Source: a virus
Length of the DNA stretch: 47,587 bases
Reading direction: 5' to 3' (one strand)
Virus record (IMG/VR): IMGVR_UViG_3300020428_000021
Span: 1-47,587 of that record
In this document: positions 1-47,587 of the stretch, one piece after another
How the letters are laid out: each line of letters begins with the position of its first letter
Position numbering within the stretch: the stretch's first letter is position 1
Made by a program: the position numbers and the translations under genes
Notes under the pieces: generated by a model
Told to the model about the DNA's origin: nothing
The model's database searches: none
The model's input: only the letters and a program-made list of their open reading frames with translations

Positions 1-2
1 CT

Positions 3-389
3 AGTGACAATGTGTTTAGTGCTTACCCAGGTGTACGTAAGAAAGGCACTAAGAATAAGGTTGGTTTATTAGAAGCATTTGAGGATAAAGACCTTAAAGG
101 CTACAACTGGAATAACTTAATGCTACAACGTTGGGTAGATCATAACGGTGAAGAGCATCGTGTACTTGACGACTACGAACGTAATAGGATATTAATTGAC
201 TTAACTGCACAGCCTAAAGACGTAAGAGATAAAATTACAAGTACTATACAGACGTCAATTGATGAAAATAAAAATATTAGCCAGGTTGGTGTAAGACTTA
301 TGAAATTCTGTAATTTATACGACTTAAAGAAAATATCAGATCAAGCACAAGCATACGCCGAACCATTGAATGCGAGGTATATGGTATGA
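3..389 (+). CDS. Hypothetical protein, C-terminal fragment cut by window edge
   Basis: The reading frame is open to the first bases of the window (codons for S-D-N precede the GTG at position 12), so that GTG is probably an internal valine and the true start lies outside. About 129 residues are visible. They are mostly charged and likely helical, with a segment around LDDYERNRILIDLTAQPKD and no cysteine-rich or transmembrane signature. The stop codon overlaps the next gene's start by four bases (ATGA), which points to co-transcription and translational coupling in a plus-strand block of small genes. I do not recognise the family and assign no function. Confidence 0.75.
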   Translation, partial: SDNVFSAYPGVRKKGTKNKVGLLEAFEDKDLKGYNWNNLMLQRWVDHNGEEHRVLDDYERNRILIDLTAQPKDVRDKITSTIQTSIDENKNISQVGVRLMKFCNLYDLKKISDQAQAYAEPLNARYMV

Positions 390-862
390 CAACTGATTTC
401 AAAGCAAAGCCAGTTTTAGAAGATAAGTTTTGGATTGTTGAAGAACAAGGTCAAAAAATTGGTACATTAAGAAAGAACGAAGATAAGTTTGTTTTTAGTA
501 ATGAAAACGGTGTTAAGTTCTATCATAATAAGAAAAGTATTTTAAGTGATTATGGCAAAGACTTTTTTGTTGCTAAAATTGTAAAAGAAGCTGATGATTC
601 TGATCCTAAAGAAGTACACGGATATAAATGTAGTACTAAGCCACATAACTCTATGTTTGATATACAGAAGCGTTTACCTTTGTTTACAAAGAGTCGTGAC
701 TCAAAGAGTTTGTATTGTTCAGGGTATTATGTCATTAGATTCGATAAAGGATGGGTTAAATCGTTCTGTCCTAAGCTCATTACACTACAACGGTATGCGT
801 ATAAAGGGCCATTTAAGACTGATTTAGAGATGAAACAGGTGTTATCTAATGTCAACAAATAA
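386..862 (+). CDS. Conserved hypothetical protein, 158 aa
   Basis: This soluble protein of unknown function starts at an ATG that overlaps the previous stop (ATGA). The N-terminal part (about residues 10-60) alternates charged and aromatic residues as in a small beta-rich domain (FWIVEEQGQKIGTLRKNEDK). The C-terminal third carries a motif around KGWVKSFCPKLITLQRYAYK followed by GPFKT. From memory, proteins with this ending occur in marine T4-like phages as unannotated genes, but that is recollection and not a search result. There is no signal peptide or membrane segment. Its end overlaps the next gene by 14 bases. Confidence 0.8.
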   Translation: MTTDFKAKPVLEDKFWIVEEQGQKIGTLRKNEDKFVFSNENGVKFYHNKKSILSDYGKDFFVAKIVKEADDSDPKEVHGYKCSTKPHNSMFDIQKRLPLFTKSRDSKSLYCSGYYVIRFDKGWVKSFCPKLITLQRYAYKGPFKTDLEMKQVLSNVNK

Positions 863-1097
863 CCTTCCGCAATCACTTCCTACCATTGAAAAGATACTAC
901 AACGCATTGCAATTGCAGAAAAGTCACAGCAAAAAGACATAAGAATAACACTACAAGAAGCACGGTCACTTACACTAGAACTATCGCTGTTTACATCTAA
1001 ACTAGGCACTGTTGTAGCGTCTATAGATGAACAATTAAAGCAAATCAAGCAGAACAGTGAGCAAGTTGAAGTGAAATTTGAAGGCGGTCAGTTCTAA
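849..1097 (+). CDS. Small hypothetical helical protein, 82 aa
   Basis: This small protein has almost uninterrupted helical character: leucine and isoleucine recur at heptad-like spacing from about residue 10 to 70, and the tail is acidic (VEVKFEGGQF). A short coiled coil that forms dimers, or helps larger complexes assemble, would fit, but that is inference. The gene starts inside the 3' end of the upstream gene (14-base overlap) and closes the first cluster of three overlapping small genes. A late-promoter-like element follows its stop. No known family was recognised. Confidence 0.75.
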   Translation: MSTNNLPQSLPTIEKILQRIAIAEKSQQKDIRITLQEARSLTLELSLFTSKLGTVVASIDEQLKQIKQNSEQVEVKFEGGQF

Positions 1098-1102
1098 AAA
1101 AG

Positions 1103-1110
1103 GATAAATA
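1103..1110 (+). promoter_or_regulatory. T4-type late promoter element (GATAAATA)
   Basis: GATAAATA differs by one base from the T4 late promoter core TATAAATA, which is read by sigma factor gp55 in T4. It lies in the 44-base gap before the 1142 gene, 31 bases upstream of its start codon, with an AAAAGGA ribosome site between the two. The same core occurs upstream of several minus-strand late genes in this window. The assignment rests on motif and position only. Confidence 0.6.
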
Positions 1111-1141
1111 TATACGTAGTTAATTAAAAGGATTACGTATA

Positions 1142-1426
1142 ATGAGTAGACCAAAACCAACAGTGCTTCTCGAACATGTCAATCGAGAATCATATAAGAC
1201 AGAACAAGTATTAGAGAGCGAAGCAATTTGGGCGGTCTTCTATAAGGGAAAGCCGTTTAACTTAAAAAGCGGAAGTATGGTATCAAGCTATCCCGGACCG
1301 AAGTATAAAAAAGTATCGTTTTCTAATCCTGGACACGCTAGAAATTTAGCAAAGAAACTAAATGCACTTTTTAATACTGAAGAGTTTGCGGTATACACGC
1401 TTACTTCTGGAGCAAAAGAAGAGTAA
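1142..1426 (+). CDS. Conserved hypothetical protein, 94 aa
   Basis: This small basic protein opens with MSRPKPTVLLEHVNRESYK and contains a central PGPKYKKVSFSNPGHARNLA segment. I recall near-identical architecture in unannotated genes of marine T4-like phages, with no function known to me. The start is supported by an AAAAGGA ribosome site about ten bases upstream and by the late promoter element before it, so it is probably the first gene of its own transcript. The Pro-Gly-Pro and NPGHA turns, with alternating lysines, suggest a compact alpha/beta fold that may bind nucleic acid or an acidic partner; this is a guess. Confidence 0.82.
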   Translation: MSRPKPTVLLEHVNRESYKTEQVLESEAIWAVFYKGKPFNLKSGSMVSSYPGPKYKKVSFSNPGHARNLAKKLNALFNTEEFAVYTLTSGAKEE

Positions 1427-1432
1427 TGACAC

Positions 1433-1831
1433 ATGGATCAAAAGGACAATTATACAAAGGTATTTCTGAAAGCCGCTAATCAGCCTTTTGACACCCCCGA
1501 CATAAAAGATAAGAGAACATTATGGTGGTATAACATTCGTGATGTTGGCGGGCTACGTCTAACGGACGAAGCTAAAATGCATATCGAACAAATAGCAAAA
1601 ATTAGAACCTACAAAGTAGACTTTCCAAAAGAATTTAAAATAACACCTAAAGTGCTTTTATGGCTTGACAATTTTATTGAATCACCGTATTATATAACTA
1701 AGAAAACAATAACCGTACTTAAAGAAAGGTCTGCTTTTGAATTGTACTTGTTTAGTGGAGATATCAGTAAAATGGGCTATAATAAAGCATTGTCCAAAAG
1801 ACTTTCTGAAGAAACCGTGGACCAAGATTAA
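1433..1831 (+). CDS. Conserved hypothetical protein, 132 aa
   Basis: This soluble protein has a distinctive aromatic motif, TLWWYNIRDVGGLRLTDEAK (about residues 28-47). A mixed alpha/beta C-terminal half follows, with several lysine-rich helices (YYITKKTITVLKERSAFELY). It starts six bases after the previous stop, so it should share that transcript. A competing ATG at 1426 would give only a 17-codon frame and was rejected. I remember this motif from unannotated marine phage genes but cannot assign a role. There is no signal peptide or membrane segment. Confidence 0.82.
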   Translation: MDQKDNYTKVFLKAANQPFDTPDIKDKRTLWWYNIRDVGGLRLTDEAKMHIEQIAKIRTYKVDFPKEFKITPKVLLWLDNFIESPYYITKKTITVLKERSAFELYLFSGDISKMGYNKALSKRLSEETVDQD

Positions 1832-1851
1832 CATTCATAAACATAGCATAT

Positions 1852-1859
1852 AATAAATA
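1852..1859 (+). promoter_or_regulatory. Possible late promoter element (AATAAATA)
   Basis: AATAAATA resembles the T4 late core and sits in the 31-base gap before the 1863 gene. It ends only three bases before the GTG start. If it works, transcription would begin at or just after that codon, making the message leaderless or moving translation to an internal start. The region is AT-rich, so chance occurrence is quite possible. Confidence 0.35.
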
Positions 1860-1862
1860 TTA

Positions 1863-2135
1863 GTGATGATAGAACTTAATCCATTAGATGTACTGCGTTC
1901 AAGAGAACTTAAGACTATGCCTCCACACTTTGCAAAGTTGCAGGTGTCGAGCAATGATCGCTATGATCGTAGACTTTATGAATGGGTTAAGACTAATACA
2001 AGTGGAAGGTACTGTATTAATACATATCCTTCTGCTAAAGAAAATACGTTCAAGTCTGCTACATTTGTAGGCTTTGAAGAAGAGAAAGAACTAACATATT
2101 TTATGTTAGCTTGTCCATACTTAAGGAGAAACTAG
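1863..2135 (+). CDS. Hypothetical protein, about 90 aa
   Basis: This small soluble protein begins with GTG-ATG; either codon, or a later ATG at 1918 (before PPHFAKLQV), could be the start. The visible features are an aromatic, basic core (NDRYDRRLYEWVKTNTSGRY) and a C-terminal half that reads as beta strand then helix (SATFVGFEEEKELTYFMLAC). Two cysteines are present but do not form a metal motif. The gene ends one base before the next start, so the two are probably co-translated. The family is unknown to me, and the start is uncertain because a possible promoter lies almost on top of it. Confidence 0.72.
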   Translation: MMIELNPLDVLRSRELKTMPPHFAKLQVSSNDRYDRRLYEWVKTNTSGRYCINTYPSAKENTFKSATFVGFEEEKELTYFMLACPYLRRN

Positions 2136-2136
2136 A

Positions 2137-2448
2137 ATGGCTGAAGAAAATAAGACGCCGGAAACGGTTACAGAAGCAGCGCCACAAAGTGGTCCTGTTC
2201 CTACACCAGGTGTAGATCAAAATGCACCTGCACCAGAAGCTGGGGAACCAGCAGCACCAGATCTTAACATTAGTGATCTTAATGCAGTAAAAAGCATTAT
2301 TGAAGTTGCTACACAAAGAGGTGCATTTAAAGCAACTGAATTAGAAGCAGTTGGTAAAGCATTTAACAAACTAACAGCATTTTTAGATCATGTTGTTAAA
2401 CAACAACAGGCTGCTGCACCAGGGGCACCTGAAGGAGGACAGCAATAA
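2137..2448 (+). CDS. Small acidic Pro/Ala-rich protein with helical C-terminal domain
   Basis: Residues 1 to about 48 are a low-complexity, acidic Pro/Ala/Glu stretch that should be disordered. Residues about 48-88 form a compact helical domain (SDLNAVKSIIEVATQRGAFK), and a short Gln/Ala/Gly/Pro tail follows. A start site AAGGAGAAAC lies just upstream. Its stop overlaps the next start as TAATG, so the two genes are translationally coupled and may act together. I recall this helical domain in marine T4-like phage hypothetical proteins. No catalytic residues are evident; a scaffolding or adaptor role would fit but is unproven. Confidence 0.82.
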   Translation: MAEENKTPETVTEAAPQSGPVPTPGVDQNAPAPEAGEPAAPDLNISDLNAVKSIIEVATQRGAFKATELEAVGKAFNKLTAFLDHVVKQQQAAAPGAPEGGQQ

Positions 2449-3071
2449 TGGCTAAGGAAATTAAACACGTTGGTAAAATGACCAACACTGGCGATGCTGT
2501 AGCTGTAGTATTTAGAACTATTCCAGGTGAATCAAACCAGGCACTAGTACTACAAACTGCAACGTTACCTGATATCTATCACGATAGTTTGATGAAACTA
2601 ATCGAAACAGATCAAGCTCAAGAAGCATATGAACTTGGTGAGTTCATGTTTAGAAATTCTTTCCCAGACGGAAGACCAATGTTACAATCAATGCAGGCTG
2701 ATAATAGACTTATTAAAGTTGACACATCAAATGTAACAATGACACCTTCATCACAGTCAGCGATACAGTTAAGCGAACTTAACGCTTTAATTGCTGAACA
2801 GAAAGGTGTTAGCATTGATGAGTTACACAAGTTTGTAAGTGGTGCACCAGATGAAGCTGCTACAAACCCAAGTACACCAGCACCGGCACAGCCTGTGACT
2901 GAAGCAGTTGCGCCAACAGATTCGGGTGTGTTAAGTGACAACGATCTTGCTAAATCTTATCGCTCACAAGCAGATAGATTAAGTAAAGAGGCAGCACAAC
3001 TAAGACGCCAAGCTGAAGAACTTGTTCCTACGAAGAAGGCTTCTAAAGCAAAAGTGTCAGAGAGTGCCTAG
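2448..3071 (+). CDS. Conserved hypothetical protein with coiled-coil tail, 207 aa
   Basis: The protein has three parts. An N-terminal folded domain (about residues 1-125) opens MAKEIKHVGKMTNTGDAVAV and includes FRTIPGESNQALVL and FPDGRPMLQSMQADNR. A Pro/Ala/Thr linker covers about 128-160. A basic C-terminal helix follows (SYRSQADRLSKEAAQLRRQA) that should form a coiled coil. The start is coupled to the upstream gene by TAATG. I recall the N-terminal domain as a conserved, unannotated protein of cyanophage-type genomes. The layout suits a structural or assembly adaptor that binds partners through the coiled coil, but no function is established. Confidence 0.82.
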   Translation: MAKEIKHVGKMTNTGDAVAVVFRTIPGESNQALVLQTATLPDIYHDSLMKLIETDQAQEAYELGEFMFRNSFPDGRPMLQSMQADNRLIKVDTSNVTMTPSSQSAIQLSELNALIAEQKGVSIDELHKFVSGAPDEAATNPSTPAPAQPVTEAVAPTDSGVLSDNDLAKSYRSQADRLSKEAAQLRRQAEELVPTKKASKAKVSESA

Positions 3072-3372
3072 TAAGCATTACTTTAAACCACCGAAGCATC
3101 TGGTTAAAGAATGGCCAGAGGTTTTTGACGACCTCTACATGAACACTATGCCTGTTGCATATTTAGATGCAATGATTTTAGAATTTAGTGATGGTAGAGT
3201 TTGGGAGATTGATGTTAAAGAACATCTCGTAGGAGATGATCCTGATAGTGTAGCAAAAAAAATGTTACAAACTATGAATGAATATAAAGATACTATTAAG
3301 AAAGTAGACTTTAAAATTAATGTTGATCTTCTAAAGAAAGAAATAAAAGATCGAACAGATCAGATATTGTAG
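3064..3372 (+). CDS. Conserved hypothetical protein, 103 aa (GTG start)
   Basis: The frame could be opened from a TTG at 3022, but the added residues (FLRRRLLKQKCQR) are an out-of-frame reading of the previous gene's lysine-rich tail. I prefer the GTG at 3064, which gives PSKHYFKPPKHLVKEWPEVF at the N-terminus and overlaps the upstream stop by eight bases. The central part is acidic with alternating strands (DAMILEFSDGRVWEIDVKEH), and the C-terminus is a charged helix (KINVDLLKKEIKDRTDQIL). It is the last gene of the plus-strand block and ends 15 bases before the terminator hairpin. No function recognised. Confidence 0.78.
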   Translation: MPSKHYFKPPKHLVKEWPEVFDDLYMNTMPVAYLDAMILEFSDGRVWEIDVKEHLVGDDPDSVAKKMLQTMNEYKDTIKKVDFKINVDLLKKEIKDRTDQIL

Positions 3373-3387
3373 TTTCTCACACTTGGG

Positions 3388-3418
3388 GAGTTAGTAGAAA
3401 TACTAACTCTCTTTTTTT
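3388..3418 (+). terminator. Intrinsic terminator of the plus-strand block
   Basis: A perfect 9-bp inverted repeat (GAGTTAGTA / TACTAACTC, at 3388-3396 and 3401-3409) encloses a GAAA tetraloop and is followed by a T-rich tract TCTTTTTTT (3410-3418). This is a classical Rho-independent terminator for plus-strand transcription. The T-tract includes the first two bases of the reverse-complemented stop codon (3417-3419) of the convergent dehydrogenase gene. Read on the minus strand, the hairpin lacks a U-tract, so it is directional. Confidence 0.9.
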
Positions 3419-4595
3419 ATCTTGTATTTCCGTAATGAATAACTTCGTGCTTATCCGATGTGTAAGAACGCCACGGATCAACTACAACTGAATCATCTGA
3501 TAGTTCTACATAAAGCTCTGGATGAGCTAAAAGAACACAAGCTCTAAAAGGTCCTGGATCTGCACCAAATACTAATGGATCAACTTGCATAGGATTATAG
3601 TCATACTCTGTACAATACTGTGCAACTAGTAAAGCATAACTCCCATCAATATAAGGTACACCTGGTTTATAAGAAATACCATTAATAAGAATAGGAAGTT
3701 CTTTTTCTTTTGCAATATCACAAAGTTTTAGTGCAATATTTTGTGCTTGAACTTCTCTAGCATTCATAACTGCATCAAATATATCATAACCAAGATCTAG
3801 TTTCTTTGCCATGTATCTAAGTGCAATATTATCTCTTGGGTGACAACTGCCGCCATCTCCCATTCCTGCTTTCATGTAACTTGGTCCCATAATACGCTGT
3901 GTGCTTTCTGCAAGTGCTGTAGTAACTACATCAACATTTATATTACCTTGCTTTTCAGCAACGTCTTGTATCATGTTTACAAGTCCAATCTTTGTACTAA
4001 TAAATGTATTGTAGAATACTTTGATACATTCGCATTCGTCCCAAGTACCAATTACATAACGTGTATCGTTTTCCATACATGTATCATAAAAATCTCTAAG
4101 CTCTTTAGCATCGCCAGTTTCACTGCCATCTTCTGTGCCAATCATAACCATTTCAGGATTGACCATATCCCAAGCAACTGTACCCATAGCAATCAAATAA
4201 GGATTATAAACAAAACGTGTGTTAGTTACTAAAGGAACAAACTCACGTCTTACTGTGCCAGGTAATACTGTACTAATAAGCACAAGCATTTGGTTTTTGT
4301 TCATATACCTGTCTGCTTCCTTTAAACAATCAATAACAATATCGTATTGGAAGTCTTTAGGTTCTAGGTGTGCTGTTGGTGCTTTACCATCATAGTTTGG
4401 ATCATGTGGAGTAGGTACTGCAACAAATACAATGTCTGCTACTTCTGCTACTTCTTTAATTGTTTCTTCTACAATGACATAGTCGCTGTCTAACGATTTG
4501 TCTACATCATAACCAAGAACAGCATGTCCTTTTTTGGCAATTACTTCTGCACAAGGCATACCCAATTTGCCTAGTCCAATAAATCCAATTTTCAT
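3417..4595 (-). CDS. UDP-glucose/GDP-mannose dehydrogenase family protein
   Basis: This enzyme of nucleotide-sugar metabolism is predicted to oxidise a UDP- or GDP-hexose twice with NAD+ to the uronic acid. At the N-terminus GFIGLGKLGMP gives the Rossmann GxGxxG (Gly7, Gly9, Gly12). STVLPGT (about 109-114) is the usual family motif. GGSCHPRD holds the expected catalytic Cys251 and sits in the substrate-binding middle domain. NGISYKPGVPYIDGS and VVDPWR mark the UDP-binding C-terminal domain. At 392 residues it is near full family length (about 390-450) and looks intact. Exact substrate (UDP-Glc, UDP-ManNAc or similar) cannot be told. It is separated from the glycosyltransferase operon by 141 bases and has its own late-promoter element with an AGAAAGG ribosome site. 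Confidence 0.93.
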   Translation of the reverse strand: MKIGFIGLGKLGMPCAEVIAKKGHAVLGYDVDKSLDSDYVIVEETIKEVAEVADIVFVAVPTPHDPNYDGKAPTAHLEPKDFQYDIVIDCLKEADRYMNKNQMLVLISTVLPGTVRREFVPLVTNTRFVYNPYLIAMGTVAWDMVNPEMVMIGTEDGSETGDAKELRDFYDTCMENDTRYVIGTWDECECIKVFYNTFISTKIGLVNMIQDVAEKQGNINVDVVTTALAESTQRIMGPSYMKAGMGDGGSCHPRDNIALRYMAKKLDLGYDIFDAVMNAREVQAQNIALKLCDIAKEKELPILINGISYKPGVPYIDGSYALLVAQYCTEYDYNPMQVDPLVFGADPGPFRACVLLAHPELYVELSDDSVVVDPWRSYTSDKHEVIHYGNTR

Positions 4596-4621
4596 TTATT
4601 CTACCCTTTCTATTGTTTCTA

Positions 4622-4629
4622 GTATTTAC
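4622..4629 (-). promoter_or_regulatory. Late promoter element (TGTAAATAC) for the dehydrogenase gene
   Basis: On the minus strand the sequence TGTAAATAC occurs 26 bases upstream of the dehydrogenase ATG and is followed by an AGAAAGG ribosome site. It matches the other minus-strand late elements in the window (ATAAATAC or GTAAATAC) and differs by one base from the T4 late core. Confidence 0.6.
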
Positions 4630-4643
4630 AATTCAACATTAAA

Positions 4644-4717
4644 ACGCTGTTTAAGCCTGGCTTTTTACGCTGATACACAAGTAATGCTTATGTATGTTAA
4701 CCACGCTGTATGACGCT
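4644..4717. repeat. Three ACGCTG copies plus one ACGCTT in the largest intergenic gap
   Basis: The 141-base gap at 4596-4736 is the longest non-coding stretch in the window. ACGCTG occurs at 4644, 4667 and 4703, and ACGCTT at 4713. Spacing is irregular (23, 36 and 10 bases) and does not suggest a tandem array. They lie upstream of the dehydrogenase promoter in its direction of reading, where regulator sites would be expected, but they may be chance. Nothing else was recognised in the gap: no tRNA and no convincing terminator. Confidence 0.3.
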
Positions 4718-4736
4718 TAAAATGCGTTTTAGACAC

Positions 4737-5882
4737 CTAATTCATAGGCTTTATTAAGTGGTTTCTCCCTTGTAAAACCCTATAATTATATTGTGCAATT
4801 TCACGCACTTTGGAATGCCATTCTCTAAATTCTGCACCTTTCAAATTGCACAATCTTTCAATTTCATCTACAATTGCTATTGCTCGATCTCCGTGATCTT
4901 CAATCTTATCGTATCCTTCATTTATATGAGGATGATAAGATCTGTATCCTAACTTTTTAAGATATTGCAATGTATTTGGAGAACCTATCAACACATACGG
5001 ATGCCCCATACCAATACATTTAAATATTTTTTCACTTAGGAACGGAACGTCCTCGTAGAATGTTGTTTCACTAATTACACTAAAATATGTTTCTTGATAG
5101 TACTTATGTATTGATAGTTGGTGTTCTGCTCTATTAGTAACAAGATCCTCTTCATCAAGATACATTGGCGTTAACTGTTGTACGTCAGAAGAACGTTTTA
5201 AAACACGAGAAATCTCTTTATGGGTTTCGTGGTTTGTTTCCAATCGGTTCCATACATGTTTCCAATCTAAATTATCGTCTGACGGTCCTAGGCTAACATA
5301 TCCATCATCTAGTAATCCTCTATCATGAAGTAGTGTAACCATTAACGGTCTGTGCAAACGCCAGCGTCTATTTAGATTAAGATATTTTTTAGAGTACTTG
5401 CGTTTCTTTTCCATGGTAGGTAAATTTCTACGCTGTAGTATTGTATCTTTGCCAGTATTTTCAAATAAAGTAAACCACATAATTTTAATAGGCTCTACAT
5501 TATTTTTCTTACAATAATTTAATGCGTATTTGTACATAGTAGGTACACCAGATAAAAACACAACTTGACTTGTTGGTATGTCATATTTTTGTATGATATC
5601 ATTATAAATGGCATCTAAACTGTCATAAAAGAACTCTAACGAGTTGTCTAGTACTAATGAAATCTGTTTAAGTTGTAATTTAAGAATCGTTTCTTGATCT
5701 AAAATCGTATCTAAAGGAAAATATTTAAAACTTCTTGCATTAGAAAACATTATGAAATAGTAATCTTGTTTTAGTTTGATACGTCCTAGTTCAGCAGGAT
5801 TGGTATCTATAGTAACTTTCTGAGGATTATTATCATCGTATGTTATAAGGTACGGTAAATTATCGTTATTCAAACAAGCCAT
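4737..5882 (-). CDS. Putative glycosyltransferase-like protein (paralogue of 6660-7898)
   Basis: Residues 1 to about 150 form a poorly conserved domain that includes a small Rossmann-like stretch (SQVVFLSGVPTMYKYALNYC). The C-terminal half has the signature SEKIFKCIGMGHPYVLIGSP followed by LKKLGYRSYHP. This resembles the donor-binding C-terminal segment of fucosyltransferase/exostosin-type GT-B enzymes, where a conserved E-K with a following G-x-P/H-x-V/I holds the nucleotide sugar. The same signature and an LNRxxRxHR segment recur in the gene two places upstream, so the two are paralogues. Start and upstream stop overlap as TAATG. It is the last gene of the long operon. Activity and sugar are unknown; glycosyltransferase is an inference from a short motif. 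Confidence 0.7.
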   Translation of the reverse strand: MACLNNDNLPYLITYDDNNPQKVTIDTNPAELGRIKLKQDYYFIMFSNARSFKYFPLDTILDQETILKLQLKQISLVLDNSLEFFYDSLDAIYNDIIQKYDIPTSQVVFLSGVPTMYKYALNYCKKNNVEPIKIMWFTLFENTGKDTILQRRNLPTMEKKRKYSKKYLNLNRRWRLHRPLMVTLLHDRGLLDDGYVSLGPSDDNLDWKHVWNRLETNHETHKEISRVLKRSSDVQQLTPMYLDEEDLVTNRAEHQLSIHKYYQETYFSVISETTFYEDVPFLSEKIFKCIGMGHPYVLIGSPNTLQYLKKLGYRSYHPHINEGYDKIEDHGDRAIAIVDEIERLCNLKGAEFREWHSKVREIAQYNYRVLQGRNHLIKPMN

Positions 5883-6673
5883 TATAACCGTCCTGGAATG
5901 TTATCATCTTCGTTCCACCATTTTTCTAGGTCATGAAAATTTCTTGCTTTTAATACTTTTTGATTTGTGTGTGCAACAAATTGTTTCATCTTTTCTGTTA
6001 TATTATGATTTGGTAAGCATTTAGAAATGTATTCTAAATAGTGTTCAGGTCTAGGGTGATAATCAGCAGTCTGCCCAGTGCTGTTGTGTCCACGTATTGG
6101 CGTCTGTGGCCATACACCGTTAAGCACAGTACTAAGTATGTCTGGTTTTATTGCTGCTAGTGTTGAAGCATATAATCTTTTAATATCTCCGTAGTCGCTA
6201 TTTTTCATTTCCGGAGTTAAATTAAATGAGATCATATCGTCAATCTCAAAAGGTGCCATGTTCCACATTTGAAAATCAGCAAGTCCGTTCTTCATGTATT
6301 GTCTTGTTAATTCTATAAGTCCTAAATCTCTCATTAGATAAAATCTATAATCAAACCAGTCATGTACAAACTTAGCAGAGATATTATTTTGTGTTGTAAT
6401 GTTTCCTGATGTTATCCAATCTTCGTTCCTATATCTATCTTCACGTGTAACTGAACTCCACATAATAATAACTAAATCATCTTTGTTAAAATTATATCTT
6501 AAATTTGCTTCTACTAGTTGATTAGAAATATAAAGATTACCTGCTCCGGCTTTTCCGTAGTTTATAGTTTCTGGTATTTCTTGTTTAATGATATCAGACC
6601 AAGTTGGCCATTTATATCTAGTAAAACTACAACCAAATGTAAAACATCTTTTATATTTGTTAAACTGTTTCAA
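5882..6673 (-). CDS. SGNH/GDSL-family hydrolase-like protein
   Basis: This is a predicted esterase or deacylase. The N-terminal block FTFGCSFT carries the nucleophile Ser16, which replaces the usual GDS with GCS. NYGKAGAGN (about 38-46) fits the block II glycine and block III asparagine region, and DYHPRPEHY (Asp204, His206, with His211 nearby) fits the C-terminal Asp/His block. At 263 residues it is within the family range. There is no signal peptide, so it should act in the cytoplasm. Relatives often add or remove acetyl groups on carbohydrates, which suits its place between two glycosyltransferase-like genes, but the substrate is unknown. It overlaps the upstream gene by 14 bases and the downstream gene by TAATG. 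Confidence 0.78.
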   Translation of the reverse strand: MKQFNKYKRCFTFGCSFTRYKWPTWSDIIKQEIPETINYGKAGAGNLYISNQLVEANLRYNFNKDDLVIIMWSSVTREDRYRNEDWITSGNITTQNNISAKFVHDWFDYRFYLMRDLGLIELTRQYMKNGLADFQMWNMAPFEIDDMISFNLTPEMKNSDYGDIKRLYASTLAAIKPDILSTVLNGVWPQTPIRGHNSTGQTADYHPRPEHYLEYISKCLPNHNITEKMKQFVAHTNQKVLKARNFHDLEKWWNEDDNIPGRL

Positions 6674-7898
6674 AGTACTTCTCCGCTGATTTTATACAAT
6701 TAGTTATTGCATCTTTATAAAAGTCTTGTGTTCTTGCATGTTCAAAGTTATGTTGCACAGCAGGATATGCATATAGTAAACGTCTTTGCTTAGTTTTAAA
6801 ATCAAGACTGATCCACTCTTTTAAATTTTGTTGTACAGTATTAAAACGTTCTAATGGATCTACAATTAAGTCGTAGGGCTTACTGAACAATTTAAAGTCT
6901 GTTTTAAATCCTAATGAACGTAAACCAGCAAGTGTTCCTCTTGATGCAATTGTGATAAAAGGATGTCCAAGCATAATAGGTTTAAATAATTTCTCTGTTA
7001 AAAATACGCTGTCGTCAAAGAATATAGTTTCAGTTACAACTGTTAGTAATGTGTTTGCATATAGTTCTGCATTGAAACTATTAGCAGCATTTGTAACACT
7101 CCAATCTCCGTCAAAAAATCTTGGAGTAAACTCTTTATGCCTTGCATAATTTTCTTTACCGATTAAGTATTCTGCATTTAGATCTTCGCCTTCTTTAACT
7201 TCGTTACATGTAACAATACCTTTGTCTAGTAGTCCACTAATGCCTAAGTCTGTTACGTGTGCAGCTCTATGCGGTCTATGCACCCTATTTAAACTATTAA
7301 ATGCTTTACTTTCTTCTCTGTACATAGCACCTTTGATTAACGGCTTGTAGGGCATAGATTGATTCATAAATATCTTTAAGAAGTGATTCGAATATGCAAC
7401 TTCAAACATACGTGCATTGCCTGTTTTTTCTAACCAATCTTCGTAATGCTTTTCTACTAATTGGCTTCCTTGCATAATATAAACAGACATCGGTGGCAGT
7501 TCTCTTTTAATTGCAGCGTCATGTATACGCTGCCAGCCGTCACCTAGTGATTTGTGTATAAAAGGACCTCCTTCTTTGTCAGCACCAATTACAAGTCTTA
7601 ATCTTTTTTTCTTTACTAGTTTTACAATATTCTTTGGTAATGCAGTTATGATGTCTGTCGGTCCGTTGTGTACAGAGCTAAGTCCTGTCCACCAACAAGG
7701 ATCACCATTAACATCAATATAATATATGCCAGGCGAATTTCGACAGTTTACTAATTCTTGCACAGGCTTTTTCATGGTGCGTAAAGTTTGTTTAACAATA
7801 GATCCTTTAGAAGTTAGATACCAATCAGTTTCATCTGTGGTAGAAAGATGAGATAAATTTTCTGTTGATTCGTCTATGGTATCAAAGTAAAAATTCAT
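6660..7898 (-). CDS. Putative glycosyltransferase-like protein (paralogue of 4737-5882)
   Basis: The 412-residue protein shares its C-terminal half with the 4737-5882 product. It has LNRVHRPHRAAHVTDLGISG, then TETIFFDDSVFLTEKLFKP, and then LGHPFITIASRGTLAGLRSL. The TEKLFKP..LGHPFI stretch resembles the nucleotide-sugar binding segment of GT10/exostosin-like GT-B enzymes. The N-terminal half differs more; it contains CWWTGLSSVHNGP and RLVIGADKEGGPF, the latter in a Rossmann-like context. No signal peptide. Start and upstream stop overlap as TAATG and the end overlaps the SGNH gene by 14 bases, so the three genes form a tight unit. The function is inferred from a short motif and context. Confidence 0.7.
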   Translation of the reverse strand: MNFYFDTIDESTENLSHLSTTDETDWYLTSKGSIVKQTLRTMKKPVQELVNCRNSPGIYYIDVNGDPCWWTGLSSVHNGPTDIITALPKNIVKLVKKKRLRLVIGADKEGGPFIHKSLGDGWQRIHDAAIKRELPPMSVYIMQGSQLVEKHYEDWLEKTGNARMFEVAYSNHFLKIFMNQSMPYKPLIKGAMYREESKAFNSLNRVHRPHRAAHVTDLGISGLLDKGIVTCNEVKEGEDLNAEYLIGKENYARHKEFTPRFFDGDWSVTNAANSFNAELYANTLLTVVTETIFFDDSVFLTEKLFKPIMLGHPFITIASRGTLAGLRSLGFKTDFKLFSKPYDLIVDPLERFNTVQQNLKEWISLDFKTKQRRLLYAYPAVQHNFEHARTQDFYKDAITNCIKSAEKYFETV

Positions 7899-9094
7899 TA
7901 AGTTAACCTTTTCAATTCAGGAAATGTTTCTGCAAAGTTTTCATTTCTAATTATATCATAATGATGTGTACGGTTTTTAAATTGTTGTTTTGTTTTCTCA
8001 TTAAACTTAGAACTGTTTATATAACTTACAACACCCTTTAGCATATCATCAATATGCTTATTATATTTTTTACTTTGTATCTTTTCAATAATTTCTGTTT
8101 TAAATGAATCATCTAATACTGATGCAGTATAATATTCCGGATATTGTATATTATACATCTGTGGGAAATAATCTTCAAGATCAAAAAATCCTTCATTCAA
8201 TACATAATCAAAAAAGTCTGTTATTGTGTACAAATTAAAGACACTAACAACTGTATTGCTTTGCATTTTGATGTGAGGACATTCTTGTTTTATTTTTTTA
8301 ATATTACTTTTAACCAAATCCCAGTCTGTTCCTGATCTAATATATTCTGCTCTACTACCGTAATGATCTAAACTTGCACCTATATGTATAGTATCAAAGT
8401 GTTTCCATAGCTCTAAGACGCTCTTAGACTTGTATTTTAGCACACTACAGTTACTATTATACTCTAACTTCACATTTGTTTTACCTATTGAAATAAGGTG
8501 TTCTAGTATGTCATAATGCTTGTCTGTAAGCAAAGGTTCTCCGCCTGCAAAGTAAAATGTTTCAATATCCTTAAAGTGCGGAAGGAACTGGTTATACAAC
8601 TTATCGTTGTCATTGCCATCTGCTAAAATAAAAATAGGCTTCTTTTCACCTTGTGCATTATCTTCTTGCGCCCATGTGCTAGAGTATGTGCTACTACAAC
8701 TACGGCATTTAAAGTTACAAATATTACTCCAACGCACATCAAAATGTTTTAGATGCATTACTGGTAATGTACCATCAGCTTCTGTATGTGCTATTAGACC
8801 AGTAGTATCACCAAAGTATGGATTACGATTAGCATGTGTTCTTGAGCTTTCGGCTCCGCCATCTTCTATATTATAACAGGCTTGACATTCTACACAACGT
8901 TTACCCTCAAGCATATTTTTACGTATTTTCTTGTAGGGTTTGTCATTCCAAATTTCTTTGATTGTGTTTTGTCTTACATTACCTAAGGGCTTGTCCCACT
9001 CACCGACACAACAAGGTAACACCGATCCGTCTGGGTTTACATACATATGTAACCAAGGGTATATACAAAACGTATCAGACAGCTTCGCAGTCAT
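7898..9094 (-). CDS. Radical SAM protein with N-terminal twitch/SPASM-like cysteine cluster
   Basis: The radical SAM core is shown by CNFKCRSC, giving CxxxCxxC at Cys126, Cys130 and Cys133, and by the SAM-binding AGGEPLL (about 183-189). A cysteine-rich N-terminal segment (FCIYPWLHMYVNPDG, then CC at 28-29, and CVECQAC at 67-73) resembles the auxiliary-cluster region of twitch/SPASM radical SAM enzymes, but lies before rather than after the core. Members of such families modify peptides or sugars by hydrogen abstraction; the substrate here is unknown. It overlaps the upstream radical SAM gene by 20 bases, so the pair is probably co-translated. Confidence 0.88.
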   Translation of the reverse strand: MTAKLSDTFCIYPWLHMYVNPDGSVLPCCVGEWDKPLGNVRQNTIKEIWNDKPYKKIRKNMLEGKRCVECQACYNIEDGGAESSRTHANRNPYFGDTTGLIAHTEADGTLPVMHLKHFDVRWSNICNFKCRSCSSTYSSTWAQEDNAQGEKKPIFILADGNDNDKLYNQFLPHFKDIETFYFAGGEPLLTDKHYDILEHLISIGKTNVKLEYNSNCSVLKYKSKSVLELWKHFDTIHIGASLDHYGSRAEYIRSGTDWDLVKSNIKKIKQECPHIKMQSNTVVSVFNLYTITDFFDYVLNEGFFDLEDYFPQMYNIQYPEYYTASVLDDSFKTEIIEKIQSKKYNKHIDDMLKGVVSYINSSKFNEKTKQQFKNRTHHYDIIRNENFAETFPELKRLT

Positions 9095-10442
9095 AGTAGA
9101 AGTCCTTTAGATCTGGAAACGTATCAGTAAAGTTAACATTTCTGCGTTTATCATATTCAGTAAACCACTGATAAAAATCTCTACGGCCTTCTGTCAATCT
9201 GTTGACATCATACTGTGTTCTTTCCATATAGTCTACTACACGTCTAAACTTTTCATATTCTAGTTCGCTAAATTTATGCTTATCCTGGTCGTCCATATTA
9301 TCAATAATAAATTGTAAGTGTTTCTTCATGTATGGCATAAATCTTTCTTTAGGTAAGATATTCATATCATATTGTAAAGGTTCTTTTAGATACGGAGTAT
9401 CAAATCTAATTCTTTGCCATTTAGTTTGATTATCGCTATTATATTTTATACGCCAGTCTAAGAACTTTTGCAATAGTGTACTAAAGTTGGTTACAGTTAA
9501 AATATTAAACGTAACCATAAATGTTAAAGGCATATTAGTTTTAGTCATGTATATGTCTAAGTTCTTTTGCCAAAGTTCTAAATCTAATCCTGTTCTAATA
9601 TACTCTGCTTGTGGTCCCCATGTATCAATACTAGTAAAAATTTTAAAGTCTTTGATGCAACCTTTTTCAACTAAATTGTTTACTTTGTCAGTAAATCGTT
9701 CAATAAGAATAGGCTTCACACCTAAGTTAGTATTAATGTTTAGTTCTAAGTTAGGACATGGATTCTTTTCAAGTTCGTCGAACACTCTCCATGTGCTTTG
9801 CTGTAGTAATGGCTCGCCTCCAGTAATACGTAAAATTGTAAGTGTTTTGCGTAACTCAGGCCACCATTTCCACCATGCTTTAACATATGGATTTGTTTCT
9901 TCATCTTTGTGTATTTTAAACCAATCAATATCGTTCCTATGGTTCTTAACCATAGTGTACGGACCTTCCTTTTCAATTTCTTTATAATAACTGCTAGAAT
10001 GTTTAGGGTGACAATAACCACACTTAAAGTTACATTCATTACCAAATGACACTTCAACATATTGCGGATTTACATTTGCCATTGGCTCTTGTTTAATTGC
10101 GTTAAATCTTTCTGGAGTATATATACTTGCATTACGTTCTTTACGGTCACTAATGTAATCTTTACCCATACATTCAACATTCCAACAATAGTTGCAACCA
10201 CTAGGCTTCTTGCCGTCTATCATCATTTGACGTTCTGCTTTTTTCTGTTGTGTGTTATGCAATGCACTTGGATCTGCTTCAATTTCATGCAAAGGTATTT
10301 TATGCGGAGCAGGGTGATAACAACTGTGTGTTTCTCCTGTGCCTAAGTATAATGTTGTATGGTGCCATTTGGCCAGACAGAATGTAGGACTTAGCTCGTC
10401 CATGATAGGTATAAATTTTTCTATTCTTTCCTTATCGTGCAT
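9075..10442 (-). CDS. Radical SAM protein with N-terminal cysteine cluster (second of pair)
   Basis: This 455-residue protein is organised like its neighbour. Cysteines at 22, 41, 83, 86 and 91 in the N-terminal part (including CNYCWNVEC) could ligate an auxiliary iron-sulfur cluster. The radical SAM motif CNFKCGYC follows (Cys137, Cys141, Cys144), then TGGEPLL (about 207-213) for SAM binding. The core is followed by a long helical C-terminus. The first cysteine segment, FCLAKWHH, parallels FCIYPWLH in the neighbour. The two are therefore distant paralogues or a divergent pair acting on related substrates. It overlaps the neighbouring genes by 20 and 11 bases. The reaction is not predictable from sequence. 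Confidence 0.88.
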   Translation of the reverse strand: MHDKERIEKFIPIMDELSPTFCLAKWHHTTLYLGTGETHSCYHPAPHKIPLHEIEADPSALHNTQQKKAERQMMIDGKKPSGCNYCWNVECMGKDYISDRKERNASIYTPERFNAIKQEPMANVNPQYVEVSFGNECNFKCGYCHPKHSSSYYKEIEKEGPYTMVKNHRNDIDWFKIHKDEETNPYVKAWWKWWPELRKTLTILRITGGEPLLQQSTWRVFDELEKNPCPNLELNINTNLGVKPILIERFTDKVNNLVEKGCIKDFKIFTSIDTWGPQAEYIRTGLDLELWQKNLDIYMTKTNMPLTFMVTFNILTVTNFSTLLQKFLDWRIKYNSDNQTKWQRIRFDTPYLKEPLQYDMNILPKERFMPYMKKHLQFIIDNMDDQDKHKFSELEYEKFRRVVDYMERTQYDVNRLTEGRRDFYQWFTEYDKRRNVNFTDTFPDLKDFYYDCEAV

Positions 10443-12069
10443 TAAACTGTTCCTTCAACCAATCAAAGTCATTTATCTTACGTAGGTTGTCTGGCTTGTT
10501 ACTATTTGCAACTCCGTAAGCTCTGCCAGCGTTTGCTCCTAATAGCACATACTCAGCAAAAGGTCCTTTTGCTTCTTTACACCAAATATCTAAACGTTTT
10601 TCAGTTTCCATATTCTCTTGTCTATTAATAGATCTACTTGCTAGTTTAACACATTCTCTAAATGAACTTTTCCATGTACTGTATTCATCTGTATCAAACA
10701 CACTAATATTACTTACTTCATTCATAGCTTTAAACTTCGGAGACAGACTAGTAGTCATATCAGTAGTAAAATCTGTAATGTTCATAACTGCTTTTCTTGG
10801 TAGTAATTTTACACCGCCGTATCCATATTCTAAATCATTTACTGCATTTTTACTTCGCCATACATGCACCATATCTTGATCCCAAAATGGAACACGATAA
10901 TCAAATTTGAAGTGTTCCATTAATTTTGCATCACCGTCAACTACCCAAAACATATTCGTTTCGCATAAACTTGCTGCTTTCATATGTGCTTGATGAATAC
11001 CTTTTACATCACGTACCCAACGTAGTTTTATACTAGAGTCTTGTACTCTAACAATATCTTGTAGTTCGTTAAAGTGTTTGTCTGCATTTTTTTCTTTGTA
11101 ACTTATAAAAGCAATATCATATGACGTTGGTGTACTACTATTTTGTTTTACATCTTTTTTATTAGTAAAGAATCTTGAATTAAATTCACGCTGTGTTACA
11201 GGACGCTCTTTTGAAAATAATGTAACACCGTCATACCATTTGCTATTTTGAAAACAGTGAGTAAGTTTTCTATGATAACTATCATACTTAGGAATATAAT
11301 AATCAAATTTAAAATCATCACTAATATTTAAATCAGGATATACTCCCCAAAACATATCTCCTGTTGCTTTTTCTTGAGCTTGTTTATAATCGTCAAACGT
11401 TTCTAAATTAAATACTTCCCACTTCTTAGGATTACTGGCTACTATGTTAACTTCTTTTTTATTTGTAAAGAATCTGTAATCAAATTCTCGTTTAGCAATT
11501 TTATTATTTTTATGGCAAATAAAAATACCATCGTAAGTTTTATCATTTTTAAAAACATGAACAACATCTTTATCCCAAGCAGGAACTTGATATTGAGGAA
11601 TGTCTGTTGGAACTACATCATCAGGTATGCATAGTATAAACTCTGAATGTGCAATTTCTTGTGCTGTAACAAGTCCTTCGTAACTATCTAGTTTAATAAT
11701 ATCGTAAGGTTTAGGACGACTTGCTACTATATCAATTTCTTTTTTATTTGTAAAGAATCTATACTTCCATTCTTTGCTCGATACGTTTAAGTTTTTAGGA
11801 AATAAGCATACACCATCATAGTGTTCGCCATTCTTAAATACATGAATATATTGATTGTCCCATTCAGTGAGTCTGTATGTAAAATCAAAGTCTTGGTTTA
11901 TATGTAAACAATCCCATACTACCCAAAAGTTTTTTGTAAGAGTCTTTTTATTAAGTGTTTCATAGCTTTCACAGTTTTCTATTTTCTGTGCGTGTGGAAA
12001 ACGTGACTTGAAATTATTCCAAGAACTTACGTTAACCTTAGAATCACTAATAAAAAAGATATCATACAT
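10432..12069 (-). CDS. Protein of three tandem degenerate glycosyltransferase-like units plus a C-terminal GT-like domain
   Basis: The 545 residues divide into three repeats of about 95-100 residues, each ending in RFFTNKK (104-110, 199-205, 299-305), and a longer C-terminal domain. Each repeat has a hydrophobic strand, a W/Y-D-x-x...H-x-F-x-N turn and a YDGV/I strand. These line up with the C-terminal domain (FWVVDGD, then HVWRSKNAV, then YGYGGVKLL). That domain is homologous to the next upstream gene product (12062-12967): compare YDIAFISY with FDVFFLSY, and NDLEYGYGGVKLL with NGLRYGNGGLKLW. Only the C-terminal unit keeps a DxD-like DGD (378-380), which suggests a metal and nucleotide-sugar site. 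The repeats may be substrate-binding or purely structural. Function is inferred. Confidence 0.78.
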   Translation of the reverse strand: MYDIFFISDSKVNVSSWNNFKSRFPHAQKIENCESYETLNKKTLTKNFWVVWDCLHINQDFDFTYRLTEWDNQYIHVFKNGEHYDGVCLFPKNLNVSSKEWKYRFFTNKKEIDIVASRPKPYDIIKLDSYEGLVTAQEIAHSEFILCIPDDVVPTDIPQYQVPAWDKDVVHVFKNDKTYDGIFICHKNNKIAKREFDYRFFTNKKEVNIVASNPKKWEVFNLETFDDYKQAQEKATGDMFWGVYPDLNISDDFKFDYYIPKYDSYHRKLTHCFQNSKWYDGVTLFSKERPVTQREFNSRFFTNKKDVKQNSSTPTSYDIAFISYKEKNADKHFNELQDIVRVQDSSIKLRWVRDVKGIHQAHMKAASLCETNMFWVVDGDAKLMEHFKFDYRVPFWDQDMVHVWRSKNAVNDLEYGYGGVKLLPRKAVMNITDFTTDMTTSLSPKFKAMNEVSNISVFDTDEYSTWKSSFRECVKLASRSINRQENMETEKRLDIWCKEAKGPFAEYVLLGANAGRAYGVANSNKPDNLRKINDFDWLKEQFNAR

Positions 12070-12967
12070 ATTTTTTACTATAGTAGGTTTGACCTAGGTT
12101 CAATGCTTCGTCATATAGATCCATTGTATACCTACTTGCATCAGGTTCTAGCCACACCCAATCAAGCCCTAGGTTTAATTTAATTTCGTCTCCTAGACGT
12201 TGTATTTCAGCAATACATGCTTCACTATCTTTTGAAAAATGCTCTGCTTTCTCTTTCCATATTTCGCCCAACATTTCAAAATCTCTGACTTGTATATGAT
12301 CCCAGTCTGTGCAATTAGTCATATAGGTTCCTTGCCTTGCACCTAGTATTGACATTATACCATTTTCTACATGTGATCCAACCGTTGACCACATTCTAAG
12401 TCTGTGAATATTATGCCACCAAATTCTTTCTTTAATTTCCATAGGTGGTAGTTTTAGACCGTCAAACAATGTCATTTTAACACCTTCTCGAAATCCTGAT
12501 CTCCATGCATGATATGGATTGCCATTTATTTTTGTGTCGCTATAAGTTACTGGAAAGTTTCTATAACCTGTTTCCCAACAAAAGTCAACTTGTGCTCTTT
12601 CGCTATCTGCATTTTCATGTGTTTTCATATTAAGTAAATGATCCTTAGACCATAACTTTAATCCGCCGTTACCGTAACGTAATCCGTTAACAGTATTCTT
12701 ACCACACCAACTATATACTTTAACTTCTTCTTCTGACATGTCTAAGTCAAGATTAAAATATTCAGGATATACTATATTGTCTGCATCAACGGTAAGCAAC
12801 CAATCAGTTTCAGATTGTTCTGCACATGCTTTATGTGCATGATCACTTCCTTTTACACCATGTACACGTTTAGCCCATGGTAACTTATTGCATAGATCTG
12901 CATAATGCAAATCAGCAAAAGGTTCATCATAAGATAAAAAGAATACGTCGAATTCAGCAACCCGCAT
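12062..12967 (-). CDS. Glycosyltransferase-like protein (GT-A type, DAD motif)
   Basis: This 301-residue protein opens with FDVFFLSYDEPFADLHYADL, a typical first strand and helix of a GT-A fold. TDWLLTVDADN follows (DAD at 61-63), the expected metal and nucleotide-sugar binding site. Then come NGLRYGNGGLKLW (94-106) and HAWRSGFREGVKM, both shared with the C-terminal domain of the 10432-12069 product. It therefore looks like the single-domain relative of that repeat protein. No membrane segment or signal peptide is present. The stop of the upstream gene abuts its ATG directly. Donor and acceptor are unknown. Confidence 0.82.
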   Translation of the reverse strand: MRVAEFDVFFLSYDEPFADLHYADLCNKLPWAKRVHGVKGSDHAHKACAEQSETDWLLTVDADNIVYPEYFNLDLDMSEEEVKVYSWCGKNTVNGLRYGNGGLKLWSKDHLLNMKTHENADSERAQVDFCWETGYRNFPVTYSDTKINGNPYHAWRSGFREGVKMTLFDGLKLPPMEIKERIWWHNIHRLRMWSTVGSHVENGIMSILGARQGTYMTNCTDWDHIQVRDFEMLGEIWKEKAEHFSKDSEACIAEIQRLGDEIKLNLGLDWVWLEPDASRYTMDLYDEALNLGQTYYSKKYV

Positions 12968-13618
12968 TTAGATCTCCTCTAATACATAGTTTTTAAACAG
13001 TCTACGAGTAAACACACTAAACTTTCCTGTAATGTCTACATCGTCAATTGTTACAGACTTACCTTCTAACTCTTCAAGTGTAACATCAAAAGTTTTTTGC
13101 GGAAAGTGTGGATCATTATAATCAGCAACTGTAAAAGATAAAGTTGTTTCACCTCCCCAAAATATATTTCTTGGTGTTGCTGGTTGCCACTGTTTTTCTA
13201 AAACTCTTGTACCACCATACTCTTCACTTAGTTCAACTGTAAGTTTTTTGGCAGCTAAGTCATATGTAAGATAGATGTCTGGTTTTACCTCTTCATCTAA
13301 ATAACGCTTATCAATAATCCTATGTAGTACGTCATCAATTTTTGATAAGGTTTTTTCTTCTGTAATTTCAAACTTACCTTCATGAGTATCAAAAAAGCAC
13401 TTACTGATATGGATGTCGCCGTCAATAATTTTGATAGCAAGATCTTCGTCAATTTCAACAACGTTTTTGCTGTACTCCATTTCTATTGCCGAATACGGAC
13501 CTACTGAAATCAGTTGTCCTGTATCTGGGTCAAATGCTGTACCAAATCTACGTGCTGGTTCTTCATAATTTTTAAGCCACTCATCAAAGTCGGGCATAAA
13601 TTCTTCTACTTCTTCCAT
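12968..13618 (-). CDS. Hypothetical beta-rich protein, 216 aa
   Basis: This acidic, beta-strand-rich protein is of unknown function. Its N-terminus (FMPDFDEWLKNYEEPARRFG) leads to AFDPDTGQLISVGP, a strand-turn-strand of the kind seen in phage tail proteins. Strands with alternating hydrophobic and charged residues continue to the end. There are no catalytic motifs and no signal peptide. It lies inside the glycosyltransferase block, overlapping the upstream GT gene by 13 bases and abutting the downstream one, so it is co-expressed with them. It could be a virion component or acceptor protein for the modification enzymes; that is speculation from context. Confidence 0.78.
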   Translation of the reverse strand: MEEVEEFMPDFDEWLKNYEEPARRFGTAFDPDTGQLISVGPYSAIEMEYSKNVVEIDEDLAIKIIDGDIHISKCFFDTHEGKFEITEEKTLSKIDDVLHRIIDKRYLDEEVKPDIYLTYDLAAKKLTVELSEEYGGTRVLEKQWQPATPRNIFWGGETTLSFTVADYNDPHFPQKTFDVTLEELEGKSVTIDDVDITGKFSVFTRRLFKNYVLEEI

Positions 13619-14445
13619 GCTATTTCCTCCAGTACATTAATTGTTTCTAAATTCATTTTATCTTTTTCAACATAATGTACAATGTCGTTTTGTTGATAAC
13701 TACCTATTTTTAATTTGCCTTTATCGTTTAAGTAATATCCTACATGATCTGAAAACTTATCAGCATGCCATGGCCAATTTTGTACACCGCCTTTCATATG
13801 TACAACTCTTGGAAAACCTAACGGGTATGCAATGTCGTCTGTGATATCTAATATCTTTGCTGCTATTGCAAATGCTTCATCAGTTCCTATAACTTTAGGT
13901 GTATGCTTTGTTAAAAACAAATTAGTGTATTCATTTGGATTGTCCATTATAGAACGCTGTAAATTAAAGAAGTCATTTGCTAGTTTACTATCTTTTTTAA
14001 AGAATGTAAAGAATGAATATAAGTTTGGTAATTCATTTTTAGTAAACGTTCTTCTATAAAAATCATTAGTTACTACTTCTCCTCTATATGTATATGCGTT
14101 GTTAGCAACATACAGTTCAGAATTTTCAACAAAGTAATCAATCCAATGGCTGTAATCTCTAAAGAACAACATGTCTGCATCTAAACATACAGTGTGTTCC
14201 CACGGTGTTAGCTCGTCCATATAAGAACGGCCGTCCCAAAAACCTTTTTTGTCCCATTCAATAATTTCGTCAAACACCCAAGTAGATTCAAAATTTTCTA
14301 TTTGAGTTTTATCATCAATTACTAATGCAACTTTATCGTAACCTTCTTTTTGTGTATTCTTAATACTTAATGCAAGAGCATATGCCATTTGTGCATAATT
14401 ATATTCTTCAGAAGTTGCAACAACAATTAGATATCCAAAGTTCAT
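13606..14445 (-). CDS. Glycosyltransferase, GT8-like (DAD motif)
   Basis: This 279-residue protein has the marks of a GT-A transferase. The N-terminal GYLIVVATSEEYNYAQMAYA is followed by a Rossmann-like stretch, then CLDADMLFFRD with DAD at 89-91 for divalent metal and nucleotide sugar. A conserved-looking VIGTDEAFAIAA comes later, and RVVHMKGG (about 216-223) recalls the HxxG metal-ligand segment of GT8 enzymes. No signal peptide. Its stop overlaps the next gene by 13 bases, and its start overlaps the upstream gene by four (ATGA). Together with 14442-15290 it forms a related pair. Confidence 0.85.
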   Translation of the reverse strand: MNFGYLIVVATSEEYNYAQMAYALALSIKNTQKEGYDKVALVIDDKTQIENFESTWVFDEIIEWDKKGFWDGRSYMDELTPWEHTVCLDADMLFFRDYSHWIDYFVENSELYVANNAYTYRGEVVTNDFYRRTFTKNELPNLYSFFTFFKKDSKLANDFFNLQRSIMDNPNEYTNLFLTKHTPKVIGTDEAFAIAAKILDITDDIAYPLGFPRVVHMKGGVQNWPWHADKFSDHVGYYLNDKGKLKIGSYQQNDIVHYVEKDKMNLETINVLEEIAWKK

Positions 14446-15290
14446 ATTAACTCCATTAGTTTGTCAAAGTTTCTTTCAATGCTTTTTTTATTCATTACAT
14501 GAACATCTTTGCCTGATGACGAAGCAACTAGTTCTTCATTGGTTAATAAAAATTGTAATGTGTTATCTTTTACATCAACTAACATATCTCTATCTATTGT
14601 AGAAAACACTGACGGTAATTTGTATTCTGTATCTGCTTCTTGAAACCCATTTAATATATGATTAGCTATTGCAAAACTAATATCATTTCTATACATTCTA
14701 GGATCAAAACGATATGTGTCTGCAAAGAACTTATAATTTTTTTGTATGTATTGTACTAAATCAAAAAGTACTTTTGTTTGATCGTTCTTAGTAAACATAA
14801 CTGTTGTAGCCCAAAGCAACTTAACACCAGTATCTGAAACATACTTGTCATGGTAGCCTGCTCGTGTTCCCATAATATCATTATACTCATGTGAGATTAA
14901 GAAGTCTTGTTCGACATCCCAATAACTGTTTAAAGTATCTGAAAATGTTAGATAATCACAATCTAACAATAGTGTTCTTTTATAAGGTGTAATATCCCAA
15001 ACATTTGGTCTGTTTGAATTATCGAAAGGTACTGCTTCAAAATCATTTCCATCATGAAGATTTCTGTATTGCTGTGTTGGAGGACGCTCTACAAAAATAA
15101 GGCTGTCAAAGATTTCTTTTGCTTTATCTGCAGTACCTATTTCTTCCATATAATCAACAGTTGACTTATCTGTGATTAATGAAACTGGATAGCCGAGATG
15201 CTTTTTAGCAAGGCCGCCTGCGACCAATGCTAGTTTAGAATAGTCTAAACTTCGACTGTTATGTGCAAATATTACGATTCCTTTATCCAT
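14442..15290 (-). CDS. Glycosyltransferase-like protein (DCD motif)
   Basis: This 282-residue protein has a GT-A layout: GIVIFAHNSRSLDYSKLALV at the N-terminus, then KRTLLLDCDYLTFSD, whose DCD at 110-112 replaces the usual DxD while keeping both acidic residues. The segment LLWATTVMFTKNDQTKVLFD and the late RNDISFAIANHI parallel the DEAFAIAA region of its neighbour 13606-14445. The two are probably distant paralogues. It overlaps that neighbour by ATGA and starts one base after the stop of 15292-15642. Nucleotide-sugar donor and acceptor are unknown. Confidence 0.8.
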   Translation of the reverse strand: MDKGIVIFAHNSRSLDYSKLALVAGGLAKKHLGYPVSLITDKSTVDYMEEIGTADKAKEIFDSLIFVERPPTQQYRNLHDGNDFEAVPFDNSNRPNVWDITPYKRTLLLDCDYLTFSDTLNSYWDVEQDFLISHEYNDIMGTRAGYHDKYVSDTGVKLLWATTVMFTKNDQTKVLFDLVQYIQKNYKFFADTYRFDPRMYRNDISFAIANHILNGFQEADTEYKLPSVFSTIDRDMLVDVKDNTLQFLLTNEELVASSSGKDVHVMNKKSIERNFDKLMELI

Positions 15291-15291
15291 A

Positions 15292-15642
15292 TTATACTTC
15301 TATAAGTTTTTCTACGGATCTGCTCTTTTTGAGCTTCTGGTATTCTTCGTAATATTCTAATGTTGATGTTGTGTATCTATCAAGTATGATATCTTTAAAA
15401 TCTGCAAGATTTTCAATCAATATAGGATTATCATTAACATCAAGTAATACTACTCCTTCGGTTCTATCTACTGAAAGTAGCATTTGAACGAAGTTAATCA
15501 GTTCTCTATTGATCTTAAAGATGCCGCCATTAACACCGTATGTTAATCTAGCATCAATTTTTTCCTTTAGAGTTTTACGCTGTACAGCAAAAGTTTCTCT
15601 GTACTTGCTAAAATCCAAGGCTTTTTTTAGTTGTTCTTCCAT
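15292..15642 (-). CDS. Small conserved hypothetical protein, first gene of the modification operon
   Basis: This 116-residue protein is mostly helical and charged, with a central RLTYGVNGGIFKINRELINF and VVLLDVNDNPILIENL segment. I recall similar small proteins next to tail genes in marine T4-like phages, always unannotated. The start is well supported: GTGGAGGACAT places a strong GGAGGA ribosome site just before the ATG, and a late promoter element lies about 30 bases further up. It leads the eleven-gene transcript that ends at 4737. No enzyme motif is visible. Confidence 0.82.
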   Translation of the reverse strand: MEEQLKKALDFSKYRETFAVQRKTLKEKIDARLTYGVNGGIFKINRELINFVQMLLSVDRTEGVVLLDVNDNPILIENLADFKDIILDRYTTSTLEYYEEYQKLKKSRSVEKLIEV

Positions 15643-15670
15643 ATGTCCTCCACAGTTATAGTAGCACTTA

Positions 15671-15678
15671 ATATTTAT
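15671..15678 (-). promoter_or_regulatory. Late promoter element (CATAAATAT) driving the modification operon
   Basis: Minus-strand CATAAATAT ends 28 bases before the ATG at 15642, with a GGAGGA ribosome site between. It is one of six minus-strand late-type elements in this window. Eleven genes down to 4737 overlap or abut with no visible internal promoter, so this element probably serves all of them. Confidence 0.65.
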
Positions 15679-15701
15679 GCGCTGTACTGGGGGCTAGGAA
15701 A

Positions 15702-16724
15702 TTAACTGACTACGAATCCGCCCACTGTTACAGCTGGCGTTTCAATATTAAATGATTGTGATCCTGAGGGGTAAAGATTAATGGTACCAACTGCTTTTCT
15801 AGTAACAGTTTGGAGATAAAGTGAAGCAGGTCCTACTAAATCAGGTCCGTATGACCCAGAGCCTACTGATCCTTGAGCTGGAGGGCCACCTAATCCAACG
15901 TGATTGTCATTATAAACTGCTGCCATTTCAAGTTGAAATGCAGTACCATTTGAGTTATCTAATACACTAGGTGTTCTTGCATATAATCTATAATAGTTTG
16001 CATTGTAAGGACTACTTGCAATAGCTGTATACCAAGGTGAGCTATAAACGTTTGTACATCTAAAAAAGTTTCCGTTGTCATTAGGATTTTGACCTGTTGC
16101 TGGTTGTTGTCCTCCAAATGTTTGTGTACTTGCTGTCTGTAGTAAACTTCTCCAAGAAGCGTCTTGGGCTGAACCGCTAATACTGTTCAAACTGCTTGTA
16201 AGTTGAATTTGTCCACCACTATTAAAATAGTGCCTAGCGGCTAATGCTGATGACCATGTAAAAGTAACTAATACTTGAGCAGAAGTCGACCATGTACCTG
16301 TGTATACTGCATTACTGTGTGTTGTAGACGATGCTACTGCTGCAGGTGGTATGGTATATTTTGCAGCCTCTATTGCAATAATTAAATCATTCCATCTTCT
16401 ATAAGGCTGTGTATTGTATGTTCCGTCATTAGTAAGAGTATTTGCTTTAATTTTTTGAGAAGTACTAATGTTATTAGGCCAACTTCCCCAATTAGTAGGA
16501 GGATTTGAACCATATAAATGCCTGTAAGCATTATACATGTCTGTAATTAATCTACCATATTCTTCTACAGATACTTTGTCCGAAACACCAACACCTGATG
16601 CATTCATTGTTTGGCCCCAACCATATAAAGCAGCTGGGCCATCAGAAGGTCCCATCACTAGCTCAAGGCGAGTATATAATGCATTGTAGTCGTTTCTACT
16701 AATTGTTGCGTGTACGGTCGTCAT
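15702..16724 (-). CDS. Tail adhesin-like structural protein (paralogue of 16763-17665)
   Basis: This 340-residue protein is rich in Ser, Thr, Gly and Asn, like virion proteins exposed to solvent. It shares with its neighbour an N-terminal helical module (RNDYNALYTRLELVMG), a central strand region ending ARHYFNSGGQIQLT, and a segment WRSLLQTASTQTFGG that matches WTSLLSTVGRQVVGG there. The second half is beta-strand rich with a Gly/Pro/Ser loop region (GSVGSGSYGPDLVGP). Its start has an AAGGA ribosome site and a dedicated late promoter. A tail-tip or fibre role is inferred from composition and position next to fibre genes. Confidence 0.78.
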   Translation of the reverse strand: MTTVHATISRNDYNALYTRLELVMGPSDGPAALYGWGQTMNASGVGVSDKVSVEEYGRLITDMYNAYRHLYGSNPPTNWGSWPNNISTSQKIKANTLTNDGTYNTQPYRRWNDLIIAIEAAKYTIPPAAVASSTTHSNAVYTGTWSTSAQVLVTFTWSSALAARHYFNSGGQIQLTSSLNSISGSAQDASWRSLLQTASTQTFGGQQPATGQNPNDNGNFFRCTNVYSSPWYTAIASSPYNANYYRLYARTPSVLDNSNGTAFQLEMAAVYNDNHVGLGGPPAQGSVGSGSYGPDLVGPASLYLQTVTRKAVGTINLYPSGSQSFNIETPAVTVGGFVVS

Positions 16725-16742
16725 ATAATATCCTTAACAGCA

Positions 16743-16750
16743 GTATTTAC
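16743..16750 (-). promoter_or_regulatory. Late promoter element (GTAAATAC)
   Basis: Minus-strand AGTAAATACTG lies in the 38-base gap before the 15702-16724 gene, about 18 bases upstream of its ATG, and is followed by TTAAGGATA as ribosome site. It matches the other late elements in the window. Confidence 0.62.
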
Positions 16751-16762
16751 TACAACAAGTGT

Positions 16763-17665
16763 CTATGTTGCACTAATGCTGGTTCCAGAATACGATGGAC
16801 TCGTAATAGAAAATGCAGCACCACTTGGTTGTAATGTTCCTGTAGCTTTTAATTCTTCTACATCAATACTAAGTGTGCCGTCAACTTGATCGCCTGGTGC
16901 TGGTGCACCTGGATCAACGTAACTGTCAGTCAATAAAACCTTAAAGTTGAATACTGCGGCTGTTCCTGCGGAGTTACTTGCCACATCACACTTGCCTTGA
17001 ATCTTGTAATTGTTTGCTGAATATGGCGTACTAGCAGATAAATTATATAAATCTTGATATACATTTGTAAGCATGTATATATTATTCAGCCCGTCTGGTA
17101 ATCTGCCACCAACTACTTGTCTACCCACAGTTGAAAGTAAACTAGTCCATGCACCGTTTTGTGCTGTTGCTGATCCTAGTCCTCTTCCTGTAGTAAATCT
17201 TAGTCTACTTCCAGAGTTCCAAAAATACCTTGCTTCGTTAGCATTACTAAATGTTACAGTTATTACATATTCTGCACTTGTACCCCAAGCAGATGTATAG
17301 CTTTTCGTATCTTTAACTGATGCTGTTAGTAAACCAGCATCGCAATCAAATCTATCATTTCTACATTCGTCAGCAAGTGTGTTGTATCCGTTAAAAGGAT
17401 CACTTGATGATGCTGTAATAGGATCTCCAATAGCAGCAATAGTTGCTGTTGGTACTACACCGTTCTGATGAAAATAAGCATTTACAATGTCAAACCGGAT
17501 TGCATCAAAGTGTGACTTTAATACTGTTTGACCAGAAATAACTGTTGAGCTGTTAACTGATTGTCCATATCCGAATGTACCAACACCGGTACCCATGACT
17601 TCAGCAATTTTGTTGCGCAGGCTGTTGAGGTCTGTTGATAGGATCTGTGCGCCTGTTGTTACCAT
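16763..17665 (-). CDS. Tail adhesin-like structural protein (paralogue of 15702-16724)
   Basis: This 300-residue structural protein parallels its neighbour. The N-terminal helical segment (DLNSLRNKIAEVMGTGVGTF) leads to a beta-rich core with YVITVTFSNANEARYFWNSG and WTSLLSTVGRQVVGG. It ends in a Ser/Thr/Gly stretch. The start and the stop of 17665-19428 overlap as TAATG, so it is translated with that longer fibre-like protein and may assemble on or with it. It has no enzyme motif. The pair probably arose by tandem duplication, but the divergence is already substantial. Confidence 0.78.
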   Translation of the reverse strand: MVTTGAQILSTDLNSLRNKIAEVMGTGVGTFGYGQSVNSSTVISGQTVLKSHFDAIRFDIVNAYFHQNGVVPTATIAAIGDPITASSSDPFNGYNTLADECRNDRFDCDAGLLTASVKDTKSYTSAWGTSAEYVITVTFSNANEARYFWNSGSRLRFTTGRGLGSATAQNGAWTSLLSTVGRQVVGGRLPDGLNNIYMLTNVYQDLYNLSASTPYSANNYKIQGKCDVASNSAGTAAVFNFKVLLTDSYVDPGAPAPGDQVDGTLSIDVEELKATGTLQPSGAAFSITSPSYSGTSISAT

Positions 17666-19428
17666 TATAATACTACCGCTTCAATAATTTTTGTTCCTGA
17701 ATTTGAATTACTTTCTATTGCAATTGCAAATACGTCTGCATGACTGTCAGCTTTTGTAGCGTAACCTTCCGCAGCAGCAACTAATCTATCTCCTTTAGCA
17801 ATACTGCCGATAACTTTAACTGGTACACGCCCTTTAAGTGCAATGTATGTTCCACCTTCTAACCATGAGTTCATCATAAACGCAGGCTGTTCTGAAACAA
17901 CACCTAACGCTCTATCGCCTTCACTACATGCAGTAACTTCTGCGTTTCCGCCAACTGATACAACTGTACCAGGCTCATATTCTGCGTCTGCTAAATATTT
18001 CTCTGCTAAGTCAGCATATCTAGCTGCGGTTGCTGTACCTTGAAATAAGTTAGCAATTAAGTCACCGCTTGAATTTCTTGCAGCAATTGAACTTGCTGAT
18101 GCTGTTGTTTTAGCAGTTTTATAATTAGGATCACTATCTGTTGCAGTATCGTCAATTTTAATTCTATCTGCAAACGTTGCTGTACCGTTAAATGTATTAG
18201 CAAAAATTACACCTGACGCATCTCTAACAACAATACTGTTTCCTGAAGAAGGAACTGATACAGATGGTGTAATACCATTCAATGCACTTGCATCTGATGC
18301 TGTACCAGTCAAGTTACCTTGAACTGATCCAAACAATGTACCGTAAATATTTGCGCCTACGTAACCAATGTTTTTAGTAGCACCGTCAATCATCACAGTT
18401 GAATCATTAGCAAGTAAACTACCTTTTGTATTACCTGTTACATTACCTGTTACGTTACCTGTTAATGGCCCTGTAATTGCATCAGCATGTACTGCTGACC
18501 AAGCAAGTGCCGCTGTACCTAATGTAAACGAACTGTCAATACCTGGAACTACTCCAGCTGCTGTAATATCTAATACATTCTTTCTTGTTGATCCACCGTC
18601 ATTGATAATAAAATTAATAGGATTACCAAGAACACTTTCAAAAACAATTTCGTCATCGTTTTCAACTCTTAATCTAAAATCGCTTTGGTCACCTACTTTA
18701 TAACCTGCATCTTGGAAGTTAATTTCCTGGTTGAAGGTAATACTTCCTTTTTGTAAGTATTGATCAGCAGCAATGCCGCCTAGCTTTAATGAGTTAGATG
18801 ATGTTCCCCAGTATACATAACTATCTGATGTAACACCATTAGCATCGGCTTTCGCCATTGTAATACCCTTTTTAACTAACGTAAAGTCGTCAATAGGGTT
18901 AAGTGAACTGTTTAGTGTAAATTCTGTTTGTGAAATAATTGCAACTGTTTTACCACCTGCATTAATTTTTAAAATTGAATGGTTTGTGTTACCTGTGTCT
19001 TTAACAACTTGTGCAACTGCTCCACTAGCACCAAGATCTGGTGATGCTTCTGGTCCTACTAAGACAAACTCTCCGCCTGACCATGCATATAATTGTTTTG
19101 CTGATGTATCCCACCAAAATTCTCCTACTCCTAATCCTGAAGGAGCAACTGATGCTACTTCAGCACCGTTGGTAGTTTTCCATTGTGTGCCGTCATAAAA
19201 CTTAATTTTCTTATTAGCACTGTCAAACCAAACTTGACCAGTGACTGCTTTTGGTGGTGCAGTAGTATTCGCAAAGTTTTCTAGTAAATGTAAGAAGTTT
19301 TCGTTCTGTACTTCACCGTATCCTGCGTAGTTTTTACCAACGAAACGTATATCCGTAGTGGTATCAATAGTTCCGTCTTCTACTGACGTTAAAAATGTTC
19401 CGTTAAATTTATCTACTTGATATGCCAT
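17665..19428 (-). CDS. Tail fibre-like protein with shared N-terminal module
   Basis: This 587-residue virion protein is one of four in the window with the same N-terminal module of about 130 residues. Its landmarks here are GKNYAGYGEVQNENFLHLLE, GQVWFDSANKKIKFYDGTQW and FWWDTSAKQLYAWSGGE, ending at LVGPEA. The middle has alternating strands and a small TGNV tandem repeat. The C-terminal domain (about 469-587) starts YADLAEKYLADAEYEPGTVV and contains GDRALGVVSEQP and KGRVPVKVIGSIAKGDR, a pattern I recall from other marine phage fibre proteins. It is led by a late promoter. The N-terminal module probably anchors it to a common attachment point. Confidence 0.85.
   Translation of the reverse strand: MAYQVDKFNGTFLTSVEDGTIDTTTDIRFVGKNYAGYGEVQNENFLHLLENFANTTAPPKAVTGQVWFDSANKKIKFYDGTQWKTTNGAEVASVAPSGLGVGEFWWDTSAKQLYAWSGGEFVLVGPEASPDLGASGAVAQVVKDTGNTNHSILKINAGGKTVAIISQTEFTLNSSLNPIDDFTLVKKGITMAKADANGVTSDSYVYWGTSSNSLKLGGIAADQYLQKGSITFNQEINFQDAGYKVGDQSDFRLRVENDDEIVFESVLGNPINFIINDGGSTRKNVLDITAAGVVPGIDSSFTLGTAALAWSAVHADAITGPLTGNVTGNVTGNTKGSLLANDSTVMIDGATKNIGYVGANIYGTLFGSVQGNLTGTASDASALNGITPSVSVPSSGNSIVVRDASGVIFANTFNGTATFADRIKIDDTATDSDPNYKTAKTTASASSIAARNSSGDLIANLFQGTATAARYADLAEKYLADAEYEPGTVVSVGGNAEVTACSEGDRALGVVSEQPAFMMNSWLEGGTYIALKGRVPVKVIGSIAKGDRLVAAAEGYATKADSHADVFAIAIESNSNSGTKIIEAVVL
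18430..18465 (-). repeat. Three tandem 12-bp units encoding TGNV-type repeats
   Basis: On the plus strand two identical units (ATTACCTGTTAC) are followed by a third with two changes (GTTACCTGTTAA). The coding strand reads T-G-N-V repeats within the fibre-like protein 17665-19428. Repeats of this kind are typical of triple-helical fibre shafts and can gain or lose units by slippage. Confidence 0.75.
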
Positions 19429-19454
19429 GTGTGTTTTCTTCCTAGTTTACTGTT

Positions 19455-19462
19455 GTATTTAT
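19455..19462 (-). promoter_or_regulatory. Late promoter element (ATAAATAC)
   Basis: Minus-strand ATAAATAC lies in the 40-base gap between the gene ending at 19469 and the fibre gene starting at 19428, followed by AGGAAGAA as ribosome site. It is among the best matches to the late consensus in this window. Confidence 0.68.
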
Positions 19463-19468
19463 CTACCT

Positions 19469-19909
19469 TCACTCGTCTTCTGGTGGTAACGGCTTAGGGT
19501 AAAAACTGTATACACCTGGTTGATCTTTGTACGTTTGAACAGCAGTATTGTGGTTATCAACTTTCTGCTTAACGTAGTTACGCATAGCAATAAAGTCATC
19601 TGTAAGCGGAATTCCAGCATTTTCTAAGCATTCTGCAATAATATTAAGTTGCTTGTGTACAGGATACTTAACAAGAATCTGCTTGTTAACTACTTCGTCA
19701 ATCGCTACTTCTTCAATTAACGGTATATCATTAAGAGATCTTACTTCGCCACTAGCATAATCTCCCCACCAATATTCATTTGCGTCATCTAAATCAATAA
19801 CTTTGTGAGGTACGCCTTGCGCGGTAAGTCTTTCAGCAAACTCGCTATTATAGTCCTGAGACGATATCACCTTTGATCTATCAGTACTAAAAATAATAAT
19901 GTTTTTCAT
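19469..19909 (-). CDS. Hypothetical protein, possibly fibre assembly related
   Basis: The 146-residue protein opens with MKNIIIFSTDRSKVISS. Its C-terminal half carries the segment VKYPVHKQLNIIAECLE followed by DFIAMRNYVKQKVDNHN. A YP(I/V)HKQLN-type motif followed by a helical stretch recurs in small proteins encoded next to tail fibre genes in many phages; I use that only as a hint. It overlaps the oxygenase gene by ATGA and precedes the fibre gene 17665-19428, so it belongs to the fibre region. A chaperone-like role in fibre assembly is a guess. No signal peptide or membrane segment. Confidence 0.72.
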   Translation of the reverse strand: MKNIIIFSTDRSKVISSQDYNSEFAERLTAQGVPHKVIDLDDANEYWWGDYASGEVRSLNDIPLIEEVAIDEVVNKQILVKYPVHKQLNIIAECLENAGIPLTDDFIAMRNYVKQKVDNHNTAVQTYKDQPGVYSFYPKPLPPEDE

Positions 19910-20400
19910 CTAGTTCTTCCCCAACTTAATGCAAGACTTATTTTTGGTCTTTCATTTTGTTTAATTTCTGTTACTTCGTGTTCTAAATTCACAGGCATAT
20001 CTATTAACATACCAGGTCCTTCGTCTACTAAATTTCCTTTGCCTTGTTCATCGTACCAACAAAAGTGCGGAGCATCAGCTCTTAAAAATATTAGTTTAAA
20101 CTTCCAATACCCGCCTGCACTATCTCTATGCCTTTTAAGATAATCACCTGGATCATATTTGTTAATACAAAAACTATCACAAGTTCTATCTTCTTCTGGA
20201 ATTGATTCTGTAATCAACTCCTTTAATTCTTTTGGCATGTTCCAACGGAACATACTTTTTAACTTACTTTCACCATAGGCAGTTACAAAATTAAATTCTT
20301 CTCCTGGCTGCCTAATAAAAAAACTGTCTTCGTTTGCCTCTACTAACTTTACTATCTCATCAACATTCTTACAATAGTCCGATACTAACTTTACTGTCAT
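19906..20400 (-). CDS. 2-oxoglutarate/Fe(II)-dependent oxygenase
   Basis: This 164-residue enzyme (starting MTVKLVSDYC) shows the complete facial triad of the family: HRD (His91, Asp93) and the distal EHEV (His141). RPKISLALSWG follows, with Arg151 as a likely 2-oxoglutarate ligand. It should hydroxylate or oxidise a substrate using O2 and 2-oxoglutarate. A longer frame from 20433 exists, but the ATG at 20400 makes a TAATG overlap with the upstream fibre gene, like many junctions here, so I prefer it. It lies between two fibre genes, and the tail proteins are natural candidate substrates; the actual target (prolyl, lysyl, sugar or nucleotide) is unknown. Confidence 0.9.
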   Translation of the reverse strand: MTVKLVSDYCKNVDEIVKLVEANEDSFFIRQPGEEFNFVTAYGESKLKSMFRWNMPKELKELITESIPEEDRTCDSFCINKYDPGDYLKRHRDSAGGYWKFKLIFLRADAPHFCWYDEQGKGNLVDEGPGMLIDMPVNLEHEVTEIKQNERPKISLALSWGRTR

Positions 20401-22631
20401 TATACATATGACCAAGTACCAGTGTAACTCCAATTACTACCGTTTGAGTTATAAGTCAACTTGTAACCAGTATTACTATTATAAAGTGTAGTTGAAGTAC
20501 TAACACTAGCAGTAGCCCATCTGTACGCTAAAATCCATCTACCAGCACTAAAACTAGAACTTGAACCTGCATATATGTTGTTAATTATCAATTCAAAGTT
20601 CAGTCCACTTGCTTGACTTGCAGGAAGATATGCTTCAATTAAATCAATATACTGTGCATCTGGTGAACTTGTATTTGGTGCCGGTGAGCTAATAACAAGT
20701 TGTCTTGTATTTGCATTTGAAACAACATTTTGTACAAACGCTGTAGTAGCAATATAAGTTGAACTATCTGAATTTGCTCTAGTTACACTGTACGATGCAT
20801 TGTCTGCATTAGTAGCATTTGCAGCCTGTGTTGCATTAACTGCCGTAGTTGCTGTGGATGCTGTGGTTGCAAAAGCTGCGGTACCATTTAGGTCTGCTTG
20901 AATAACATTTGCGCTGAAATTACCACTTGCATCTCTAGCAACAACTTTGTTTGCTGTAGGCAAGTTAGTTGCATCAACATTAAATGTTGTATTTGTAATA
21001 CCGTCATAAACTAAACCAGTTAAGTAGTTTCCTGGTGTTAAGTTTGAAAATGCTATTGTATCCCATACTGGCTGACTAGGTCCTGTTGACTTTAAGAACT
21101 TACCTGCTGTACCTGATGGAATGTGTGCTGTTGAACCTGAAGCAGTTTGATAAGGCATTGTTCCACCTGCTCCACCTGCAATGTTAGTTGCTGTGGTTGC
21201 TGTTGTAGCATTACCTGTAACCGCACCTGTCAAGTCACCGTAAAAATTTTGTGAGTATGTATTCTTATATCTTAATGATCCTGAACCAAGGTCAATTGTT
21301 ATATCTGCACTTGGCAAAAGCCCTGCTTGTGAACTTGGAGATCTAGTAGGTCCAAATAAATCAAGTTGATAATCTACACCTTCTGATGCTGCTAAACTAA
21401 TTTGATTAGCTGCTTTTATTTCTGTAGCGTTAATTGTACCATCAATAGTTAAGTTTGAAGCAACTGTAATGTTACCTGTAACACCTAGTGATATAAGTGT
21501 TCCTACACTTGTAAGTGCTGATGTAGTAACAGTGTTGTGTAAGTTTGTACCTGTTAGTGTGTTAGCATCTGCTGTAACTGTAATGTCTGCTGTTCCATCA
21601 AACCCAACCCCGTTAATATTTCTAGGACTTAATAATCTTTGTGCTGCGGAAGCTGTTCCGCTTAATGTTGCACCAATAAAGTTTGCTGCTGTTACAGTTC
21701 CTGTAAACGCACCTGTTGTACCTGTAATGTTACCTGTAACATCACCAACTAAGTCTGAAGTGATTTCATTTGCAACAAAATTACCTGTTGTATCTCTTGC
21801 AACAACTTTACCTATTTGATTTAAATGTGTAGCATCAACTGCCCATGTAGTAGCATTTCCACCATCAAAGTCTGTTCCTGTTATATAATTTCCTGCAACT
21901 AAACTGTAAGGTGTTTGTGCTGTAACTGTAAGGTTAGCTGATCCGTCAAATGCAACACCGTTAACTAATATAGGTGATTCAAGTCTTGTTGCTTTATCTG
22001 CAACACCTTGTAACGAACCTTTTACTGTTGCCATTGCATTTAAATTAATACCTGTAACTAGATCTGAAAATCCACTTACTGGATTAGTTGGATCAATTGT
22101 AAAAGCATTCGAAGCAATAATACCTATTGTAATACCATTTACTTTAAGTTCAATTACTGGATATGTTGTTCCGTTAGTTGCTAGTAATGTTGTTGTTGTT
22201 GCTCTAGTTGGTAAGTAACCGTCTGCTGTTTCAGGACCAATTTTAATCCAATTAGTTCCATCATAAACATGTAAGGAAGGATCTGCTGGAGCCGCTGCGG
22301 TCGATACATTTTTTAACCAAAACGTTCCAATTGCTGGTGTTACTGGGGCAGTAGCACCCACGTTCGCAGAGCCTGTTTCTACCCAATTTGTACCATCATA
22401 TATTTTTAATATACTTAATGATGTATCAAACCAAACTTGTCCTTTGATAGGAGTTGTTGGTGCAGAGATATTCGCAAAATTTTCTAATAAGAATAAAAAG
22501 TTTTCGTTTTGTATTTCACCGTAGCCAACATAATTTCTACCAACGAAAGATAAACTAGTGGTCGAATCAACTGCTGCATCTTGTAATACTACAAGTTGAG
22601 TTCCGTCAGTTTTGTTAATTACATAAGCCAT
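20400..22631 (-). CDS. Tail fibre-like protein with shared N-terminal module, 743 aa
   Basis: This is the longest of the four module-sharing proteins. The N-terminus carries GRNYVGYGEIQNENFLFLLE, KGQVWFDTSLSILKIYDGTN and a final WIKIGPE. A long shaft follows with repeated strands and ITGT/ATTAT-type repeats (LVGDVTGNITGTTGAFTGTV). The last 100 residues (from about LVISSPAPNTSSPD) form a different beta-rich tip ending SNWSYTGTWSYV. Tip variation with a common base is what receptor-binding fibres show. It is coupled to the oxygenase gene by TAATG. The ribosome site GGAG lies about ten bases before its ATG. Confidence 0.84.
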   Translation of the reverse strand: MAYVINKTDGTQLVVLQDAAVDSTTSLSFVGRNYVGYGEIQNENFLFLLENFANISAPTTPIKGQVWFDTSLSILKIYDGTNWVETGSANVGATAPVTPAIGTFWLKNVSTAAAPADPSLHVYDGTNWIKIGPETADGYLPTRATTTTLLATNGTTYPVIELKVNGITIGIIASNAFTIDPTNPVSGFSDLVTGINLNAMATVKGSLQGVADKATRLESPILVNGVAFDGSANLTVTAQTPYSLVAGNYITGTDFDGGNATTWAVDATHLNQIGKVVARDTTGNFVANEITSDLVGDVTGNITGTTGAFTGTVTAANFIGATLSGTASAAQRLLSPRNINGVGFDGTADITVTADANTLTGTNLHNTVTTSALTSVGTLISLGVTGNITVASNLTIDGTINATEIKAANQISLAASEGVDYQLDLFGPTRSPSSQAGLLPSADITIDLGSGSLRYKNTYSQNFYGDLTGAVTGNATTATTATNIAGGAGGTMPYQTASGSTAHIPSGTAGKFLKSTGPSQPVWDTIAFSNLTPGNYLTGLVYDGITNTTFNVDATNLPTANKVVARDASGNFSANVIQADLNGTAAFATTASTATTAVNATQAANATNADNASYSVTRANSDSSTYIATTAFVQNVVSNANTRQLVISSPAPNTSSPDAQYIDLIEAYLPASQASGLNFELIINNIYAGSSSSFSAGRWILAYRWATASVSTSTTLYNSNTGYKLTYNSNGSNWSYTGTWSYV

Positions 22632-22652
22632 TTATACGCTCCTATTTTCATC

Positions 22653-24521
22653 TTATGGTAATACCTCATCTGAAACGTGTGTCCAATTGCCTGACAACAA
22701 CTGGAATACTTTAATAATTCTAGATGTTGTAATACCAGCTGCTGGTATAGATGCAATTGCACCGTTTACTGCTGTAACAGCAGGTGCTGTTCCTGATGGT
22801 GTATTAAATGTATTCGTTGTTATACTGATCTCAGGTGCTAGGTTAAAATTAATTGTTGAGTTACTTAATAATGTTACAAGTATTCTTGCAAAAGTACCTG
22901 ATCTATATTCAGCTGGCGGAGCCAGCTTGGCTAAAATTTCTGATGCAATATAACTGTTTGGTTTACCATCTGATAAGTCCATACTAAATGCTAATGATCT
23001 TGTTTGTGCAATGTCGTCAACATATTCTTTTGTTGCAGCATCTTGTGCAGTTGTAGGATCAGCTAGTCCTGTAATTTTTGGTGTTCCTATTAGTGCAATA
23101 TTACCTGCGCCGTGTGCTTCTAATTGTATATCATCGTTGTTATCAAGAGTTGAAATCTTCTGATTCTCAATTCTTAATTGTGCTACTGGCGGTAAGCCAG
23201 GTCCAATATTAATAACGTTCTGCGCACCAAAGGCTGTAACACCTGGGATACTAGTAATACCTGTACCTAATGATGTTCCACTTAATACTGTTATACCGTT
23301 AATTTTAAATTCTTTACCAGTTGCTAGGTTAACGTGTTCTGAACTTGTAAATGCTTGTGAAGCAAGTGCAGGATACTCTGCTGTTGCACCTAATCCGTCT
23401 TTACTATATAGAATTGCTTTATCAGTAGTACCTTTAATTACAAGTCCACCGCCGTCTGCAATTTCATCTGAGTTAGAACCACTATCGCCTGTTTGAGCAA
23501 GAACAATGTATTTGTCTTCAACAACTAATTCTGTTTGTTTAATTGTAGCAAGATCGCCATCATTAATAACAAGGTTACCTCTAATAGTAAGGTCACCTGC
23601 TAGTTCCATGCTACCACCAGTTTTAACTAAACTGTCTGGTGCGCCTTCATATAAATCAATTTGTCTTGTAGAAGGAGTAATCTTAACTGCAATTTCCTGC
23701 GAGATACCTTTTCTAACATCTAAAATTAAAAGTTTATTTTCAGCAGCGTTTGATAACTTAACGTTACCGTTATCAACTGATAAGTTAGCCTGCGAAGCAG
23801 AACCAACAACAAGACCTAAGTCACTTTCAATTCTAAGTGTGTTAGTTAATGAGTTAGCAGTATCTTTTCTAACATAGTTTGTAGAATCAATGTTTGCTAA
23901 TTTTTCTGAATTAGTACAAGTTACATCAAACTTAATGCCTGACAACGTACCTTGGTTAAAACCTGGACCAATGTCTCCACTAAATCCTTCAATAGCATTT
24001 TTAGGTGTAAATGAATCTTTGGCAAATATACCTAATAAGATACCGTTGTTAAATAATGATGTAATAACACGAGTTTGGTTTAGTGTATCAAGGATACTTG
24101 TTACAATAAGTCCACTAGTTCCTTGTGCATCTGAATACGCAGGACCTAATAATATAGTGCTAGTTCCGTCAAAGAAGTATAATTGTTTAGCAGTATCATT
24201 AAACCAAAGATCACCAACACCAAGTGTTGTTGGTTGTGAGTTAGCAATTGTTGCAGAACTTACAGGAACAAATGCTGTTCCGCTGTAAACTTTAAGTTTT
24301 GATTCTGTGCTATCAAACCAAATCTGTCCTTTGATAGGCGCCGTAGGCGCAGTCACGTTAGCAAAATTTTCTAGTATCTTAATAAAGTTTTCATTAAGTA
24401 CTTCACCAAATCCGCTATAGTTTTTACCAATTAGTGTAATGTCAGTAGAGATATTATCAATTTGACCATCGGCTACTGTTGAAACTATTGTACCATCTGT
24501 TTTATTAATTTGATATGCCAT
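22653..24521 (-). CDS. Tail fibre-like protein with shared N-terminal module, 622 aa
   Basis: The N-terminal module has GKNYSGFGEVLNENFIKILE, PIKGQIWFDSTESKLKVYSG and YFFDGTSTILLGPAY. The middle (about 200-450) is beta-rich with few aromatic residues. The C-terminal part contains DPTTAQDAATKEYVDD, a motif frequent in phage fibre and spike proteins, before a unique tip ending WTHVSDEVLP. The likely ribosome site is TAGGATGAG, made partly from the stop codon of the collar-domain gene. It lies between two other fibre genes without a promoter of its own. Confidence 0.84.
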   Translation of the reverse strand: MAYQINKTDGTIVSTVADGQIDNISTDITLIGKNYSGFGEVLNENFIKILENFANVTAPTAPIKGQIWFDSTESKLKVYSGTAFVPVSSATIANSQPTTLGVGDLWFNDTAKQLYFFDGTSTILLGPAYSDAQGTSGLIVTSILDTLNQTRVITSLFNNGILLGIFAKDSFTPKNAIEGFSGDIGPGFNQGTLSGIKFDVTCTNSEKLANIDSTNYVRKDTANSLTNTLRIESDLGLVVGSASQANLSVDNGNVKLSNAAENKLLILDVRKGISQEIAVKITPSTRQIDLYEGAPDSLVKTGGSMELAGDLTIRGNLVINDGDLATIKQTELVVEDKYIVLAQTGDSGSNSDEIADGGGLVIKGTTDKAILYSKDGLGATAEYPALASQAFTSSEHVNLATGKEFKINGITVLSGTSLGTGITSIPGVTAFGAQNVINIGPGLPPVAQLRIENQKISTLDNNDDIQLEAHGAGNIALIGTPKITGLADPTTAQDAATKEYVDDIAQTRSLAFSMDLSDGKPNSYIASEILAKLAPPAEYRSGTFARILVTLLSNSTINFNLAPEISITTNTFNTPSGTAPAVTAVNGAIASIPAAGITTSRIIKVFQLLSGNWTHVSDEVLP

Positions 24522-24534
24522 TTAATATCTCATC

Positions 24535-26676
24535 CTACGTTGTTGTAAACGCTGGTGGTCCCGAACGTATAATATAGTTAATTGTCAAAAACGGATTCAT
24601 AATACCAACTAATGACCCTAACGTAAAGTCTGTACTTGGTTTCTTAATGCCGCCTGATTGTTGTAAGTACTGTGCTTGTCCTGGTGCTGTAGGCCCTAAA
24701 CCTGTTGTACCTGGACTGTTAATAGCACTATCAACTCTAACAGCAGAATATTGAATTCCATTTGCTGTCATATCATGTTCGTGATCTGGTAGGTTACCTA
24801 ATGTTAACGCTACCGCACTTGCGCCTGCTGCGCCTGCAAGTGTTTGAGCTTCTGTACCTTCAACTCTTGCTGGGCTTGGTTCACCGCCGCCGTTATCAAC
24901 AAATCCACCAACTGAGTTTGGTACATTAATGTTGTTATCCATGTTGTGTCTGCCTAATGCAAATCTACCACGTAAATCTGGTATTCTAAATGTTCCAGTA
25001 CCATTAAGTGCTGCTGAACCGTTATATGTTGTTCCTATAATATCAAACAACTCTGGAAACTTAGATCTTTCAACTTCTCCACCATCACAAAATAAAAATC
25101 CTGTTGGTGGTTGTGTACCTGCATATGGGAGGATACCTCCTAACGGTATTCCTAAGTCTCCTATAAATGTATCACGTGTTTCTTTAAGAAGTCCTGTTGC
25201 TCCGCCTGCTTCAGCTGAAGCTCTGTATACTAGTACAAAATCGTTTTTGTCTGATTGATTTGGTGCAGGTTCTGATCTATCTTTAACAATGTTAGCAGTC
25301 AATGTAGTAGCAAATGTCTTAGTTGCACTACCTACCTGTCCGTCAAACTGTATTGCTGGCGAAACAACGTCACCTGTTAGTGCAAAACTTGTAACATTTT
25401 TTAAGTTAGTTGCAGTGTTTGCATTACCTGTAATGTTACCGTTAATTGTACCAACAATTTCATCTGCTTGAATTGATTTAGCATAAACTGTTTTCCATCG
25501 TGTTGTTGCTTCACCTAAATCATATGTATCATTAAGTTGAGGTTTTGCAGTTGATGATGTAATTGCTCCTGTAATATTTGCTGAGCCGCCAATTAATAAA
25601 TTTTTAGTAATTGCTGCGCCACCTGTTGTAACAATACTACCTGTTGATAAGTTAGTTGTTTCAGCTGTGCTAGAAATCTTTAGTGCGCCAGTTAACCCAA
25701 TGTTACCGTCAACATCAAGTGCTTCGTCTGGTGCTGCAATGTTAATTCCAACTTTATTATCAAGCACTCTAAGTACTGTAGTTGGAATACCATTTCTGTT
25801 AACTTGTAAATCTACTGAACTACCTGCTGATGAATTGTAAAGTTTTGCAGCGGTAGATGATGTTGTTACTTGGAAGTTTCCGTCAACACCAATTGTTAAA
25901 CCTGCGTTGTTTCTTACATTAATACCTTGATCAGTTGTGTTAAGAATATCACTTCTTAAAAACTTACCTGCTGATACTTCAACTCCACCAACGTTAAGTG
26001 CATCTGCATTTTTAGCAGTACCAATAAGTTTAGGTAGTTCGCCTCCTAAAAATATAGAAGCAAATTCTGTTTTTTCAGTATCGTTTGCTGGCGTTGCAAC
26101 ATTAAGTCCTGCTTTGATTGTTGCAAAGCCTTTAATGTTAACTTTAGGTGTAAATGAATCTTTAGAAACAATTGCAACCGGTTGGTCTGCAATATATAAA
26201 ATTAAAATACTTTTTGTTTGGTTGTCTGAGTCAGCAATGTTTTCTACTGCTGGTCCATAACGTAATCCGTCAATTGAACTTTCTGCTGGTCCAACTAGTA
26301 ACCATCTTGTACCTGTGTAAATTCTTAACTGTTGGTTTGTAGTATCAACCCAAAGTTCACCAACTTTAGAATTTTCAACACTAGGCTCTGTAACACTCTT
26401 TTGAATGTTTGATGCTGCTTTCCATGCTGTATTATCAAACAACTGTAGCACACCATTTTGTGTGTCATACCAAAGTTGTCCTTCAACTGGATTTACCGGT
26501 GCGTTTGCACTTGCAAAGTTTTCTAGTACAGATAAAAAGTTTTCAGCAATAATTTGTCCGTATCCAGTAACGTTACGTCCTGGAAATGTTAAACTTGTAT
26601 CTTGGCTTGATGTATTATCAAACACTGTGATCGGAGTTTTATTTTCGCTATCTGTAAAATTTACAATATATGGCAT
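24535..26676 (-). CDS. Short tail fibre-like protein with collar domain (gp12-type tip)
   Basis: This 713-residue fibre protein carries a more divergent copy of the shared N-terminal module (GRNVTGYGQIIAENFLSVLE, GQLWYDTQNGVLQLFDNTAW). After a shaft, the C-terminal third is a phage tail collar domain: GGILPYAGTQPPTGFLFCDG at about 510, FRIPDLRGRFALG, PDHEHD at about 628-633, and the closing NPFLTINYIIRSG. The H-x-H pair in PDHEHD corresponds to the metal-binding histidines of the T4 gp12 tip. A role in reversible or irreversible receptor contact below the baseplate is likely. It is separated from the upstream gene by three bases and has a GGAGG ribosome site. Confidence 0.92.
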   Translation of the reverse strand: MPYIVNFTDSENKTPITVFDNTSSQDTSLTFPGRNVTGYGQIIAENFLSVLENFASANAPVNPVEGQLWYDTQNGVLQLFDNTAWKAASNIQKSVTEPSVENSKVGELWVDTTNQQLRIYTGTRWLLVGPAESSIDGLRYGPAVENIADSDNQTKSILILYIADQPVAIVSKDSFTPKVNIKGFATIKAGLNVATPANDTEKTEFASIFLGGELPKLIGTAKNADALNVGGVEVSAGKFLRSDILNTTDQGINVRNNAGLTIGVDGNFQVTTSSTAAKLYNSSAGSSVDLQVNRNGIPTTVLRVLDNKVGINIAAPDEALDVDGNIGLTGALKISSTAETTNLSTGSIVTTGGAAITKNLLIGGSANITGAITSSTAKPQLNDTYDLGEATTRWKTVYAKSIQADEIVGTINGNITGNANTATNLKNVTSFALTGDVVSPAIQFDGQVGSATKTFATTLTANIVKDRSEPAPNQSDKNDFVLVYRASAEAGGATGLLKETRDTFIGDLGIPLGGILPYAGTQPPTGFLFCDGGEVERSKFPELFDIIGTTYNGSAALNGTGTFRIPDLRGRFALGRHNMDNNINVPNSVGGFVDNGGGEPSPARVEGTEAQTLAGAAGASAVALTLGNLPDHEHDMTANGIQYSAVRVDSAINSPGTTGLGPTAPGQAQYLQQSGGIKKPSTDFTLGSLVGIMNPFLTINYIIRSGPPAFTTT

Positions 26677-26679
26677 TTA

Positions 26680-27321
26680 TTAAACCTCCGTAAAGCCTGT
26701 TAAACTCTGTACTCTGATTGTATAATCAACTTGTAAGAGTCTGTTCAAAGACTTTTGTACAGGGTGGAAAACCACGTGTGTTAAAAGTTTGCCTGTACCT
26801 GTAGCATTATACCATTTAAGTCCAAGCTCGTCAAAAACAAAGTTACTGTCCATGTCAACACTATTATCAAATGCTTGTTGATCGTCTGGCTCACCATAAT
26901 CAAGTGTACATGTAATTACAATGTCACTGTAGGTTGCACCACTAACGTGTCTAACTTCCATCTTGTTACGTACTGGATCAGAGTTTGCAATAGAGTTTTG
27001 ATCAATAACTTTAACATATGTTTGATTATATAAACTGGAATTTGAACCAATTGTGTTAGGTGTTAAGTATGTAATTAATCCTGTAGGGTCAACTGTGGTA
27101 CCACCGCTACCAAACGCCATTTGATAAACTGTACCTTCTCCTTGATTTGAAAGACTGTTAACTATTGCAACACTCATATTTTCATAGTGTATTGCATTGC
27201 GTTTATCCTGAAAAACTTCTCCAGTTTCAGGATCAAAAATCTTAATATGCCCTTCAAAATGGAACCCGCCGGTTTCATTCAATCCAGGTGCTTTTGGCGT
27301 TTTGTTTTCTTTGTTTGACAT
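26680..27321 (-). CDS. Virion structural protein, about 213 aa
   Basis: The frame extends to 27381, but the ATG at 27321 (MSNKENKTPKAPGLNETGG) is preferred. The late promoter at 27346-27353 would place transcription start downstream of the earlier frame, and GGAAGA sits at ribosome-site distance. The protein has GFHFEGHIKIFDPETGEVFQ near the start and repeated strands to the end (LLQVDYTIRVQSLTGF). Such proteins are commonly found in marine T4-like baseplate clusters without a known role. It lies between the giant protein and the collar fibre, so it is probably a baseplate or fibre-attachment component. Confidence 0.82.
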   Translation of the reverse strand: MSNKENKTPKAPGLNETGGFHFEGHIKIFDPETGEVFQDKRNAIHYENMSVAIVNSLSNQGEGTVYQMAFGSGGTTVDPTGLITYLTPNTIGSNSSLYNQTYVKVIDQNSIANSDPVRNKMEVRHVSGATYSDIVITCTLDYGEPDDQQAFDNSVDMDSNFVFDELGLKWYNATGTGKLLTHVVFHPVQKSLNRLLQVDYTIRVQSLTGFTEV

Positions 27322-27345
27322 ATTTTTATCTTCCAGTTTCATAGT

Positions 27346-27353
27346 GTATTTAT
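27346..27353 (-). promoter_or_regulatory. Late promoter element (ATAAATAC) overlapping a stop codon
   Basis: Minus-strand GAATAAATACAC provides both the GAA-TAA end of the giant protein gene and the full ATAAATAC late core. It sits about 25 bases before the preferred ATG at 27321. Its placement is the main reason to reject the longer frame of the following gene. Confidence 0.68.
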
Positions 27354-30300
27354 TCAGGTAACTTCGATGTATTGGCAGCAATGAACTGACTAATTGGAGT
27401 ACTGTTTTTAAGCAGTGTAACGCCTGATGTAGCAGTATTTTGGCCTCTATCGTACCATACTTGTCCTTGTTGTTTTATAATACTAATTCGTGTACCTGCC
27501 GCAGGCACATTTGTTAGTCTAATATATGCTGACGATCCGTCAACACTAAATTCAGCTTCAACCTTCTCATCGCCCGCCGGGCTAGTTGAACCTATAGTTT
27601 CGTTATACTGATCTATATATGTTTTGCGTAATCGCTTACCGCCAACAAATACTTCAATCGAGTCACATCTTCCATAAATTGCTGGAATAGTACCTTGATA
27701 CCAATCACTAACAGTACTTAGCTTAGGAGTAAAAGGAAGAGGTCCAATTAACTGGCTGCTTCCATCACTAACAAAATCTGTTCTTGATTGTGTATCTTTG
27801 TACGGAATAGTTTGATCCGTACTCATATCAACTACATATTCGCCTACTGGACTTAGAGTCTTGATTGCTGTACCTTGTGTACCTCTTCTCAAGTTGCTTA
27901 ATACATTACCGCTTTTGGTCATGTATTCAATTTTCTCACCGTCAATTTCAATAATGCCTGGTACATTGTTACTTGCAACAGGATTAAACAGTGAAGAAGC
28001 ATCTTTAAGCGTAATAGTTTCGTCATAGTAAGTTAATTCTTTTGCTAATACTAAACTATCAGTGATAGCATATCTAGTATATCTATTAATGTTTAGCATA
28101 TCTTTGCTAACTTGATAAGCACTTGGTAGTGCAAATATATTAGATCCAAATGCCATAATTTCAAAAACATCTGTTTCTTCATTAGATCCTTCAATATATA
28201 TGGCACCTTTTTCAACATCTAGTCTATAATCAACATCTTGTATTAGTTTATCTTTGTTTCTATAAACCCAAGTGTAACTTACACCCAGTGGTTTGAATGC
28301 TATAGGATAAAATGCTTTGCCGCCTGTATATAGATCGCTAACAATATCCATTGACGGATATTCACTAAACCAAGTAACATCAATAGTATCTCCTAATGTT
28401 AATGCTGTTGAATCGTTAATAACAATGTTGTTACCAAATACAGAGTATTCTGCTCCTAAGTTATTTTCAATTTTAATAACGTCACCGACCGTCAAATTTT
28501 CCGCAGTAACCTCAAGCTCTTTTGTTGTACCATTATAAACATAATCTGTAATGAATGTTTTTAATTCATTGTTAATAAAAACTTTAATATTGTTAGGAAC
28601 AATAGAACCTGATGATACAATAGGATCAACTCCTAATACAAACTTTTTAGTAACACCATCGTAAATATTATAAACAGTATCAACACTTTTTAATTTTTTA
28701 TTGTTTACTTCAACAATAGTTGAAGCCAATGCACTATCTCTACTTAACTGTACAAATGTATCTAAGTCATAGCTTTTAGTGCTACCGTCATATGTAAACT
28801 CTTGTTGATTAACTCTAATTAGAGATTGTAATGAACTATCAACATCTGTTGCTGCACTAAATGCAACTATTCTAATTACTGCTAGTCTATCAGGTTTTAC
28901 ACCAAATTGTACCAATGTTCTATTTGGTGTGTCAGGCAATAAATCTGTACTAGATATAAAGCCAGTGTCAGACTGAACGCCGTTGACTGATACAAATATA
29001 TTTGAAGTGTCAGCATAATTTGCATTGGTTAAAAATAATGTAGTATCACCGTCTGCAATAAATTCTTGGTAATCAAGTATTGATACACCACCTAATCCAA
29101 TCGAAACTATTTCAATTTTAGAGTTTTGTGCTGGTACACTTGAAAATTCAATAGTACTATTAGTAACACTAACTGTATATGTTGCTGGTTCAACTTTTAA
29201 ACCGTCAATATATACTATCACTGACTTGTTTTCAATAATTTTTTGTCCTATAGGATATGTTAATGTCGATCCGTCACCTATTCTAACATTAGATTTAATA
29301 GGAGCACCTGTTGAATCTTGATTTGAATGGAATACTTTAATACTTAAACTGTCTAAAACTTGTCCAGGAACGTTTTCTTCTGTTGCAGGAACTTGATCTG
29401 GACTAGTATATTCACCGCCGTCTATTGAAATGTCTTCTGCATTTAATCCTGTTGCTGTAGCATAAGCACCTTCCATTGCTGAAAGCGTTCCTCCTGATAG
29501 TTTTGTATCTAGCAAGTTATTATCATTAATAGTTACAGCACCATCGCTTTCTGCAGGACGGAAGATTAAGATATCTCCTGGATTTGTTGAAACATATGCA
29601 CCTACTTCTACAACTTTTGTGCTGCCGTCACCTATAAATGTTGGCATCTGTGCATGAGGATTAGTTGCTATTGAACTATCCCAAGCGTCTGTATAATTAG
29701 GATCATCAATTCTAAGTGTTGGCGGAGCATCAACGCCTTCTTCAGTTTGTAAATTAAGAATATCGTCAGGTATAACAGTACCTGCACGTTTTAAGTAAAT
29801 GTTAATAACTTGTCCGTCTGTAGGAATATAAGGAAGTGTCACACCAATTGTACTTCCATCTGCAACATAGTAGTAATCTGCTGCTGCTTCAACACTATCC
29901 CAACTATCTGTAAACCAAGGAAGTGCGTCCCAACCACCTGTAACATCAAATGTAGTACCTTGTACTTGAACACCACCAAAGTCAATACCTGTCATTAATT
30001 GATCGAGCTCTTTACCTACCATACCTGATGAAGGATTATAGTATTTTGTGATTCTGCTTACACTATCTAGGATTTCATCATTCTTTTCATATGTAATTGT
30101 AATGATATCGTTGTTAGCTGGTGGAGTTACAAATGTAATTTTACCTCTTAACTGTTTGTACACATCTGTTTCTAAAGTAAACAACGATATACTGTATTCG
30201 TTATTAAGAACTACTTGTCCATTATTAATAATTGATATTTTTGCTTTATCTCTAGTTGGTGGATATGTTAAATTAAACACAGCCGTTGCACCTGTAGCAG

Positions 30301-33300
30301 TAAATGACTCAGTTTGTGTAAAGTTGCTGTAGATACCTGTTTTAGAAATCCTATCAAACTTCATATTAACACTCATAGAACGTGTTTTACCGTTACCTAA
30401 TACTGCAACTGCTCTTGCAATTGACGGTGATGTTCCATTTCCACCTATAAGCGAAACTGTTGGTGTTGATGTGTATCCTAAACCTTGTTCTGTTAATTTA
30501 ATTCCAGTAACTTTACCATTTGAAACATATGCAGTTGCTTTAGCACCGCTTCCGCCGCCGCCGGTAATCAATACCTTAGGTGCTACTGTATAATCTGCAC
30601 CCTTACTTGCAACACTAATTTCTGTAATTTGATATCCTTTGTTATCATTCCAGAATTTATAAGGATATGTTGCTAATATATCGTCATTGCTTTCGACAGG
30701 AATAATTTTACCTTTCTCTTCTGAGTAATAAGGAGGTAAGTCAAAGTCTGCGACTGCAGAATTTGTAGTATCTAAGTTATCATACTTACTAATATACTCT
30801 CTTACAGTTGTACTATAAGGTTTGACTTCATTGATATAATCTAAGTAGCTTTCAAGGCTATCATTTTTGTAATTAGTTTTTTGTTTTAATGTGCCAACAT
30901 TGTGTGTTGCATTTAAGAAACTAGTTTTAAATGCCCAGTCAACATATGTTTGCTCTTTGAAAACATATCTAATAGATGTAAAGAACAAGTTATTCCATTC
31001 AACTGCATAATTGCCAATTAGAATATCTTCTTTTAATGCTTGTAAAATAAATCTAAGTTCGTTTGAAACTTCTTTATCATAAAAATCAATATCATACGAA
31101 TCTACGTTATCAAATCCAACACCACTTAGTGCTGTGTCATATAACTTTGTTGAAAATTGTATAGTTCCTAGCTCTCTACCGATCAACTCGTAATTGTTCA
31201 TAGCACCATTAGAAACGTTAGCAGTTTTCTTAAATACTGCCCAGCCGCCTGCACCGTATTCTTTGATTCTAATCAAATCACCGATTTCAACATTTATAGT
31301 TGGCTCTTCGTAAACACTAATAATTTCTGATATAATCCTTGAAGTAGGACCAAAGTCGTTGTCCCACCAGTCAGCATATGACCAATATGCTGGTGTGTTA
31401 TATGCTTGTGATCTACTTCTGTACCATGACTTTCTTGTATCGTCCCAAGCATAAATGCTCCAGAAGTTTTCAGCTGTTGAATCACTTTCAACAAGCACAC
31501 TAAACTGTCTTGGCTTGGTAGCAACATAGGTATAAAGTTTACCGCTATTAGTAATTGTTACACCATTAACTCTACCTTGATTGTCAATTGTAGTAACTGC
31601 TTCTGCACCTGTTCCGTCGCCTTCAAATTCAATAGTAGGAGGTATCTTGTATCCAAAACCTGCATTTACTATATCAATAGAGTTAATTTCATTATCAATA
31701 ATATTTGCACGTAATACACATTGCTTAGTTCTAGATGTACCAACTTCAAGTAACTCAGTGTAAGTATCAACTGTTGTATCATATAAATTTAACAAAGAAC
31801 TTGGTTTTGTATCAACTGAGTTCAATGTTGTAAAGTCTAATGAATCAGCAAATGATTCTTTGTGCATGATTGCATTAACGTTTGTAATTAAAGTTTTTAA
31901 TAAAGTCTTTCTATCAACAAACATACTTTGTCTTGGTCTATAACTAATACCGTATCTCTGTTTTTCTGGCAAATTAGTATCAGGTATTCTATTACCTTGT
32001 ACATCGTAACCAATTAAACTATCAATCCATTTATTTTCCAATGAAGTTGTTGGTAAACTATCTGCAACACCTTCAGTAAGAAGCTGATACTCTTGGTGTA
32101 TTTGATTCTGATTTTCTTGCTGTGTAAAGTATTCAATATTAAGAACAGCTGAATCGTCTGCTACTGTTGATTTATAGTTGAATAATAAAAACTTATCTTT
32201 ATCAATAAACGCTGCGTAAGTTTGCCCTAACGCTGAAGGATCACTAATTAAATTAAATACGTCACCTGCTGAGATAGATCTATCAGCAACACCTTCTGGT
32301 ACGGTAACTTTATTTTTTACCCAATAGTAATAATAAATTTCTGTTTGTAATCCTGTGTTAGGATTAAATTCTGCTTTTGTACTATAAGCACTATCGTCTG
32401 CATACAAAGGTTGACCTGATATACCTAGCGGTAGTCCCTCATTAGTATCTGCAACTACTGCCCACTCTGATGGTAATAACTTAGACTGTACCCATTCGTA
32501 AATATCAATTGATGCTCCAGGAGCCAATGCACCCCAAGCACCTACTCTGTATGATACTTCACCTTGCTCATAGTCATACCATTTAGCAGTTGAAATATCC
32601 CACCATAATTTACCTACGTTTTTAGTCTTCCAACAAATTGAATCGTCAACAACTGCACCTTCTGCTGTTCCTGTTGTATAGATTGCAGGATCATAAGGTA
32701 CTTTGTATGAAAGCTCTCTTTCTGCTTCTGCTAACAGTTTCATTTTAGCTGGATCAAAAATTTCTAAATCAAGAAGTTTTGTATCATCTTCTGTATCGTA
32801 TAATGCAATACGTTTAAACTTATCAATATCAACTGTCTGTGGTTGTGAGCCAATAATGTTTAGTGAATTTTGTCCTTCAGTTTTTTCAAATAATCTAACT
32901 GTACCTGTTTTGGCTCCTGTGAATAAAATATCAACACCTGATGATGCAGGTGATATGTAGTTAGGTGATCCAACTACGATAGCATTTCTTGTAGCATATA
33001 AACTAAATCCAAATGATTCGTTTAAAGAAAGTGCTTCATCAATTTTTTCTGATAAGAAGAATTTCTCATTCGTACCTTTTTTCTCAAATACATATACTGC
33101 ACCAGCAAAGCCATCATAATCTCTAAACGTAGTTCTGTTATTATCATATGAAGTCTGTGAAGCATCAAATCTAGTTTGTAATACAAACGGAGAGTTAGTT
33201 GCACCAATTGCAATTATCTCTGTGCCGCTTGATATTGAAATATCTTGCCCAAACATTTCATTTGGATAATCTGAATAACTTGTTAATTTTTGTTTTAGTC

Positions 33301-36300
33301 TATAAGCAAATTCTGTTGAATCAGTATCAAACTTGAATACATAAGCACTACCTTGATTCTGGAAGTTCTTGTCTGCTAATGGACTAGTTACAACTAATGT
33401 ATTACCTGAATAGTCTAAGCCAATTGCATAACCAAACTTATCACCTGAACTAATTACTTCGCTTGGATCAAGATCACTTAGGTATGGTAAAGCATCTGCG
33501 TTTATTTGTTGTAGTAATCTATAAACTCCAGCAGTGTTCTTTTTGTAAATGTAAACTTTACCCGAAGCAACACTTGTACTGTCACCTACGTTAACCCAAG
33601 GTTCGCCAGCATCTGGTGCTTCGTTGTAACTTCTGATTGTACTATCTGCACCTACTGCACTTGGTCCTAGATTTTGTAACTGATGATACCCACCCTGATA
33701 CTTAACTGTATCTCCTTGTGCGTATTCGTAGTTAGGTTTCCAGTGGCCTTTATAGTTTGTAAAATATTGTCCATCACTGTTAGGTGCACCTACTGCTAGT
33801 ACTGTTCCGTCATAGTTCATTGCAATAGAAGTACCAAAGCGATCGTCTGCTTTAATTAATTCAGTAAGCTGTTGATCATCAAGTAGTCCAGCATCAAGTG
33901 TTGAGCCATCATCGTTAGTCGCAATTGACATTGGAAGCGAAGCCCCTGTTGTTACTTCGTCCAGTAGTACCCAATCATTTGAGCCAGTTGTTAATGAACT
34001 TCCGTCTGCAACATTGTCAACTAATGCTTTCCACATATCACCATTTGAAAATACAATTGAGTCCTTAGGATAGAAAGTAGAATCATCAGCAGCATAAATG
34101 CCTTTGTAATTTTTATTATAGTCTAAGTGCCAGCCATCTGTTGTATCATATGTGTAAAGATATACACGACCTTTTGCATCTTGTGAGCCAGGCGCTGATA
34201 CTGACATGTAATAAGGTCCTGTACTACTTGCTTGACTAACTGCAATCTTCTGACCAAACCTTTCATTCTGTTCAGTTCTTGGACTTACTTGTATATCAAA
34301 CAAGTTCCACTGTTGAGCCTGGTATTGGTAAATGAATATTACCCCTGTCTCAAAGTCTCCTGCATTTGAACCATCTTGTTCAGCTTCAATTTTTTGTACT
34401 TCAACCCATTCGTTGCTGTATACATCAATAGTACTACCGTCACCATTAATATTATCTTGTGCTTTATAAAGTCTTCCTGAGAATAAAACAATATCGTTGA
34501 CTATGTAGTTTGCATTTACATCAAAAGGCCCTTTGTATCTATTAGGAATACCACTTGCTGTGTGTGCACCAACCATTAACCAATTACTATCTGGGCTTAG
34601 TGCTAGTTCAAGACCAAACGATCCTGTAACATCTGTTGTTAACCATGTTGGTGGTTCAAGCAATTGCTTAGACGATAGACCAGTTGCACCTTGAATATAA
34701 ACTCCTACCCTTGCTACATCAGGTATACCAACTATAACTTGTTTAAGTGTATCACTGTAAACTGTTTTTGTACCAACACTTGTTGGATCAATGATGCCAA
34801 AGTCAACAATTTTCTTTCCTGTAAACTGTTTTTTCTTTTCAACAACTTCCCAACGTGAGTTAACATTAGAGTCTACAAATAACTTCGATCCGTTGCTCAT
34901 TAATGCTAACTTTTCTACATCAACATTATCGTAAGAACTAAAACGTGCTTCAGTTAATAGCATTGGATAAGCACCTGTACTAGGTTCAAATCCTTGGTCT
35001 GCATCATACTTTTCTGTATGCTGTACTGTAACTGTATTAGTTGTTACTGCTTTTACTTTCCAGAATTGATTTAATCCTGCAATTGTTTTGATGCCAAATA
35101 TATCGTCAACTTTTAGTAAGTGTGCTTTTTCAAAAGTAAAGATTACTTCGTTATCATCATTACTTTGTAAGTTTGTAATTTTTAAATCGTAAACTGTGTT
35201 AGCTCTAAGTACAGTCCACGAAGGGCCATCGAATGTAACCCATATATGGGCGTTATCGCTGATTGTAGTAATTGCAAGATTTAATATTTCATCTCTATTT
35301 GTAACTGTAGCATCTGTTTGTCCTACTGCTACATACCCTGCTGTTAGAACAGGAGTAGAGTCATAGCTAACAGGATTAATTGCTGTTGTAAATGGTGTAG
35401 GTCCAAATTCAAAATTAGTAGAATTAACTCTATAATACCTATCAACTTTCTCTTGAGCTGATGCTTCAACTAATACCGGTTGAGGATTTAATTTAAATTT
35501 GTCAGTATCTAATCTAATTTCAATTCTTTCTGATTGATCAACTCCGCCTATCTGTCCTAATCTAAAGCCCCACTCTTCGTTTAAGTCAACCGCCGCAGTA
35601 GAAGTGTTGTCACCTAGTTTTGTAAACAATTTAGTAATTGCATTAGGTGTACCTTTCTCTCTGATAAATCCTTGATACAATCTAAATTGTGTTGTTGGAT
35701 CTTCAGACAAGTTTTCTAAATATGTTCTGCTTTGATACCCTACAGTGTGTCTTGCAAGATCTCTTTGGCTCTTTCCTAAGCCTTCAGACGCTACATCAAA
35801 GTAATCTTCAATTTGGTTAATTCTATAATCGAAGTTAGGAACAAGCTGCTTCTCAGGTGTTGAATCTAGTTGTGTCCAGTTATTATCATTAAACTCTTCT
35901 CCACTAGTATGATTACCTCTTGCAGTATATTTGTATGCTCTGTAAGATACAATATCGCCTAACTTATAATCGTAGTAAGGTGTCCAAGTTGCAAATGACA
36001 CATTATCAAATAAGAACCCTGGGCTAGTATAATCACCGTCCCAATCTGTTGTTCTAAATCCTTGAGCTTTAATTCTTTCTTGTCTATAACCTGTTGCTTT
36101 ATCAAAGATAGTATCATTGAAAACTGTTTTATCGTTAAACACAACAACGTGTTCTTTTAAAACATAGTTTAGTTTCAGTAAGTAGATACCTTCAGTTGTA
36201 TTTGTTGTGCTAATTGAAATATTTTGAAAATTTCTTGAAACATTTATTAACTTAGGATCTATTGCTGCACCGTCTGCTTTTAAAACACTATAGTCATAAA

Positions 36301-39300
36301 AACTATCTAGCAAGTTATCGGCAACACCGACTGCTAGTTTAACGTCCATACTTGTTGCACCCGGACTAACTGTTAGCACAGAACCTACTGCCCAATTATG
36401 AACTGTCCAATACATAAATTCTTTTGATGCTGTTACAAAGTCTTGTACTACTTGATTAGTACCATCGTAGTTTGCAAAGTCAAATCCTAAACTTTTTAAG
36501 TGTGCTTGATATCCTAACAAGAAGTCAACAACGTCTTGTATGGTATTGTACTCTGTTCCGTAACTAACTTTCTTAACTTTAAAACTATTAAAGTTTCTAC
36601 GCTGTTGAGCAGTAACAGCGTTCTCAACTGGCAAGTCAGGTAACTGTACTAAGTTACTTTTGTCAAATGTTTCTCCAGAGGTAAATGTAGCTGTTGCTCT
36701 ATAAAATGTTCCTCTATACTCAATAATACCGCCATTGTTAAATCTTTTTTCTTGTTCCCATGTTGCAAAAGGTTCTGAAGTTCCTGCAACTGATATAACA
36801 GGATCTTTTTGTTGTGGGAATGTTTCGAATGTATTAAAGTAAGGATTGATATCATCGTACCCATTAACTACCCAACCTTGTGTAGTTTTTTCAAAGATAA
36901 CACCACTATAAGTTACTGAGCTAATCGGTGAACTTACATTAAAGATAATGTCGTAGTTTTCTGGTGGAATAAACACACTTGCACTTGCTGAACTAGGATT
37001 TTTACTATCAAGCAAATATTTCTGCTGTTGTTTATCAACAAACCCACTTACTCTTGAACTTAGTCTAACATTAATACAATCAATATTCTTTTGTGCTTCA
37101 GCAACAGAAGCACCCTTAGACTTAATATAAGAAGCAATGTACATTGCAAGTCCTGCAACTTGTGTTGTTCCTGCTACAGGAAATTTTAAATCTGTTGGTG
37201 TTAAGAATGTATCTGATGTTACATTTACTAACTGATTTATAATATTTCTTTTAGTTACAGATCTATCAAAGTTTAATACCAAATAATCAAATGGCTTTAA
37301 CAATGCTAATGCTGTTGTTACTGCAAAAGCATATTCTGAACTTGTTTTCCATGCGTTTTCAACTGGACTGTCATCACCTAATTTAAATGGTCCTCTGTTA
37401 TTAACAAGCTGGAAGTTTCCTGCAAGACCTGATGTTAACGGATCAACAAGTTTACCGTCACAGTCACACGGAATATGATTTAAAATAGTTGTCCTAGCAT
37501 ATCTCGGATATATACCTGCTCGTGTACCTTGAGCAATTTTACCTTGTGCAATATCCTCCCATAATACCAAGTTACCGTTTGTGTAAGGAGCAACACCATA
37601 TTCTGTATCGAACCAACTAGGTTTAATACTAAAGCCTAACATTTCCCAAGGGTGTGTATGAGGTCTATCAGTGTCGTAGAAGTGTTTGTAAACACCTCTC
37701 CAATATCCAGGCAAGTTTTGTTTGCCTGTAGGATCAGTCATATTAGAATATGTATATGTAAATGGTTCTGTATCTACGAAATAATCATTTGTTGTATAAC
37801 CTAGGTTAGTGTTCTGTACCCAAGATAGAAACTCTTGGTTAATTACATTATCTAATTCTTCTTTTGTAAATGTACTGTTACCATAATATCCACCTAACGC
37901 TTTCTGTACATCAAAAATTGCAGGGTCATATTCTTGTTTAATGTTATTAAAAATACGCTTTTCAAATTCTAAAAGTAAGTCATCTCTATAATCATTATAC
38001 GCTGTAGTTTTACTACCGTCGTGTCCTTGTATTACATTTTTAGGTACTCTATAAGTGTCATCTAAATATTTTGTAGGCTCGTACTTAGGATAAAGTCCTA
38101 ACGAACTAGGAGTCGGTGGCACATGACTAAATGCTGTTGACACATACTCTCTTATTTCAATTCTATCACCTGGTACAAGAGTTCCTAAAATTGTAATAAA
38201 GCCTAATGCACCATTAACTTCATAATCTTTTCCAACAATAAGTTGTACATCGTTAAGGTAAACATATGCTGCTTTTCTACTTAATGTTGTTAAGTCAAAA
38301 TTTTCATTAAGTGTAAAATTCTTAATACCCGGGTCATCAACAACATAATCAGTTTTAGTAAATGCTCCAGCACCTATCATATCTGAGTCTGCAAAAGGAC
38401 TCTCAATGGTTTTAGTTTTCGTGATATTTTCTATAATATTATCTAAGAAGTCTGAAGTGTTTTCATTGAATTCGACTTCGATTGCTTTCTTAATAATATT
38501 TTGTTTAAAAATTGTGTATGCCGACTTAGCATATCTAAGAGACTTTACAATGTTAATATCTTTATCATTAATTAGTAATGTAGAAACTGCTGCAAAGCCC
38601 GAATGCTTCATAAATCTTGTTGAGTGCTTCTGATAACCGTCTACGTCTCTTAGGTTTGAAACTCCTGGAACAGATCCTATAACTCTCCTATCAAATTCAA
38701 GAGATGATTTCAAATGATCAGTTGCTTGTCCTAGTGTAAATGTTTTTAACTGTTCGTTGAGAGGATTTTTTTCTAGCCCTGCTGGTATTTGATAGTAACC
38801 TTGATCAGGCTTAACTGCTGCAACTACTTTTACAGATAGCACATCATTTATACTAAATGTTCTATCAAACGTAAATTGATTTGTGTTTCTAGTATATGTA
38901 TTAGTAATATACTCGCCATTTAGATAAAAATTAATTAGTGCATCGCTTGGAAGTGTTTCCCAATCAACAGTATTAAATATTCCTATTGAATCTGCTGTAT
39001 TAAATGTATACTGATCAATAATTGGTTGTATATAAGTTTTGTCAGTTGATATCCAACCGTTAGCATATACTCCATCAATTTTATAAAAACCTGTGTTGGT
39101 GTTTTTATTATATTGCTTTTGCAATAATGTGTAAGCAAATTTTTCTGTTTCAAAACTCCAATCAAATACAATGTCGCCTACATTATCAATGTTTGCATAC
39201 GTTAATGCAAATCCTAATTCTGTATCTACAACTCCACTGCCAACCTTATAACCTAAAAGGTTGCTACCAACAAAACTTGATACAGGGTATGTAGTTTCGT

Positions 39301-41131
39301 TTGAAAATGCAACACCTGTAGAATCATATAATTCAAATTTAGGTGCTTGGTTAGTAGCAATTTTTTCTTGACTAAGTTTCCAAGTTGTACCATCATAATG
39401 ATACATCTTACCAGAGTTAACTGTACCTCGTCTTACTAACACACCTTCGTTAAATGCTGATAGTGTATCAGCAGTTTCTTTTAAATTAATCTGTGTTGTA
39501 TTGTTGTGTTTTACAAACTTTACTTCATAAATTCTATTGTTTGCAAGACTGTCTGTATCTGCAATAACTAGAACTCTTGCGCCTTCAAACAAAAACTCAC
39601 CGTCAATATTATAACCCTGCGAACCTTCAATTTTAGAAAATACATCATCTGTAAATGTATCTACATAGTCAACTGTTTGTTTTGCAATTCCACCATGATT
39701 ATATAATTGTATATCAGGAAGGAATTCAATGATAGGTCTTTTAGCTCTTGCTGATTCTAATGAATCGAAGTCTTGATTTCTAAGTTTATAAGCTGATTCT
39801 AAAACAGTTCTGTGGAACCATCTATTATATCTAGACCATGGGTTTGAGTCTTTGCTGTTTCTAGAAATTGTAATGTAATCTTTATTACCAGGATACTGTG
39901 ACGCATCATCAAAAGGCTGTGTATCAAATCCTTGATTGTCAAATAGTATGTCAGGAGAATCTGTATCTAACGGTGGTGGTACTAAGTCAGCAAATCTAAT
40001 TAATTTAATTTCGTTTCCTACACCTTCAATTAACCACTGTCCTTCTGCATACTTAGACGGCTGTACTTGTCCTCTAAACTCTACAACTAATCCGTTTGTA
40101 AACTGAAGTCCGTCTGCTGTTGTATAATCTTTTTTACCTACAATTTCTTTATCAACATCAATAAAAGTATTCGTGTCAATATCTGAAATAATGAATCTAC
40201 CTAGTCTGTTAGGAGAAACATCACTTTGGTAATATAAAATATCTGGAGAATTTTGTGGAACTTTAAATGTAACTGTTCCTACTTTAGTGCCGTTGCCTTC
40301 TACTCCGTCTTTATATAGTAGTGATGCAAAGCCAGCATCATTTGAAACTAGTTTCCAATCCTGTGAATCAACTGTAATACTACTTCCGTCTAGTGGACTA
40401 GTTTCATTAACACACTTCCAAAGTTGCTTATTGAATACTGCTAGTTCTCCTGGAAAGTATGCTTTGTTAGTATTAAATTCTAGTGAACCTGTATCGTAAT
40501 TGTTTCTAATATAGAAACCTTCTTCGGGAGAATTAATTTCAAACTTATATTCTTGTCCTCTATATAAAGTAATGTCAGGATTATTAGTTACGCTATCTGG
40601 TGTAACTATCCAACTGTTTATTCCTGTTCCAACTTTATATGTACTTTGGATATTTGCTGCTTGTCCATATACATTTACAGATGGCGGGCCTCCAGGGATC
40701 CAATAGTATTCTCTATAATTAACAAACTTGTCCCATATAATAGGAGGGTTCCAACTGTAGTGTTCTTGCTCTGTAGTTTTATCATCTCTCTCATTAGCAT
40801 TGCCGAAAAATTCGACCATGCTTTTAAGATCAATATAATCTTTAAACTTTAAAATTTCTTGGTTTTCTTCAACTGTAACCGCTGGCTCAAGTTGATATCG
40901 ACTTCTTAGCGTTTGATCTGTATCAAGATAAACATCTTTACCAGTAAATGTTTTTCCGTAACGCTTACCGATGTAACCTACAGTTTTATCAACAACACCT
41001 GGTTGAACTAGTGGATCAAGTACACCTGATAAAAATTTATCATTGGCTGGTGTTTGAAAGACATTAGGTAATAAGTCTTTGGTTTTTCTAATAGGTATTT
41101 CACTGTTAGGAAACTTTTTATTATCTGCCAT
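27350..41131 (-). CDS. Giant 4593-aa baseplate/tail structural protein with propeller and CBM-like modules
   Basis: This protein takes up 29% of the window and sits where gp7/gp8-like wedge genes are found, just after gp6 (TAATG overlap). The N-terminus (FPNSEIPIRKTKDLLPNVFQ) is one I recall as conserved in marine T4-like phages. Modules seen: carbohydrate-binding-like domains (CBM5/12 pattern, G-D-x-V-x-Y/F..Y-x-A..W) near residues 217-260, 1447-1494, 1707-1756, 2197-2245, 2340-2392 and 2457-2515. FG-GAP-like propeller blades lie at about 2100-2750, for example RFGTSIAMNYDGTVLAVGAP. Two G-x-G-Y..P-x-V repeat zones occur near 3148-3210 and 3504-3587. Repeated GDGST strand modules run from about 3830 to the end (GQVWYDRGQN...FIAANTSKLPE). 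No catalytic domain is evident. A role at the tail tip is likely. Confidence 0.87.
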   Translation of the reverse strand: MADNKKFPNSEIPIRKTKDLLPNVFQTPANDKFLSGVLDPLVQPGVVDKTVGYIGKRYGKTFTGKDVYLDTDQTLRSRYQLEPAVTVEENQEILKFKDYIDLKSMVEFFGNANERDDKTTEQEHYSWNPPIIWDKFVNYREYYWIPGGPPSVNVYGQAANIQSTYKVGTGINSWIVTPDSVTNNPDITLYRGQEYKFEINSPEEGFYIRNNYDTGSLEFNTNKAYFPGELAVFNKQLWKCVNETSPLDGSSITVDSQDWKLVSNDAGFASLLYKDGVEGNGTKVGTVTFKVPQNSPDILYYQSDVSPNRLGRFIISDIDTNTFIDVDKEIVGKKDYTTADGLQFTNGLVVEFRGQVQPSKYAEGQWLIEGVGNEIKLIRFADLVPPPLDTDSPDILFDNQGFDTQPFDDASQYPGNKDYITISRNSKDSNPWSRYNRWFHRTVLESAYKLRNQDFDSLESARAKRPIIEFLPDIQLYNHGGIAKQTVDYVDTFTDDVFSKIEGSQGYNIDGEFLFEGARVLVIADTDSLANNRIYEVKFVKHNNTTQINLKETADTLSAFNEGVLVRRGTVNSGKMYHYDGTTWKLSQEKIATNQAPKFELYDSTGVAFSNETTYPVSSFVGSNLLGYKVGSGVVDTELGFALTYANIDNVGDIVFDWSFETEKFAYTLLQKQYNKNTNTGFYKIDGVYANGWISTDKTYIQPIIDQYTFNTADSIGIFNTVDWETLPSDALINFYLNGEYITNTYTRNTNQFTFDRTFSINDVLSVKVVAAVKPDQGYYQIPAGLEKNPLNEQLKTFTLGQATDHLKSSLEFDRRVIGSVPGVSNLRDVDGYQKHSTRFMKHSGFAAVSTLLINDKDINIVKSLRYAKSAYTIFKQNIIKKAIEVEFNENTSDFLDNIIENITKTKTIESPFADSDMIGAGAFTKTDYVVDDPGIKNFTLNENFDLTTLSRKAAYVYLNDVQLIVGKDYEVNGALGFITILGTLVPGDRIEIREYVSTAFSHVPPTPSSLGLYPKYEPTKYLDDTYRVPKNVIQGHDGSKTTAYNDYRDDLLLEFEKRIFNNIKQEYDPAIFDVQKALGGYYGNSTFTKEELDNVINQEFLSWVQNTNLGYTTNDYFVDTEPFTYTYSNMTDPTGKQNLPGYWRGVYKHFYDTDRPHTHPWEMLGFSIKPSWFDTEYGVAPYTNGNLVLWEDIAQGKIAQGTRAGIYPRYARTTILNHIPCDCDGKLVDPLTSGLAGNFQLVNNRGPFKLGDDSPVENAWKTSSEYAFAVTTALALLKPFDYLVLNFDRSVTKRNIINQLVNVTSDTFLTPTDLKFPVAGTTQVAGLAMYIASYIKSKGASVAEAQKNIDCINVRLSSRVSGFVDKQQQKYLLDSKNPSSASASVFIPPENYDIIFNVSSPISSVTYSGVIFEKTTQGWVVNGYDDINPYFNTFETFPQQKDPVISVAGTSEPFATWEQEKRFNNGGIIEYRGTFYRATATFTSGETFDKSNLVQLPDLPVENAVTAQQRRNFNSFKVKKVSYGTEYNTIQDVVDFLLGYQAHLKSLGFDFANYDGTNQVVQDFVTASKEFMYWTVHNWAVGSVLTVSPGATSMDVKLAVGVADNLLDSFYDYSVLKADGAAIDPKLINVSRNFQNISISTTNTTEGIYLLKLNYVLKEHVVVFNDKTVFNDTIFDKATGYRQERIKAQGFRTTDWDGDYTSPGFLFDNVSFATWTPYYDYKLGDIVSYRAYKYTARGNHTSGEEFNDNNWTQLDSTPEKQLVPNFDYRINQIEDYFDVASEGLGKSQRDLARHTVGYQSRTYLENLSEDPTTQFRLYQGFIREKGTPNAITKLFTKLGDNTSTAAVDLNEEWGFRLGQIGGVDQSERIEIRLDTDKFKLNPQPVLVEASAQEKVDRYYRVNSTNFEFGPTPFTTAINPVSYDSTPVLTAGYVAVGQTDATVTNRDEILNLAITTISDNAHIWVTFDGPSWTVLRANTVYDLKITNLQSNDDNEVIFTFEKAHLLKVDDIFGIKTIAGLNQFWKVKAVTTNTVTVQHTEKYDADQGFEPSTGAYPMLLTEARFSSYDNVDVEKLALMSNGSKLFVDSNVNSRWEVVEKKKQFTGKKIVDFGIIDPTSVGTKTVYSDTLKQVIVGIPDVARVGVYIQGATGLSSKQLLEPPTWLTTDVTGSFGLELALSPDSNWLMVGAHTASGIPNRYKGPFDVNANYIVNDIVLFSGRLYKAQDNINGDGSTIDVYSNEWVEVQKIEAEQDGSNAGDFETGVIFIYQYQAQQWNLFDIQVSPRTEQNERFGQKIAVSQASSTGPYYMSVSAPGSQDAKGRVYLYTYDTTDGWHLDYNKNYKGIYAADDSTFYPKDSIVFSNGDMWKALVDNVADGSSLTTGSNDWVLLDEVTTGASLPMSIATNDDGSTLDAGLLDDQQLTELIKADDRFGTSIAMNYDGTVLAVGAPNSDGQYFTNYKGHWKPNYEYAQGDTVKYQGGYHQLQNLGPSAVGADSTIRSYNEAPDAGEPWVNVGDSTSVASGKVYIYKKNTAGVYRLLQQINADALPYLSDLDPSEVISSGDKFGYAIGLDYSGNTLVVTSPLADKNFQNQGSAYVFKFDTDSTEFAYRLKQKLTSYSDYPNEMFGQDISISSGTEIIAIGATNSPFVLQTRFDASQTSYDNNRTTFRDYDGFAGAVYVFEKKGTNEKFFLSEKIDEALSLNESFGFSLYATRNAIVVGSPNYISPASSGVDILFTGAKTGTVRLFEKTEGQNSLNIIGSQPQTVDIDKFKRIALYDTEDDTKLLDLEIFDPAKMKLLAEAERELSYKVPYDPAIYTTGTAEGAVVDDSICWKTKNVGKLWWDISTAKWYDYEQGEVSYRVGAWGALAPGASIDIYEWVQSKLLPSEWAVVADTNEGLPLGISGQPLYADDSAYSTKAEFNPNTGLQTEIYYYYWVKNKVTVPEGVADRSISAGDVFNLISDPSALGQTYAAFIDKDKFLLFNYKSTVADDSAVLNIEYFTQQENQNQIHQEYQLLTEGVADSLPTTSLENKWIDSLIGYDVQGNRIPDTNLPEKQRYGISYRPRQSMFVDRKTLLKTLITNVNAIMHKESFADSLDFTTLNSVDTKPSSLLNLYDTTVDTYTELLEVGTSRTKQCVLRANIIDNEINSIDIVNAGFGYKIPPTIEFEGDGTGAEAVTTIDNQGRVNGVTITNSGKLYTYVATKPRQFSVLVESDSTAENFWSIYAWDDTRKSWYRSRSQAYNTPAYWSYADWWDNDFGPTSRIISEIISVYEEPTINVEIGDLIRIKEYGAGGWAVFKKTANVSNGAMNNYELIGRELGTIQFSTKLYDTALSGVGFDNVDSYDIDFYDKEVSNELRFILQALKEDILIGNYAVEWNNLFFTSIRYVFKEQTYVDWAFKTSFLNATHNVGTLKQKTNYKNDSLESYLDYINEVKPYSTTVREYISKYDNLDTTNSAVADFDLPPYYSEEKGKIIPVESNDDILATYPYKFWNDNKGYQITEISVASKGADYTVAPKVLITGGGGSGAKATAYVSNGKVTGIKLTEQGLGYTSTPTVSLIGGNGTSPSIARAVAVLGNGKTRSMSVNMKFDRISKTGIYSNFTQTESFTATGATAVFNLTYPPTRDKAKISIINNGQVVLNNEYSISLFTLETDVYKQLRGKITFVTPPANNDIITITYEKNDEILDSVSRITKYYNPSSGMVGKELDQLMTGIDFGGVQVQGTTFDVTGGWDALPWFTDSWDSVEAAADYYYVADGSTIGVTLPYIPTDGQVINIYLKRAGTVIPDDILNLQTEEGVDAPPTLRIDDPNYTDAWDSSIATNPHAQMPTFIGDGSTKVVEVGAYVSTNPGDILIFRPAESDGAVTINDNNLLDTKLSGGTLSAMEGAYATATGLNAEDISIDGGEYTSPDQVPATEENVPGQVLDSLSIKVFHSNQDSTGAPIKSNVRIGDGSTLTYPIGQKIIENKSVIVYIDGLKVEPATYTVSVTNSTIEFSSVPAQNSKIEIVSIGLGGVSILDYQEFIADGDTTLFLTNANYADTSNIFVSVNGVQSDTGFISSTDLLPDTPNRTLVQFGVKPDRLAVIRIVAFSAATDVDSSLQSLIRVNQQEFTYDGSTKSYDLDTFVQLSRDSALASTIVEVNNKKLKSVDTVYNIYDGVTKKFVLGVDPIVSSGSIVPNNIKVFINNELKTFITDYVYNGTTKELEVTAENLTVGDVIKIENNLGAEYSVFGNNIVINDSTALTLGDTIDVTWFSEYPSMDIVSDLYTGGKAFYPIAFKPLGVSYTWVYRNKDKLIQDVDYRLDVEKGAIYIEGSNEETDVFEIMAFGSNIFALPSAYQVSKDMLNINRYTRYAITDSLVLAKELTYYDETITLKDASSLFNPVASNNVPGIIEIDGEKIEYMTKSGNVLSNLRRGTQGTAIKTLSPVGEYVVDMSTDQTIPYKDTQSRTDFVSDGSSQLIGPLPFTPKLSTVSDWYQGTIPAIYGRCDSIEVFVGGKRLRKTYIDQYNETIGSTSPAGDEKVEAEFSVDGSSAYIRLTNVPAAGTRISIIKQQGQVWYDRGQNTATSGVTLLKNSTPISQFIAANTSKLPE

Positions 41132-44100
41132 TAGTAACTAGAACCTCCGCTACTAGAAGAACTTGATGAACTAGAGCTGGATGAACTAGAACTGGATGAA
41201 CTAGAACTGGATGAACTAGATGTGGTATTTGACGTTGAGCCAACTGTGCTGGAACTAATTTCGGCAGCAGTAATACTTGCTACAATTTCAATATCATCAA
41301 CAGTGGCGCCACTAACAAAAATTTCGTCTGGTTTACTTTGTATTTCAAATAGGCTACCAAATGCCTGTGATGTCTGTCTTGGCAATATAACAAAATTTGA
41401 TATATCAGGCGAAACTACATTTAGTATGTAAGTTGAAAGTTCGCTTAGATAGAATCTATCTCCAAAGTCCCAGTTATTAACATCAAAGAACTGATTCATT
41501 GCTGTTACGATTCTTACTTTTAAATCATTATTGTTAAGATTTCTTGTAGGATTCTTAACTACTTTAAACTGAGCTTGTAACTTAGTATCAGCAGTACTGC
41601 CAAACAACACTTTGTACTTCACAGGATGGTAAACAACTTCATCACTGATCGACTTAATGGCGTTTAGTCCTGTACCAAACGTTACCCTAAGTTCGTCATT
41701 TGTCGGTGCAGTCGGCTCTGTTGTACGAGCACCTGCTAGATAATTTCTAAATTCTGTATCATAAGATCTAGTTAGAAGGTAAAGGTCAATAATGTTTGTT
41801 ACACTAGGATCAATTCTTCTATCTTCACTAGCTGAATGTGTGTATTGAAACTTAATATTATCTCTACCAATATTTGCTCTATATGTAGGTTCTAATACAA
41901 GTGTATTAGTTGTGGTATCAACACGCTTGACTCTATTTTCTGCACTATCATAAAAATATATTAACTGTCCGTTTGTATAATTGTTAATATTAACCAATGA
42001 CTCTTTTTCAATTACTAAGATAGGAGTTACTGCTGGGTCAACTAAGTTGAATACTGTCGTACCATAATTATCTTTCTCTGATTTAAAGAAAAGAAATTTT
42101 AAATCAAGATCTTCACCAACAACGCTAACAAACGATTCTGGATTATCAATAACACCATCTGCGTCTGAATCTCTAAAACCTAATCTAATTTCTTTTGTAC
42201 TTTCATAACCGTCGTCAAACTTAATTACATCTGCAACTTCAAATGGATAATCTTGTACTAAAGATCCTGTGCCAACATTTTTAGAATTAATACCTAAAAC
42301 ATTTACAACATCTTTTTCAACCTTACCTGTTAAACTGTTATATGCTTTTTCGGTTTTATCAAAGTAAAATCTATTCTGCTTTTTACTACCAAATACATAG
42401 TTAAGTGTACGTGTTCGTACAATATATTGATCGTTGTCTTTTACAAATGCCATAATCCAAGAACTATCTAAGTTATTGTTTGTTATGTCGCCTGATTTAC
42501 CTAAAGCAAATGGTGAAGTTAAGTCTAAGTTTTGATTTTGAATAATTTTCCAACTAGAATCTGTATCATCGTATCTCAACCCAAAGTTTAAATTTGCAAA
42601 GGCTTGATTAACCATTGACGATTCAAGTGCATCTGAAAGATCTGTTACAAACTTAGGAACAATTCTTGAAGCAACTGCACCTGAAGGTACATTATCATTA
42701 AACACAATAGGTCCAATGCCTTTTGCATTGGCTCCTGTGCCTGCGTTTGTTCCGTCACCTGCAACACTAATAACTTTTGTCCAGATAAAATCCGTTGCAC
42801 CAATATGATCAGCAGCGCCATTCATAAGTGTTCCGTCAGGCATGAAGTGCTGGCCTGCTGGTGCAACAAATTTAACATTTGCTCCTGCTGTAATGTACTT
42901 TAAGTTATTAGTAGAATACGTGCCTACTTTAAGTAGCGATAAATCAACTTTGTTTGTAAAGTAACCAGTACCTTGATTAATACCGTTTGTAGACGCATTC
43001 CATACAATATTATCGCTTGTAAATAAAATGCTGTCGTATTTTGTAAAGTAAAAATTGTATACATCTGTTTCTGTAAAGACACCTTCTACTTTTTGTTTAA
43101 TAAAGTTAATAATGTCTGATCTGTTTGTAAATTTAAAAGTAAGTGACTTTTCATCTTCTTCTTTATACATATAACCGTCTGTACCAAATACATTAACAGA
43201 ACTATATTTTCCACTTGCATCAATAAGATCAAAGTTACGTGATAAACCACTTGATGTTCTATTTGATGCTTTTACTTTTAAAATGTTTTGTGATGTTGAT
43301 AGAGGTGCAAGATTATAATCTTCACCAGTAATCATTCTATTTTGTGTGTAATAATTTGCAGGTGCATTCTTTTTAATAGATGCAACTGACTCTGTAGGAG
43401 TTGCTGTTGCAACAGTTGACTGTAATGCCATTCCAATTGTTAATGTATGTGCAATACCTGCTTGGTTAATATACTCAACTGAGATATTAACATTTTTCAT
43501 TTCACTAGGTGAAATTGTATAACTTAATCCATTACTAATTCTATAATAAGTTCTAAAAGAACCTTTAGGTAAGTTACCATACACACCGTCAGCAAAAGTT
43601 AAATCAATCATATCGGTTTGTTTAGTTTCTACACCGTAAATATTTCTGATATCTCCAGTCAAGCTATTGTAAGCAATATTGTTTCCTGTAAGGCTTGATA
43701 CTTTTGTCCACTCTTGAGCTTGGCTTCCGTTTGCAAGTAATTCAAACAACCAAACATCATCGTTGTTAATTCCTTTTGCATCAACTGCAACTTTTTCATT
43801 TGTTGATGGCGCATCAATTGTAAAGTCTGCTAACTCCAAAGAACCCTGTTTGAAGTGCATAAAGAATCCTGTGTTAGGACTTGCTGGACCTTTGTTGTCC
43901 TGTCTATAAAGAAATCCTAACTGATTACCTGGAGTAGGTGATTCTTCGTAAATTTCTTCTGCACCTTTGAATGTTGTACTTAAAATTTCAAAAACCATTT
44001 GTCTACCTGCAACAGTCTTTGAAAAAGTATACATTGGTACATCAGTACTAGCAGTTCTAAATCTGTATTGTTCTGTTGGAATGCTTTGAATAACATCTGT

Positions 44101-44625
44101 TCCTTGGCTTCTACCAAACTTTGTGTTATCAGACATAGCAGCATCAAGAAGCAAAACAAACTGTTCTGCCCAGTTTGTATTAGTTGGGTCGTTCCATTTA
44201 ACTGTTTGACTTGCTAGATTACGTCCATTACTATCAACCAACTGTTCTGTAGTTGAAACTGATGTAAATTTAAGTAAGCCTTTTGCTGGCAAGTTACGCT
44301 TTGCATTGTAACTAAGCATTTTAGCAATACGTAGTACACTTTCTTTACGCTCAGCAAGTTCAATAAAGTTTTCTCTACTTGCTAAATCAATACGGAAGGA
44401 TAAACTTTGTCCTAGAAACGCAATAGCATCAATCAGTGCAAGGTACTCTGAGCTTTCAATGTAATCGTTAAAATCTTCTGGATAGTTCTCTCTTAGATAG
44501 GTGATGATCACACGTCTTAGATTCTCAAAATCATAAGATTTGAAATCAGCATTAGCGAAAGTCTGGTATATACGTGTCCAGTCTTCGTTAAGTAATAAAT
44601 TATTTTGTCTTGACGTTGTGCTCAT
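41131..44625 (-). CDS. 6: Baseplate wedge protein gp6-like
   Basis: The 1164-residue protein is the wedge component that, in T4, forms the inner ring of the baseplate with gp25 and gp53. The N-terminus (NEDWTRIYQTFANADFKSYD, then DFNDYIESSEYLALIDAIAF and RIDLASRENFIELAERKESV) matches T4 gp6 closely by eye. T4 gp6 is about 660 residues, so this is far longer. The central and C-terminal parts are beta-rich, and the last residues are a run of about 24 serines ending GGSSY, encoded by a 15-bp tandem repeat. A late promoter and AGGAA ribosome site precede it. It overlaps the giant gene as TAATG. Confidence 0.94.
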   Translation of the reverse strand: MSTTSRQNNLLLNEDWTRIYQTFANADFKSYDFENLRRVIITYLRENYPEDFNDYIESSEYLALIDAIAFLGQSLSFRIDLASRENFIELAERKESVLRIAKMLSYNAKRNLPAKGLLKFTSVSTTEQLVDSNGRNLASQTVKWNDPTNTNWAEQFVLLLDAAMSDNTKFGRSQGTDVIQSIPTEQYRFRTASTDVPMYTFSKTVAGRQMVFEILSTTFKGAEEIYEESPTPGNQLGFLYRQDNKGPASPNTGFFMHFKQGSLELADFTIDAPSTNEKVAVDAKGINNDDVWLFELLANGSQAQEWTKVSSLTGNNIAYNSLTGDIRNIYGVETKQTDMIDLTFADGVYGNLPKGSFRTYYRISNGLSYTISPSEMKNVNISVEYINQAGIAHTLTIGMALQSTVATATPTESVASIKKNAPANYYTQNRMITGEDYNLAPLSTSQNILKVKASNRTSSGLSRNFDLIDASGKYSSVNVFGTDGYMYKEEDEKSLTFKFTNRSDIINFIKQKVEGVFTETDVYNFYFTKYDSILFTSDNIVWNASTNGINQGTGYFTNKVDLSLLKVGTYSTNNLKYITAGANVKFVAPAGQHFMPDGTLMNGAADHIGATDFIWTKVISVAGDGTNAGTGANAKGIGPIVFNDNVPSGAVASRIVPKFVTDLSDALESSMVNQAFANLNFGLRYDDTDSSWKIIQNQNLDLTSPFALGKSGDITNNNLDSSWIMAFVKDNDQYIVRTRTLNYVFGSKKQNRFYFDKTEKAYNSLTGKVEKDVVNVLGINSKNVGTGSLVQDYPFEVADVIKFDDGYESTKEIRLGFRDSDADGVIDNPESFVSVVGEDLDLKFLFFKSEKDNYGTTVFNLVDPAVTPILVIEKESLVNINNYTNGQLIYFYDSAENRVKRVDTTTNTLVLEPTYRANIGRDNIKFQYTHSASEDRRIDPSVTNIIDLYLLTRSYDTEFRNYLAGARTTEPTAPTNDELRVTFGTGLNAIKSISDEVVYHPVKYKVLFGSTADTKLQAQFKVVKNPTRNLNNNDLKVRIVTAMNQFFDVNNWDFGDRFYLSELSTYILNVVSPDISNFVILPRQTSQAFGSLFEIQSKPDEIFVSGATVDDIEIVASITAAEISSSTVGSTSNTTSSSSSSSSSSSSSSSSSSSSSSSSGGSSY
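41161..41220 (-). repeat. Four tandem 15-bp repeats encoding the poly-serine tail of gp6
   Basis: Four units of 15 bp (plus-strand consensus ACTGGATGAACTAGA, with two units differing by one base each) run from 41161 to 41220. On the coding strand each unit encodes five serines with mixed codons (TCT AGT TCA TCC AGT). Codon mixing with exact repetition shows the tract grew by unit duplication, not by single-codon slippage. The number of units may vary among relatives. Confidence 0.92.
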
Positions 44626-44641
44626 TATTGGTTCCTATACT

Positions 44642-44649
44642 GTATTTAC
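44642..44649 (-). promoter_or_regulatory. Late promoter element (GTAAATAC) before gp6
   Basis: Minus-strand GGGTAAATACAG lies in the 41-base gap between gp25 and gp6, 16 bases before the gp6 ATG, followed by a GGAAC ribosome site. It differs from the T4 core at its first base(s) but matches the other elements in this window. Confidence 0.6.
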
Positions 44650-44666
44650 CCATGTGTATAATATGA

Positions 44667-45104
44667 TCAGTTTATAACGGAGTTATCTCTGTCGAAATTA
44701 AACTTCATTCTCTCGCTAACATTGAACGGTATATATGTTACATCGGCTTCGATTCTAATTCCTTGTTCGGTACTGTCTACTCCTACAGCATTTACCTGTA
44801 TTCTTGGGTCATAATTGATAATATCTTGTACATCTTTAGCAATCATTTCTTTAACTTGTGGTGTAAATTGCTCAAAGATCATATCCCAAATAATAGTTCC
44901 GAAGTTTGGATTTTCTAATTTTTCACCTTTTCTAATATAAAAGTGATTGATAATATCTTGTTTTACTAAATCTATATCGTACAGCTTAAAGTTATCAACT
45001 GAATTCGCTGAACTAAATCCTTTATACGCATAACTTGTTGCGCCTACTTGCCCTGCTGATGCTTGGTTTACTGATACAGTTTTTTGATTGTATAACTTAG
45101 CCAT
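44667..45104 (-). CDS. 25: Baseplate wedge subunit gp25-like (GPW/gp25 family)
   Basis: This 145-residue wedge protein is close to the T4 gp25 length of 132. It is recognised by IINHFYIRKGEKLENPNFGT then IIWDMIFEQFTPQVKEMI, the conserved part of gp25 and contractile-system sheath initiators (residues about 51-90). The C-terminal strand region IRIEADVTYIPFNVSERMKF is also typical. In T4 it lies beside gp6 and gp53 and starts sheath assembly. The start overlaps the stop of gp5 by eight bases, so the two are probably co-translated. Confidence 0.93.
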   Translation of the reverse strand: MAKLYNQKTVSVNQASAGQVGATSYAYKGFSSANSVDNFKLYDIDLVKQDIINHFYIRKGEKLENPNFGTIIWDMIFEQFTPQVKEMIAKDVQDIINYDPRIQVNAVGVDSTEQGIRIEADVTYIPFNVSERMKFNFDRDNSVIN

Positions 45105-46863
45105 TTTGCTTCTCCTCTCTATCTGTTGCTAGTGCTGTAACAAACTGAGGTGCTTGGTTTTCATGCAATAACCACGGTTCGTGCATTGGAATACGCCTCA
45201 TGATAGATGATATTGTTCCATCTTGCCATTTTGTAGTTGCCCAGTCTTTCAATGGGTTTACTAATGGGTTATCGTATTTAATTAAATCTGTAATTGTTAA
45301 TGCTGTATCAGCCTGTGCTGCTCCTGTTGCTGCTGGACCATTAAAGTGTATGTTAGGACTTGCTGACATAATAATATCTCCGCCTGATGCAACTTCTGTA
45401 TTAGCGCCTGATGTTAAGTAATTGTAACCGCCTGTGTTGATATCCCAGTTCGCTTGTGTATCTGATCTATCACCAATTGTTTGAATATCAGTAGTTCCGC
45501 CAATAAAGTGTCTGTGGTTGCCAGCAACAGAAATATCTAAGTCTCCAGCAAGAGGAACATCAGCTGCGCTAGTGTACATTCTTGTTTCAATTTTTCCATT
45601 GGCACCAATTAATATGTTAGTGTTAAATGCACTTTCTATTTGTACTCTACCATTCTCTTGTTTAAGAGCATCTTCAATTTTTGCATCTTGATGTAAACTA
45701 TCAGGTGCTTGGTATTCAGCAGTTGCTTTTATGTTTATGTTACGTCCTGCTTCCATGTTAATATCTCTATCTGCTTTAATATTAACATCGCTCATTGAGT
45801 GAACACTTACACTATCATTTGCGAATACATCTACTTTACCATTAGATGTTAATTCAACCCACGCTGTTCCTTTTGAGTTACCAATATAAATCAAATCTTC
45901 TGAATTATGTAAAAGAAGTTGATGTCCTGTTCTTGTTCTAAGTCTTGTGTACTCATTATATGGCAAGTCAAGCAATCCTATGTTAGGATTTGCATCTGTT
46001 GCAGCAACATATTCCACTGGTCCGTCTTGTGGAGCAGATTTTCTAATGTAACGATCATCACCATCGTCCATAACAAACTGTGTTCCGCCTAATCGTGTAA
46101 CAGGAATTTCAACACTTAAATTTTCTTTTGTGCCACGTCTCATACGTTTACCGTTTGGACCGTAGTCTAAAGGTCCAGGCGTACTAATACCAAATACTGC
46201 ATTAGGATTATTACGTCTACTAGATGTAGTAGTAACCCCTCTTACATCATCTTCTAATAATCCTTGAAAGAAAAATCTATCTGTTATAGGATGTATAGGC
46301 TTTGGAATTTTCTCAGCATCAATTTCGTTCTCGCCATCTGGAGAACCATTTATTCGTTTGTTAATCTCACCAACTGGCAAAGGCATTTTTGTATTGAACT
46401 TTTTCTTTTCTTCGGCTGACAAAGCTGCCAATGATGATCTTTCGTCTTCAGTTGGACTAGTGTCTGCTGCACCAATAGCAGGTACCATGTGATTTGCAAA
46501 CCTCGGTGGAACACATGCAAACCAATAACCTGATGCAGGATTACCTTCAATAAACATTACCATAACTGTTACACCAACATCTGGTGGAACTGCCCACATA
46601 CCATAACTTTGTTGTGTATCTTTAAAGTCGTTTTGATTCATTCCTAATGCTTCGTATGGTGTGTGTCCGAAGAATGGAGATGCATAATTTACAAGATATG
46701 TTTGTCCATCAGTGTTACCTGCGTTACCAGATTCTCTGAGTAACGAAACTTTTAGTCTACCATTGAACGTAGGATCAAGTACATCAATTACCGTAGCAAG
46801 ATAAGCACCTGAGCCTAATGCTCCTGCCTGAGTATTATATCTGGTTCTCTTTTCAACTGGCAT
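45097..46863 (-). CDS. 5: Baseplate hub protein gp5-like, without a recognisable lysozyme domain
   Basis: This 588-residue hub/spike protein begins with an OB-fold region (LATVIDVLDPTFNGRLKVSL, through GVTVMVMFIEGNPASGYWFA). The C-terminal half has the spike-type segment LRTRTGHQLLLHNSEDLIYI followed by short strand repeats (VSVHSMSDVNIKADRDINME). That pattern matches gp5/VgrG beta-helix repeats. T4 gp5 has a lysozyme domain between these parts. Here the corresponding region (about 135-235) is a charged Pro-rich linker with no space for lysozyme. If membrane-puncturing lysis is needed, another protein must supply it. It overlaps both neighbours (one base upstream, eight bases with gp25). Confidence 0.9.
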   Translation of the reverse strand: MPVEKRTRYNTQAGALGSGAYLATVIDVLDPTFNGRLKVSLLRESGNAGNTDGQTYLVNYASPFFGHTPYEALGMNQNDFKDTQQSYGMWAVPPDVGVTVMVMFIEGNPASGYWFACVPPRFANHMVPAIGAADTSPTEDERSSLAALSAEEKKKFNTKMPLPVGEINKRINGSPDGENEIDAEKIPKPIHPITDRFFFQGLLEDDVRGVTTTSSRRNNPNAVFGISTPGPLDYGPNGKRMRRGTKENLSVEIPVTRLGGTQFVMDDGDDRYIRKSAPQDGPVEYVAATDANPNIGLLDLPYNEYTRLRTRTGHQLLLHNSEDLIYIGNSKGTAWVELTSNGKVDVFANDSVSVHSMSDVNIKADRDINMEAGRNINIKATAEYQAPDSLHQDAKIEDALKQENGRVQIESAFNTNILIGANGKIETRMYTSAADVPLAGDLDISVAGNHRHFIGGTTDIQTIGDRSDTQANWDINTGGYNYLTSGANTEVASGGDIIMSASPNIHFNGPAATGAAQADTALTITDLIKYDNPLVNPLKDWATTKWQDGTISSIMRRIPMHEPWLLHENQAPQFVTALATDREEKQNG

Positions 46864-47587
46864 TAAGTTTTAACTCCGTCAAGTATTTTAGGATCGTAAA
46901 TTCTAATAGTGTTACCTTCACTGTCTTTACTTTCTGTAAATGGTTTAGTTCTATCAATATTAAAGTTAACTAACGTTCCGTTAGATTGTCTTCTCTTTTC
47001 AATCAACTTAGGTTTCTTAGGTTTAGATTTAAACTCGCCATCACCCTTAGGTAATTTTGCGGCCCATTTTTCTATACCTTCTACACTCAAGCCAAAGTTA
47101 GCAAGGAAGTTATTAGCAAATTGCTCTCCTGCTTTTTCTACTTCTTCAATTGTTATTGTCCTATCAATTTTTGGTGGTGGCGGAACTTGTCCAACTTCTG
47201 TTTTTGCGGGTTGTACTGGTCCAACTTGTGATTGCAATGCCTGTTTACTACCTGGTGGTTTTTTGCCTCCGTAATCAATTGGCTGTCCTGGCATTCTAAC
47301 ACATTTAAGTTTTTGTGTAAACTGCCCACCTTTAAATTCACCATCACATCTCAATACTTTGTAAACTCCGCTAAAAGGACTTGGATTTTCATTTGCAAAT
47401 TCGTAAAGTCCGGTGTCAGTATTTGTATCAATCGGAGTTCTAAAACTAATAAAGATATAAATTTCGCCTCCTGAGTAATTAGCTTCTCCGCCTTCTGTTG
47501 TCTGCGAACGCGGCGCTGCTGCATCAATATGATTTGACTGGCCGCTTTCAACCATCCAGTACGTATCACCGAGTATATCTAAATCAA
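46863..47587 (-). CDS. Virion structural (tail hub region) protein, C-terminal fragment cut by window edge
   Basis: An ATG at 47555 would give 230 residues, but the frame stays open to the edge (LDILGDTYW before that Met), so it is probably an internal methionine. Visible parts are a strand-rich N-terminal region (GGEIYIFISFRTPIDTNTDT), FSGVYKVLRCDGEFKGGQFT, a Pro/Lys/Gln linker (PPPPK), and a basic C-terminal tail. GD-x-YW followed by such a strand region is common in phage hub proteins near gp5, in my recollection. It overlaps the gp5 start by one base. Function is inferred from position only. Confidence 0.72.
   Translation of the reverse strand, partial: DLDILGDTYWMVESGQSNHIDAAAPRSQTTEGGEANYSGGEIYIFISFRTPIDTNTDTGLYEFANENPSPFSGVYKVLRCDGEFKGGQFTQKLKCVRMPGQPIDYGGKKPPGSKQALQSQVGPVQPAKTEVGQVPPPPKIDRTITIEEVEKAGEQFANNFLANFGLSVEGIEKWAAKLPKGDGEFKSKPKKPKLIEKRRQSNGTLVNFNIDRTKPFTESKDSEGNTIRIYDPKILDGVKT

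Follow-up and report, generated by a model that had tools for sequence, protein, structure and literature searches.

A conserved seven-gene enzyme core with an exchangeable cassette behind the tail genes of an aquatic virus: a possible pathway for tail-protein decoration

In a virus that infects water bacteria, the tail genes are immediately followed by a block of genes for enzymes of sugar and radical chemistry. Analysis of the 47,587-nt stretch of its DNA (the window) revealed that this operon consists of a conserved 7-gene core and an exchangeable 4-gene cassette, and we consider it about an even chance that its products form a soluble pathway for glycan assembly, expressed late, by which a tail protein is decorated, while the cassettes vary the outer chemistry. 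Gene content, gene order, the promoter motif, purifying selection, cassette exchange and the linkage to tail genes were observed directly. The operon comprises 11 co-oriented ORFs of 116-545 aa on the minus strand, running from position 15642 down to 4737, with the overlapping or abutting ends reported by the first-pass annotation (intergenic gaps of -1, -14, -1, -20, -11, -8, 0, -13, -4 and +1 bp). All 11 are under purifying selection (omega 0.03-0.36 versus L015, with 0.03-0.10 for the 7 core genes), and are thus real genes. They had been placed inside the tail genes, but in fact close the tail cluster on the minus strand; UGD comes next, and after it convergent plus-strand genes. The features are:

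16763 to 17665, minus strand: T300, paralogue of T340 and candidate acceptor
15702 to 16724, minus strand: T340, encoded in the tail cluster immediately upstream of the core, candidate acceptor
15671 to 15679, minus strand: T4-type late promoter motif CATAAATAT, with ATAAATA from 15678, about 30 nt upstream of the operon, and CATAAATA at 15679-15672
15292 to 15642, minus strand: s116, small conserved protein, function unassigned, opens the core
14442 to 15290, minus strand: gtA8b, GT8-like glycosyltransferase (moderate support), DxD invariant
13606 to 14445, minus strand: gtA8a, homologue of gtA8b, DxD invariant
12968 to 13618, minus strand: b216, core protein of unassigned function
12062 to 12967, minus strand: gtA2, putative GT-A-type transferase, DADN motif
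10432 to 12069, minus strand: rpt, degenerate repeats followed by a C-terminal domain homologous to gtA2 (DGD motif)
9075 to 10442, minus strand: rsam2, N_Twi_rSAM radical SAM enzyme, closes the core and forms the left edge of cassette exchange
7898 to 9094, minus strand: rsam1, N_Twi_rSAM radical SAM enzyme, cassette
6660 to 7898, minus strand: gtB2, putative GT-B-type transferase, paralogue of gtB1, cassette
5882 to 6673, minus strand: sgnh, SGNH-like hydrolase by motif (GCS, N46, D204, H206), cassette
4737 to 5882, minus strand: gtB1, putative GT-B-type transferase, cassette
3417 to 4595, minus strand: UGD, UDP-glucose dehydrogenase with its own TAAATA motif, right edge of exchange

The 11 genes had been regarded as one complete pathway; however, a single fixed 11-gene pathway is ruled out by the exchange of cassettes behind rsam2. 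A search for the same gene order in other phages, as proposed in the first-pass annotation, identified the order of the first seven genes (s116, gtA8b, gtA8a, b216, gtA2, rpt, rsam2) in more than 100 related uncultured viruses, constant in marine and freshwater phage contigs, with the last genes swapped. The order T300-s116-gtA8b-gtA8a-x-gtA2-rsam2 persists in the distant lineages L121-L123, L127 and L111, with b216 replaced by an ORF of ~100 aa in L122, L123 and L127. Behind rsam2 the genes are exchanged wholesale between relatives: near-identical phages, examined in five groups, lose homology between -149 and +203 bp from the rsam2 stop. The exchange is bordered by the 3' end of rsam2 on the left and by UGD on the right. 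Since the cassettes of other loci contain sugar-nucleotide dehydratases/epimerases, 2OG oxygenases, GDSL hydrolases and further radical SAM enzymes, the product of the operon is probably a glycan, for which UGD would be the probable sugar-nucleotide supply. Such conserved synteny within a phage lineage can also reflect common ancestry instead of function. In tblastn searches with rsam2, rpt, gtA2, gtA8a and s116, from which very close records may be missing, no isolated phage with the core was matched, nor was one matched with the divergent radical SAM protein of L122 as query.

The core follows a duplicated tail-cluster protein (T300/T340), and this linkage is reciprocal. A T300-family protein lies directly upstream of s116 in 112 of 112 s116 loci, and s116 lies directly downstream in 74 of 75 loci sampled by the T300-family protein, and within 1.2 kb in the 75th. 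The association outlasts deep divergence as well as a change of promoter type, and T340 and T300 are, by our inference from these gene neighbourhoods, the best candidate acceptors of the modification. Homology of T300 to the CHxS protein of Agrobacterium phage Atu_ph07 was tested and found no support.

The promoter of the operon fits, at the level of the sequence motif, the definition of a T4-type late promoter, namely NATAAATA, as in cyanophage S-PM2, or TATAAATA, as in T4, just upstream of a transcription unit (PMC2984593). The late-type promoter reported ahead of the operon is indeed present as ATAAATA, and 19 of 20 dereplicated related loci have TAAATA 33-36 nt ahead of the first gene, retained although the DNA around it diverged. 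TAAATA occurs 13 times on the minus strand. For 25 genes tested, the zones 6-45 nt ahead of the gene start cover 2.1% of the window and contain five of these copies (binomial P ~5e-6); the motif is also common to the first genes of tail units. Because only 59 bp separate T340 from the operon, and no minus-strand terminator-like site was found between them, the operon is likely also transcribed by read-through from the tail transcript. Sigma70-like sites in the operon region of the window number 60, compared with 72 expected by chance, and thus make no case for such promoters here. By contrast, related operons of L121, L122, L123, L127 and L111 carry sigma70-type promoters at the same junction, indicating that "late" is lineage-specific. 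The late promoter originally proposed is therefore supported in this lineage, in which the operon is most likely expressed late together with the tail genes, but does not extend to the group in general.

The enzyme assignments differ in strength. The two radical SAM calls are firm: rsam1 and rsam2 reach whole-protein scores of 390 and 315 bits against N_Twi_rSAM (NCBIfam NF033640), which has a curated cutoff of 170 bits, and the CxxxCxxC motif is invariant in 21 rsam2 and 11 rsam1 sequences. Among the core enzymes, rsam2 shows the strongest conservation (~72% identity in distant loci, omega 0.03-0.06). A literature search on N_Twi-type radical SAM enzymes returned no function and no characterised member; in bacterial genomes, relatives of gtA2 adjoin N_Twi_rSAM genes, with no phage tail noted nearby. 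The DxD motifs of gtA8a, gtA8b and gtA2 are invariant among relatives. For gtA8a and gtA8b glycogenin was the sole, weak PDB match (E 0.09-0.29) and the GT8 profile PF01501 was matched in one relative (E 0.0096), giving moderate support for GT8-like glycosyltransferases. gtA2 and rpt yielded a weak match to PF13704 (E 0.08) as their only Pfam hit and no PDB or GT8-profile match, and a relationship of gtA2 to the GT8-like pair found no support. Their GT-A label is putative, as is the GT-B label of gtB1 and gtB2, which had no Pfam, NCBIfam or PDB match; both labels come from motifs and the earlier reader's inference. The SGNH-like call is likewise putative and derives from conserved motifs (GCS, G43/G45, N46, D204 and H206), the window protein having no Pfam match. 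PDB profile searches with gtA8a, gtB, sgnh and gtA2 gave nothing usable. Transmembrane-like segments were found in none of the operon proteins, indicating that the operon contains no flippase, polymerase or lipid-carrier transferase.

In the proposed mechanism the operon would encode a soluble cytoplasmic glycan-assembly line, produced late with the tail genes in this lineage. The core transferases gtA8a/b, gtA2 and rpt would attach the initial sugar, or a short glycan, to a tail protein, for which T340/T300 would be the best candidates, and the radical chemistry of rsam2 would change the sugar or the attachment residue. The cassette enzymes (rsam1, gtB1/2 and the SGNH-like enzyme), together with the sugar provided by UGD, would add and trim a variable outer part, so that swapping the cassette would create a new virion surface chemistry with unchanged proteins, comparable to bacterial serotype loci. 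The acceptor, the sugars, the reaction order and the biological benefit are what we infer in this scheme. Decoration of a tail protein, already suggested in the first-pass annotation, is supported as one leading option by the reciprocal T300-family/s116 linkage, the late motif and the membrane-free proteins, by the precedent of virion glycosylation in mycobacteriophages (as cited in PMC11256854), and by Atu_ph07 and Sinorhizobium phage Phosso, in which the slot behind the homologous tail gene is also occupied by a radical SAM operon. It is weakened by the sigma70-type promoters of the distant lineages and by the bacterial gtA2/N_Twi_rSAM pairs with no phage tail noted nearby.

Alternatively, the soluble transferases could act in the cytoplasm on LPS core, O-antigen or capsule precursors, late, to prevent re-adsorption of progeny to debris or superinfection by rival phages, with cassette exchange tracking the diversity of host surface sugars. 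Such a host-surface change is the published reading of the glycosyltransferases in the pelagimyophage host recognition cluster, among which GT8 is the commonest family (PMC7029224). The sugar-nucleotide enzymes of the cassettes, together with UGD, recall O-antigen loci, and the sigma70-type promoters of distant lineages would suit earlier expression. The absence of membrane segments is compatible with this role, since LPS-core GT8 enzymes are likewise soluble. However, the operon lacks a membrane protein, flippase or polymerase, the late motif is combined with a strict linkage to a tail-cluster protein, and the T300-s116 linkage survives deep divergence and the change of promoter type; we regard this explanation as less likely than decoration of a tail protein.

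More doubtful still is a peptide chemistry, in which the radical SAM enzymes would cross-link, epimerise or oxidise a tail protein and the transferase-like proteins would bind nucleotides or sugars as partners instead of making a true glycan. Most relatives of the SPASM type have peptide substrates, rsam2 is more strongly conserved than the other core enzymes, gtA2 is paired with N_Twi_rSAM in bacteria too, and the CHxS-tail protein of Atu_ph07 and Phosso resembles a peptide substrate; by contrast, the invariant DxD motifs of gtA8a, gtA8b and gtA2 and the recurrent sugar-nucleotide enzymes of the cassettes argue against it, and T300 and T340 have no conserved Cys- or His-rich tail. Glycosylation or other hypermodification of the phage DNA is very improbable. 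DNA bases are a frequent target of phage glycosyltransferases (PMC12619734), but DNA modification must accompany replication and is thus disfavoured by the late motif and the tail linkage. Furthermore, no base hydroxymethylase was recognised within the 47,587-nt window, and cassettes with GDSL, dehydratase and epimerase genes are a better fit for surface glycans.

Extending tail-protein decoration to a widespread group of uncultured T4-like phages from aquatic habitats is more tentative: the 7-gene core may equip a dedicated tail protein with a glycan tailored by radical SAM enzymes, and cassette exchange behind rsam2 would change the outer chemistry. If true, this would be the phage equivalent of serotype switching in bacteria, with the virion as its target, and would assign a role to N_Twi_rSAM enzymes. 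Decorated tail proteins would mean that a dedicated pathway makes the virion surface chemistry in a common aquatic phage group, switchable by recombination independently of protein sequence, which would affect the prediction of host range and adsorption from genomes. For N_Twi_rSAM enzymes, gtA2 is a recurrent partner and T300/T340 are candidate protein substrates, so that their reaction becomes testable with few genes.

Several known systems share parts of this arrangement. The mycobacteriophages Che8 and Rita are reported to carry glycans on virion proteins and to encode glycosyltransferases (Freeman 2023, cited in PMC11256854, PMC12619734); they are different phages and, as far as the citing papers describe them, involve no radical SAM or SGNH enzyme and no cassette switching, whereas the modification proposed here is predicted from gene content. 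The T4-like Campylobacter phages CP220 and CPt10 have many radical SAM genes in interchangeable modules, but there these are paired with a putative glycine amidinotransferase and a glycosyltransferase is not mentioned (PMC2853527). In Atu_ph07 and Phosso, a co-oriented radical SAM operon follows the homologues of T587 and p233, in the same position as here. However, the enzymes are not orthologues, the best match between them (E 7e-7) covering just a portion of the radical SAM domain, and instead of a transferase-like core these operons contain a cupin-like protein and a ~300-aa protein ending in CHxS repeats, encoded among the radical SAM genes. The radical SAM gene of Campylobacter phage IBB_35 does not adjoin a T587-like gene, and Pseudomonas phage Paride has no such operon behind T587. 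A close parallel is the pelagimyophage host recognition cluster, where the tail-fibre region contains glycosyltransferases together with radical SAM cassettes, interpreted as host O-antigen modification (PMC7029224), so that the first-pass statement that no known phage pathway matches is only partly right. Both occur in T4-like aquatic phages, and combine glycosyltransferases, UDP-glucose dehydrogenase and radical SAM cassettes that vary between close relatives (PMC7029224). The pelagimyophage island lies between VrlC and gp14; in the window a tail cluster and a transferase-rich island are present, with VrlC and gp14 not located. Whereas the pelagimyophage region is described as non-syntenic (PMC7029224) and no late promoters were detectable in those phages, the operon described here has a late motif that is conserved, a constant tail-cluster partner, and a strict 7-gene core with a fixed cassette edge at rsam2.

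Almost every long reading frame between 3.4 kb and the end of the window, a virus record of 47,587 bases, lies on the minus strand, and this block looks like a T4-like tail/baseplate cluster:

45097-46863, minus strand: baseplate hub-like protein, sharing 33% identity with the hub/lysozyme annotated in PA5oct-like phages
Minus strand, within the tail cluster: 4,593-aa protein, then several tail-fibre-like proteins
Minus strand, 3' part of the tail cluster: T587, T300 and T340, then the eleven operon genes

The tail proteins have their closest isolate matches, of low identity, in giant phages that infect Agrobacterium, Sinorhizobium and Pseudomonas, within a phage collection that may omit very close records. 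A small protein among the tail genes (19906-20433) shows by eye the HxD...H pattern of 2OG-Fe(II) oxygenases; its HMM match is weak (AlkB, E 0.02) and its top PHROG match is "DNA endonuclease" (3.5e-6). The sequence AATAAATAC at 27347-27354 falls within the predicted N-terminus of a 233-aa ORF, and its position suggests that the real start lies further downstream, behind a late promoter.

The first-pass annotation described an operon of eleven genes behind one late promoter, and both elements are borne out. The genes abut or overlap from 15642 to 4737 (gaps of -20 to +1 bp), and all eleven are under purifying selection. The promoter motif TAAATA is enriched directly 5' of the first genes T1164, T587, T340, s116 and UGD (UDP-glucose dehydrogenase), and among 20 dereplicated loci with otherwise diverged flanking DNA, 19 conserve the copy before s116, the gene that opens the operon, at a distance of 33-36 nt. 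The published late promoters of the T4-like cyanophage S-PM2 and of T4 are NATAAATA and TATAAATA, respectively (PMC2984593). Since the 59-bp gap between T340 and s116 holds no terminator-like site, the operon is probably also transcribed by read-through from the tail transcript. Upstream of s116 in four related loci (L065, L076, L080 and L081), the late motif is followed at once, ahead of the operon's ribosome-binding site, by a palindrome or short hairpin such as ATAAACTACGTAGTTTAT in L065.

Late expression cannot be generalised to all relatives. Four short marine contigs (L121, L122, L123 and L127) carry the order T300-s116-gtA8b-gtA8a-(~100-aa ORF)-gtA2-rsam2 plus further radical SAM genes; their genome-bin titles name Verrucomicrobia, Pelagibacter, Betaproteobacteria and Rickettsiales, but they are probably misbinned phage contigs. 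All four have TTGATT or a near variant, followed by TATAAT 12 nt ahead of the start codon, and the promoter region of phage contig L111 reads TTGACA-17-TATACT. Thus the junction is conserved and the promoter type is not, and the motif supports late timing in the window lineage only.

The search for the same gene order elsewhere, based on IMG/VR relatives of rsam2 (133), gtA2 (at least 599 stretches) and rpt, divides the operon into two parts when window proteins are mapped onto related loci. The core s116-gtA8b-gtA8a-b216-gtA2-rpt-rsam2 recurs, its neighbouring pairs being seen 129 to 159 times, whereas rsam1-gtB2-sgnh-gtB1 with UGD was found in about 60 loci and is elsewhere reduced, replaced or inverted (counts from the best 80 loci per query, which are non-independent, some contigs appearing more than once). 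The GT-A (gtA2, rpt) and GT-B (gtB1, gtB2) folds are putative assignments from motifs, which profile searches did not confirm. The N-terminal part of rpt (10432-12069) is built of roughly three degenerate units, and each closes with RFFTNKK, a motif partly missing in relatives; VVDGD occurs once, in the C-terminal unit.

The boundary between the two parts is a site of exchange. The pair L030/L041 shares 98.8% identity over 11,346 bp that start upstream of T587 and run into the 3' end of rsam2, and no detectable DNA beyond; L019 and L021 show the same pattern. Systematic comparison gave 39 pairs with a clear break, and those with sufficient downstream sequence form five groups in which every break lies -149 to +203 bp from the rsam2 stop, in a test where the match had to extend at least to 300 bp before that stop, so that breaks farther upstream escape the count. 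In L032/L037 high identity returns just 5' of UGD, marking the right edge. Other cassettes encode, among others, GDP-mannose/dTDP-glucose-type dehydratases, NAD epimerases, 2OG-Fe(II) oxygenases, GDSL hydrolases, and B12-binding and SPASM radical SAM proteins, a predicted gene content that is a signature of glycan chemistry.

Every one of the 112 loci that contain s116 with sufficient sequence ahead of it has a T300-family gene directly 5' of s116; sampled by T300/T340, s116 follows directly in 74 of 75 loci and within 1.2 kb in the remaining one. Because of this reciprocal linkage, the paralogy of T300 and T340, and the omega of T340 (0.35-0.50, the highest among genes compared against L030 and L045), these two proteins, presumed from their gene position to be in the virion, are the best candidate acceptors. 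Most known radical SAM relatives with SPASM/twitch domains have peptide substrates and some have sugar-like ones, so that a radical step could be on either.

No transmembrane-like segment was detected in any operon protein. Taken with the late motif and the link to the tail genes, this speaks for a tail protein being modified in the cytoplasm. In this reading, to which we assign a probability of roughly one half, the transferases would place a core glycan on the tail protein, rsam2 would oxidise or rearrange either the sugar or the residue that carries it, and the cassette would attach a variable end. Alteration of the host surface, the published reading of similar islands (PMC7029224), is less likely but plausible. 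The papers searched reported no experiment on any member of this operon family.

In bacterial contigs L163, L165, L171, L176, L177 and L179, titled mostly as Bdellovibrionales, Bdellovibrionia or Oligoflexia, genes 30-40% identical to gtA2, or resembling the rpt C-terminus, adjoin genes of N_Twi_rSAM, the family of rsam1 and rsam2. Within the class of the L177 organism, gtA2 relatives occur in 9 of 116 genomes, all nine of which carry N_Twi_rSAM (58 of 116 overall); going by the listed coordinates, seven of the nine have the two within about 4 kb of each other, and four within 250 bp. This co-occurrence and proximity make the pair look like a functional couple not confined to phages. Two more radical SAM families, with the motifs FCNY[KN]CSYCWPYARS and LE[IV][TS]SKC.A.CPMC or close variants, accompany these genes in L111 and in Bdellovibrionia-type contigs (L165, L176, L177).

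Agrobacterium phage Atu_ph07 and Sinorhizobium phage Phosso share the order giant protein-p233-T587 with the window, but behind T587 they carry three or four non-orthologous radical SAM genes and a ~300-aa protein with C-terminal CHSSCHASCHNSRSRR or CHTSCHASCHSSRSRR, whereas Pseudomonas phage Paride lacks such an operon there. From two unrelated enzyme sets, the window's and that of Atu_ph07 and Phosso, we infer a recurrent modification slot behind the T587 tail gene. The ~300-aa proteins (L116:16449-17339 in Atu_ph07; L117:15679-16599 in Phosso) end in CHxS repeats and are flanked by radical SAM/SPASM genes; they recall His-Xaa-Ser RiPP-like precursors and, by this analogy, could possibly be radical-SAM-modified virion or secreted proteins.

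Follow-up and report, generated by a model that had tools for sequence, protein, structure and literature searches.

The giant virion protein encoded in this window carries a predicted seven-bladed beta-propeller of the integrin type with carbohydrate-binding-like modules in its loops. The window is the whole analyzed stretch of 47,587 nucleotides from a virus (IMG/VR record IMGVR_UViG_3300020428_000021, positions 1 to 47,587). On balance, we favor the view that this propeller, at a fixed site of the giant protein in a clade of jumbo myophages, acts as an adhesion scaffold for the modules in its loops.

The propeller is built into a giant virion protein whose gene, in jumbo myophages, is a neighbor of gp25 and gp6. 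Its open reading frame (27350..41131; this and all features below are on the minus strand) encodes 4593 aa and matches PHROG 10938, "virion structural protein", with 1052.8 bits. It lies in a baseplate cluster with genes for a gp6-like baseplate wedge subunit (41131..44625), a gp25-like baseplate wedge subunit (44667..45104), and a baseplate hub or tail lysozyme-like protein (45097..46863). The gene order gp25-gp6-giant is also found in PA5oct, PBECO4, Phosso, and others. The giant gene occupies the position of the T4 gp7 type, directly after gp6; comparison of its core with T4 gp7 by hhalign showed no detectable homology (probability <=0.2%). The PA5oct homologue is annotated as detected by ESI-MS/MS, and CBB_236, which adjoins the gp6 gene CBB_237, was detected in CBB virions (PMC5259590). 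The synteny with gp25 and gp6 and the mass-spectrometric detection of relatives in virions support the baseplate setting proposed in the first-pass annotation. Conserved core I (aa 1-1893; 35453..41131) is common to PA5oct, Atu_ph07, SCTP-2, PBECO4, Vibrio 2.275, and Phosso, and conserved core II (aa 2767-3500; 30632..32833) picks up again past the propeller. Leptin matches to the giant protein, found in whole-protein scans, were judged to be chance.

The FG-GAP_2 propeller, modules included, covers aa 2123-2762 (32846..34765). This agrees with the earlier placement at residues 2100-2750, which correspond to window positions 34834-32882. FG-GAP_2 (PF14312) was matched by the whole giant protein at 1.1e-11 and by the region alone at 5.2e-15, where the score was 58.9 bits versus a curated cut-off of 23. 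Of the Pfam families named in the first-pass annotation, PF14312 and PF02839 were matched, whereas PF01839 gave no match in the window; PF14312 is the fitting model. Six clear FG motifs lie at residues 2172, 2292, 2432, 2566, 2627, and 2707. Blade 1 (aa 2123-2158; 34658..34765) is weak in sequence and has four strands in the model. Blade 2 (aa 2172-2282; 34286..34618) is interrupted by module 1 and blade 4 (aa 2432-2543; 33503..33838) by module 3. Blade 3 covers aa 2292-2336 (34124..34258), and blade 5 covers aa 2566-2616 (33284..33436). The b-c loop is long in blade 6 (aa 2627-2696; 33044..33253), and long and variable in blade 7 (aa 2707-2762; 32846..33013).

AlphaFold2 was used to predict the propeller from 63 sequences, with a pLDDT of 84.9 and a pTM of 0.85. 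This run superseded an earlier shallow model from 16 sequences (pLDDT 67). The model contains 28 strands that can be assigned to seven four-stranded blades. The six clear repeats and the weaker first one reported earlier each correspond to one such blade. The best PDB matches were integrin alpha chains (E 2.5e-14, TM-score 0.62 over 450-residue propeller chains). The fold is therefore predicted to be a seven-bladed propeller of the integrin type, as the first-pass annotation had expected from such a model. The b-c and d-a loops hold 399 residues in the model, and the a-b and c-d loops hold 63.

Three CBM5/12-like modules are located in the propeller. Module 1 (aa 2197-2247; 34391..34543) is in the b-c loop of blade 2, module 2 (aa 2341-2392; 33956..34111) is in the d-a loop linking blades 3 and 4, and module 3 (aa 2459-2516; 33584..33757) is in the b-c loop of blade 4. 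The inserts reported earlier are thus real, but their assignment to blades 1-3 was wrong. CBM_5_12 (PF02839) was matched at 6e-11 and 6.9e-8 in Pfam, over the curated cut-off of 26.2 bits, with 42.6 bits for the whole protein and 32.8 bits in the region. With both HMMs and the AlphaFold2 model in agreement, the proposal of an integrin-like propeller with CBM5/12-like inserts is upheld. A late Trp is invariant in module 1 and nearly so in module 2. The WW motif is the mark of CBM family 5, and it was not seen in the window modules. By topology, the three modules share one face, the one where integrins bear the inserted I domain. Variable loops lie on this top face in 5/6 cases (P 0.067). A strict one-face rule is weakened by the bottom-face loop c3-d3, which bears inserts of 85-190 residues in some relatives.

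Further CBM5/12-like modules were found outside the propeller at aa 223-262 (40346..40465), aa 1462-1497 (36641..36748), and aa 1721-1755 (35867..35971). Similarly, the giant proteins of Phosso, Atu_ph07, and PA5oct have one such module each in core I. Further giant ORFs of the propeller-bearing phages contain these modules in tandem arrays. The module is also a weak match to the Anabaena contractile-system protein All3316/Cis13. These occurrences in the core, in tandem arrays, and weakly in All3316/Cis13 indicate that the modules may be structural.

The uncultured jumbo-phage clade comprised 117 sequences after near-copies at 85% were removed. The propeller is present at this site in nearly all environmental relatives, and the cultured PA5oct, Atu_ph07, PBECO4, SCTP-2, Vibrio 2.275, and Phosso are without it. 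The propeller-bearing environmental relatives fall together on one side of a tree branch with support of 100/98.9. Many of them carry bare propellers without modules; these diverge basally in the clade and have been retained. Many others share the module-bearing layout, so the layout, for which no described counterpart had been known earlier, is not unique to this phage. The CBM modules have come or gone on at least two occasions. Module 2 is lost or cut in relatives L151, L161, L165, and L204, and module 3 is absent in L204. A 51-residue module is nested inside module 2 or module 3, depending on the phage. The repeats, the modules, their positions and variation, the conservation of the site, and the synteny can all be read directly from the sequences. 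The dN/dS ratio on blades and modules was at most about 0.2, indicating purifying selection, and no sign of diversifying selection was seen on the top face of the propeller. A host-range determinant might show diversifying selection, and the lack of such a sign counts against the adhesion reading. With the propeller as a tblastn query, 50,697 phage records yielded no match at 1e-5; at a looser limit, the same records gave only other Phosso ORFs (9e-4) and one match with E 4. The pattern scan of genome contigs found no relative by that method. A LamG-like domain guessed by eye at the SCTP-2 site had no Pfam or PDB match and was dropped.

The adhesion reading can be described as follows. The propeller would be a constant scaffold, and small beta-modules (CBM5/12-like here, other kinds in relatives) would occupy its loops, chiefly those of the face that bears the I domain in integrins. 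The baseplate disc would present these modules to polysaccharide on the host surface or in secreted form, and this contact may help reversible attachment and orientation ahead of fiber commitment. We infer exposure on the baseplate, glycan binding, and a role in adsorption. Adhesion is the most likely job of the module-bearing propeller, and the putative tail-tip lectin platform proposed earlier, touching polysaccharide before the fibers commit, is plausible. A bolder version, possible but short of an even chance, sees the propeller as an exchangeable docking bay of the jumbo-phage lineage. Herein, the disc would stay constant while its loops accept varied modules, even modules inside modules, and recognition would evolve by insertion as well as by fiber swapping.

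Other explanations were weighed against the adhesion scaffold. A chance or low-complexity pattern with no real propeller is extremely improbable. Blade 1 lacks a clear FG motif and the early shallow model had low pLDDT, but FG-GAP_2 is present in 63/63 relatives (E <= 0.001) and CBM_5_12 in 57/63, which indicates that the pattern is not chance. The pTM and the integrin matches agree, and the deeper model in practice refutes this explanation. The propeller may instead be a structural brace for wedges, fibers, or sheath, with the CBM-like modules as protein-protein spacers that bind no sugar. This we regard as rather unlikely. The modules spread throughout the core and arrayed elsewhere in the genomes, the weak All3316/Cis13 match, and the purifying selection everywhere fit a brace. 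However, close relatives gain, lose, and nest modules in the very same loops, which is easier for exposed, dispensable parts, and bare propellers manage without modules.

It is still less probable, though not negligible, that the propeller itself is the adhesin, binding protein or glycan via its top face, while the modules only adjust or shield the site. Bare propellers kept in basal branches of the clade and the separate FG-GAP protein beside the tail-sheath genes of Atu_ph07 would agree with this, as would integrins, which bind ligand where the propeller of the alpha subunit meets the beta subunit (PMC12422189). However, no conserved ligand site was identified, and modules make up a large share of the top-face loop residues in the clade of the window.

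Under the preferred reading, the adhesion scaffold, a protein known only by the annotation "virion structural" gains a concrete domain of the adhesion type throughout a clade of uncultured jumbo phages. The data suggest a surface-adhesion platform that is widespread in uncultured giant phages and, as far as found, undescribed. The range from bare to decorated propellers is a natural series for comparing module gain with host or habitat. If the docking-bay version is true, module insertion adds to fiber swapping as a route of surface-recognition evolution.

In the literature searched, FG-GAP, baseplate, and phage were not found together, nor were jumbo phage and FG-GAP. In a review covering 224 jumbo phages, discoidin, LamG, SPRY, and YHYH domains are described; the words propeller, integrin, and carbohydrate-binding are absent from it. 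The cultured PHROG 10938 proteins (PA5oct gp355, Atu_ph07 gp180, PBECO4 gp538, SCTP-2 gp140) are alike in cores and gene order but have no FG-GAP at the site, with 215-1520 residues of other sequence instead. The "evolved" Dit of Lactobacillus phage J-1 has added CBMs, one of them in a loop, and its CBM2 binds host cells (PMC6115969). By mode of work, it is likewise a baseplate protein with added CBMs, although it is a siphophage Dit ring with other CBM families and no propeller. Beta-propellers also occur in the tail or receptor-binding proteins phiKZ gp131C, phi11 gp45, and PRD1 P2 (PMC6115969). These are separate proteins, and nested CBMs are not described for them in that paper. Host-cell binding by the J-1 CBM2 and these three propellers are functional precedents for the adhesion reading.

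The jumbo phage Atu_ph07 has an FG-GAP_2 propeller (5.2e-18) in gp320, "hemagglutinin", but this is a separate 393-aa protein adjoining the tail sheath genes, outside the giant protein. The 7022-aa virion structural protein (T4-GC_108) of Synechococcus phage S-MbCM6 is also giant, is encoded in the baseplate gene cluster, and has an FG-GAP_2 propeller (9.8e-41) with lectin-type LamG domains. In contrast, it has no detectable core homology to the window protein and no CBM5/12, and its LamG domains are beside the propeller rather than within blades. Taken with the window protein, the S-MbCM6 case suggests repeated entry of FG-GAP propellers into giant baseplate proteins that are unrelated to each other.

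The integrin alpha subunit shares the seven FG-GAP-type blades and gave the top fold matches. In the later blades of integrin alpha subunits, strands a and b are joined by calcium-binding loops. In the phage propeller, the a-b loops have 3-6 residues, too short for calcium loops of the integrin type, and no DxDxDG-type loop was seen. The phage propeller is also without thigh, calf, or transmembrane parts or a beta-subunit partner, and baseplate cores flank it instead. The I domain of integrins is a module inserted between propeller blades 2 and 3 (PMC12422189). The phage propeller similarly has modules in its loops, but these are CBM-like and located in blade 2, the 3-4 linker, and blade 4. 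The phage protein thus offers a bacterial-virus parallel of I-domain insertion into integrins.

The giant protein (4593 residues, 27350-41131, minus strand) carries the propeller in its middle and lies in a minus-strand gene order of a hub/tail-lysozyme-like protein, a gp25-like wedge, a gp6-like wedge, the giant protein and then fibre-like proteins within the 47.6-kb virus record. It scored 1053 bits against PHROG 10938, annotated 'virion structural protein'. Its place after gp6 is the place of T4 gp7; since no homology between the two emerged from profile comparison, the protein is named a gp7-position protein and not a gp7. Two regions, core I (residues 1-1893) and core II (residues about 2745-3500), are conserved with cultured phages and are common to the giant proteins of PA5oct, Atu_ph07, Phosso, SCTP-2, Vibrio phage 2.275 and the PBECO4 group, mostly at 22-38% identity. 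The stretch between the two cores measures 215 to 1520 residues in these cultured phages and lacks FG-GAP. The PA5oct homologue is annotated with an ESI-MS/MS note, and in CBB virions CBB_236, adjoining the gp6 gene CBB_237, was detected (PMC5259590). Residues 3502-3588 form a GxGY-type repeat stretch, with matches to PHROG 460 (head closure) and to repeats of the Atu_ph07, Phosso and S-MbCM6 giant proteins. Beyond the fibre genes, an overlapping gene run at 3417-10442 encodes two adjoining radical-SAM proteins together with one resembling UDP-glucose dehydrogenase; these genes may form a cluster for sugar or peptide modification.

The first-pass annotation had proposed six clear FG repeats with a weak first blade, and these were recovered as FG motifs at residues 2172, 2292, 2432, 2566, 2627 and 2707 and a weak blade at 2123-2158. 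Both expected Pfam families were detected over their curated cut-offs, in the whole giant protein (FG-GAP_2, 1.1e-11; CBM_5_12, 6e-11) and likewise in the propeller region alone. FG-GAP_2 scores are stronger in relatives, where up to five stretches pass alone (6.6e-24 in locus L026); among the aligned relatives, FG-GAP_2 was found in 63 of 63 and CBM_5_12 in 57 of 63.

A structure model from 16 sequences was mediocre (pLDDT 67, pTM 0.62) and already matched integrins. The model of residues 2055-2768 from 63 sequences reached pLDDT 84.9 and pTM 0.85, and its strands form seven blades of four, from a1 at 2123 to d7 at 2762. In the PDB it matched integrin alpha subunits best, at E 2.5e-14, 11-12% identity and a TM-score of 0.62 to propeller chains of 450 residues, which bears out the seven-bladed integrin-like propeller of the first-pass annotation. 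The rmsd of 8-10 A over the whole alignment is probably due to the modules being aligned through, and the integrin fold matches suggest that the predicted disc is closed. Comparison with predicted viral structures placed nearest to it FG-GAP proteins from large algal and amoebal viruses, proteins from uncultured Caudovirales, a virion protein of cyanophage S-TIM5 and the 'hemagglutinin' of Atu_ph07.

Three CBM5/12-like modules are plugged into the propeller. The b-c loops of blades 2 and 4 house CBM1 (residues 2197-2247) and CBM3 (2459-2516), respectively, and CBM2 (2341-2392) occupies the d-a linker that joins blade 3 to blade 4. Loop faces were assigned from topology; in an up-and-down blade, b-c and d-a loops lie on one face and a-b and c-d loops on the other. 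In the window model, the b-c/d-a face holds 399 loop residues and the a-b/c-d face 63, in 14 loops of at most 6 residues. Integrins carry their inserted I domain between the second and third blades (PMC12422189); this site is a d-a loop, and the phage modules are therefore on the corresponding face. Six loops vary by at least 20 residues among relatives, and five of them are on the b-c/d-a face (P 0.067); the exception is c3-d3, with 85-190 residues in some phages. The one-face preference is thus clear in the window but is not a strict rule.

The modules also vary among relatives. CBM2 is missing or shortened in four relatives (L161, L165, L151 and L204), and CBM3 likewise in L204. A 51-residue module with the pattern 'YTI..GTTDW..GTG' is nested in CBM2 in many relatives and in CBM3 in others (L024/L073), and CBM1 of L034 holds an insert of similar kind, the likeness of nested inserts being judged by eye. 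That the 51-residue module is found within CBM-like modules of different blades, depending on the phage (L026, L024, L034), suggests that it is mobile. L325 has an E1_FCCH-type module within the propeller instead. Outside the propeller, CBM-like modules of the giant protein are at residues 223-262, 1462-1497 and 1721-1755. Other giant ORFs (1114-2786 residues) of the same phages hold CBM5/12 modules in tandem, with up to about ten copies in an array, as at 228.6-229.9 kb and 234.2-235.4 kb of contig G001 (L182, 353123 bases) and in contigs G002, G003 and G004.

Scans of environmental viral contigs gave close relatives and others with a core only 26-51% identical to the queries. Contigs reach 353 kb, and the phages are therefore jumbo phages. 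FG-GAP-like blade matches, weak or stronger, occur at the site in every one of these relatives that spans it, and Pfam confirmed FG-GAP in 9 of 10 divergent contigs tested; the exception, L342, gave no Pfam FG-GAP match and belongs to a group with just two weak blade matches. The core II tree places the propeller carriers on one side of a branch (support 100/98.9) and six cultured phages without the propeller on the other, and a 123-row tree agrees with this split. With the trees rooted on PBECO4, a single gain of the propeller is the simplest reading; the alternative is its loss in the cultured-phage group. Bare propellers, in which CBM was not found, branch at the base of the carriers. Monophyly of the CBM-bearing propellers was rejected (p-AU 0.00025), and the CBM decoration was therefore gained or lost at least twice. 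Throughout, dN/dS stays at or below about 0.2.

A propeller with modules on one face probably fits an adhesion role, with glycan binding putative. Placed on the baseplate, the propeller would display the small modules on one face, and these would contact polysaccharide with low affinity and multivalency before the fibres commit. The modules may instead be structural, since a similar module weakly matches All3316/Cis13 of Anabaena, which belongs to a contractile injection system (PMC8894136). The adhesion role has its closest working precedent in phage J-1: the CBMs added to its 'evolved' Dit protrude from the baseplate, and one of these CBMs binds to host cells (PMC6115969).

Phage propellers are already known in phi11, PRD1 and phiKZ gp131C (PMC6115969), and Kelch-type propellers were reported in CBB (PMC5259590). 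In Atu_ph07, the FG-GAP propeller is a separate protein; gp320 (L212:8019-9200, 393 residues) is an FG-GAP_2 propeller beside two tail sheath genes, and its annotation as a streptococcal hemagglutinin is probably wrong. Sinorhizobium phage Phosso has FG-GAP propellers as long arrays; two adjoining ORFs of about 3160 and 3690 residues (L213, 48.3-69.0 kb) contain dozens of FG-GAP_2 repeats and are likely strings of several propellers. The 7022-residue baseplate-region virion protein of Synechococcus phage S-MbCM6 (L347:1-19368) bears an FG-GAP_2 propeller (9.8e-41), two Laminin_G_3 (LamG) domains, a YHYH domain and a reelin-like subrepeat; no homology was detectable between its core and that of the window giant protein. 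A literature search found no description of a PHROG 10938 propeller with nested modules. Set against these systems, the apparently new feature is that the PHROG 10938 protein holds an integrin-type propeller as a fixed part across a large clade, and that modules are nested within the blades of this propeller.
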